Assembly (NCBI RefSeq): GCF_016429285.1
Contig: NZ_JAELUI010000050.1
Location: 1 to 35,961, forward strand
Reading direction: 5' to 3'
DNA length: 35,961 nt
From: Ralstonia sp. ASV6
GTDB taxonomy: Bacteria > Pseudomonadota > Gammaproteobacteria > Burkholderiales > Burkholderiaceae
Part shown: positions 1 to 35,961 of the stretch, in pieces
Position numbering within the stretch: the first letter of the stretch is position 1
Layout of the letters: each line of letters begins with the position of its first letter
Notes under the pieces: generated by a model
Told to the model about the DNA's origin: nothing
The model's database searches: none
What the model saw: the letters and a program-made list of their open reading frames with translations, nothing else
Translations under genes and position numbers: made by a program

Positions 1-411
1 ATTCAGGCGCTTGCCACCCGCCGCCACGGTGCGGATGGCCCGCACCAGTTCCGACAGTTCTTCTTCCTTGCCCACAAAACCGCGTGCACCGGCGTGCATC
101 ACCAGCCCGACCGTCGCTTTGTTGTGATGTGCGGAAGCCACCAGGATCCTCAGATCCGGGTAGCGCACGCGAATCAGGCGGATCAGGTTCAGCCCATCGA
201 TCTCGGCAGGCCCGAGCGAATAATCCATCAGCAGGATGTCCACCTCGACGGCGTTGTCCTTGAGCGCCTGCACGACCTCCCGGCCCGACGCGAACATGCC
301 GCTGACCTCGATGTCGGCCTCCTGCTTCAGGCGCGCGGCCAGGCCGTGACGGACGACCGCATGGTCATCGAGCACGACCACGCGGATCGGTCGGGTCGCG
401 GTCCAGTTCAT
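1..411 (-). CDS. Response regulator receiver domain (3' end cut off)
   Basis: The 137 visible residues form a CheY-like receiver domain: acidic pair D15-D16, phospho-acceptor D63 in the LLMDYSLG stretch, and conserved lysine K115 in GFVGKEEE. Such proteins take a phosphoryl group from a sensor kinase and usually control transcription. The window ends just after the receiver domain, so the output domain (a LuxR-type helix-turn-helix would be usual for this NarL/RcsB-like receiver) is not visible. The start is the ATG complementary to 409-411; an in-frame TAG lies five codons upstream with an AGGA about ten bases before the ATG. No kinase gene is visible here. The 222 bases up to the protease gene at 634 hold an AT-rich patch (about 565-600) that could carry the promoter. 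Confidence 0.85.
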   Translation of the reverse strand, partial: MNWTATRPIRVVVLDDHAVVRHGLAARLKQEADIEVSGMFASGREVVQALKDNAVEVDILLMDYSLGPAEIDGLNLIRLIRVRYPDLRILVASAHHNKATVGLVMHAGARGFVGKEEELSELVRAIRTVAAGGKRLN

Positions 412-633
412 GTTGGCAGATTCCTATTCAGCTTGTTTGGGATGGTTGCGCGGGGGCTGACTTTACTGCGCCGCAGCACTCAACGTTGCGACACAAATTT
501 GAGCCATCGCGGGTCGGGCCTTCGATTGACTCAATCCGAGGCTACCCTAGCTCCAGACGACACAAACGATCACAAATTTAATGTCTTATTGTCTGTGATA
601 ACCGCCGTGGACACCAGAAAACACGGCCTGGCG

Positions 634-1578
634 TCACTTTCCCTCGACGACCGTATCGTCGCGGGCATAGATGGAGCAGTTCTGATAGCGCTCCTTGCAC
701 CACGACACCGCGCGGAACTCCGCGTTCTGGCCCCATTGGTAGATGAACTCATCGCCATCGGCCGCCACGAACACCTTCGGCCAGGGCTTGCGCAAATATT
801 CAGCAAAGCCGGCCTGCGCTTTCGGGCCAAGTTCGCCGGACTTGCGTGGGGTTGCAGTAGCCGGTGTGGTGCCCGACGGGGGCGCCGCTGCCGCCTTGGC
901 GGTGGACAGCGCAGCCGCCCGCTCGGCCAGCGCCTTCTGCGCCCGCGCCGGCACGTCGTTGATCCAATCGGCCGGGGCCGCAAAGTTCAGATTTTGCCCG
1001 TACGCGGCCGACACCATGCGCGAGGTGATGCCCACCAGCCGCGCATTGCTGTCGAACAGCCCGCCGCCGCTCGACCCCTGCGAAATGGCGGCGGACGTCT
1101 GGATGGCCCGGAGTTGTCCGCTTTCGTCGTGCCGCAATGAAGAAATCAGCCCTTCGCTGATGGTGAGATCAAACCCCAGCGGGTTGCCGATCGCATAGAC
1201 CTTCTGCCCGGTCACCAGCGTGCTGCTGGGGGCGATGGTGACGGCCGGGTAGTGGAAATCGGCGATGCGTAGTTGGCACAGGTCGCGCTCCACATCGGGA
1301 TACAGCAGACGCGCACCAAAGGTGGCGTTGCCGCGCTTGACGCTCACCTGCTTGCCGCCGCGCAGCACGTGGCAGTTGGTAATGGCCAGCCCGTCGCCGA
1401 TCACCACCGCACTGCCCAGTGCGGTCGGCCGGCCAGTGGCGTCGGCCACAAGCACCTCCCAGATGCTGGGGGCGACCTTGGCGAAGACATCGGCCGGCTC
1501 CAGCGCAGCGGCAGGCACGGCGCTCAATGCCGCAGCAGCGGCGAGGCACGCGCGAAGAATCAGGGTGCTACGGCTCAT
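634..1578 (-). CDS. Exported trypsin-like serine protease (S1C-type)
   Basis: A 314-residue protein with an N-terminal signal peptide (hydrophobic run about 5-25, AxA-like cleavage before LEPAD). The protease fold shows a plausible triad: H70 in ITNCHVL, D99 in ERDLCQL and S170 in the GSSGG motif. This matches the chymotrypsin-like S1C/DegP catalytic module without a PDZ domain. An Ala/Pro/Thr-rich linker (about 235-262) leads to a C-terminal piece of roughly 50 residues with two cysteines, so the mature protein is probably periplasmic. The ATG at 1578 overlaps the stop of the upstream lipoprotein gene (ATGA), which implies translational coupling. A longer in-frame extension upstream reads only antisense-like sequence and lacks a signal peptide. 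Substrate unknown. Confidence 0.85.
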   Translation of the reverse strand: MSRSTLILRACLAAAAALSAVPAAALEPADVFAKVAPSIWEVLVADATGRPTALGSAVVIGDGLAITNCHVLRGGKQVSVKRGNATFGARLLYPDVERDLCQLRIADFHYPAVTIAPSSTLVTGQKVYAIGNPLGFDLTISEGLISSLRHDESGQLRAIQTSAAISQGSSGGGLFDSNARLVGITSRMVSAAYGQNLNFAAPADWINDVPARAQKALAERAAALSTAKAAAAPPSGTTPATATPRKSGELGPKAQAGFAEYLRKPWPKVFVAADGDEFIYQWGQNAEFRAVSWCKERYQNCSIYARDDTVVEGK

Positions 1579-2156
1579 TGTGGGGTCAGCAGATCGGAAA
1601 GGTCGCTCAGTGTGGTGGAGCCATCTTCGGAGCGGGTCTTGTCGCGCAGGAAGGCGACATCGGCATCCGTCAGGTCGGGGCAACTTCCGGTGCCCCAGGC
1701 CGGGTTGATGTGGTACGCGCGGTAGCGGACATTGAGGGCGTGCCACGATTTGCCGTCGTCCGACTCCGCCACGCCGGCGCGGCAGACGTGGGCGTTGGCC
1801 GGGTAGCTGGCCGTCATCTTGTACTGCTTGCCCGGCTGCGGCACGAACGTTGCCGTGACGCCGCAGCGGTAGGTCATCGTGCCGGCCGTGCGGAAGAAAC
1901 TGGCGCCCAGCGTGGTCGGCACGCCAGCCAGCACGCGGATCGGCCGGGTCGCATCATTGGGCTTGAGTGCGGTGCGCGGGCCGCCGCAGGACTTGGCCTC
2001 ATCAAAGGTAAGGATCGTGGCGTTGGTGCTGGACAGTGGCCGGATGAAATCCACCGTGGCGGTCTTGGCGCCGGCTGGCGGCTCGTTATAGGGCATTGCG
2101 CAACCGGCCAGCCACAGCGCGCCCCCTGCTACCGCCGCGATCGTTCGGATCGTCAT
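1575..2156 (-). CDS. Putative lipoprotein, unknown function
   Basis: A 193-residue protein whose N-terminus has a lipobox (LAGC, lipidated C19) after a short hydrophobic segment, so it is probably membrane-anchored facing the periplasm. No family is recognised in the body. Cysteines in SCGG, YRCG, HVCR and GSCPD could make two disulfides, which fits an oxidising compartment. The start is the ATG at 2156 with a G-rich run just upstream; the in-frame sequence before it lacks a signal. The gene ends inside the start of the serine protease (ATGA overlap at 1575-1578), so the two are very probably one transcript and may work together, for example as protease and accessory or inhibitor. That functional link is inference only. 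Confidence 0.75.
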   Translation of the reverse strand: MTIRTIAAVAGGALWLAGCAMPYNEPPAGAKTATVDFIRPLSSTNATILTFDEAKSCGGPRTALKPNDATRPIRVLAGVPTTLGASFFRTAGTMTYRCGVTATFVPQPGKQYKMTASYPANAHVCRAGVAESDDGKSWHALNVRYRAYHINPAWGTGSCPDLTDADVAFLRDKTRSEDGSTTLSDLSDLLTPQ

Positions 2157-2317
2157 GCGCCCCCCGGCACTCTTCAATTGGATTGTTCGATGTGATTGGC
2201 TGATGCGGGCTTGGAAGCCCGCAACGCCATGCATCGCGCAAGTGTAACCAAAGGTGGAGACACGGGAACGGCGCGCCGCACGGACGTCGCATCCGCGCGT
2301 CGCCCCTGGTGCCGGAC

Positions 2318-2926
2318 CTACGCGAGAGCCGCGTCGATGCGCGCCTGCGTGCTGTGCCGCGCCCGCTCGAATACCGCCATGTCCCCCATCAGGAAGGCAA
2401 CATTGGCGTTGGAACGGAAGGATTCGATCTCGAAGACGAGCTGCTCGACGTCAAGATCGGCGCGCAGTTCACCCGCTGCCTGACCGGCGATGATCACCTC
2501 GCGAAAACGGGCACGCACCGCCTCGCGGTGGCCACGCACGCGATCCTGGATGATGCCGGGTCGGGCGCGGTATTCGTAGCTGGCCGCGCAGACAAAGCAA
2601 CCACCGGGCGACTGCCCACCCGCAACGTAGTCGAACCAGCCTTCGGTCAACGCACGCAGGCGGGCGAGCGGGCTCTGCAGCGCCAGCGCCGGCTGCACCA
2701 CCGCGCTCAGGTAGTGCACGACGCCGGCGTCGAGCGTGGCGAGCTGCAGCGTCTCCTTGTCGCCAAACAGCACCTGGATGTTGCCCTTGCCCACGCCCGC
2801 ATCGGTGGCGACGCGGCCAATGGTCAGGCCCTCCAGCCCGTCGGTGGAGGCGATGGCGGTGGCGTGTTCCAGCACTTGGGCGCGCGCACGCTCGCCGCGC
2901 ACGCGCCGGCCGTCGGTCTCGTTCAT
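2318..2926 (-). CDS. TetR-family transcriptional repressor
   Basis: A 202-residue regulator with an N-terminal TetR DNA-binding domain: the stretch TIGRVATDAGVGKGNIQVLF (about 35-54) matches the TetR helix-turn-helix, followed by a helical ligand-binding domain with a C-terminal segment typical of TetR regulators of drug exporters. It is divergent from the MFS exporter at 3049, 122 bases away, and an inverted repeat sits over that exporter's probable -10 box. TetR proteins usually repress the divergent transporter and often themselves, and release DNA when a ligand binds. The ligand cannot be read from sequence. The ATG at 2926 starts directly before the conserved domain and fits the family length. 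Confidence 0.9.
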   Translation of the reverse strand: MNETDGRRVRGERARAQVLEHATAIASTDGLEGLTIGRVATDAGVGKGNIQVLFGDKETLQLATLDAGVVHYLSAVVQPALALQSPLARLRALTEGWFDYVAGGQSPGGCFVCAASYEYRARPGIIQDRVRGHREAVRARFREVIIAGQAAGELRADLDVEQLVFEIESFRSNANVAFLMGDMAVFERARHSTQARIDAALA

Positions 2927-2985
2927 GGTGATGCCCTCTGTGTTCTCGAAGCCCGATCTGTGAGTAAGGTCAACGCAATCAGACC

Positions 2986-3031
2986 TTGACGCGGGGAAAC
3001 CGCTCTCTAGTATACGTACGACCGTATATTA
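2986..3031 (+). promoter_or_regulatory. MFS exporter promoter with TetR-type operator
   Basis: TTGACG (2986-2991) and TAGTAT (3008-3013) are spaced by 16 bases and fit a sigma-70 promoter. Over the -10 lies an inverted repeat with perfect six-base arms, TATACG-N6-CGTATA (3011-3028), extending to TAGTATACG / CGTATATTA (3008-3031) with one mismatch. Size and position are those of a TetR operator, so binding would block polymerase. Repressor identity (the divergent gene at 2926) is inferred from adjacency. Confidence 0.7.
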
Positions 3032-3048
3032 ATAACTGAGATCACCCC

Positions 3049-4503
3049 ATGTCAACGGAATCCCTCGCGGGCAGCCTGGCTGCCGCGTCCACCTCGCCAG
3101 CGCGACGCTGGCCCGCGCTGGCTGCGCTGCTGACCGGCAACTTTGTCACCATACTCGACCTGTTCATCGTCAACGTGGCGATTCCGGACATCCGCACCGG
3201 GCTGCACGCCAGCTTTGCCGAAATCCAGCTCGTCATGGTCGGTTACAGCGCCGCCTATGCGGTGTTCCTGCTCAACGGTGCGCGCCTGGGCGATCTGTTC
3301 GGGCGCAAGCGCATGTTCCTGGCGGGCATGGCGGTGTTCACGCTGGCATCGGCCCTGTGCGGGCTGGCAACGAGCGCGTGGATGCTGATTGCGATGCGCG
3401 TGGCGCAGGGCCTGGGCGCCGCCATCCTGATGCCACAGGTGATGGCCACCGCGCGCGTGTTGTTTGATGGGGATGAGCGTCGACGCGCGTTCGGGGTGAT
3501 GGGCGCGGTACAGGGCGCAGCCGCATCGCTGTCACAGCTTGCCGGCGGCTGGCTGATCGGGCATCCGCTGGCGGCAGACATTGGCGGCTGGCGCATGGTG
3601 TTTCTGGTCAATGTGCCGATCGGCATTGCAGCGCTGCTGACAGCGCGGGTGTTTGTTACGGAATCACGTGCCCCGGTGCCAGCGCGGCTGGATGTGCACG
3701 GCGCGCTGGCCGGCGCGGTGGCGCTGGGCATGCTGCTGGTGCCCATCATGCAGGGCCGCGAGTTTGGCTGGCCGTGGTGGTCATGGGCGGTGCCGCTGGC
3801 CTCGTTGCTGGTGTTCCGGCATTTCGTGCGGTATGAGCAGACGCTGTCGGCCGCGGGCCGTGTGCCCATCATCGAGATCGCGCTGTTTGCCAACCGCAGC
3901 TTTGTGATGGGCGTGCTGGCGATCTTCCTCATCTATACGGCCATCAGTTCGTACTTCCTGGCGCTGACGATGCTGCTGCAGTTCGGGCACGGCATGAGCG
4001 CCCTGGTGGCCGGAATGGTCTTCACACCTGCGGCCATTGCGTTCTTCACGGGCTCGCTATCCGGGCCACGCCTGACCGAGCGCATCGGACAGCGCGCACT
4101 GCTGCTGGGCGTGGCGATCTTTACGGTGGGGCTCACGCTGTCGGCCACGGTGGCGCAGGTGGGTGGCCCGCTGCCGTTGCTGATCGTGGCGCTGGTGCTC
4201 AACGGCTTTGGGCAGGGCATGGTGCTGCCGCTGTCGCTCAACACGATCCTCAGCAGCGTGCAGGCCTCGCAGGCCGGCATGGGCGCGGGCGCGGTGACGA
4301 CCATGCAGGCCGTCGGCAATGCCGTGGGCGTGACCGTGGTGGGGGTGCTGCTGTTCTCGCTGCTTGGTCATGTGGAAGGCGGCAGCTCTGCCGAGCACAT
4401 TGCACGCTACGGCCATGCATTCGCCCGAGCGACGCTGTACAACGTGGGGGCCACGGCGCTCGCCTTTGTGCTGTTCTGGCGCGCGTGGCGCCGCCATGCG
4501 TAG
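3049..4503 (+). CDS. MFS multidrug exporter, DHA2 (EmrB/QacA) type
   Basis: A 484-residue inner-membrane protein with about 14 hydrophobic segments, the number expected for the 14-TM DHA2 drug:H+ antiporters. Visible signatures are motif D1 (LDLFIVNVAIPDI, 36-48) in TM1, motif A (GARLGDLFGRKR, 77-88) between TM2 and TM3, and a motif C-like stretch around VQGAAASLSQLAGG in TM5. It probably expels toxic organic compounds with proton influx. No membrane-fusion (EmrA-like) partner is adjacent, so it may act alone across the inner membrane. Expression is probably controlled by the divergent TetR gene through the operator at 3008-3031. The ATG at 3049 has only a weak ribosome site (GAG). Confidence 0.92.
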   Translation: MSTESLAGSLAAASTSPARRWPALAALLTGNFVTILDLFIVNVAIPDIRTGLHASFAEIQLVMVGYSAAYAVFLLNGARLGDLFGRKRMFLAGMAVFTLASALCGLATSAWMLIAMRVAQGLGAAILMPQVMATARVLFDGDERRRAFGVMGAVQGAAASLSQLAGGWLIGHPLAADIGGWRMVFLVNVPIGIAALLTARVFVTESRAPVPARLDVHGALAGAVALGMLLVPIMQGREFGWPWWSWAVPLASLLVFRHFVRYEQTLSAAGRVPIIEIALFANRSFVMGVLAIFLIYTAISSYFLALTMLLQFGHGMSALVAGMVFTPAAIAFFTGSLSGPRLTERIGQRALLLGVAIFTVGLTLSATVAQVGGPLPLLIVALVLNGFGQGMVLPLSLNTILSSVQASQAGMGAGAVTTMQAVGNAVGVTVVGVLLFSLLGHVEGGSSAEHIARYGHAFARATLYNVGATALAFVLFWRAWRRHA

Positions 4504-4511
4504 CAGCAGCC

Positions 4512-5111
4512 TTACTTGCGCACCCAACCGCGCCGCACGCATGGCGCCAGCACCACGCCATGCACCGCCAGCCCGAGGCGGTGCAGCGGCTCTGACAGCG
4601 TATGCGCCACGCGGCCGCTGCCTAGCCAAGCGCTCAGCGTGGCCACACCGGCGGCGCCCAGCATGTCGAACGGATAGTGCACCCCCAGGTAGATGCGCGC
4701 CCAGGCCATCGGCAGGCCCAGCAGCGCCAACCAGACGCCCACGCGACGCAGACGCGCGTCCCACATCAGGCTGAACGCGACCGTCCACCACACCGTCAAG
4801 TGGTCGCTCGGAAACGAGGAATCCGCCACATGCGGCAGCAGATTGGTCCCCAGACCGATCTCAAACGGCCGCGGGTGATACCAGACCAGGCTGAATCCCG
4901 CGCTGATGAGCAGTGCCAGAGCGGTCGCCAACGCGGTCTGCAGCGCACGGCGGCGCGACGTCGGCTCGCCCCACAGCCAGCAGGCTACAAGCGTCAGCGG
5001 CGCCAGCCAGATCAGGTACTCCGCAAAAGACATCGCCAGCCAGAACGTCGTGGGGGCTGGGTCGGTTGGGGCGTTAAGCCAGAGAAACAGGGTGTGATTG
5101 AGTGATTCCAT
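4512..5111 (-). CDS. PAP2-family membrane phosphatase (BcrC-like)
   Basis: A 199-residue membrane protein with the three PAP2 phosphatase signatures in order: the RP pair (81-82, in WYHPRPF), PSDH (101-104, in SSFPSDH) and R139-x5-H145-x3-D149 ([12 protein letters not shown]). The SFPSDH and GVHYPFD forms resemble BcrC/YbjG undecaprenyl-diphosphate phosphatases, which recycle the lipid carrier for peptidoglycan synthesis at the periplasmic face. A phosphatidylglycerophosphatase or lipid A 1-phosphatase role is possible. The lysine that usually opens motif 1 is not evident, and the serine before R139 is Ala. Its stop lies eight bases past the convergent MFS stop. The ATG at 5111 gives the expected short cytoplasmic start. 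Confidence 0.82.
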
Positions 5112-5385
5112 ACCGCATCGGCCTGCAGGCCGGGTTGATTCGACAGCTCCGGTTTGTCCCGCGCACAGTACGGGGCGTTCCCTTCAATTCCCTTGGAGCC
5201 TGCCTGCCGGTAAGGCTACGGCGACAGACTTAGGCAAATCACAGGGCTACCCAAATCGCTGCCTAGGCTTTTCGCCCCGCCGGCCCGTGCCTATGATGGA
5301 GACTCCCAGGCAGCACGCACCCATCGCCGATCGCCACCCCGGCACCGCTGGAGCACACAGCGGGCAACGGACCGAGCGGACACCG

Positions 5386-6786
5386 ATGACCAAACCGGGG
5401 GGTTGGATGGAAAGTTTCCTGATCCGGCGGGCCACGCGCCGGCAGTCAGCCTTTGCCGGCGTGATTGCCTTGCTGATCCTGCTGACGCTAGCCGTGGCCG
5501 CGCCCCGGGCCGGCCTGCCATGGCCCGCCATCAACCCGTTCATGCCGATGTGCGCATTGACGGTCTTTACCACCGCCTGTATCGCCGCCTTCCTGTTGGG
5601 GGCCCAGTTCACCGTCACGCGCCAGCCGATGCTGGGCGCGCTGGGCGGCGCCTATGCCTTCACCGCGCTGGCCGTGGCCCTGCAGTTGCTGATGTTTCCG
5701 GGCGTGTTCTCGCCCACCGGCCTGTTCGGCGCCCGCCCGACCAGTGCGGTATGGATGTGGGTGTTCTGGCACGGCGGCTTTCCACTGTTCGTGATCCTGG
5801 CGGTGCTCACGCGTGACCGGTTCTCGCGCGATGCGGTCTCTACCCGGTACGTGGCCTTGTGGGCATGGCTGTTGATCGGCGGGCCGGTGGTCGTTGGCGC
5901 GCTGCTGTGCGGCGTCGCCCTGATGGCGAATCTGCCGCCGCCGTTGGCGTCATCCACAGGAGGGGCGATTGCCAGCAACCCCGTCGCGGTGGTCCTGTGG
6001 GCGATCAACGCGATTGCCGTGCTGGCGGTGCTCGCGAGCGGCCGCCTGCGCGCCGTGCTGGACGTATGGCTGGCGATTGCCGCGCTCGCGTGCTTTACCG
6101 ATACGAGCCTGAACCTGCTGAGCTCCGACCGCTTTACCGTGGGCTGGTACGTGGCGCGCCTGTTCAGCATGCTCGCCCCTGGGGTGCTGGTGTGCGTGCT
6201 GGTGTGGGAAGTGACGGCGCTGTATCGGCGGCTGTTCGAGGCGCACGTGTCGTTGCGGCAGGCCTCCATGCATGACGCGCTCACCGGTCTGTACAACCGC
6301 AGCTACTTCAGCGAACAGATCGGCGTGCGTATGGGCACTGCCAAACGCAACGGGCAACCGCTGTCGCTCATCATGGTGGATGTGGACCACTTCAAGCGCT
6401 ACAACGACGCGTTCGGCCACCTTAAAGGCGATGCCTGCCTGGCGGCCGTGGCGGCCGCGCTCTCGGGCGTCGTGCGCCGCCCCGGCGATTTCATCGCGCG
6501 CTACGGCGGCGAAGAGTTCGTCATCGTGTTGCCCGACACCGGTCCGACCGACGCACAGGCATTGGCCGAGCGCGCGCGTGAAGCGGTGATGCGCCTGCGC
6601 ATCGACGCTGCTGCGCCTTCACGCTATGTCACGGTCAGCGCCGGCTGTGCCACCGCCACGCCCGGCAGCACAGCCTTCTCCACCGATACGCTGATCGAGA
6701 CGGCCGATGCGGCGCTGTACCAAGCCAAGGCGGCGGGACGCAATCTCGTCATCAGCGCACAGGCCATGGCCACCGCGGTGATGTGA
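5386..6786 (+). CDS. Membrane-bound diguanylate cyclase (MASE4-like + GGDEF)
   Basis: A 466-residue protein. Residues about 20-285 form a multi-helix membrane sensor whose pattern ([33 protein letters not shown]) resembles the MASE4 domain. The C-terminal GGDEF domain starts near ALTGLYNR and has an intact active-site GGEEF (374-378), so it should make cyclic di-GMP from two GTP. An RxxD motif (RPGD, 365-368) lies exactly five residues before GGEEF, the position of the inhibitory product-binding I-site. No EAL domain follows. The ATG at 5386 has GAGCGGA upstream; an ATG at 5407 with a G-run before it is an equally credible start. A further upstream extension looks non-coding. The stimulus is unknown. 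Confidence 0.88.
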
Positions 6787-6904
6787 CCCTGAAACGGCAG
6801 GCCACCGAAGACACAGAACGCTGCCTGTTCGATTTCCTCGATCGCGCATTGCAGGTCAAACGTCCTTGCGTTGGTCGCCTGCAATCAAGGCGCACACTCA
6901 CACG

Positions 6905-7190
6905 CCTGCTTTCTGTCTCTGTTTACTTCTTTCTTTATATAAAGATAGTAGTAGTAGATAACGGTGGATAAGTTCTGTGGATAGGTGCAAAAACTGCTTT
7001 TGCATCAATGCCTTGCGAAATGCACAACCGTTCGGACAGCATGTGCCGTTGCGTGGATGAGTTCGGTGGATCGCGTCGCACCCTGTGCAACCGCGCAGAA
7101 GTTATTCCTGTGCTGTGGACAACCTAACCCCGGAGAGCCAACACGCTTTTCCCTTGAGTTTTCCACAGCGGGAGGTGGGAGTTATCCACA
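6905..7190. other. oriC-like region: AT-rich tract, TAG triplets, DnaA boxes
   Basis: The 550 bases between the cyclase (6786) and the acyltransferase (7337) hold no convincing gene. From left to right they contain: an AT-rich tract (about 6908-6961); four tandem TAG triplets (6946-6957); then DnaA-box-like 9-mers GGTGGATAA (6963-6971), TGTGGATAG (6976-6984), TGTGGACAA (7114-7122) and TTTTCCACA (7159-7167), each one mismatch from TTATCCACA or its complement, and a perfect TTATCCACA (7182-7190). An AT-rich unwinding tract, TAG-like DnaA-trio repeats and adjacent DnaA boxes are the recognised parts of bacterial origins. No dnaA, dnaN, rpmH or repA is visible, so this may be the origin, a second DnaA-binding locus, or a relic. 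Activity is inferred. Confidence 0.5.
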
Positions 7191-7336
7191 TTGCAGCACG
7201 GCTCAGCTGCGAACCTGCGGTGTATTGAAGATGCGTTGCGATGCTTCGAGTCGCTGCCAACTACACGAGGCTTGCCTCTTTCGACTGGAGCGCAGACACG
7301 ATCGGCGCAGTTGGTGAGGCAAAGAATGCAATCCGC

Positions 7337-8215
7337 TTATGCGGTGCCCGTAGGAGCAGCTGGCGCACCAGCGGGCACCTTGTATCGGTTGTAGCCCCAT
7401 AGGTACTGTTGAGGAAAGCGCCTGACCATCTCTTCCATTTCGGCATTGATCCACGCAGCCTGGGCTTCGGCGCTCTGGGGAAGCGGCCCCGTCAGGCGCT
7501 TCACGTGCATCCGCCAGCCACGCCCACCGGGCAGCCGCTCGCCGGCGGCCACGATCAGGGCCGCGTTCGTCTGCTGAGCGAGCTTGCCTGGCAACGTCAT
7601 GGTGTACGCCAAGCGGCCAAAGAATGGGACCCACACACCGTCGCCCTTCGGGGCTTGATCAGGAAGAAGGCCAACCGCGTCCCCCTGTCGCAACGCGCGT
7701 ACAAACGATCGCACACCTTGCGCTGTTGCTGGCACCGTCTTCAAGTTCGACGTTGCGCGTACGGCATCCAGCAGGCCGCGCAGCATGGCTTTGCGATGCG
7801 GGCGAAACATGATCGTCAACGGAATGCGTTGCGCCGCATAGCGAGCAGCCAGTTCAAAGCAGCCAAGATGGGGGGTGAGCATGATGAGCCCGTTGCGCTC
7901 GGCCAAGGCTTGCTCGATGACGTCCCAGTCCTCACAAATCACCTGGGTCATGCACGCTTCGCTCTGAAACCAGACACGTGCCAGTTCGCTCATCATTGCG
8001 CCGGTTTCTGCCGCTGCCTGCCGTGCAAAGCGGGGCTCTTTAAATCCAGCCTGCGCAGCATTGCGCTGGACATGGCGGCGATATCCACCCGGTATGGCAT
8101 AGACGATCCGACCGAACGCGCGTCCGATGCCATGGATTACAGGCAGTGGCAGTGAGGAGAACAGCCTCAAGAGCGTCGGCAGCGCGCGCTGAGCAAGCTG
8201 GGAAGGGCGATGCAT
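7337..8215 (-). CDS. Lipid A biosynthesis-type acyltransferase (LpxL/HtrB family)
   Basis: A 292-residue protein of the HtrB/LpxL lysophospholipid acyltransferase family, which moves fatty acyl chains from acyl-ACP onto lipid A at the inner membrane. The catalytic HX4E motif is H116-LGCF-E121, after an N-terminal hydrophobic segment (about 12-42). Downstream the family stretch LPDQAPKGDGVWVPFFG and the C-terminal region ending YLWGYNRYK are present. The length fits the family. Its start (ATG at 8215) has GGAG nine bases upstream. It stands alone here, without metK, dapF or a second acyltransferase, so which acyl position it serves cannot be said. It is transcribed toward the origin-like region. 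Confidence 0.88.
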   Translation of the reverse strand: MHRPSQLAQRALPTLLRLFSSLPLPVIHGIGRAFGRIVYAIPGGYRRHVQRNAAQAGFKEPRFARQAAAETGAMMSELARVWFQSEACMTQVICEDWDVIEQALAERNGLIMLTPHLGCFELAARYAAQRIPLTIMFRPHRKAMLRGLLDAVRATSNLKTVPATAQGVRSFVRALRQGDAVGLLPDQAPKGDGVWVPFFGRLAYTMTLPGKLAQQTNAALIVAAGERLPGGRGWRMHVKRLTGPLPQSAEAQAAWINAEMEEMVRRFPQQYLWGYNRYKVPAGAPAAPTGTA

Positions 8216-8311
8216 GGTGTTGCACTCCGGGAGTGAGTTGCCTGACGCGCCGCTAAGCGTTACGCAAGGCGTCAGCTGAAACGGCAGAGGCTAGCGAACC
8301 AATGAAGACGC

Positions 8312-8524
8312 CTACTGGTCAAGCGACCATCCTGGGTTGGGCACGTTTTTCCCTTCGCGATAGGTCCAGCTCGCGCCGCACGTGCGGCATATGAATGTGC
8401 TCACCGTGACGGCCGCTGTCTTGGAAGCTTTGATGCGCTGGGTATCGGTGATTCGTAGGAAGGCATGGCCCGATGCACCAAGTCGGTGGACTTCAATTGC
8501 AAGGCAAGCGTGGCAGAGTGTCAT
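8312..8524 (-). CDS. Small zinc-ribbon-like protein, unknown function
   Basis: A 70-residue protein with two CxxC pairs: C4/C7 (LCHAC) near the N-terminus and a second pair in FICRTCGASW near residue 48. Four cysteines so spaced suggest a zinc ribbon. The start at 8524 is fixed by a strong GAGGAG ribosome site eight bases upstream; the longer frame upstream of it is not supported. No function is recognised. It lies in a run of minus-strand small genes (8312-9165) separated by short gaps. Confidence 0.6.
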   Translation of the reverse strand: MTLCHACLAIEVHRLGASGHAFLRITDTQRIKASKTAAVTVSTFICRTCGASWTYREGKNVPNPGWSLDQ

Positions 8525-8592
8525 GCCAACTCCTCTCTCAAATAACGTGGAACCGATGTAGCGCGCGGGCATTCGTCCGCTTCGTCTTCGGT

Positions 8593-8847
8593 CTAGACGC
8601 CAAAGACAGGAGCGCCATACTTCAACAGCAATTGCTCGATCTGGCTCATGTCATCGATGCGCGGTGTTCTGTCTTCTGTCACGCGTGACGGGCCGCCATA
8701 CACGGCAGCCACATGTCTGCGCACCGTCAGTACATCATTGGCCGGTGGCGCGACGATGACGGCATCGCCAGGCTCGTGCCGGTAGCTGCCATCTTTCCAG
8801 CCCTCGGGCGTGAGATGCAGCTCTTCCCATTCATCACTAACAGACAT
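8593..8847 (-). CDS. Small hypothetical protein
   Basis: An 84-residue soluble protein, acidic at the N-terminus (SDEWEELHLTPEGW), with a central stretch GDAVIVAPPANDVLTVRRHV and no signal peptide or membrane segment. The ATG at 8847 is preceded by AAGGAA with eight-base spacing, which supports it. The family is not recognised. It may share a transcript with the zinc-ribbon gene 68 bases downstream, but a terminator-like hairpin at 8901-8921 separates it from the gene upstream. Confidence 0.5.
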   Translation of the reverse strand: MSVSDEWEELHLTPEGWKDGSYRHEPGDAVIVAPPANDVLTVRRHVAAVYGGPSRVTEDRTPRIDDMSQIEQLLLKYGAPVFGV

Positions 8848-8900
8848 CGTGATTTCCTTCTCGTTGATTCTGGGGTGGCGCCTGCCGGTGCAGCAAGCGG

Positions 8901-8921
8901 AAAAGCCGCCAGAGGCGGCTT
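8901..8921 (-). terminator. Rho-independent terminator
   Basis: On the minus strand an eight-base stem (AAGCCGCC, loop TCT, GGCGGCTT) runs into a T-rich end (complement of 8901-8904). It begins eight bases after the stop of the minus-strand gene at 8929 and so supports that gene being transcribed. Confidence 0.7.
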
Positions 8922-8928
8922 GTGCGAT

Positions 8929-9165
8929 TCAGTTCTTGTCACGGGGGGCTAGACGTGCGATGGCTGCTCTTCCTGCAAGCCGGGCCGCATGTCTTGCGAG
9001 TGCTTCTGTGCGATGTACGTTGTGGCGCATCGAGACGTTGGCGAGGATGCGCTCGACGCCATCGCTGTACTCATTGATGAGATAGGTGGCAAACCAGACG
9101 CCTGGTTCTTGCTCAATCGGGTACACGGACACCGTGTAGGGGGATGGGACTTGGACTTGGTTCAA
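8929..9165 (-). CDS. Small hypothetical protein (beta-beta-alpha type)
   Basis: About 78 residues if started at a TTG (9165). The core reads as beta strands (PYTVSVYPIEQ, VWFATYLINEYSDG, RILANVSMRHN) followed by an Ala/Arg-rich helix (TEALARHAARLAGRAAIARL), a pattern repeated in other small proteins of this zone. No clear ribosome site precedes the TTG, and the frame stays open to an ATG at 9297, so the true start is uncertain. A terminator directly after the stop (8901-8921) argues that the gene is real. Function unknown. Confidence 0.45.
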   Translation of the reverse strand: MNQVQVPSPYTVSVYPIEQEPGVWFATYLINEYSDGVERILANVSMRHNVHRTEALARHAARLAGRAAIARLAPRDKN

Positions 9166-9682
9166 TCGACTGCTAGGTTTCGGGCGAAAGCTGATGGCAA
9201 GCGTGGTGAGACAAGGCAAACCACTTCTTGCTGATGACGTACGCCACGATGGGTAAGGCCAACGCCGTTGTGCCATGCGTATAGGTGCATGGCGCAAGCA
9301 TTGGCGGCGAGGTGACCGTACTTGCGTACGCTGGCACGCCTAGTACATGCGTGCCGGATACGGAGCGGATAAGCCGCCGGTCTGGTAGGTGGTGGGCTAC
9401 GTGGCCCAGGACGATTCGGGTGTACGCCCGACGGGTAGCCGGGGCTGTGTCGTCTTGTTTTGCCCGGCCCCCGGCCCGATCGATTCGAGAAACGGGCAAA
9501 GGTGGCACATGGTAACAGTTTCCCGCAACCACTGCTTCGTGCGAGCCTGGTGCGTCTGCCTCAAACGGTGCGCTCGCTCCCTGATGTGCAAAGGCTGCGT
9601 TGCATGCGCAACATGGGGGCGAGCGACCAAGCGCGGTCGCAACCACATTCATGCGCTATTTCGAGGTTGATTGTCTTTTTCA
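9166..9682. other. Gene-free stretch with an 11-bp hairpin
   Basis: No reading frame here has a credible ribosome site or a recognisable product. The clearest structure is an inverted repeat with 11-base arms (9268-9278 and 9287-9297; one G-U type mismatch) around an eight-base loop. A second, looser pair of eight-base arms (TTTGCCCG about 9459, CGGGCAAA about 9494) lies further on. The remainder may be upstream region of the gene at 9165 (minus) and the cold-shock gene (plus). Confidence 0.4.
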
Positions 9683-9711
9683 TTGACAAAACCTTGCGAT
9701 ACCGGTAGAAG
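9683..9711 (+). promoter_or_regulatory. Promoter of cold-shock gene with long leader
   Basis: A consensus -35 TTGACA (9683-9688), a 17-base spacer and TAGAAG (9706-9711) as -10 suggest transcription from about 9718. The mRNA would then have a leader of about 130 bases before the ATG at 9848, a length typical of cspA-type mRNAs whose leader changes structure with temperature. Temperature response is inferred from the family. Confidence 0.5.
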
Positions 9712-9847
9712 TGGCAGCGCAGGCTTTTCAAGCAGTTACTCCGATGTTTTGGGTTGTCACGTCGAGCGACACCTTTTTCTCTTTGTGCTTCCTTGATCGT
9801 CATGCCTGGTGAGCACGAGCTCATCCAGAATGTTTAAGGAATCCAAC

Positions 9848-10051
9848 ATGGAAACCGGTATCGTAAAGTGGTTCAACGACTCCAAGGGCTTCGGCTTCAT
9901 TACTCCTGACGCGGGCGGCAACGATCTGTTTGCGCATTTCTCTGAAGTTCAGGGAAATGGGTTCAAGTCGCTTCAAGAAGGGCAGAAGGTCAGTTTTGTA
10001 TCAGGCGTCGGCCAGAAAGGCCCGGTTGCGACCAAGATTGCACTGATCTGA
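9848..10051 (+). CDS. Cold-shock protein, CspA family
   Basis: A 67-residue single cold-shock domain, the usual length. RNA-binding motifs are RNP1 KGFGFI (13-18) and RNP2 DLFAHF (26-31; the common form is VFVHF). It begins [10 protein letters not shown] as family members do. Such proteins bind single-stranded RNA or DNA and melt RNA structure, mainly in cold or stress. The ATG at 9848 follows AAGGA (9836-9840). It has its own promoter (9683-9711) and terminator (10070-10098), so it is monocistronic. Which csp paralogue it is cannot be told. Confidence 0.95.
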
Positions 10052-10069
10052 TCGCTCTCGCCAGCCAAT

Positions 10070-10098
10070 AAAAAACCCCGCCACGCGGGGTTTTTTTT
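10070..10098 (+). terminator. Rho-independent terminator of the cold-shock gene
   Basis: A six-base GC stem (CCCCGC, loop CAC, GCGGGG) flanked by six A and followed by eight T, starting 19 bases past the csp stop. It is a textbook intrinsic terminator; the A/T flanks may let it work in both directions. Confidence 0.9.
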
Positions 10099-10126
10099 CG
10101 TATCCGCATATGGCCACGTACCCGAC

Positions 10127-10441
10127 ATGCAGCGCACGCTGTGGGTACCGTGGGTGGCTGTCTTGAACGACACGCCCGGACCGCACCTGCTCAATTGCAG
10201 TGCTTCGGAAGATAGTGACGTCGTCGTGCAGTTATGGGAGTACAGTGGGGCACCAACAATAGCGCGCCGGATCTTGCATTCGTTGATACGAAAGCATTGT
10301 TATCCGCACTTGCAATCACAGCGCTCGGTGCCGCCTCCTCCGCTGGATCAAGCCTTGCACGCTGTCATCCTCGCCTGTTCCGCACACGGACGCTTGCCCG
10401 TTGATGCTCTGACTCGCGATGTCGGTCATGGAGACCCGTGA
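10127..10441 (+). CDS. Possible small hypothetical protein
   Basis: An open frame of up to 104 codons ending in a TGATG stop/start overlap with the next gene (10439-10443), a common sign of translational coupling. The last 60 residues (from about ARRILHS to GHGDP) look more protein-like than the first 40, so a shorter start is likely. No ribosome site clearly fixes a start and no family is recognised. It could be non-coding. Confidence 0.28.
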   Translation: MQRTLWVPWVAVLNDTPGPHLLNCSASEDSDVVVQLWEYSGAPTIARRILHSLIRKHCYPHLQSQRSVPPPPLDQALHAVILACSAHGRLPVDALTRDVGHGDP

Positions 10442-10767
10442 TGCTCGATCTTGTCGCGTTTACCAAGCCGGTGCTCGATGAAATTACCGGGCAGGATGTA
10501 CGGACCTGGAACGCCAGCCCGAGCGTGCTGGCAGCAAACTGGCAGGTACCTGAACTCGACAGCCGCATCTGGCGTGTGAGAACGCTCACGATCGCATTCA
10601 CGCACGATGTCATGAATCAGTTGCTGCACGCGGACCGCCAAGACCTTTGTCAGCTGCAACGCATGCTTGACCGCGTTCTACGGGCACGCCTGGGCGTGCA
10701 TGCCCAGACAGACCTCGGAAGTCGGGCGCTCACGCTTACCGTCGATCGTCTTGGGGGGGATTCCTAG
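10441..10767 (+). CDS. Small hypothetical protein
   Basis: A 108-residue protein beginning MLDLVAFTKPVLDE. GGAGA (10430-10434) lies six bases before the ATG, which supports the start. The C-terminal half (LTIAFTHDVMNQLLHADRQDL, LQRMLDRVLRARLG) looks helical and there is no signal or membrane segment. The family is not recognised. It may be coupled to the frame upstream through the TGATG overlap. Confidence 0.5.
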   Translation: MLDLVAFTKPVLDEITGQDVRTWNASPSVLAANWQVPELDSRIWRVRTLTIAFTHDVMNQLLHADRQDLCQLQRMLDRVLRARLGVHAQTDLGSRALTLTVDRLGGDS

Positions 10768-10858
10768 CCGCCCGGGCCACTCAACGGAATCGCCATTCAC
10801 AGTCACTGTCGGCGCCTTGCCGGGCATCGGCCGTGCCCACGACCAGTTGGAGCCATGC

Positions 10859-10936
10859 ATGAATGCAAGCCCGTCAGCTACGTACAAAGGTTTCGACCTG
10901 TTGATCTTGCGTTGGAGAGGAGTGTTGTGTGCATGA
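10859..10936 (+). CDS. 25-residue ORF; truncated small-protein relative or leader
   Basis: A very short frame with GGAG six bases before its ATG. The peptide contains TYKGFDLLILRW, which resembles the N-terminal CRYKGFDVYPLIYLF of the gene at 12242. It stops at 10934-10936, just inside the next gene (GTG 10929). It may be the broken start of a duplicated family member, or a leader peptide that couples translation to the next gene. Both readings are inference. Confidence 0.35.
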   Translation: MNASPSATYKGFDLLILRWRGVLCA

Positions 10937-11327
10937 CCAGTCCGGAAACAAAATGACTCATACGTCGGACAAGACGAGCTTTCTTTGCACACTGCCTGGA
11001 GCAGCCAAAGGCATGGCGTATTCCATCACCGTTGGCTTTATCGAGAATGGGCACCCGAACTGTGTGCAATTCACCAGTTTCGTAGGTGAAGGAAGGCGAT
11101 CTTTCAGGGTGTTGGCAAGCGCGTCGGATATGCCATTCGCAGCTACGCGCAGCGTTGAAAGCTTTTGTCGATTGGCGATCGGACAGGTGATCCGGGACAG
11201 CCTCTACGCTAAGACTGTCGAGGGTGACCATATTCTCGACATGTGCGCACAGCCCTGGGAGGGTGAGCTCAGGATCGCGGGCTCGAGGCGCTCGCAAGGG
11301 CCGCTGCGCCCGCAATCACTGGGCTGA
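10929..11327 (+). CDS. Small hypothetical protein
   Basis: A 132-residue protein with a likely GTG start (10929), six bases after AGGAG (10918-10922); an internal ATG at 10953 is the alternative. The core (YSITVGFIENGHPNCVQFTSF, RRSFRVLASASD) suggests strands, followed by SVESFCRLAIGQVIRDSL as a helix, similar in layout to neighbouring small proteins. No family is recognised. Its stop lies inside a long palindrome (11306-11360). Confidence 0.5.
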   Translation: MHDQSGNKMTHTSDKTSFLCTLPGAAKGMAYSITVGFIENGHPNCVQFTSFVGEGRRSFRVLASASDMPFAATRSVESFCRLAIGQVIRDSLYAKTVEGDHILDMCAQPWEGELRIAGSRRSQGPLRPQSLG

Positions 11328-11360
11328 CGCGATTGTCAGCCCAATGATTGCCGCGGGCGC
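11306..11360. repeat. Long imperfect palindrome at a gene end
   Basis: Nested arms TGGGCTGAC (11320-11328) and GTCAGCCCA (11335-11343) around a six-base loop are extended by CAATCA/TGATTG (one mismatch between) and then GCGCCCG/CGGGCGC past a three-base bulge. In total about 22 pairs form a 55-base hairpin. It contains the stop codon of the preceding gene (11325-11327). There is no T-tract, so it may be a palindromic repeat unit or an mRNA-stabilising structure rather than a standard terminator. Confidence 0.6.
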
Positions 11361-11493
11361 CCAGTAGGCATGAGGCGCCTTCGGCAAGCATTGCCAATCG
11401 CATCACACCCTGCGGAAGATATTCCCCTTTGCCGAGGGTGAAGCGCGTATGCTGGGGCTGCCATCTGGCAAGCAATGCAACAGGAGTACCACC

Positions 11494-11631
11494 ATGGCCA
11501 AGAGTCAATTGCGCGGCAACCGCGAAGTGAAAAAGCCTAAGCAACCGAAGAAACCAGCGGTGCCGGCGACTCCGTTCAGCACAGTTCAATCGCGGGTCGC
11601 CAGCGAGGTTGCCACCAAGAAGAAGACGTAG
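11494..11631 (+). CDS. 45-residue basic small protein
   Basis: A 45-residue Lys/Pro-rich peptide (KKPKQPKKPAVPATPF in the middle, TKKKT at the end) with a high positive charge, no membrane segment and no cysteine. AGGAG (11482-11486) lies seven bases before the ATG, an almost ideal ribosome site. The composition suggests nucleic acid or ribosome contact, but this is inference and no family is firmly recognised. Confidence 0.6.
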   Translation: MAKSQLRGNREVKKPKQPKKPAVPATPFSTVQSRVASEVATKKKT

Positions 11632-11758
11632 TCGCGTTGGCCGCAGACCTGCCATGCAAGGTCGATGCGGGCCGATGCATCAAGCGTGACGCTTTTTATC
11701 GCGACGTTAACCATCTGCATTGAACGTCAAAAGCGCAGACCGACTCGGGAGGCGCACC

Positions 11759-12076
11759 ATGATCCACCGCGACACACATCAGACATTCCGGGGGCTTCCG
11801 CTAACAACCGAGCAAGAGGCGGAAGTCCGTCATTACTTGAACGTGCAGCGCCGGCTGGGCAAACCATGGAATACCCCGGAGTTGCGGGCGATGCTCAAAG
11901 ATATGCTTCTGCCACCCAGTACCGAGGACGACGGCCGGAGCGCCGCCACGCAGGAGGCATCGGCCGCTGCAGAGCGCGCAGCCACGCTCGTGGACGAGGC
12001 CATGGAGCCCATTGAGGCGTACGAGGAATGGATCGCCGCCATGGAAACCGAGAACATGAAAAAAGATGCGCACTAG
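11759..12076 (+). CDS. Small acidic helical hypothetical protein
   Basis: A 105-residue protein. The first half (LTTEQEAEVRHYLNVQRRLGKPWNTPELRAMLKDML) reads as short helices and the second half is Ala/Glu-rich and probably one long helix (ATQEASAAAERAATLVDEAMEPIEAYEEWIAAME). GGGAGG (11747-11752) lies six bases before the ATG and decides the start; an upstream in-frame ATG at 11720 lacks such a site. The function is unknown. Confidence 0.6.
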   Translation: MIHRDTHQTFRGLPLTTEQEAEVRHYLNVQRRLGKPWNTPELRAMLKDMLLPPSTEDDGRSAATQEASAAAERAATLVDEAMEPIEAYEEWIAAMETENMKKDAH

Positions 12077-12241
12077 GTGCGCGCATCGGCGAGACTCAGG
12101 CCAAGCGCGATAGCTTTGTGACAGCAAGGGGGCATCCGCGTTGTCGCGCAAAGCCCGATGGCTTACCACCGGGCGACGGATAGTTCGATGGCGTGCGCGG
12201 AAAGAGCGTACAGTGGGCTACCTCTTTCAGTGGAGATTGCT

Positions 12242-12526
12242 GTGGATGCCTATCCAACTTGTCGCTACAAGGGGTTCGATGTTTATCCCCTGATCTACCT
12301 GTTTGACCCGCCTCGTGAATGGCATGAGCGGCGTCCGGATCGGACTTACAGCGCCTCCGTGTTGATCTGCCTGGCAGGCGAGCCGCCGAGTACAGAACAC
12401 TCTCGCATCTTCCCGCTGCAGGCGATCCAATGGGAGAGCATCGGAACGGCCAAACGTGCAGCTGCAAAGATGGCCGAAGACATCATCGATGGATTTGTGC
12501 CAGGCCAATCCATGATTGCCGAGTAG
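12242..12526 (+). CDS. Small hypothetical protein with YKGFD motif
   Basis: A 94-residue protein started at GTG (12242) with GGAGA (12232-12236) upstream; earlier ATGs at 12158 and 12188 have no ribosome site. It begins with a strand-like CRYKGFDVYPLIYLF, continues to another strand (TYSASVLICLAG) and ends with a helix (TAKRAAAKMAEDIIDGFV). The YKGFD/YRGYE start and C-terminal helix are shared with the products at 13499-13759 and, in part, 10859-10936, which suggests one small-protein family. Function unknown. Confidence 0.55.
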   Translation: MDAYPTCRYKGFDVYPLIYLFDPPREWHERRPDRTYSASVLICLAGEPPSTEHSRIFPLQAIQWESIGTAKRAAAKMAEDIIDGFVPGQSMIAE

Positions 12527-12622
12527 CTGCACCAGACCTGCGGCCAGTGCCGGTGCTGCGTCGCCCATTACCTGCCTTCGCCGACAACCAAGCGATGCTG
12601 GAGACAGGCAGCAGGAGGTCGT

Positions 12623-13483
12623 ATGGTCCGCATGCGCTATGCGGTCGGTTTGACTTATGAGGTGCGTGACCCGACCGCCGACTTCATCTTCAATTTCCAC
12701 GCCGCACAAACAGCGCGCCAGGCGGTCATCACCGAGTCATTGCAGTTGACCCCGGCGTTGCCAGTTGAGCCCCACACGGAACCCACGCTGCTCAATCGAC
12801 GCCTGCGTGTGCGGGCGCCCAGGGGGCACTTCTCTGTCAGCTACGCTGCAACCGTCAACATCGACCATCTGCTGACACCCCCTGAGCAGTTGTTCGAAGT
12901 CCCCATCGCAGATCTCCCGCTGGATGTCATCACATACCTGGCCCCCAGTCGCTATTGCGAATCGGATCGCCTCATGGAATTTGCGCTGCGGGAGTTCGGT
13001 GGTTATCAACGTGGGTACCCGCTTGTCATCACGATTCGGGACTGGGTCTGCGGCTACGTGCGATTTTCCCCTCACTCTACAAACGAGTGCACGTCTGCTG
13101 TGAGCACGCTCGTTGAGCGCAAAGGTGTGTGCCGGGACTACGCACACCTCATGATCGCCCTGTGCCGCGCACTGAGTATTCCGGCGCGCTTTTCGAGTAG
13201 CCTCGACTACGGTGCTGATCCGCTGATGGGTCCACCGGATTTTCACGCGTTTGTAGAAGTGTTTCTGGGGCATCGATGGAATTTGGTCGACCCATCGAAT
13301 GCGTCAATGCCCATGGGGCTACTGCGAATCGGTACGGGGCGTGACGCAGCGGATGTCCCCATTTCCATGGTCTTCGGCAATGTCAAACCATCGCGACCGC
13401 TGGTGGAAATTCAGGCCATTGCATGCGATGCGCCAGGATTCAGCATGCCAATCGACACGGCACAGGGGATCAGCACATGGTGA
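12623..13483 (+). CDS. Transglutaminase-like cysteine protease-fold protein
   Basis: A 286-residue protein with an N-terminal beta-rich region and a transglutaminase-like core. The expected triad is visible: C170 in GVCRDYAHL, H208 in DFHAFVEVF and D223 in LVDPSN. Bacterial proteins of this type act as peptidases or transferases; the substrate is not known. There is no signal peptide, so it is probably cytoplasmic. AGGAGGT (12613-12619) lies before the ATG at 12623; a second ATG at 12632 is possible. The ATP-grasp and alpha-E genes that often accompany this family are absent, so it stands alone among small genes. Confidence 0.85.
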   Translation: MVRMRYAVGLTYEVRDPTADFIFNFHAAQTARQAVITESLQLTPALPVEPHTEPTLLNRRLRVRAPRGHFSVSYAATVNIDHLLTPPEQLFEVPIADLPLDVITYLAPSRYCESDRLMEFALREFGGYQRGYPLVITIRDWVCGYVRFSPHSTNECTSAVSTLVERKGVCRDYAHLMIALCRALSIPARFSSSLDYGADPLMGPPDFHAFVEVFLGHRWNLVDPSNASMPMGLLRIGTGRDAADVPISMVFGNVKPSRPLVEIQAIACDAPGFSMPIDTAQGISTW

Positions 13484-13498
13484 GGGGGCGATCGTAGC

Positions 13499-13759
13499 TC
13501 ACCACTCATCTGTTGCAGGCGGCGTCTCTTCAACACCAAGGATCACATCGATCGCCGCTCGCCCAGCCAACTCGCCAATCAGGTGCGCCCAACGTCGAGA
13601 AAAGGGGCCGCCGTGGACTTTGATGCGTTTACCAATGGCTGCGACGCCGGGCGACTGTACCGGGCCTTCGATACAAAACCATAAATCAAACATGCCCTCG
13701 GATGCGCCTACAAGCTCCATGTGAATTTCGTAACCACGGTACTTGGTCGTACGAGTCAT
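13499..13759 (-). CDS. Small hypothetical protein with YRGYE motif
   Basis: An 86-residue protein that starts MTRTTKYRGYEIHMEL, with GGGAG five bases before the ATG at 13759. Strand-like segments (YEIHMELVG, MFDLWFCIEGP, AAIGKRIKVHGG) are followed by a helix (WAHLIGELAGRAAIDVILG). The N-terminal YRGYE and the layout match the product of the gene at 12242. It is convergent with the transglutaminase gene; the stops are 15 bases apart. Function unknown. Confidence 0.55.
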   Translation of the reverse strand: MTRTTKYRGYEIHMELVGASEGMFDLWFCIEGPVQSPGVAAIGKRIKVHGGPFSRRWAHLIGELAGRAAIDVILGVEETPPATDEW

Positions 13760-14079
13760 CGCGCTACTCCCGTTGCTGGTCGCGATCGCATGTGCAAGAG
13801 TAGGGTCCAGAATTTTTGGCCGCAATGACTTTTACGATATAAGCCACGAGGGTTCTGTTGTGTCGAGACACGATCAACGTGGAGCAACTTGCAGGCCGAG
13901 CGGTTCAGCGATTCTGATTCTGCGGATTGGGCTCTGAGCGCCGATGGCTGCGGGCAGACCACGCATCGCGACCCAGTGCGCACGGCATTCGAGTCTCGGT
14001 CCTGCAGATCTGGGGCATCGGCCCGCGCGGTTGCTCCATGGGCCTCCGAGCACCGCAGTTTTCGGTTCGTATGTCGCCC
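13760..14079. other. Stretch without a recognisable gene
   Basis: Frames here on either strand lack ribosome sites and read as low-order sequence. The only structure noticed is a short inverted repeat GTGTC-GA-GACAC near 13860-13871, about 100 bases upstream of the minus-strand gene at 13759, which could be a regulatory site. Confidence 0.4.
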
Positions 14080-14235
14080 TCAAACACCTGATGTCGGAAA
14101 AGGCGCTTCTGCTGATTCGTACCGCATCATGAGGAAGCTTCCGTCACTAAGTGGTTCAATCTCGATCTTCTTGGTCGTGCCTGGGCCCGAGCCCCGACCG
14201 TCAAGGGACTTCCGTGTTGGCGCCCAAATCAGCAT
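14080..14235 (-). CDS. 51-residue hypothetical protein
   Basis: A short frame with GGGAG six bases before its ATG (14235). The peptide begins MLIWAPTRKSLDGRG, then reads TTKKIEIEPLSDGSFLMMRYES, with alternating strand-like residues resembling the small beta proteins in this zone, and ends PFPTSGV. No signal or membrane segment is evident. The ribosome site and sensible composition make it a likely small gene; the family is not recognised. Confidence 0.45.
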   Translation of the reverse strand: MLIWAPTRKSLDGRGSGPGTTKKIEIEPLSDGSFLMMRYESAEAPFPTSGV

Positions 14236-14445
14236 AAGTAACTCCCATCCGTTTTGGTACCCGGCAATCGCGGCTGTTAGGTTGGCTAACGGCGGCTCCT
14301 GGCTGCGGATTCAACCGGTCGATGGCAGCTCTCGACCCCGAAGCTGACCTTCAAGCTCGCCGAAAGCGGTCATTCAACTCACTCAAGGCGCGCTGTGGCT
14401 TATTGATTAGGGCTGCAAGTTCCGGGTTGTCGCCCCACCCCGTCC

Positions 14446-14590
14446 TCAGCAGGGGCGTTGCGCTGCGATCGCGATTCGTTCCAGCGTATCGCCAAGGTGT
14501 TGCGCGAAAGCATGCGCTCTGGCGCTCATGTCGCCACGCGATGGGTGGACGAGGTAGAGACCCTGCAGAGTGGCGTCCTGCAGCGGTGGG
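14446..14590 (-). pseudogene. C-terminal fragment of a LysR-type regulator
   Basis: Read on the minus strand, this ends a frame with LQGLYLVHPSRGDMSARAHA and then FAQHLGDTLERIA before a stop. The (V/L)YPSR-x3-SxRxxAFxxxL pattern is characteristic of the end of LysR effector domains. Only about 48 codons remain; upstream of them the frame runs into the antisense of the cupin gene, whose start is at 14594. The rest of the regulator is absent, so this is a remnant left by a rearrangement. Confidence 0.6.
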
Positions 14591-14593
14591 TGA

Positions 14594-14992
14594 ATGCAGA
14601 CCCGCGTTATCGCCGGAACGGCCGACACAGACACGGGCGGTATCGACGCTCCATACACTGTGATGGAAATGCGAATCGGAACACGCGGAGGTGCACCTGC
14701 GCATCGCTCACTGGACGAGGACAAGACCTTTGTCGTGCTGGAGGGCTTGCTCGAATTCCAGATCGGCCTGACCGTTCAGAACGTATCCCCGGGAGCAGTG
14801 GTTACGGTCGCGCGCGGCGACGTACACGGCTTCAACAATCAGGCAGACGTGGACGCGCGCATGCTGCTGATATCCGCGCCGGCAGGTCATGACGCATTCT
14901 TTCGCGCGATGGCTGCGCTGCCGACGCCCCACGATATCGAGGCAGTGCGGCGCATCTGCGAACAAAATCGGCAGGTGATCGTGGGCATATGA
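14594..14992 (+). CDS. Small single-domain cupin protein
   Basis: A 132-residue protein with a cupin beta-barrel pattern: motif 1 around RGGAPAHRSLDEDKTFVVLEG (one His, acidic residues, closing Gly) and motif 2 ARGDVHGFNN (His and Asn). The second histidine of motif 1 is replaced, so metal binding may differ from the standard form. Such proteins are mono-domain enzymes or small-molecule binders; no substrate can be assigned. The ATG at 14594 is preceded by GGTGGG. It lies immediately beyond the LysR fragment, and the two may once have been a divergent regulator/target pair. Confidence 0.75.
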   Translation: MQTRVIAGTADTDTGGIDAPYTVMEMRIGTRGGAPAHRSLDEDKTFVVLEGLLEFQIGLTVQNVSPGAVVTVARGDVHGFNNQADVDARMLLISAPAGHDAFFRAMAALPTPHDIEAVRRICEQNRQVIVGI

Positions 14993-15034
14993 GCACGGAT
15001 GCCGAAACAGTGGTGCCTCGGCAAGAGGCTGCGC

Positions 15035-15280
15035 TCACAGAACAACAAAAATTGAGGGGCTATTGTGCAGCGTGCCCCCCGCCCTGCCAGTCAGACGCGC
15101 GATTTCACGGACCTGAAACTCCTTATCCGGCCGCAGCAGGAGTAAATCCGGCACGCGGCGCCGGTAGTGGCTGAAGAGGAAGGGAGCGAGAGCTTGTCGC
15201 ACAACACCGGCTACGATTGCAGCTGAAATAGCTACATCTGCTTGGGCTATTTCGATGGGCACAGATGCTGCCTGACGCAC
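15035..15280 (-). pseudogene. N-terminal fragment of a winged-helix regulator
   Basis: The minus-strand frame contains FLFSHYRRRVPDLLLLRP and then DKEFQVREIARLTGRAGGTL, the start of a winged-helix domain of the kind found in ArsR-like and nucleotidyltransferase-linked regulators (LFxxxRxRVLxLLFxxPDxxFxxxEIxRLxG-x3-G). After the recognition-helix start the frame degenerates within nine codons, so the wing and everything after it are missing. The first codon is a GTG at 15280 with no strong ribosome site. It is most likely a truncated gene; a very short functional protein is less likely. Confidence 0.5.
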
Positions 15281-15343
15281 TCGCCGTTTCAGTTATCCTT
15301 GCCGCTTCGCGTTGTCACCCGCCCGTCGGCCTTTGCCCGCCGC

Positions 15344-15643
15344 ATGACTGAAACCGATCCATCCCACCGCGTCCGCGTCGAACCGCTCGGCGTCAGCTTC
15401 GACGCGCCGGAATCGCTGACACTGCTCGAAGCCGGTGGCTTCGCTGGTGTGTCGCTGCCGCGCTCGTGCCGCAACGGCACCTGCCGAAGCTGCCTCTGCC
15501 GGATCGTCAGCGGCACCGTCCGCTACACGATCGAATGGCCGGGCCTGAGCCGCGAGGAAAAAGCCAAAGGCTACACGCTGCCGTGCGTCGCGATCGCGAC
15601 GTCGGACGTCATCGTCGACGTGCCCGATGCGACCGTGGCATAA
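15344..15643 (+). CDS. [2Fe-2S] plant-type ferredoxin domain protein
   Basis: A 99-residue protein with the cysteine pattern of plant-type ferredoxins: three cysteines in SCRNGTCRSC (C-x4-C-x2-C), an additional one in SCLCR, and a fourth ligand in YTLPCVA about 35 residues later. It should carry electrons through a [2Fe-2S] cluster, probably for an oxidoreductase. The ATG at 15344 precedes MTETDPSHRVRV; no strong ribosome site is visible. The SDR gene follows after 22 bases, so the two are probably one transcript. No reductase or oxygenase partner is adjacent. Confidence 0.82.
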   Translation: MTETDPSHRVRVEPLGVSFDAPESLTLLEAGGFAGVSLPRSCRNGTCRSCLCRIVSGTVRYTIEWPGLSREEKAKGYTLPCVAIATSDVIVDVPDATVA

Positions 15644-15665
15644 GTCCGCAGCCTCCATTACGCTC

Positions 15666-16370
15666 ATGACGAATCCACCCGCCAGCCCGCCGCCCCTCCT
15701 CCCGCGTCATGTCGCGGTGATCGGCGCAGCGGGCGGCCTCGGCCAAGCCATCCTGCGCATCTGCCGCGCCGAGGGCATCCGTTTCACCGCCATCGTCCGT
15801 TCCAGGCCCGAGCGGATCGCCGACGTGCCGGCCGGCTGCCGCGTCGCCGTCGTCCGTTCGCTCGCGGACCGCGCTGCGCTCACCGATGCATTCGCCGGCA
15901 CCGACGCGGTGCTCACCGCGCTCGGCGTCACGCCGACGAGCGACGATCCATCCTCGCGGCTTTCCGCGAATATGGACACGGTAAACGCGTCGATGCGTGC
16001 AGCGGATGTCGACCGCATCGTCGTGGTCAATACGCTGCTGACAGCGCCGCCGGGCGAACCGCCGAGTCGCGCGATCCGGTTCTTTTCGCACGTACCCGGC
16101 CGGATCGGCCGAGGCGCGGCCGAATTGCAGGCCGTCGTCGACGCGCTCGGCAACGGCGCGTTCGCGTCGCTGCGCTGGACGCTCGTGCGCGCGGCCGTCA
16201 ATGCGCGCGGCAAGGACGAACGCCCGGCCGCGTCGGTAGACGCGAACGGCACACGCAACAACAGCCTGATGCCGGTGTCGTATGACGCAATGGGAAGATG
16301 GATGCTCGAAGAAGCGGCGGCGAACGCGTTCGTACGCCAGGCGCCGAAGGTGTCGCGGCAGCGAAACTGA
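15666..16370 (+). CDS. NAD(P)-binding SDR/NmrA-like protein
   Basis: A 234-residue protein with a Rossmann nucleotide-binding start (VAVIGAAGGLGQAILR, about 15-30) typical of atypical SDR or NmrA-like proteins (GxxGxxG). A second strand ends in VRS with an arginine fit for NADP. The YxxxK catalytic pair of classical SDRs is not evident, so it may be a redox sensor or isomerase rather than a dehydrogenase. It lies 22 bases after the ferredoxin gene and is followed at once by a hairpin (16374-16392). Codon choice in this pair (many CGTCG and GCGCG steps) looks somewhat different from the neighbours, hinting at transfer. Confidence 0.78.
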   Translation: MTNPPASPPPLLPRHVAVIGAAGGLGQAILRICRAEGIRFTAIVRSRPERIADVPAGCRVAVVRSLADRAALTDAFAGTDAVLTALGVTPTSDDPSSRLSANMDTVNASMRAADVDRIVVVNTLLTAPPGEPPSRAIRFFSHVPGRIGRGAAELQAVVDALGNGAFASLRWTLVRAAVNARGKDERPAASVDANGTRNNSLMPVSYDAMGRWMLEEAAANAFVRQAPKVSRQRN

Positions 16371-16373
16371 TCT

Positions 16374-16392
16374 CGCGTTCGGAGCGAACGCG
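16374..16392 (+). terminator. Hairpin after the SDR gene
   Basis: A perfect eight-base stem (CGCGTTCG / CGAACGCG) with a three-base loop starts three bases after the SDR stop. Position suggests a terminator, but no T-tract follows, so it may act as an mRNA 3'-end structure. Confidence 0.5.
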
Positions 16393-16488
16393 GGCCGCCG
16401 GGGGTGTCAGGTTTTCCGTGCCATCCAGCAACGCGCGTAGCGCCGTTAGTTTCTCCGGTCCCGAGTTGACACGCGAGAACCGCCTCGT

Positions 16489-16650
16489 TCACCTCGTTAC
16501 CGGCGACCGGCTTTCACTGACTGCGGGCTCTTCCACATTAAGACTCAAATTCAGATCGTCGCCAATCAGGAACGTGAGAGAGTGGCCGACCGATGCCTCG
16601 AGTTCGTCGCTGATGTCTGCGGCAAGACATTCAGCCCCGTTGTAACGCAT
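16489..16650 (-). CDS. Possible 53-residue protein
   Basis: A minus-strand frame starting MRYNGAECLAADISDELEAS, with ACAAGG directly before the ATG at 16650. The peptide is acidic, with strand-like stretches (HSLTFLIGDDLNLSL). It reads as plausible protein but no family is recognised and the ribosome site is too close to be convincing. It may be a fragment, as other remnants lie nearby. Confidence 0.3.
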   Translation of the reverse strand: MRYNGAECLAADISDELEASVGHSLTFLIGDDLNLSLNVEEPAVSESRSPVTR

Positions 16651-16796
16651 CCTTGTCTTCAGCACGAGCAGGATGCCATTGAGTGCTGCACAGTCCGAGA
16701 CCGGCAGACGCCCAACCGCACAGCAAGCGGCTGTTGATACCGGTTGGCGCGTCGCCATTCGGTCTCCAGCGCACTGTCAAATGCACGTCGTGTCGC

Positions 16797-16880
16797 CAAG
16801 CCGCCGCTGCCGCGGAGGCATTGGAGGAGCAGGCGGACGAGCTGCGCCGTGGGGTGGCAGTGTTCCGCGTGACGGTATAG
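16797..16880 (+). pseudogene. C-terminal fragment of a chemoreceptor (MCP)
   Basis: The plus-strand frame reads QAAAAAEALEEQADELRRGV then AVFRVTV before a stop. The pattern A-x3-AxxLxxQAxxLxxxVxVFR is the usual C-terminus of methyl-accepting chemotaxis proteins. Only 27 codons remain, and the sequence before them is unrelated, so the rest of the receptor has been lost. It lies about 107 bases beyond the 3' end of the tRNA-Ala gene. Confidence 0.65.
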
Positions 16881-16987
16881 GAAGCCCTTTCTTGAGAGCG
16901 ATTGCACGGTCCGGCGAAGAGCATTTCTTCGTCGGGCCCCGTTCTTTGCTCTCTGGGTCAGGAGAACCGTTGGGCTTCAGGGAAGTG

Positions 16988-17060
<73 letters not shown>

Positions 17061-17096
17061 GTGAAAAATCAGTCTACTCGAAATTTCGGGGCGCCT

Positions 17097-18836
17097 TCAA
17101 TCGCGGGTCAACCCGCCCCCCGACTCCATCCCCGGGTTGTTCTCCATACCGACGATGCGCGGCGTATTCAGGGGCCGTGCGCTCACTTCACGTTGGTCGC
17201 GCAGCCAGTCGGCCAGCACATCCCACACCGGGCGGCCGCCGGCCTTGCGCGCTTCGGGTGACACGGCGGCCCAGCCGGCCACCTTGTAGCGGCGGTCGGC
17301 GTCGATGGGCTTGTCTCCCAGGCGCATGTCGGTAATACGCTGGCCCATCGGCTTCATCGGGTCGATGGTGTAGCGCAGGCCGCCGGTGCGCACCATGTCG
17401 CCGCCTTGCTGGTAGTACGGGTCGGGGTTGAACAGGTTGTCGGCCACGTCTTCAAGCACGGTCTTGATAGTGGCGCCCGTCATCTCGGTGAGCGTGGTGG
17501 CCGGGTACGTAATGGCGGTCTGAGCCATCAGTGCTTCCATCGTCAGCGCTTCGCCGGGCAGTAGCGTGGTGCCCCAGCGGAAGCCGGGCGAGAAGGCAAT
17601 CTCCGCGCCCTGCGCGTGCATCAGGCCGTCGACGATGAGCTGGTCGAACGTGCCGTTGAAGTTGCCGCGCCGGTACAGCAGGCCGCGGTTGACGGCGAGC
17701 GTCTCACCCAGCTTGTTCTTGTACGGCGCACGCACGCGCTCGATGAGCGCTGACATGGCCGGATCGGGCGGCAGCAGATCAGCGAAGACGGGCAACAGCG
17801 TGTAGCGGACGCCCTGCACCGCACCGCCACGCACATCCAGATCGAGCACACCGACAAACTTGCCGTTGGCGCCCGCGTTGGTGACCAGCGTCACGCCGCC
17901 AGGGTTGCTGACCTTGACCGGCGCCGGCACCGCATCGTGCGTGTGGCCACCGAGGATCGCATCCAACCCACGCACGCGCGAGGCGAGCTTTAAGTCGACA
18001 TCCATGCCGTTGTGCGACAGCAGGACGACCACCTTGGCGCCCTTGCTGCGCGCCTCGTCAATCATCTTCTGCAGCCGTTCTTCCTGAATGCCGAAGGTCC
18101 AATCGGGCGTGAAATCGGCCGGATGTGCAATCGGCGTGTAGGGGAACGCCTGGCCGATGATGGCGACCGGCACGCCGTTCAGCTCGCGCAACACGTACGG
18201 ATCGAACACCGGATCGCCGAAGTCGGCGGTCTGGATGTTCTGCGCGACGAAGGCGACTTTGTTCTTGAAGTCGTGATCGACCACGTGGCGCACGCGATCG
18301 GCGCCGTAGGTCATTTCCCAGTGCGGGGTCATGACGTCCACGCCAAGCGCGAGGGCCGCATCGACCATGTCCTGACCGTTGGTCCACAGCGATGTGGCCG
18401 AGCCCTGCCACGTGTCGCCGCCGTCGAGCAGCAGCGCATTCGGGCGCGTGGCGCGCAAGCGTTTGATGAGCGTGGCCAGATGCGCGAAGCCGCCCATGCG
18501 GCCATAGCGGCGTGCGGCTTCGGTGAAATCGAGCGAGGTGAAGGCGTGCGCAGCCCGTGTGCCGGGCGTAATGCCGTAATGCTTGAGCAGCGCGTGCCCG
18601 ATCAGATGCGGCGGCTGCCCGGCCCATTGCGCCACGCCCAGGTTCATGTTGGGCTCGCGGTACTCAATGGGCAGCAACTGCGCGTGGCAGTCGGTGAAGT
18701 GCAGCAGGTGGACGTTGCCGAAGCGCGGTAGGTCGTAGGCAACCTCAGCGTCGACATTCGCGGCGTGGGCGTCGGTCAGGCGCAAGCCGGCGGCTGCGGC
18801 TATCGCCAGGGCTTGAACGAATTCGCGGCGGTTCAT
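17097..18836 (-). CDS. soxB: SoxB sulfur-oxidation sulfohydrolase
   Basis: A 579-residue periplasmic enzyme of the 5'-nucleotidase/metallophosphoesterase family. SoxB hydrolyses the terminal sulfone of sulfur-loaded SoxYZ and releases sulfate, using two manganese ions. Seen: a Tat-like N-terminus (NRREF, then a hydrophobic run), metal-ligand motifs D49/H51 in FTDCHAQ, GGDTWQGS, the SoxB-specific HWEMTYG in place of GNHE, LLSHNG and GGHTHD, then the long C-terminal nucleotidase-type domain. The ATG at 18836 overlaps the stop of the thioredoxin gene (ATGA), fixing the start and coupling the two. It is the last gene of the sox run, 36 bases from the tRNA. Confidence 0.95.
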   Translation of the reverse strand: MNRREFVQALAIAAAAGLRLTDAHAANVDAEVAYDLPRFGNVHLLHFTDCHAQLLPIEYREPNMNLGVAQWAGQPPHLIGHALLKHYGITPGTRAAHAFTSLDFTEAARRYGRMGGFAHLATLIKRLRATRPNALLLDGGDTWQGSATSLWTNGQDMVDAALALGVDVMTPHWEMTYGADRVRHVVDHDFKNKVAFVAQNIQTADFGDPVFDPYVLRELNGVPVAIIGQAFPYTPIAHPADFTPDWTFGIQEERLQKMIDEARSKGAKVVVLLSHNGMDVDLKLASRVRGLDAILGGHTHDAVPAPVKVSNPGGVTLVTNAGANGKFVGVLDLDVRGGAVQGVRYTLLPVFADLLPPDPAMSALIERVRAPYKNKLGETLAVNRGLLYRRGNFNGTFDQLIVDGLMHAQGAEIAFSPGFRWGTTLLPGEALTMEALMAQTAITYPATTLTEMTGATIKTVLEDVADNLFNPDPYYQQGGDMVRTGGLRYTIDPMKPMGQRITDMRLGDKPIDADRRYKVAGWAAVSPEARKAGGRPVWDVLADWLRDQREVSARPLNTPRIVGMENNPGMESGGGLTRD

Positions 18837-19342
18837 TTTTTGTTGTTGTGCGCCGGGTGGGCGTACTGTGCGAGGTCGGCTACGTCGTCTTCGAGCATCT
18901 CGCCGACTTCCTTGCGCACCACGCGGCCGTTGGCGTCGAGCACGAGCAGCTCCGGCAAGCCCTTGCGCGGGCCGGTGGCGGCGCACAGCGCGTCGGTTTC
19001 CATCGTTACCGGAAAGGTGAAGCCGCGCTTGGCGACGTAGTCTTTCGCGAGCTGCGGGTTGGCGTCGATGCTGATGGTGAGGATGCGCAGGTCCGCGCCG
19101 CGCGTGGCGTCGTAGAGCTTCTGCAGGCGTGGGTTCTGCAGCGCGCAGAACGGGCACCACGACGCCCACGTGGCGATGATGACCGGATGCCCGCGCCATG
19201 CGTTGCCCGACACACGCGTGCCGTCGAGCAATTGCACGTCGGGCATCGTCACCACATCACCCACTTCGACGGCTTGTGCAGTGCTGGCGGCAAACGCCAT
19301 CGCCACTGCCAGCCACACCATGAACCGTCGAACCGTGCGCAT
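18833..19342 (-). CDS. soxW: Periplasmic thioredoxin-like protein (SoxW/TlpA type)
   Basis: A 169-residue TlpA-like thioredoxin with a signal peptide (hydrophobic 8-24, AQA cleavage) and active-site WCPFC (62-66) after the IIATWASW strand. A cis-Pro region follows in GLPELLVLD. In sox clusters such proteins keep the SoxYZ carrier cysteine or other Sox proteins reduced, with electrons from a membrane partner such as SoxV/CcdA, which is not in this window. The symbol is by position and family; it could also be named as a generic TlpA protein. It starts eight bases after soxX ends and overlaps soxB. Confidence 0.8.
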   Translation of the reverse strand: MRTVRRFMVWLAVAMAFAASTAQAVEVGDVVTMPDVQLLDGTRVSGNAWRGHPVIIATWASWCPFCALQNPRLQKLYDATRGADLRILTISIDANPQLAKDYVAKRGFTFPVTMETDALCAATGPRKGLPELLVLDANGRVVRKEVGEMLEDDVADLAQYAHPAHNNKK

Positions 19343-19350
19343 GATGGGTC

Positions 19351-19998
19351 CTACTGATTGACCGGCGAGGCCGGATCAAACAACAGCGCCATCACATCGC
19401 GGATCTGCTGCTCAGTGAGGATGCCTTTGTGCCCGAAGCGCGGCATGTTGGAGCACGCCGCATACGCGTTGGAGTTGTAGATCTTGCCCCACGTGTAGCG
19501 CAGGATCGCTTCCGAATCGCCGCGCAGCTTGCCGTATTGATACAGCGACGGGCCGATGGTGCCGTACGACACTTCGTCTTTCGACAGGCGGTGGCACGCA
19601 TAGCAGTTGGCCCCGTTGACTGTGCCGGCCGGGTCGGAGAACTGCATTCCGCGGCCGCTCTGCGCGGTCTTCTCGCCTTCCTTCCAGTCACCCAGCCACT
19701 TGTTGTCAGCGGGGTAGTGGATGGTCTTCGTCTGCGCGTCTTCCAATTTCTTGGCGACGGCAGCGGGTACGGCGTTGCGGTCAGCGAACTGGCTGCAGAT
19801 CTTCTGCACGTCGTCGCGCTCGATCACGCCTTCCACAGTGGCCGGGCCCTTGGAGACAAAGCTTTCGTGGATGACCTTGGCGAGTGCGGCGTCGGCCTTG
19901 GCATCCGGTTTGGGCGGCGTAATGGCATCCGCAGCGTGTGCGGTGCCGGTAACGAGTGCCAATGCGATGAAGGTCGTTCGGATCATATGCAGCCTCAT
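19351..19998 (-). CDS. soxX: SoxX cytochrome c
   Basis: A 215-residue exported c-type cytochrome. One heme motif, CYACH, is in NGANCYACHRLS, followed by GPSLYQYGKLRG; a methionine in the C-terminal region (NMPRFGHKGIL) is the likely axial ligand. SoxX takes the electrons when SoxA joins thiosulfate to the SoxY cysteine. The ATG at 19998 overlaps the soxA stop (ATGA); a second ATG four codons later (19986) begins the clear signal peptide and may be used instead. It is longer than many SoxX because of a region of about 90 residues before the heme, a variant known in betaproteobacteria. Confidence 0.92.
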   Translation of the reverse strand: MRLHMIRTTFIALALVTGTAHAADAITPPKPDAKADAALAKVIHESFVSKGPATVEGVIERDDVQKICSQFADRNAVPAAVAKKLEDAQTKTIHYPADNKWLGDWKEGEKTAQSGRGMQFSDPAGTVNGANCYACHRLSKDEVSYGTIGPSLYQYGKLRGDSEAILRYTWGKIYNSNAYAACSNMPRFGHKGILTEQQIRDVMALLFDPASPVNQ

Positions 19999-20825
19999 CG
20001 TTTGATCGACGGCGCGTCCATCTTGCCGCCGTTGGCATTGCGGGCGAGGAACAGCTCCAGCGCGGTGATGACCTCGCTGCCATAGAGCGGTTCTGGAAAG
20101 CGCTGCTGGCGCAGGCAGTCGTACAGGCGGTGCTGCATCGTGCGCACCTCGCCTTGCGAGACGCGATAGCCGGGCCATGTGGAATACGCAAAGCGCGCAC
20201 CCTCCGCCGTCAGCAGATCGGGCAGCTCCTGCAGGCGGATGCGCAAACCCGGCTGGGCGTGGCAGGTGGCACAGGCAAAGTCATACGCGCCCCCGCGATA
20301 GAAGAACATGCGGCGGCCGAGTTCGTACACGCGCTTTTCTTCCGGATGGGCGAGCGGAATGTCGATGGCCGCGCCGCGCGATTCCGAGGTGATGTACGCC
20401 ATCAGCCGCTCGATGTCCGACGACTTGCCCGGCGATGAGAACGGGCGGGCCGAAGCCTCCTCTTTCGTCAGCCCCTGCAGCGTCATGCGGCAATACATGA
20501 GGCGCTGTTCGGCATCCATCACGCGGCCGGTGTCCTTGAAGAGGCGCGGCAGCTTGGCGTAGGCACCCTTGACCACGCCGGGGCCAAGGCCTAGGTCACA
20601 CGCTTCGAGCGATGCCTGTTTGGGGCCAGCGGGCTTCTTCCAGAGTTCTTCGCCAGCGGCTTCCCAGAGTTCGGCCGGGTTGCCGTCGGCCAACATCTCG
20701 CGGTACTGCGCGATGCCGGCAGCGGCGCTGTCCTTCTGGTCCTTTGCGTCCTGCGCATGTGCCACCAGGGCAATGCCGGCCGCCAGCGCCGCGGCCAGCG
20801 CGACGATTCGTTTGGTACGTTTCAC
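19995..20825 (-). CDS. soxA: SoxA cytochrome c (mono-heme type)
   Basis: A 276-residue exported cytochrome; with SoxX it forms the thiosulfate-loading enzyme. Visible are one heme motif CATCH (185-189) and the conserved cysteine in YDCLRQQRF (C237), the position of the active-site cysteine ligand in SoxA. In the N-terminal half the first heme site is replaced by C76 and C112, which probably form a disulfide, so this is the single-heme form. The best start is GTG (20825) just after GGAGGGG, which gives a clean signal peptide (KRTKRIVALAAALAAG); no ATG fits. It overlaps soxX by four bases. Confidence 0.92.
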   Translation of the reverse strand: MKRTKRIVALAAALAAGIALVAHAQDAKDQKDSAAAGIAQYREMLADGNPAELWEAAGEELWKKPAGPKQASLEACDLGLGPGVVKGAYAKLPRLFKDTGRVMDAEQRLMYCRMTLQGLTKEEASARPFSSPGKSSDIERLMAYITSESRGAAIDIPLAHPEEKRVYELGRRMFFYRGGAYDFACATCHAQPGLRIRLQELPDLLTAEGARFAYSTWPGYRVSQGEVRTMQHRLYDCLRQQRFPEPLYGSEVITALELFLARNANGGKMDAPSIKR

Positions 20826-20844
20826 CGTCCCCTCCGTGGGTCGC

Positions 20845-21300
20845 CTACGGTTTGATATAGGCGAAACCTTCTTCTTGCTGCAAGCGGGTGATCTCCACCA
20901 CACCGGCGGGCACCACCTTGGCTTCGAGCAGCAGCTTGTCTTCCGGCACCTTGAAGGCCATCAGCGAGTTGTGGCACACGCGAAACTCCACACCCATGCT
21001 GGCCAGCGCGGCCACAGGCGCGTCAAACGGACGACCCTGCGCATCCTTGGCCCCTTCGACGAGGAATTCGATGCCATGCCCCAGCGCCACCACCACGATC
21101 TTCGTGCCGGGCGCGCCGTTGAGGTGGTTGCGCAGGTTGCCGATCGCGCGCATGGCCTGGTCGAGCCCCTCGCTCAGTTGGTACACCACTTTGTAGCGGG
21201 CACCGGCGCCGCCGGCACGTGGTGCGGTCTGCGCGGCGGCCTTGCCAGCCACGCCCAGCGCTGCCAGCGCAGCGGTCACACGGAAGAAACTGCGTCGCAT
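20845..21300 (-). CDS. DsrE-like periplasmic protein in sox cluster
   Basis: A 151-residue exported protein (signal peptide about 1-24) with a DsrE/DsrF-type alpha/beta core: KVVYQLSE, then KIVVVALGHGIEFLVEG, then MGVEFRVCHNSL with C109 in the position where DsrE-family proteins carry a sulfur-binding cysteine. Members bind or pass persulfide sulfur; a role in sulfur trafficking beside SoxYZ is inferred from location between soxZ and soxA (gaps of 33 and 19 bases). It is not one of the named core Sox enzymes. Confidence 0.8.
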   Translation of the reverse strand: MRRSFFRVTAALAALGVAGKAAAQTAPRAGGAGARYKVVYQLSEGLDQAMRAIGNLRNHLNGAPGTKIVVVALGHGIEFLVEGAKDAQGRPFDAPVAALASMGVEFRVCHNSLMAFKVPEDKLLLEAKVVPAGVVEITRLQQEEGFAYIKP

Positions 21301-21333
21301 GGCAGCCTCCTGAAAAGCGTTATTGGATGGCGC

Positions 21334-21645
21334 TTATTGGATCGACGCCTCGTCGGTGCGCTTGTCGCCGTGGTTGTCGACCCAGGTGACTGTCACCTTG
21401 TCGCCCTTGGCGCCGCCCTTGAACTTGAAATTGAGGAACGGGTCCTTCGACACAGCCGGGCCAAACTGCCCGTCCAGCACCGTCTTGCCGTTGTGCTGCA
21501 CCGTCACGTTGGTGATGTGCCAAGCCGGCACGATCTTGCCGGACGCGTCCTTGCGCTGGCCGGTTTCCATATCGTGCTTCATCAAGATCTTCACGTCGGT
21601 CGTGCCGCCGTTTTCCATTGCGCGAATGCGCATCGGGTCTGCCAT
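21334..21645 (-). CDS. soxZ: SoxZ carrier subunit
   Basis: A 103-residue protein that pairs with SoxY to form the carrier complex of the Sox pathway. The sequence begins MADPMRIRA, as SoxZ does, with an immunoglobulin-like beta pattern (DVKILMKHDMETG, WHITNVTVQHNG, FLNFKFKGGAKGD, KVTVTWVDNHGDK). It lacks its own signal peptide and is exported with SoxY, which has a Tat signal. It starts 36 bases after soxY ends. Confidence 0.95.
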   Translation of the reverse strand: MADPMRIRAMENGGTTDVKILMKHDMETGQRKDASGKIVPAWHITNVTVQHNGKTVLDGQFGPAVSKDPFLNFKFKGGAKGDKVTVTWVDNHGDKRTDEASIQ

Positions 21646-21681
21646 GGTGTGCTCCCTGTCCTTATCTTGCGATCCTGCTGT

Positions 21682-22152
21682 TCAACCGCCGCAGCCACCG
21701 AGGGTGACCTTCACTTCCTTGCTCGCAAGCACCCATTTGCCGCCCGCGCGCACGGCTGCGTAGACCATCGAGGTCTCGCCCATCTTCACGCGCGTGCTCA
21801 CGAACGGATCTGTGCCCGCCGGAATCGCAAACGTGGCGGCCAGCGTGTTCGGGTTCTTTTCCACCAGGATGGCAATCAGGTCCGTGCCCGGCAGCGTGCT
21901 GGTCACCACCAGCGGCACCACGGCGCCGTTCTCGGCGATGTCCGGCGCGGTGAGCTGGATGCCAGCACCGCCCTTGTCGACAGCGCCACCGCCCAGTTGC
22001 TTGAGCACATCGTTGACGCCCTTGATGCTGAAGGCGGTCTTGTTCCACTCGGCGGCCTGCGCCGGGGTGGCGAGGCCGGCGGATACGAGCAGCGCCATCA
22101 TGGCACCCGCGCGCAGCACATCTCGGCGGGAGAGGTTCACAGAATCGGTCAT
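21682..22152 (-). CDS. soxY: SoxY sulfur carrier protein
   Basis: A 156-residue protein that carries sulfur intermediates on its C-terminal cysteine. It ends in GGCGG, the swinging-arm motif to which thiosulfate is attached. The N-terminus is a twin-arginine signal (LSRRDVLRAGAMMALLVSAG), so it is folded before export and probably carries SoxZ with it. The ATG at 22152 follows GAGGAC; a GTG at 22170 overlapping the cytochrome stop is an alternative. It heads soxYZ, 14 bases after the cytochrome gene, in the same run. Confidence 0.95.
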   Translation of the reverse strand: MTDSVNLSRRDVLRAGAMMALLVSAGLATPAQAAEWNKTAFSIKGVNDVLKQLGGGAVDKGGAGIQLTAPDIAENGAVVPLVVTSTLPGTDLIAILVEKNPNTLAATFAIPAGTDPFVSTRVKMGETSMVYAAVRAGGKWVLASKEVKVTLGGCGG

Positions 22153-22166
22153 TGCCCTGTCCTCGC

Positions 22167-22514
22167 TCACTTGGCCGGGGCGCCCGCGAGCACCCAGTCA
22201 ATCACGGTCTTCAGATCGGCGTCGGCGATCTTCGGGTTGGCCGGCATCGGGATCTGGCCCCAGTTGCCCATGCCGCCCTCGCGCACCTTCTTGATGAGCT
22301 TGGCTTCGGCCCCGGCATCGCCCTTGTACTTGGCGGCGACATCCTTGTAGGCCGGGCCAACGAGCTTGCGGTCCACCGCGTGGCAGCCCATGCAGGCGTT
22401 CTGGTTGGCGATGGACTGCGCGCGGGCAGCATCGACGGCAGCCAGCGCAGGCGCGGCGGACAGCGCCAGGCCGGCCAGCACCGCAGCAGCGGCGAGCGTG
22501 GGGGCGAACTTCAT
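22167..22514 (-). CDS. Small class I cytochrome c at head of sox run
   Basis: A 115-residue exported cytochrome of the c8/c551 type: signal peptide (about 1-26), heme motif CMGCH (41-45) and likely Met ligand M90 in GQIPMPAN. Such proteins carry electrons from SoxAX or sulfide dehydrogenase to a terminal oxidase. GGAGA lies six bases before the ATG at 22514, and it is the first gene of the sox run. A hairpin with seven-base arms (22537-22556) lies in the putative leader. The name SoxE or cytochrome c551 cannot be settled from sequence. Confidence 0.88.
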   Translation of the reverse strand: MKFAPTLAAAAVLAGLALSAAPALAAVDAARAQSIANQNACMGCHAVDRKLVGPAYKDVAAKYKGDAGAEAKLIKKVREGGMGNWGQIPMPANPKIADADLKTVIDWVLAGAPAK

Positions 22515-22624
22515 GTGGTCTCCAGAGGGTGGGGCTGCCCGCATGCGTGTGCGGGCCAATGGTCGCAATGGCCAGAATGGACCCGATATTGTGCCCGAAG
22601 TGGGCCAAAACCGACGTCGCCCCA

Positions 22625-22659
22625 AAAGCAAAGCGCCCGGAACCTTACGGCCCGGGCGC
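22625..22659 (-). terminator. Terminator after the EamA-type gene
   Basis: On the minus strand an eight-base GC stem (GCGCCCGG/CCGGGCGC, 22633-22640 and 22652-22659) is followed by TTTGCTTTTG. It lies 22 bases past the stop of the exporter gene, so sox transcription probably starts downstream of it. Confidence 0.65.
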
Positions 22660-22681
22660 CTGTTCGGCAGGGAGTCGACGC

Positions 22682-23569
22682 TCAGGCCATCGCCCGCCGC
22701 GCAGCCAGTCGGCCGCCGAATACGTTGAGCAGCAGGCCTGCCATGACCACCGCGCCGCCCAGCCATTGCGCCGGCACCAGCCGCTCGCCCAGCAGCACGG
22801 CGGCCGAGATCAGCCCGACCACCGGCACCAGCAGCGTGAGCGGTGCAACCTGGCTGGCCGCGTATCGGCCCAGCAGGCGGCTCCACAGGCTGTAGCCGAA
22901 GATGGTGGCACCAAAGGCCAGGTAGACGATCGCGCCAATGCTCGACCAGCCGATGTTCGTCAGGCTGTGGACAATCTGCTCCGGTCCTTCCATCCAGTAC
23001 GACAGCAGCAGGAACGGAATGGGCGGGATCACCGCGCCCCAGATCACCAGGCTCACCACGTTCACCTTACCGATGCGCTTGGTGACGATGTTGCCGCTGG
23101 CCCACGAGAATGCCGCACACAGCGTCAGCAGGAAGCCGACAGTGGTCATACCGGTCGCCACGGCACCGCCGGCCATGCCGATAATCGCCAACCCGCACGC
23201 GGCAACAGCCATGCCGGCCAGGTGAAACCAGCGGATCGGCTCGCGCAGCACGAACGCGGCGATCGTCAGCGTAAAGAATGCCTGCGACTGCAGCACCAGC
23301 GAGGCCAGCCCCGCCGGCATGCCCACATACATGGCCGAGAACAAGAAAGCGAACTGCCCAAAGCTGATGGTTGCGCCGTAAGCGAGCAGCCATTTGAGCG
23401 CAATCTTCGGGCGCGGCACGAACAGCACGGCTGGGAATGCGACCAGCGCAAAGCGCAGCGCACCCAGCAGCATGGGCGGCACGCCATGCAGACCCACCTT
23501 GATGACGACAAAGTTGACGCCCCACACCAGCACAACGGTCAGGGCCAGCAGCAGATCCTTGGGAGACAT
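22682..23569 (-). CDS. EamA/DMT-family transporter
   Basis: A 295-residue inner-membrane protein with about ten hydrophobic helices arranged as two EamA repeats (first near LTVVLVWGVNFVVIKVGL, second near GFLLTLCAAFSWASGNIVTK). The sequence resembles EamA of E. coli, which exports O-acetylserine and cysteine; that substrate is attractive beside sulfur genes but not proven. The ATG at 23569 follows a short CCGATCATC leader; the long upstream frame is non-coding. An inverted repeat GTAGGCG/CGCCTAC (23625-23643) lies upstream and may be a regulator site. It has its own terminator and is separated from fccB by a palindromic element. Confidence 0.85.
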   Translation of the reverse strand: MSPKDLLLALTVVLVWGVNFVVIKVGLHGVPPMLLGALRFALVAFPAVLFVPRPKIALKWLLAYGATISFGQFAFLFSAMYVGMPAGLASLVLQSQAFFTLTIAAFVLREPIRWFHLAGMAVAACGLAIIGMAGGAVATGMTTVGFLLTLCAAFSWASGNIVTKRIGKVNVVSLVIWGAVIPPIPFLLLSYWMEGPEQIVHSLTNIGWSSIGAIVYLAFGATIFGYSLWSRLLGRYAASQVAPLTLLVPVVGLISAAVLLGERLVPAQWLGGAVVMAGLLLNVFGGRLAARRAMA

Positions 23570-23675
23570 GATGATCGGAATGCTCAGACGGTCAGCGGCC
23601 GCCCGCGCGGCCATATGACGCACTGTAGGCGCCGGCCGCCTACGCGACTTGCACAATCTTGCGCATTGTTTGTGC

Positions 23676-23840
23676 CTAGTCCACTGAATCACTGAAATTG
23701 GTCGGTGCCTGCCATGCCATGCGGGCGCATCGCGTCGTTGCAAATGCTCGCAATAGCTCGCTATTGCTGCGCTTTGCGCCTAGCGCTGCTTCCCGCATGA
23801 CATGTCCTTCACCTCCCATTTCAATGATTCAGCGGACTAG
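23676..23840. repeat. 165-bp palindromic element (MITE-like)
   Basis: Its ends are inverted repeats of about 26 bases, CTAGTCC-A/G-CTGAATCA (23676 onward and its complement ending at 23840), with about 23 matching. Inside, further inverted arms (CATGCGGG / CCCGCATG) lead to a centre GCAATAG-CTCG-CTATTGC (about 23750-23767). The whole could fold as one long hairpin. It encodes no protein. The right end, CTAG, overlaps the last codon region of fccB: the fccB stop TAG is inside the element (23837-23839). It looks like a mobile miniature element or palindromic repeat; no transposase is nearby. Confidence 0.7.
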
Positions 23841-25129
23841 CCGAGCATGTCCGACCAGATCGCCCGGCTCCAGCCCTGGGCCAGTTTGCCCTCCGCTACG
23901 GAGGGGCCATCCGACAGCCCGCCCGCGCCTTGCACCGTCACCATGGTGCGCTCGGCCGGGTCATAGCGGTGCACGGTTGCCACATGCATCGCCTCGTCGG
24001 GGGTGATGAAGCTGTAGCAGGTGTTGGCGTACAGCGGTGATGCATCGGGCGCGTGCCCGGCGAGCATCGCTACCACGGCGGCGGCGGCCACCTTGCCGTG
24101 CTGGTTGGCCATGTGCCCGGATTTGGGCATCAGCGGTGCGGTCTGGATGGCGTCGCCAATCACATGTACACCCGGCGCCACCTTCGATTCGAACGACAGG
24201 AAATCGACTTCGCACCAGCGCCCGTTGGCGGTCGCCAGCTCTGCTTGCACGGCAATGGCTCCGGCGCGCTGCGGCGCAATGAGGTTGACCACATCTGCCT
24301 GCACGTCGTCCTGCACGTCGAACTTGAGCACGCGGCCCGTAGCGTCGATGTCGACCGCGTTGTATTGCGGGCGATATTCGATGTGCTGTGGATAACGTTC
24401 CGCCCACACGCGCTTGAACAGCGTGCCCTTGGAGGTCACGTCGTCATTGGCATCGAGGATCAGCACGCGTGAATCGGGCTTGGCGCGCTGCAGCCAGTTG
24501 GCGATCAGGCAGGCGCGCTCGTACGGCGCGGGCGGGCAGCGGTACGGCGCCAGTGGAATGCTGATCGCCACCGTGCCGCCGTTGGGCATCGCCTCCAGCC
24601 GGTGACGCAGCGCGAGCGTCTGCGTGCCCGCCTTCCACGCGTGCGGTGCCTGTGCGGCAGTGGCCGCGTTGGCCAGACCGGGAATCGCCCCTGGCACGAA
24701 GTCGATGCCCGGCGAGAGGATCAACCGGTCGTACTCAAGCGTGCCACCGCCACCCAGGCGCACCTGCTTCGCGCCAATGTCGATGGCCGAGGCGCGATCG
24801 CGCACCCAGCGCACGCCGTGGCGCTCGACCAGCGCGTCGTACGGCACGGTGATCGAGGCAAGATCGCGGTCACCCGACAGTACGAGGTTCGACAGTGGGC
24901 ACGACACGAACGCGGCATTCGGCTCGACCAATGTCACGTCGACATGGTTGCCGGAGAACACGCGGACATACTTCGCCGCCGTCGCACCGCCGTAGCCGCC
25001 ACCAACCACCACGACGCGCGCATTGCGCGTGCCAGAGAGCGAAGCGCATGCGGCCAGCGGGCCGACCAAGGCTGTCGCCCCAAGCGCCCGCAGTACGGCG
25101 CGCCGATCCTCACGCAGGGTCTGGCTCAT
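23837..25129 (-). CDS. fccB: Flavocytochrome c sulfide dehydrogenase, flavoprotein subunit
   Basis: A 430-residue exported flavoprotein that oxidises sulfide and passes electrons to the cytochrome subunit. Seen: a twin-arginine-like N-terminus (REDRRAVLRALGATALVG), an FAD-binding fold RVVVVGGGYGGATAAK (38-53), VEPNAAFVSCPLSN, and cysteines in YRCPPAPYE and ANTCYSF that match the redox disulfide of FccB. The second FAD motif is in VHVIGDAIQ. The ATG at 25129 overlaps the fccA stop (ATGA). The stop codon is provided by the palindromic element at 23676-23840, so the original C-terminus may have been slightly different. Also called SoxF in sox clusters. Confidence 0.9.
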   Translation of the reverse strand: MSQTLREDRRAVLRALGATALVGPLAACASLSGTRNARVVVVGGGYGGATAAKYVRVFSGNHVDVTLVEPNAAFVSCPLSNLVLSGDRDLASITVPYDALVERHGVRWVRDRASAIDIGAKQVRLGGGGTLEYDRLILSPGIDFVPGAIPGLANAATAAQAPHAWKAGTQTLALRHRLEAMPNGGTVAISIPLAPYRCPPAPYERACLIANWLQRAKPDSRVLILDANDDVTSKGTLFKRVWAERYPQHIEYRPQYNAVDIDATGRVLKFDVQDDVQADVVNLIAPQRAGAIAVQAELATANGRWCEVDFLSFESKVAPGVHVIGDAIQTAPLMPKSGHMANQHGKVAAAAVVAMLAGHAPDASPLYANTCYSFITPDEAMHVATVHRYDPAERTMVTVQGAGGLSDGPSVAEGKLAQGWSRAIWSDMLG

Positions 25130-25464
25130 GGCGCCTCCTGCGGTTGACGCGACAACCAGCCGGCAATCGCGGTGATCTGCGCATCGTCATAACCACGCAC
25201 GAGCTGGCCCATGACCGTGGACGGACGTGTGCCGTTGCGCAACGCCTGCAGCGTGTCGATCAGTTCAGCCTGTGAGCGGCCGGCCAGCGAGGGCAGCGTC
25301 TGTGCGGTCGACTTGGCGCCGGGCGCGGTATCCGCGTGATGGCAGCTCGCGCATGAGGCGGCCCAGGTGCGGGCCTGCGCGTTGGTGGGTGGGCGATCGG
25401 CCGCCTGGGCCGAGGACAGCGCCGCAAGCGAAGCGGCGACAGCAAGTCGGTGGACGACGGGCAT
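25126..25464 (-). CDS. fccA: Cytochrome c subunit of sulfide dehydrogenase
   Basis: A 112-residue exported cytochrome with one heme motif CASCH (38-42) after a signal peptide (about 1-21), and a Met in TVMGQLVRGY as probable axial ligand. Being coupled to fccB by an ATGA overlap, it is most likely the electron-accepting subunit of the sulfide dehydrogenase. It is smaller than the two-heme FccA of phototrophs, so this is the single-heme version. The ATG at 25464 lacks a clear ribosome site; a GTG six codons earlier is possible. Confidence 0.85.
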   Translation of the reverse strand: MPVVHRLAVAASLAALSSAQAADRPPTNAQARTWAASCASCHHADTAPGAKSTAQTLPSLAGRSQAELIDTLQALRNGTRPSTVMGQLVRGYDDAQITAIAGWLSRQPQEAP

Positions 25465-25536
25465 GGGGGGCTGCGAAGTCACGGAAGCGTCATACGCTAA
25501 CACGCCCGCCTTGCCATGTGCCGTGTGCGCGGACAA

Positions 25537-25563
25537 CAAAAAACGCAGCGCGATGGCTGCGTT
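25537..25563 (-). terminator. Terminator after the BON-domain lipoprotein gene
   Basis: On the minus strand an eight-base stem (AACGCAGC, six-base loop, GCTGCGTT) runs into six T and GTTG. It lies 22 bases past the stop at 25586 and separates this gene from fccA. Confidence 0.8.
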
Positions 25564-25585
25564 CTTTGCGATGTGCCGATTGGCC

Positions 25586-26380
25586 TCAGGGCAGTTGCTT
25601 GCCCGGCGGCAGTGCCGGCGAATTGGTGGGCGACACCGTCACGCCGGGTGAAGCCGACGTGACGGGCGCGGGTGCCTGCGTTGCCGTCGGCGTGCCCTGC
25701 ACCGGCGCCGGCGTGCCCGGCGCGACCTGCGGGTTGTTCGACGATGCGTTCGTGTCCAGGCGCTTGCGTTCGTCTTCGGTCACGTAGTCGAACACCTTCA
25801 CGACCTTGTTGACGCCGCCCACGGTGCGCACAGCCTCGGTGGCCTTGTTGCCTTCAGCCTCGGTCACCACGCCCAGCAGGAAGACGGTCTGGGCTTCGGT
25901 GGTCACCTTGATGGAATTCCAGGGCACGCCTTCCGTGCCGGCCAGCACGCTCTTCACCTTGGTCGTGATGTAGGTATCGTTGGTGCGCGACCCAAAGGTG
26001 CTCGACTCCGGCGTCACCACGAGCTCGTTGACGACCTCACGTGCGTTCTCCAGCTTCTGCGCGTACTGGCCGATCTCCTGCTTGGTCGCTTCGGTACCGG
26101 CTTCACCGGTCAGCAGCACCTTGCGGTTGTAGACCGTCACGTTCACGTGGGCACGGCCGTCGTAGCGCGCGATCAGCGTGTTCTCGGCTTCCATCTGCAA
26201 GCCACGGTCAATGGTCTGGGTGGCGGTCGGGCGGCGGTCGGTGGCAAACGCCACGCCACCGGCCACAGCACCGGCAAACAGCGGGAAGCAGGCGGTCAAC
26301 TGCGTGGCGGTGACACCGGCCAGGGCGGCCAGCACGACAATGCGGCGGGCGCTGGCAAACGTAGGCGACGAGAGTTTCAT
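25586..26380 (-). CDS. BON-domain outer-membrane lipoprotein (DolP/YraP-like)
   Basis: A 264-residue lipoprotein: lipobox LTAC with lipidated C31, then two BON domains (about 60-130, containing VNVTVYNRKVLLTGEAGT, and 138-208, containing VFLLGVVTEAEGNKATEAV), then a Pro/Thr/Ala-rich tail of about 50 residues. BON lipoproteins such as DolP (YraP) bind anionic phospholipids and support outer-membrane integrity. The tail is longer than in E. coli DolP. The ATG at 26380 begins a clear signal. It lies 37 bases after yraN on the same strand; the diaA gene found between these in E. coli is not present here. Confidence 0.85.
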   Translation of the reverse strand: MKLSSPTFASARRIVVLAALAGVTATQLTACFPLFAGAVAGGVAFATDRRPTATQTIDRGLQMEAENTLIARYDGRAHVNVTVYNRKVLLTGEAGTEATKQEIGQYAQKLENAREVVNELVVTPESSTFGSRTNDTYITTKVKSVLAGTEGVPWNSIKVTTEAQTVFLLGVVTEAEGNKATEAVRTVGGVNKVVKVFDYVTEDERKRLDTNASSNNPQVAPGTPAPVQGTPTATQAPAPVTSASPGVTVSPTNSPALPPGKQLP

Positions 26381-26417
26381 GCTGTCCTTGAAGAGAGTCC
26401 GGAAAGAAGAGCGAGGT

Positions 26418-26810
26418 TTACGTGTCAGCGCCAAAGGCATCGCGCATCCATTCGATGCGTGCGGCGTCGATGGCGATGACGTCAAAACGGCAGGCAGGCA
26501 CATCATCGGCCTGCCGTGCGAGAAAATCTTCGGCCGCGGCGATCAGGCGGCGCTGCTTGGCGGGTGTCACGCTCGCAGCCGCACCGCCAAGGCGCTGCGT
26601 GGACCGCGCCAAACGGGCCCGCACCTCGACAAACACCAGCGCGCCGGCCGCATCACGCATCACCAGATCAATCTCGCCGCCCTTGCAGCGATAATTGCGG
26701 GTGACCACCGACAAACCGCGCGCCTGCAGATAGCGCAACGCGCGGTCTTCACCGGCCTCGCCGGTTGTAGCGTTGTCGTGTGACACAGGAACGGGCTGCG
26801 GCGCGTGCAT
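26418..26810 (-). CDS. yraN: YraN-family nuclease-like protein (UPF0102)
   Basis: A 130-residue protein of the YraN family, which has a restriction-endonuclease-like fold. The signature GEIDLVMRD-x5-VFVEVRAR (Glu/Asp, then Glu-x-Arg/Lys) is present after the conserved [16 protein letters not shown] start. Its exact role in the cell is not established; a link to DNA processing is suspected from the fold. The ATG at 26810 begins MHAPQPVP; the first conserved residue is about 17 residues later. Divergent from rsmI, 35 bases apart, an arrangement kept in many proteobacteria. Confidence 0.9.
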
Positions 26811-26845
26811 TTGCAGTTTGAAGCAACTGACTAAGAGAAGTTCTC

Positions 26846-27748
26846 GTGAGTGATCCTGACTGGACCCTGCTGGCGCACGACCAGCACTATCCCGCCGGCG
26901 CATTATATGTGGTGGCCACCCCCATCGGGAACGCCGCCGACGTGTCGCTGCGGGCGCGGTATGTGCTCGGCATGGTCGATGCGGTGGCCTGCGAGGACAC
27001 GCGCAACACCGGGCAGTTGCTCAATCGGCTGGGGCTGTCGCGGCCGATGCTGGCAGCGCACGAGCACAACGAGCGCGAGGCCGCAGCACGCATCGTCGCG
27101 CGTCTGGCCCAAGGTGAGCGCATCGCCTATGTGTCCGATGCCGGCACGCCAGGCGTATCCGACCCCGGCTCACGCATCGTCGAGGCCGTGCGCGCGGCTG
27201 GGCTGCGCGTGATTCCGCTGCCGGGGGCGAGCGCGGTGGTGACGGCGCTGTCCGCCGCGGGGGAGCTGCTCGACACGTCGGGTGGGCAATTCACCTTCGT
27301 TGGTTTCCTGCCCCCCAAGGCCGGGCAACGCGATGCAGCCATCCGCCAATGGGCGGCACATGGGCCGGCGTGGGTTCTGTACGAGGCGCCGCATCGCATC
27401 GATGCCACGCTCGCCGCGCTGGCCGAACATCTGCCCGCGCGTCGCCTCCTCATCGGCCGCGAACTGACCAAGCTGTTCGAGCAGATCATCATGTTGCCAG
27501 CAGCCGAAGCACCCGCCTGGCTGGCCGCCGATGCCGCGCACGGCAAGGGCGAATTCGTTCTGGTGGTGGAAGGCGCGGGCGCGCAGGATGCGGCGCCGAC
27601 GGCAATGGCCGCAGACCAGGTGCTGCGCCTGTTGCTGGCCGAACTGCCCGCAAAACGCGCCGCCAAGCTGGCCGGGGCGATTACGGGCGCGCCGGTCGAT
27701 GCGCTGTATCAGAGCGCACTGGCGTTGAAAAACGACGGGAAGGATTAA
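26846..27748 (+). CDS. rsmI: 16S rRNA 2'-O-ribose C1402 methyltransferase
   Basis: A 300-residue member of the tetrapyrrole methylase family. RsmI uses S-adenosylmethionine to methylate the 2'-oxygen of C1402 in 16S rRNA, tuning decoding at the P site. Seen: [14 protein letters not shown] at the N-terminus, [24 protein letters not shown] and [16 protein letters not shown], all typical. The start is GTG (26846) with AGAGAAG just upstream. Its stop shares bases with the convergent rlpA stop (TTAA, 27745-27748). Confidence 0.95.
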
Positions 27749-28467
27749 CGACGCGCCTTCGCGCGGCGCTTGGTCGCCTTTTTCTTCGGCGGTGCCGGCT
27801 CGTCGGCGCCGACGTCGGCGTCGCCGTCATTGCTGGCGAGGTCGGTTTGCGTAAGTTCCGGGCGCAGCGCTTCGACTTCCGCACGCGAGAGGCGGCGGAT
27901 CTCGACCTGCGTTGAACCACGCTTGACGAAATCCAAGCGCTTGGCCGCGGCGTACGACACGTCGAGGACACGCTTGCCATGGTAAGGGCCACGGTCTGTC
28001 ACCTTGGCCACCACCACGCGATCATTGGAGAGGTTGCGTACCAGCACCCAGCTTTGCAGCGGCAGCGACGGATGCGCGACCGTGAAGGCATTCATGTCAA
28101 AGCGCTCGCCACTGGCTGTGCGGCGGCCGTGGAAACCGCGGCCATACCACGAGGCGACGCCGCGCTGCTCGAACGTGCCGAGGTCTGCGCGCAGACCCGG
28201 TTCGGTATTGGCGTTCTCGTCGAGTTTCAGGCTGCTGGAATCCGGTACGCCACGGAACGACAGCGCACCCCAGGCATCCGGGTTGTCACGCACGTCCGGC
28301 ACCTTCAATGCAGGTGCTGCGGGCTTGTCGGCGCTGGCGTTGAGCGGCGGCTCACCCGGTACGGCAGCACAGCCCGCCAGCACCAGCAAAGCAGTGCCGT
28401 GCGTCAGCCAGGCACGCAGCGTGCGGCCGGCCGGAAGGCTGGAAAACAAGGGGGAAAGCTTGAGCAT
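27745..28467 (-). CDS. rlpA: RlpA-family septal lytic transglycosylase lipoprotein
   Basis: A 240-residue lipoprotein: lipobox LAGC with C33, then the RlpA double-psi beta-barrel (about 100-195) with GVASWYGRGFHGRRTASGE, HPSLPLQSWVLVRNL and VTDRGPYHGKRVLDVS. RlpA cleaves peptidoglycan strands that lack stem peptides at the septum. The C-terminal SPOR domain of many RlpA proteins is missing; instead the tail is Asp-rich and then Lys/Arg-rich ([13 protein letters not shown]). Septal targeting must therefore differ, or this is a shorter paralogue. The ATG at 28467 begins the signal; an in-frame ATG at 28488 is less likely. Confidence 0.88.
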   Translation of the reverse strand: MLKLSPLFSSLPAGRTLRAWLTHGTALLVLAGCAAVPGEPPLNASADKPAAPALKVPDVRDNPDAWGALSFRGVPDSSSLKLDENANTEPGLRADLGTFEQRGVASWYGRGFHGRRTASGERFDMNAFTVAHPSLPLQSWVLVRNLSNDRVVVAKVTDRGPYHGKRVLDVSYAAAKRLDFVKRGSTQVEIRRLSRAEVEALRPELTQTDLASNDGDADVGADEPAPPKKKATKRRAKARR

Positions 28468-28530
28468 GGGCGCGAGTCTAACACGCACGCCCTCCCCGAT
28501 TATTTACATTTCCTATTAAAACGGTCACAT

Positions 28531-28549
28531 CATGCAGGCATCTTGCATG
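28531..28549. promoter_or_regulatory. Inverted repeat in the rlpA/gloC divergent region
   Basis: CATGCA-N7-TGCATG (28531-28549) lies in an AT-rich intergenic region between two divergent genes (starts 28467 and 28669). Six-base perfect arms and the location fit a regulator site for either gene; no regulator is known. Confidence 0.4.
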
Positions 28550-28668
28550 AACTTTGTAATATTTTCCGCCGGATGTAACAGAACACCCCGCCAACCCAAT
28601 GCCGACGCGGGCTTGGGCCGTTACAATTGCCTCGTCTATCTTTGGCGCGAAAGTGCGCAAAAAACCAC

Positions 28669-29325
28669 ATGAAAGTCGTTGTCGTCCCCGTTACGCCGTT
28701 TGAACAGAACTGCACGCTGCTGATTGGCGACGATGGTGCTGCTGCCGTCACCGACCCGGGCGGCGATATCGAACGCATCCTGGCAGCCGCCCAGCAGCAT
28801 GGCGCACGCATCGAAAAGATCCTGCTCACACACGGCCATGTCGACCACTGTGCCGCCGCCGATGCCCTGCGCACGCAACTCGGCGTGCCCATCGAGGGCC
28901 CGCACAAAGACGAGGCCTTCTGGATCGACCAGCTCCCAATGCAGAGCCAGCGCTTCGGCTTTCCGCCCGCCAAGGCATTCGTGCCTGACCGTTGGCTTGA
29001 CGATGGCGACACCGTGGAAGCCGCCGGCCGCACGCTGCAGGTCTTCCATTGCCCGGGGCACACGCCTGGCCACGTGGTGTTCTTCAGCGTGCAAGACCGC
29101 ATCGCCATCGTCGGTGATGTGCTGTTTGCGGGCTCGATCGGCCGCACGGATTTCCCGCGCGGCAACCATGCAGACCTGATCCACGCGATCCGCACCAAAC
29201 TTTGGCCGCTGGGCGACGACGTCACCTTTGTGCCGGGCCACGGACCGGTTTCCACCTTTGGCGATGAACGAGCGACCAACCCGTACGTTGCCGATCGCCT
29301 GTTTGCCAACGAAGGCACATCATGA
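28669..29325 (+). CDS. gloC: Metallo-beta-lactamase-fold hydrolase, GloC (YcbL) type
   Basis: A 218-residue single-domain MBL-fold protein. Metal-binding THGHVDH (54-60), further histidines in [12 protein letters not shown], an Asp in [15 protein letters not shown] and the final His in PGHGP are all present. The start [17 protein letters not shown] is characteristic of the YcbL/GloC group, a second type of glyoxalase II that hydrolyses S-lactoylglutathione. It lacks the C-terminal helical domain of GloB, which fits this group. The ATG at 28669 gives the conserved start, and the gene overlaps the exonuclease gene by four bases (ATGA). Confidence 0.88.
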
Positions 29326-30029
29326 GCGACGACACCAACGACAGCGAAGACATCTTCGCCGACACCACGCCCGCTGCGCCCGCAGACAAACCACGACGCA
29401 AACGCGGCAACCAGGCACCCGACACGCGGCCCGAAATTTACGTCAGCACCGACATTGAAGCCGATGGGCCCATCCCCGGGCCGCATTCGATGCTGAGCTT
29501 TGCGAGCGCGGCATACCTGGCCGACAAGACACTCATCGGTACCTTCGAGGCGAATCTCGAAACGCTGCCCGGCGCACAAGGGCACCCGGTCCAGATGCAA
29601 TGGTGGCAAACCCAGCCTGAAGCGTGGGCCGCCTGCCGCCGTAACCTGGAGGCGCCCGAAGTGGCCCTGCCGCGCTACGTGGAGTGGGTCGAGAGCCTGC
29701 CCGGCAAGCCGGTGTTCGTAGCGTTTCCGGCAGGGTTCGATTTCACATACATGTTCTGGTACATGATGCGATTTGCAGGTCGCTCGCCGTTCGGCTGGGC
29801 GGCGCTCGACATCAAGACGCTGGCCTTTGCACTCACAGGCCTGCCGTACCGGCGCAACGTCAAGGCGGCCTTCCCCGGGCACTGGCACGATCCGCTGCCC
29901 CACACGCATATCGCACTGGATGATGCGAAGGAGCAAGGCGCCCTCTTCTGCAACATGCTGGCCGAGCTGCGTGTGCGAGAAGCCGAGCACGCGGCAATAC
30001 AAACTGCCCTGCACAGCGCGCAAGACTGA
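29322..30029 (+). CDS. DEDDh-type 3'-5' exonuclease-like protein
   Basis: A 235-residue protein with the RNase H-like exonuclease pattern: Exo I D44-x-E46 in [10 protein letters not shown], a middle Asp in [11 protein letters not shown], and Exo III H196-x4-D201 in [11 protein letters not shown], i.e. DEDDh. Such enzymes remove nucleotides from 3' ends of DNA or RNA with two metal ions. An acidic, low-order N-terminal extension of about 35 residues precedes the domain. It is translationally coupled to gloC (ATGA at 29322-29325). The substrate cannot be told. Confidence 0.85.
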
Positions 30030-30249
30030 GCGCCGAAGGCGTCACGCATTTCGCGAAGAGCCGCAGTCCGTTTGCATCTTGCCCGCGTGATGCACGCACC
30101 ATGCCGCAGCGCAACTTGCGGCGCCGCAAACCCGCGTCTACGCTGGGCTTGTGCGAGGCGACCAGACGACTGCGCCACCCGGCGCCGACAAGCAAAGCCA
30201 CTCGCATACGCCATTTGCTTGTCGTATCGTTTTCGGGCCGCACGTACCC

Positions 30250-30275
30250 CCGACGCCGGTGCGTGCCGGCGTCGG
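30250..30275 (+). promoter_or_regulatory. Perfect 10-bp hairpin before small membrane gene
   Basis: CCGACGCCGG (30250-30259), six-base loop, CCGGCGTCGG (30266-30275). It ends 29 bases before the ATG at 30305 and about 17 bases before its GGGAGG. No T-tract follows, so it could act as a leader structure; a terminator for the exonuclease gene 220 bases upstream is less likely. The preceding 30030-30249 holds no gene. Confidence 0.45.
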
Positions 30276-30304
30276 CTTGTCAGCTAACGACGGGAGGTGC
30301 CGCG

Positions 30305-30568
30305 ATGCGATTTTCCCGTGACGCGTTTGACACGCAACACTTGCGAGCGATGACGGAGCGCTTGCACTGGCATCGCAAAGCATCCGCCAAGGCAATCCCG
30401 CTGAGCGCTCGCACGCATCTGCATCGTGCCCGCGGCGACGAGAGTGACGACGCGGAGATCATGAAGGTCACGGCGGTCTCCACCGCAGTGGCGCTGGCAG
30501 TGGTGTTGGTTGCCCTGCTGGCAATCGGATTCGGGTCAGAAATGGCCCGATGGATGGGCCTGGAATGA
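30305..30568 (+). CDS. Small single-TM membrane protein
   Basis: An 87-residue protein with a basic, His/Arg-rich N-terminal part (RAMTERLHWHRKASAKAIPL) and one C-terminal hydrophobic helix (about 56-78, TAVSTAVALAVVLVALLAIG) followed by a short MARWMGLE tail. It is probably anchored in the inner membrane with the N-terminus in the cytoplasm. GGGAGG lies six bases before the ATG at 30305. Function unknown; alone in its transcript. Confidence 0.65.
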   Translation: MRFSRDAFDTQHLRAMTERLHWHRKASAKAIPLSARTHLHRARGDESDDAEIMKVTAVSTAVALAVVLVALLAIGFGSEMARWMGLE

Positions 30569-30635
30569 TCCGGAGCCCTTGCGCGTCTTGACGGACGCAG
30601 CCCCGGCCCTCGCGCAAGGCGATACGGCCACCCCT

Positions 30636-30670
30636 GAACGGCCTGTCCGATGGAAATCGGCAGGCCGTTC
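30636..30670. terminator. Hairpin between convergent genes
   Basis: GAACGGCCTG (30636-30645) and CAGGCCGTTC (30661-30670) form a perfect ten-base stem with a 15-base loop, in the gap between two converging genes (stops 30568 and 30697). On the plus strand AACTTTG follows, giving a weak T-tract, so it probably ends transcription from the left. Confidence 0.55.
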
Positions 30671-30696
30671 AACTTTGTGGGCACACGGATTTCGAT

Positions 30697-31047
30697 TTAC
30701 TTCAGGAACGCGTCGAGCGCTTCAGGTGTGCGGCCAATGGTGGCGCGGTCATTGCGGACCAGCACGGGGCGCTGCAGCAGCTTCGGGTGGGCCTCGATAG
30801 CCTTGAGCAGGGCGTCGTCCGAGGCATCGGCCAGGTTCAACTGAGCGTACTCGTCTTCGTTTTCGCGGACGAGGCTGCGCAGGGGCGTGTTGAGCTGCGT
30901 TGCCAGCTTCCTGAGGTCAGCCAACGTGGGTGGGGTGTTCAGGTATTCGATGACTTCAAGCTGTTCGCCCTTTTTCTCTGCGAAGGCTTGGGCCTGTTCG
31001 AGGGCGGTGCGGGATTTGGAGCAGCGCGGGTTGTGGTAGATCTGCAT
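30697..31047 (-). CDS. arsC: ArsC/Spx-family glutaredoxin-dependent arsenate reductase
   Basis: A 116-residue thioredoxin-fold protein of the ArsC family. The active-site stretch YHNPRCSKSRTAL has the catalytic C9, and the basic residues that bind arsenate in ArsC occur in RSLVRENED and RPVLVRNDRATIGR. These enzymes reduce arsenate to arsenite with glutaredoxin. No ArsR, ArsB or other arsenic gene is near, so it may belong to the YfgD/YffB relatives whose substrate is less clear. The ATG at 31047 starts MQIYHNP as expected. Confidence 0.85.
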   Translation of the reverse strand: MQIYHNPRCSKSRTALEQAQAFAEKKGEQLEVIEYLNTPPTLADLRKLATQLNTPLRSLVRENEDEYAQLNLADASDDALLKAIEAHPKLLQRPVLVRNDRATIGRTPEALDAFLK

Positions 31048-31148
31048 GTCGAGATGGCGGGCTTGTGACTGATGGGTGCCATCTTAATGGCTTGCGGGTG
31101 GCGCGGATTTCGCCTCTCGTTAAGGGGGGCTTCTCAGCGGGGCCACAC

Positions 31149-31180
31149 AAAAAAAGCAAAGGGCCGACAAAGCCGGCCCC
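31149..31180 (-). terminator. Terminator after the M20 peptidase gene
   Basis: On the minus strand GGGCCG, a seven-base loop and CGGCCC are followed by TTTGCTTTTTTT. It lies 26 bases after the stop at 31206, a typical intrinsic terminator. Confidence 0.8.
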
Positions 31181-31205
31181 AGGGCACAACATCAAACAGC
31201 GGCCA

Positions 31206-32480
31206 TCAACCGCCCAGCAACTCCGCCACAGCACAACCGACAACGACGGTTGCGCCCCGCAGATCATGCAACCGCAGGTTCTCGTCCGTGTTGTGCCCGC
31301 GTGCTTCCATCAACGTACGCGGGCCTGCGCCATACAGAACCGTCGGCACGCCATGCGCCGTGTAGTGGCGCGCGTCGGTGTACAGCGGCACGCCATGCAC
31401 CGGCACATCGCCACCAAATACCGTCAGGGCGTTGCGGCGCAACGCCCCAATCAGCGTCTGCACGCCCGGCAACTCAGCCAGCGGTGCAGCCAGCAAGATG
31501 CGCTCTACCGAAACCTCGATCCCCGGCCGCTCAGCTGCAGCATGCTCAATCACGGCACGCAACTCGCCTTCCGCATCACGCCCGGCCTCTTCGGGAATCA
31601 TCCGACGGTCGATACGGAACGTCACCAGATCCGGCACCACGTTGGTGTTGATGCCACCCTGGATCAAACCGACATTCAGCGTCGCATGATCAATGCCAGA
31701 GACGCTCGATTTGCGCATCGCCAGTTCCGCGCGATAGGCATACACGGCTTGCAGGATGTGCGTGGCGGCCTCGATGGCGTCAACGCCGGTGTGTGGCATG
31801 GCGGCGTGCGCCTGCTTGCCGCGCACCGTTACCTGCACGTGCAGGCAGCCGTTGTGCGCCGAGGTGATGCCATACGCAAACCCGGCCGAGATGGCGTAGT
31901 CGGGCTTGCTCAGGCCTTGGTCCAGCAGCCACTTCGGGCCGATGTCGCCGCCGGTTTCTTCGTCGTAGGTGAAATGCAGTTCCACTGTGCCGTTGAGCTT
32001 GGCGCCGCGCTTCTCTGCATCGATCAGCGCGAGCAGTGCCCACGTGTAGGTCGCGAAATCCGATTTGGAAACTGCAACACCGCGGCCGAACATCGTGGGG
32101 CCGTGTTCGGTTTCGACGATCTCGCCGCCGTACGGGTCATGCGTCCAGCCCAGGCCCGGCGGGACCACATCGCCGTGCGCATTCATGGCGATGGTCGGGC
32201 CCCCGCTGCCGAACGTGTGACGCACGATCAGATTGGTGGCGCTGACCATGCCGACAGCACGCGCCTGCGCCTCCGGCACGGCATGCGCCTCGACCGTCAG
32301 GCCCAGTGCCTCCAGCAACGCCTTGGCGCGCGCTGCGTGCGGGGCGCAGTCGCCGGACGGGTTGTCCGACGGCACCTTCACCAGCTCGCGCAGAAACGCG
32401 ATCTGCTGCGGATGCGCGGCCTCGACAAACGCGCGGATGTCCGCATCGATGCCTGGGTTGGTGAGTTGGGCCTGAGTCAT
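31206..32480 (-). CDS. M20-family metallopeptidase/amidohydrolase
   Basis: A 424-residue cytoplasmic zinc-dependent hydrolase of the M20 (ArgE/DapE/carboxypeptidase G2) family. Metal and catalytic residues appear in MNAHGDVVPPG (His, then Asp), in YDEETGGDIGPKWL (tandem Glu) and near the C-terminus in GHNTDENL (His). A dimerisation domain is seen between (about 190-310, VRGKQAHAAMPHTGVDAIEAA). These enzymes remove acyl groups or cleave amide bonds of small substrates. It follows allA by 94 bases on the same strand, so it may act on ureides or carbamoyl compounds, but this is inference. Confidence 0.85.
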   Translation of the reverse strand: MTQAQLTNPGIDADIRAFVEAAHPQQIAFLRELVKVPSDNPSGDCAPHAARAKALLEALGLTVEAHAVPEAQARAVGMVSATNLIVRHTFGSGGPTIAMNAHGDVVPPGLGWTHDPYGGEIVETEHGPTMFGRGVAVSKSDFATYTWALLALIDAEKRGAKLNGTVELHFTYDEETGGDIGPKWLLDQGLSKPDYAISAGFAYGITSAHNGCLHVQVTVRGKQAHAAMPHTGVDAIEAATHILQAVYAYRAELAMRKSSVSGIDHATLNVGLIQGGINTNVVPDLVTFRIDRRMIPEEAGRDAEGELRAVIEHAAAERPGIEVSVERILLAAPLAELPGVQTLIGALRRNALTVFGGDVPVHGVPLYTDARHYTAHGVPTVLYGAGPRTLMEARGHNTDENLRLHDLRGATVVVGCAVAELLGG

Positions 32481-32527
32481 GTCGATGTCTCCCTTGTTGT
32501 GGTTGGACGGGGATTGAAAGTGACTGA

Positions 32528-32546
32528 GCCCCCGTCGTGCGGGGGC
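32528..32546 (-). terminator. GC hairpin between allA and the M20 gene
   Basis: GCCCCCG-N5-CGGGGGC (32528-32546) forms a seven-base GC stem 28 bases after the allA stop. The minus-strand side lacks a strong T-tract, so it may be a terminator or attenuator that lowers M20 transcription. Confidence 0.45.
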
Positions 32547-32574
32547 CCAGCATTGGCACCGATAAAAGAGAAGC

Positions 32575-33114
32575 TTACTGCGCGGCCTGCATCGCCTCGG
32601 CAGTCAACCACACCGATTCGGGCAGGTCCTGTTCGTCACAGTTGTGGCCTTCGCCACCACGGTCGATGACGAGGAAATCGCTCACCTCGCCCAGGGCCAG
32701 CAGCGGGTGATGCCACACGCCGCGTGCGTAGTTCACGCCCTGCCAGCCATGCGACACGAAGGCGCGCAGCTTGCTCGGATCCAGCTCGCCAGCTGGCGCC
32801 ACGACCACCAGGTAAGGCTTGTCGTTCTGCGGAATGAAGGCCTGGCTGCCACGCGGGTGGCGCTCCAGCATCTTCACCTCGAACGGCAGTGTACGCGGCT
32901 GGCCACGGAACAGGCTGATCAGCGCCCGGCCGCCCTCGCCCACATCCACATTGGCGAGGTCATGAAAGCGCGTGGTCGTGCCCTGGTTGATGGGGAACTG
33001 CTTGGCCCCTTCCAGTTCGATCACATCGCCGAACGGCGCGAAGGCTTCGCGTGTGAGCGGCTCGATGGTCAGCGCAATGCGAGGGTTGGCAACTGCGGCG
33101 GTGTCTTGGCTCAT
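32575..33114 (-). CDS. allA: Ureidoglycolate lyase
   Basis: A 179-residue cupin-type enzyme that splits ureidoglycolate to glyoxylate and urea, the step after allantoicase. Seen: the start [19 protein letters not shown], the central [25 protein letters not shown] and the C-terminal [13 protein letters not shown] and [15 protein letters not shown], all typical of AllA. The ATG at 33114 overlaps the alc stop (ATGA), so the two enzymes are made in a coupled way. It is the expected length. No urease gene is visible. Confidence 0.95.
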
Positions 33115-34121
33115 TCCAGTACCCCCCACAGACGCAGACGCGACACGCCACCGTCCGGGAACATGTTGAAACGCACGTGGGTGACGATACCCAGGTCGGC
33201 GATTTCCGCTTCGTAGTAGTGCTGCAGATCCATCTGCAGCTTTTGCTCGGGCAGCAGCGTTTGCCAGAACATGGCTTGCGTCTTCAGCGAGCTGTCGGTG
33301 CCGCCCACCACGCGTGCTGCCTGGATGGAAACGCGATCAGCAAAGTTGCCCTTGAAGTGCGCGGTGTCGACTTCGATCTTGCGGATGCGGCCCGGGTTGG
33401 CCAGTGCGATCACGCACCAGTCGTTGCCCGGCTCGCGGCGGCGGCGCGTTTCCCAGCCGTCGCCCATGTTCACGCCGCGGCCCGGCATCAGCATGCGCGA
33501 AGCCGGCCCGAAGTGTTCGTTGTTGGCTTCGACCACATAGGCGCCATTTTCCATGGCGGCCAGGTCGAACAGCTTGGTGCGGTCGGCGCCCTTCCAGTCG
33601 ACTTGCGGCTGGCCATACACGCGCAAGCGCGCGATACCGCCGTCCGGGAAGATGTTCACACGCAGGTGCGTGAAGGCTTGCGCGTTGGTCACGGCCACGT
33701 AGGCGTGGCTGTTGCCCTGCAGCGTGGTCGACGGAACGATCTCGGTCCACTGGGTGGCGTCGGTCGGCTCGCCGTCCGGCAGGTAGGCGGCCTCGATGGA
33801 CGCCGCCGGCGGGAAATTGCCCGTGAAGTGGCTGGTGTCGATATCCACACCCTTCACAACGCCCGGGCGGGCCAGCTTGACGATGCAGTGGTCATAGCCA
33901 CCGTTGCGGCGACGGCGCGTTTCCCAGCCGTCCATCCACTTGCCGTGGTCATCGTACTTGCCCGGGATGAAGACGGCCGGCTCGGGGTTGAGCATGCGGT
34001 CCTTCGGTGCGAAGAACTCGTCGGTGGCGAACGTGGCCACGGCACCCAGGCGCGGATCAGCCAGGTTCGGATAGCGGCGGGTGAAATCGGGGGCGTTGGG
34101 ATCGAGCGTAGGCAGCGCCAT
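33111..34121 (-). CDS. alc: Allantoicase
   Basis: A 336-residue enzyme that hydrolyses allantoate to urea and ureidoglycolate in purine breakdown. It consists of two repeated galactose-binding-like domains: [20 protein letters not shown] with [10 protein letters not shown] (about 50-180) and [20 protein letters not shown] with [10 protein letters not shown] (about 215-330). Both domains keep the FPDGG motif in their final strand. AAGGAG just before the ATG at 34121 fixes the start; the longer frame upstream is intergenic. It is transcribed away from dctA and coupled to allA. Confidence 0.95.
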
Positions 34122-34297
34122 GAGGAAACTCCTTGGTGTTTGTCTCTGGATGTTATACGGCAGGCCCATCGGACAAAAACGGCGAGTAAGAACACTCGAA
34201 ACTGTGGCGATGGGAACACCGGAAGTGCAGCGTAGATGGCGGAACCACAAGGGTTCGCGGGACTGCATGAACCGATGCTAGCATGTGAATTCAAAAA

Positions 34298-34326
34298 TTG
34301 CATACAAAAATTGGATCGCCTATGAT
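34298..34326 (+). promoter_or_regulatory. dctA promoter with a possible GntR-type site
   Basis: TTGCAT (34298-34303) and TATGAT (34321-34326) with 17 bases between form a good sigma-70 promoter; transcription would begin near 34333. The -35 is part of TTGCATACAA (34298-34307), one base from the palindrome TTGTATACAA bound by several FadR/FCD-type GntR regulators. The 9-base direct repeat CAAAAATTG also flanks it (34292-34300 and 34305-34313). A GntR gene starts downstream at 35833. The regulator link is inferred. Confidence 0.5.
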
Positions 34327-34454
34327 GCCGTCACCGCCCAACAATTCGCGACAACAATTTGCTGCGATGCGATGAGCAAAACAAAGCCGTGACGACAATC
34401 GCGATAGACGATCCGCAAGGCTTGAAACACCCGAAATCCAAAGGAGGATTCACC

Positions 34455-35795
34455 ATGCAACGCTTTACGCGCCCGTTGTTCGGGCAGGTTTTGATTGCCC
34501 TAGCAATCGGTATTGCGCTGGGCGTCTGGGCGCCTGAATTTGCACAGAAGCTGCAGCCGCTCGGCGACGGCTTTCTGAAGCTCATCAAGATGCTGATCGC
34601 GCCAATCGTGTTCTCGGTGGTGGTGGTGGGGATCTGCGGCGCCGGCGAGCTGAAGAAGGTTGGGCGCGTGGGCGGCAAGGCCGTCATCTACTTCGAGGTG
34701 GTGACGACGATTGCGCTGGCGCTGGGCATTGCGCTGGCCTACCTGTTCGGGCCGGGGCACGGCATGAATGTGGACCCGAAGACGCTCGACCCGGCAGCCA
34801 TGGCGTCGTACATGACGACGGCCAAGCAGGTGGAGTCGACCGGCGTAGCCGCCTTCTTCCTCAAGCTGATTCCGGATACGTTCGTCAGCGGCTTTGTGAA
34901 GGGCGACATCCTGCAGGTGCTGTTGGTGTCGATCCTCTTCGGCTGCTCGTTGTCACTGCTGGGTGAGCGCACCAAACCGCTCGTCTCGCTCATCGATCAG
35001 CTCTCGCACGTGCTGTTCCGCATGATGGCGGTGATCATCCGCCTGGCGCCGCTGGGCGTGCTGGGCGCGGTGGCCTTTACCGTGGGCAAGTACGGTGCCG
35101 GCTCGCTCAAGCAGTTGGGCTTCCTGGTGCTGCTGTTCTATGCGGCCGTGGCGATCTTCGTGGTGGTGGTACTGGGCACCATCCTGCGCCTGGCGGGCTT
35201 CAACATCTTCAAGCTGATCCGCTTCCTGCGCGCCGAGCTGCTGGTGGTGCTGGGCACGGCGTCGTCCGATGCGGTGCTGCCGTCCATCATGAACAAGCTG
35301 GAGAAGATGGGCATCAAGCGCTCGGTGGTGGGGCTGGTCATCCCGACCGGCTACTCGTTCAACCTTGATGCGTTCTCGATCTACCTGACGCTGGCCGCGG
35401 TGTTTATCGCCCAGGCCACCAACACGCCGCTGTCCATGCATGACCTGCTGCTGATCCTGGCGGTGGCGCTGGTGACGTCCAAGGGCGCGCACGGTATCCC
35501 GGGTTCGGCTATCGTGATCCTGGCGGCCACGCTGTCGGTCATTCCTGCCATCCCGGCGATTGGGCTGGTGCTGGTGCTCTCCGTCGACTGGTTCATTGGC
35601 ATTGCCCGTGCGCTGGGCAACCTGATCGGCAACTGCGTGGCCACGGTGGTGATTGCCGCGTGGGAGAAGGATATCGACCGCGTGCGCGCCAACGCGGTGC
35701 TGGACGGCAAGATCGACATTACCGAAGAAGGCGAGGCGATTGCGCACGGCCATGCCGCACCTGCGGCCGCAGCGCACTCCGTGCCGCATGCCTGA
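34455..35795 (+). CDS. dctA: DctA-type C4-dicarboxylate:cation symporter
   Basis: A 446-residue inner-membrane transporter of the DAACS family, which imports succinate, fumarate, malate or related acids with protons or sodium. Seen: MQRFTRPLFGQVLIALAIG at the start, the motif LIKMLIAPIVFSVVVVGI, the hairpin loop TASSDAVLPSIM, PTGYSFNLDAFSIYLTLA and the second hairpin SKGAHGIPGSAIVILAATL, all diagnostic. In other DctA the last reads KGAAGVTGS; here HGIPGS, so substrate preference may differ. AAGGAGG (34441-34447) precedes the ATG at 34455. The tail is His/Ala-rich. Confidence 0.92.
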   Translation: MQRFTRPLFGQVLIALAIGIALGVWAPEFAQKLQPLGDGFLKLIKMLIAPIVFSVVVVGICGAGELKKVGRVGGKAVIYFEVVTTIALALGIALAYLFGPGHGMNVDPKTLDPAAMASYMTTAKQVESTGVAAFFLKLIPDTFVSGFVKGDILQVLLVSILFGCSLSLLGERTKPLVSLIDQLSHVLFRMMAVIIRLAPLGVLGAVAFTVGKYGAGSLKQLGFLVLLFYAAVAIFVVVVLGTILRLAGFNIFKLIRFLRAELLVVLGTASSDAVLPSIMNKLEKMGIKRSVVGLVIPTGYSFNLDAFSIYLTLAAVFIAQATNTPLSMHDLLLILAVALVTSKGAHGIPGSAIVILAATLSVIPAIPAIGLVLVLSVDWFIGIARALGNLIGNCVATVVIAAWEKDIDRVRANAVLDGKIDITEEGEAIAHGHAAPAAAAHSVPHA

Positions 35796-35832
35796 TGTCG
35801 GTGTCCCGTCGGACGGCGGTAAAATCGGCGCC

Positions 35833-35961
35833 ATGACCGAAACCACCGCCGCCGACATCTCCTCCGAAGGCATTGCCGACGACATCGCCCAGGCGATCGT
35901 CGCGCACCGGCTGCCGCCCGGCACCAAGCTGCGCGAAGAAGCGCTGGCGAAGGTCTACGGC
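35833..35961 (+). CDS. GntR-family regulator (3' end cut off)
   Basis: The 43 visible residues begin MTETTAADISSEGIADDIAQ and continue AIVAHRLPPGTKLREEALAKVYG, the first helices of a GntR winged-helix domain (I-x3-I-x3-L/RLPPGxKLxExxLAxxYG). The form with EEALAKVYG is close to the FCD (FadR-like) subgroup. The window ends inside the DNA-binding domain. It starts 37 bases after dctA and is probably cotranscribed with it, so it may control dctA or the divergent alc-allA operon. Confidence 0.85.
   Translation, partial: MTETTAADISSEGIADDIAQAIVAHRLPPGTKLREEALAKVYG

What the first reader, a model, noticed from the sequence alone, without database searches (positions are those of the whole stretch)
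6905..7190. Origin-like DnaA-box cluster with TAG triplets and no dnaA
One perfect DnaA box (TTATCCACA at 7182) and four one-mismatch boxes occur within 230 bases. The first box lies five bases after four tandem TAG triplets (6946-6957), which themselves follow an AT-rich tract. The order AT-rich tract, DnaA-trio-like triplets, boxes is that of bacterial origins. In Ralstonia-type chromosomes the origin is expected beside dnaA/rpmH, which are absent here. So this is either the origin in an unusual setting, a second DnaA-binding locus that controls initiation, or an ectopic origin copy.
Basis: partly seen in the sequence, partly recalled or inferred. Interest (0 to 1): 0.7.

Follow-up and report, generated by a model that had tools for sequence, protein, structure and literature searches.

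The report
A spare copy of the replication origin
This 270-base stretch is one of three related replication-origin modules that bacteria of this genus carry far from the dnaA gene; base composition in relatives points to a sister copy as the main origin, so this one is a spare whose job (backup origin or DnaA sink) is a testable open question.

Summary
In detail: five DnaA boxes (at most one mismatch) lie within 228 bases, next to four TAG triplets and the least stable 40 bp of the window; 300 shuffles never gave more than two boxes. The element (window 6922-7194, 'unit A') belongs to a family of repeated units. In 14 of 15 genomes of its genus (inferred Ralstonia) there are three paralogues A, B, C; one draft has two. 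In a 2-Mb genus of the same family the single unit lies just behind dnaA in 9 of 9 genomes checked, the textbook oriC place. In three complete relatives, strand asymmetry at four-fold sites, controlled for gene direction, switches at unit C, about 240 kb from dnaA. So C is very probably oriC and the window's unit an ectopic oriC paralogue, not the main origin. It keeps the unwinding module (TAG run intact in 14 of 14). From A towards the A-C midpoint asymmetry vanishes (two genomes) or leans the other way (one), as expected if A fires sometimes; this is only suggestive. A DnaA-sink role remains open.

The parts
6922..7194 (+). oriC-like unit A (paralogue of units B and C, on contigs C171 and C181 of the same genome)
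   Evidence: profile R1 match, 216 bits, E 6e-64; alignment A1. The unit is among the 45 rows of the profile, so its own match is by construction
6922..6945 (+). AT-rich, T-rich unwinding tract
   Evidence: least stable 40 bp of the window start at 6922
6946..6957 (+). four tandem TAG triplets (DnaA-trio)
   Evidence: read directly; TAGTAGTA[GA]TA[GA] in 14/14 A, 14/14 B, 15/15 C
6963..6971 (-). DnaA box TTATCCACC, five bases from the triplets
6976..6984 (-). DnaA box CTATCCACA
7114..7122 (-). DnaA box TTGTCCACA
   Evidence: 97% mean pairwise identity among 14 A units
7159..7167 (+). DnaA box TTTTCCACA
7182..7190 (+). perfect DnaA box TTATCCACA
5098..6786 (+). left neighbour: MASE4-GGDEF diguanylate cyclase gene (context, not part of the unit)
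   Evidence: Pfam
7337..8215 (-). right neighbour: lipid A acyltransferase family gene; in G006 a LysR gene lies there (context)
   Evidence: Pfam

Best explanation
Unit A is an ectopic paralogue of the chromosomal replication origin. Shown from sequence: it carries the parts of an unwinding module (T-rich tract, four DnaA trios, box pair) plus a second box group; it is one of three such units spread over 163-180 kb of the main chromosome of this genus. Shown from composition in three relatives, not in the window's own draft genome: the main switch of replication direction lies at unit C, not at A and not at dnaA. Inferred: DnaA binds the box pair at 6963-6984, extends as an oligomer onto the TAG triplets and opens the T-rich tract, and unit A acts as an auxiliary origin that fires in part of the cells or cycles, less efficiently than C because it has one perfect box where C has three.
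For: Architecture and non-chance clustering. Three paralogues in 14 of 15 genus genomes. Mean identity of unit A 84% over 78 pairs (13 genomes) against 57% and 56% for the flanks; unit above both flanks in 76 of 78 pairs. Between A and C paralogues the TAG run is the best kept part (99%), box pair 87%, the remaining segments 57-61%: the core of the unwinding part is what is kept. The same unit lies just behind dnaA in 9 of 9 g13 genomes checked; in G158 it fills the gap between dnaA and dnaN. Direction switch at C in G006, G008, G010. Between A and cluster D, which lies near the A-C midpoint, asymmetry is absent in G008 and G010 and of opposite sign in G006, whereas the 400 kb left of A (G008, G010) and D-C (all three) are clearly leftward; gene order from A to D is collinear in G006, G008 and the sister-genus genome G166 apart from insertions, so an inversion is unlikely to explain it.
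Against: No direct evidence of firing. Adding A as a second origin improves the fit greatly only in G006 (gain 48.7; but only 12 null starts there), modestly in G010 (7.8, reached by 4.9% of 326 null starts) and not at all in G008 (0.0). The reversal in G006 is p = 0.059 at gene level, and with the G008 orthologue set its own interval includes zero (-0.012 to 0.159). G166 was inconclusive, both zones near zero. The window holds too few genes for the test. The three genomes are related, and my ORF caller makes errors (it chose the wrong strand at the HU gene of G008 and G166). A natural bacterial chromosome with two working origins had not been shown when Gao wrote in 2015 (PMC4403523). Box clusters also occur at DnaA-regulating loci.
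Confidence: 0.5

Rival explanations
1. Unit A never fires; it is a DnaA-binding sink or timing locus (datA- or DARS-like in effect) derived from an origin, which lowers or resets active DnaA soon after C has been replicated.
For: Boxes conserved; A lies 138-148 kb from C in G006, G008, G010, so it would be doubled early after initiation, like datA near E. coli oriC (passages of PMC5742627).
Against: A sink needs boxes, not the TAG run, which is the best kept part between paralogues. The weak or reversed strand asymmetry right of A is unexplained.
Confidence: 0.33
2. Unit A is a relic: a duplicated origin kept alike by recombination with B or C, without function.
For: The window clade's A units (G000, G004, G006) do not group with the other 11 A units (AU p 0.0022) and are more like the B unit of their own genome than like other A units on average, as gene conversion would give.
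Against: In the other 10 genomes compared A is more like other A units than like its own B, so conversion does not explain the kept sequence there; TAG run intact in 14 of 14. A second unit also lies on the matching side of the same gene block in G166 of the sister genus.
Confidence: 0.1
3. Unit A is the main origin of this species.
For: Sequence hallmarks of an origin; in G006, a close complete relative, asymmetry right of A leans rightward.
Against: A switch at A alone scores 20 lower than at C in G006 and 61-62 lower in G008 and G010. G000 also has units B and C. The point opposite a dif-like site lies 45, 88, 27 and 62 kb from C but 96, 226, 175 and 215 kb from A in G008, G006, G010, G011 (my arithmetic).
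Confidence: 0.03
4. The boxes regulate the neighbouring gene.
For: It lies between two genes.
Against: The right neighbour differs between the window and G006 (lipid A acyltransferase or LysR), and the flanks are on average far less alike than the unit.
Confidence: 0.04

Closest known systems
Basal unwinding system (BUS) of bacterial oriC: DnaA box, spacer, DnaA trios (PMC8287927, passages read)
   Same: Box, short spacer (5 bases), four trios, then an AT-rich tract, within the published search rules (spacer up to 16, at least three trios).
   Different: It is a further copy on a chromosome whose direction switch, in relatives, lies at another copy.
Putative double origins in Ralstonia pickettii 12D chromosome 1 (Gao 2015, PMC4403523; first of two text parts read, plus passages)
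   Same: Proposes more than one origin on the main chromosome of this genus.
   Different: Gao's two loci are beside hemE and beside dnaA. The hemE locus corresponds in place to cluster D here, which has no run of three or more TAG. Units A, B and C are not named in the text read.
Cupriavidus metallidurans CH34 chromosome 1 (PMC2864759, passages read)
   Same: GC-skew switch about 90 kb from dnaA beside a 213-nt stretch with three perfect boxes (unit C in G008 and G010 also spans 213 nt with three perfect boxes), and a further box cluster some 130 kb away.
   Different: The passages do not say that the two clusters are related units with trios, nor that Ralstonia has three. The CH34 sequence itself was not compared here.
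datA and DARS loci of E. coli (PMC5835720, PMC5742627, passages read)
   Same: Chromosomal DnaA-box clusters away from oriC.
   Different: In the passages they consist of boxes with IHF (and Fis) sites; no trios or unwinding tract are mentioned for them, and unit A is homologous to an origin.

Membership tests
bacterial oriC unwinding module (BUS) | DnaA box with at most 2 mismatches, spacer 0-16 nt, at least three trios | tested here: met
   box at 6963 with 1 mismatch, spacer 5, four TAG (rules)
bacterial oriC unwinding module (BUS) | AT-rich unwinding tract beside the trios | tested here: met
   least stable 40 bp of the window
bacterial oriC unwinding module (BUS) | DnaA-dependent strand opening | not testable with these tools
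   needs protein and DNA
chromosomal oriC (main origin) | replication-direction switch at the site | tested here: not met
   best single switch at unit C in 3 of 3 complete relatives; raw GC-skew minimum of the fetched 399-400 kb not at A either. Not tested in the window's own fragmented genome
chromosomal oriC (main origin) | homology to an element at a canonical oriC place | tested here: met
   profile R1 from A, B, C matches just behind dnaA in 9 of 9 g13 genomes checked; dnaA-unit-dnaN order confirmed in one, G158
chromosomal oriC (main origin) | autonomous replication | not testable with these tools
   plasmid assay needed
auxiliary origin that fires | local reversal of strand asymmetry up to a meeting point with the main fork | tested here: inconclusive
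   gain G006 48.7, G010 7.8, G008 0.0; gene-level p 0.059, 0.32, 0.54
datA | boxes 2, 3 and 7 around an IHF site, ATP hydrolysis on DnaA | not tested
   no IHF site scan was made; activity needs biochemistry (definition)
DARS | core of three DnaA boxes I-III with defined spacing, nucleotide exchange | not tested
   spacing not compared; activity needs biochemistry
plasmid or phage origin inserted in the chromosome | similar sequence on plasmids | tested here: not met
   no match among 72,556 plasmid records by blastn; phage records were not searched

The most novel reading that the evidence does not exclude
Chromosome 1 of this genus is a natural multi-origin bacterial chromosome: units A and C (perhaps B) both fire, forks from A and C meet near their midpoint, and use of A differs between species, being highest in the window's clade, where A was renewed from B.
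Probability: 0.27. Interest if true: 0.92.

Novelty: new variant of a known kind. Interest (0 to 1): 0.72.

Why it matters
Whether a bacterial chromosome can use more than one origin in nature was an open question for Gao in 2015 (PMC4403523). A genus with three conserved origin units within 163-180 kb, one at the direction switch and two elsewhere, offers natural strains in which one coverage experiment answers it. It also warns that setting position 1 at dnaA misplaces the likely origin of this genus by about 240 kb, which would bias growth-rate estimates from coverage. If the extra units do not fire, how cells keep further unwinding modules silent becomes the question.

Tried and rejected
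Raw GC skew as locator: within the 399-400 kb fetched before dnaA, its cumulative minimum in G008, G006, G010 lies at 3,275,127, 3,623,671 and 3,367,087, i.e. 95-108 kb past unit C and 135-141 kb before dnaA. This disagrees with the four-fold-site result. I trust the latter because gene direction is controlled there and G/C skew at four-fold sites carries little signal in these genomes, but it is a result against a naive reading. The point opposite the dif-like site is nearer to B than to C in 3 of 4 genomes (G006, G010, G011, my arithmetic), which also speaks somewhat for B; the switch score is 8-17 lower at B.

Inversion of the A-D segment as cause of its odd asymmetry: disfavoured by collinearity of G006 with G008 and of G166 with G008. 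Firing at cluster D: disfavoured, as D-C is leftward in all three genomes. Window genes alone: too few. Naming species through the GGDEF gene: uninformative; none of the 80 records listed bears the genus name, and the tool says near records may be left out. Plasmid origin: no plasmid match. First dif pattern: no match on a dnaA-bearing contig; a relaxed pattern gave one place on the dnaA-bearing contig of each of 4 genomes, on both strands in two of them; both motifs are recalled. One search failed on file names and was redone. The tree held 8 rows in the wrong orientation; one search replaces it. One search was turned back for a wrong end coordinate and redone. Two units (G007_x, G001_x) were not sorted into A or B and are outside the A/B/C counts; G008's C unit is not in alignment A1, and G007 (88% complete) was not.

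Paper searches for earlier reports. 'DnaA-trio' with 'Ralstonia' gave 0 papers; the listings and passages I saw do not describe the three units. Only open-licence papers are held, and I read passages or parts, no paper in full; also passages of PMC6379261.

Full report
WHAT IS THERE. Five boxes with at most one mismatch lie in 228 bases; the whole window has 10. In 300 dinucleotide-preserving shuffles the mean was 2.45 per window and the largest cluster within 230 bp was 2. The T-rich tract plus triplets (from 6922) is the least stable 40 bp of the window. The element lies between a MASE4-GGDEF gene and a lipid A acyltransferase gene. The genome's one DnaA-family match is on another contig, between dnaN and rpmH, with boxes of its own.

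A FAMILY OF UNITS. A DNA search of 61 genomes (own plus 60 relatives) found matches in 16, all of the same genus and none among the 45 others, mostly at three places per genome. Aligning 45 units shows one architecture: T-rich tract, TAG x4, ATAACGG, box pair, about 130 bp, further boxes. I call the window type A and the others B and C. A profile of these searched in 150 genomes of the family matched 128, in 17 of 25 genera. By my count of that table: genus of the window 15 genomes, 14 with three units and one draft (G001) with two; genus g3 14 genomes, 13 with two and one with one; genus g13 14 genomes, each with one. In 120 genomes of the order, 21 matched; 17 of these lie outside the family and 16 of the 17 have a single match. 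Both searches used strict filters that lose weak matches, so counts are lower bounds. That g3 is Cupriavidus and g13 Polynucleobacter is my guess from published positions and genome size.

WHERE THE UNITS LIE. In G006, G008, G010 and G011 dnaA is at the start of its contig. Before it come, in order, A (+ strand), cluster D, three parS sites, C (-), B (-): in G008 at 3.039, 3.126, 3.152, 3.180 and 3.203 Mb of 3.416 Mb. Next to parS lie parA, gidB and gidA (G006). C sits between a SET-domain gene and an HU-family gene in G006, G008 and G166. Cluster D, between priA and hemE genes in G006, has three boxes at identical spacing (14 and 179 bases) in G006, G008 and G010 and no run of three TAG; in place it is the hemE origin of Gao 2015. 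In g13 the single unit begins about 1.0 kb past the start of the DnaA-domain match in 9 of 9 genomes checked; in G158 dnaA ends at 1428, the unit is 1435-1687 and dnaN begins at 1693. In the other genera compared the unit lies from 14 kb (G103) to about 300 kb (G166) from dnaA where both are on one contig. So the unit is very probably the oriC of the family, and it is apart from dnaA in several genera.

WHICH COPY IS THE ORIGIN. T over A at four-fold sites is the clear strand signal (leading 0.18-0.23, lagging 0.00-0.07). With genes on both strands treated separately, the best single switch of replication direction is at 3,178,658-3,179,781 in G008 (C at 3,180,290), 3,515,359-3,516,351 in G006 (C at 3,515,880) and 3,256,522-3,257,437 in G010 (C at 3,264,420, score only 0.1 lower). 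Score drops elsewhere: B 8-17, parS 11-29, D 46-62, A 20-62, dnaA 81-121 (training genes came from G008). The point opposite a dif-like site is nearer to C than to A or dnaA in 4 of 4 genomes, but nearer to B than to C in 3 of the 4 (my arithmetic). Published work on C. metallidurans places its skew switch at a 213-nt three-box stretch 90 kb from dnaA (PMC2864759, passages), the same span as C in G008 and G010. Against this: the raw cumulative GC-skew minimum lies 95-108 kb past C. The window's own genome, in 718 contigs, could not be tested.

WHAT UNIT A DOES. Conservation: 84% mean identity over 78 pairs of A units (13 genomes) against 57% and 56% for flanks of 130 and 140 bp; in the close pairs with G006 and G004 the left flank is still 87% and 80% alike. 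TAG run intact in 14 of 14 A, 14 of 14 B, 15 of 15 C; A against C is 99% identical in the TAG run, 87% in the box pair, 57-61% elsewhere. C has exactly three perfect boxes in 15 of 15, A exactly one in 14 of 14, within the aligned unit. The core of the unwinding part is thus what is kept, which favours strand opening over mere binding (inference).

HINTS OF FIRING. Using genes with orthologues in G008 and G010, the rightward index is -0.13 and -0.15 left of A, 0.004 and -0.003 between A and D, -0.10 and -0.10 between D and C, then positive. In G006 A-D is +0.077 (interval -0.012 to 0.159, G008 orthologues) and +0.101 (0.029 to 0.174, G010 orthologues), differing from the same genes in G008 and G010 (95% intervals of the difference 0.007-0.154 and 0.055-0.163). 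With all genes: A-D -0.016, -0.029, +0.072 in G008, G010, G006. None of 63 overlapping windows of that length left of A is as weak in G008 (weakest -0.042) or in G010 (weakest -0.080). In a model with origins at A and C, the best meeting point in G006 is 3,456,551, near the A-C midpoint of 3,446,600 (midpoint by arithmetic); in G010 it is 3,146,607, 44 kb left of the midpoint. The gain of that model is 48.7 in G006, 7.8 in G010 and 0.0 in G008; gene-level tests give p 0.059, 0.32 and 0.54 for A-D in G006, G010, G008; the genomes are not independent; G166 is inconclusive; my simple ORF caller chose the wrong strand at least at one gene, HU beside C in G008 and G166. Leaving out any one gene leaves the G006 value at 0.060 or more. 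I hold this as a hint.

HISTORY. G166 of the sister genus is collinear with G008 over the gene block that ends at C, with a second unit 6.7 kb before the block's first gene; only that side could be compared, but a pair of units probably predates the split. B is seen here only in the window's genus. The three A units of the window's clade (G000, G004, G006) do not group with the other 11 A units (AU p 0.0022) and are 74-80% identical to the B of their own genome against 69-71% to other A units on average; in the other 10 genomes tabulated the order is reversed. So A was probably overwritten from B in that clade. G006, where A-D asymmetry leans rightward, belongs to it.

VERDICT. An ectopic oriC paralogue with an apparently complete unwinding module; the main origin is very probably unit C. 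Auxiliary origin is my first choice (0.5), DnaA sink second (0.33).

Noticed in passing
L103 (G006:C1:3440000-3459999), about 9575-9776: Cluster D between priA and hemE: three DnaA boxes at identical spacing in G006, G008 and G010, without a run of three TAG; in place the hemE 'oriC 1' of Gao 2015.
   Followed up: partly
window 8216-16900: The stretch right of unit A is variable: no match of 400 bp or more to the fetched G006 segment between about 11.3 and 15.2 kb, and about 30 kb without a long match in G008 at that place; perhaps an insertion hotspot beside an origin copy.
   Followed up: partly
window 15248-16435: 98% identical to a block at another place in G006 (3549354-3550541), above the 79-92% of the other matches: a recently moved or shared block with an NAD-binding protein gene.
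   Followed up: no
L106 (G006:C1:3500000-3519999), 15083-16550: The main origin unit C is flanked by a SET-domain gene and an HU-family DNA-binding gene in G006, G008 and G166 of the sister genus.
   Followed up: partly
family-wide: Several other genera of the family have two or three matches to the unit, some only about 3 kb apart (G028, G077, G159), so multiple origin-like units are not limited to this genus.
   Followed up: no
window 24387-24395: A lone perfect DnaA box (minus strand) inside the flavocytochrome c sulfide dehydrogenase gene.
   Followed up: no
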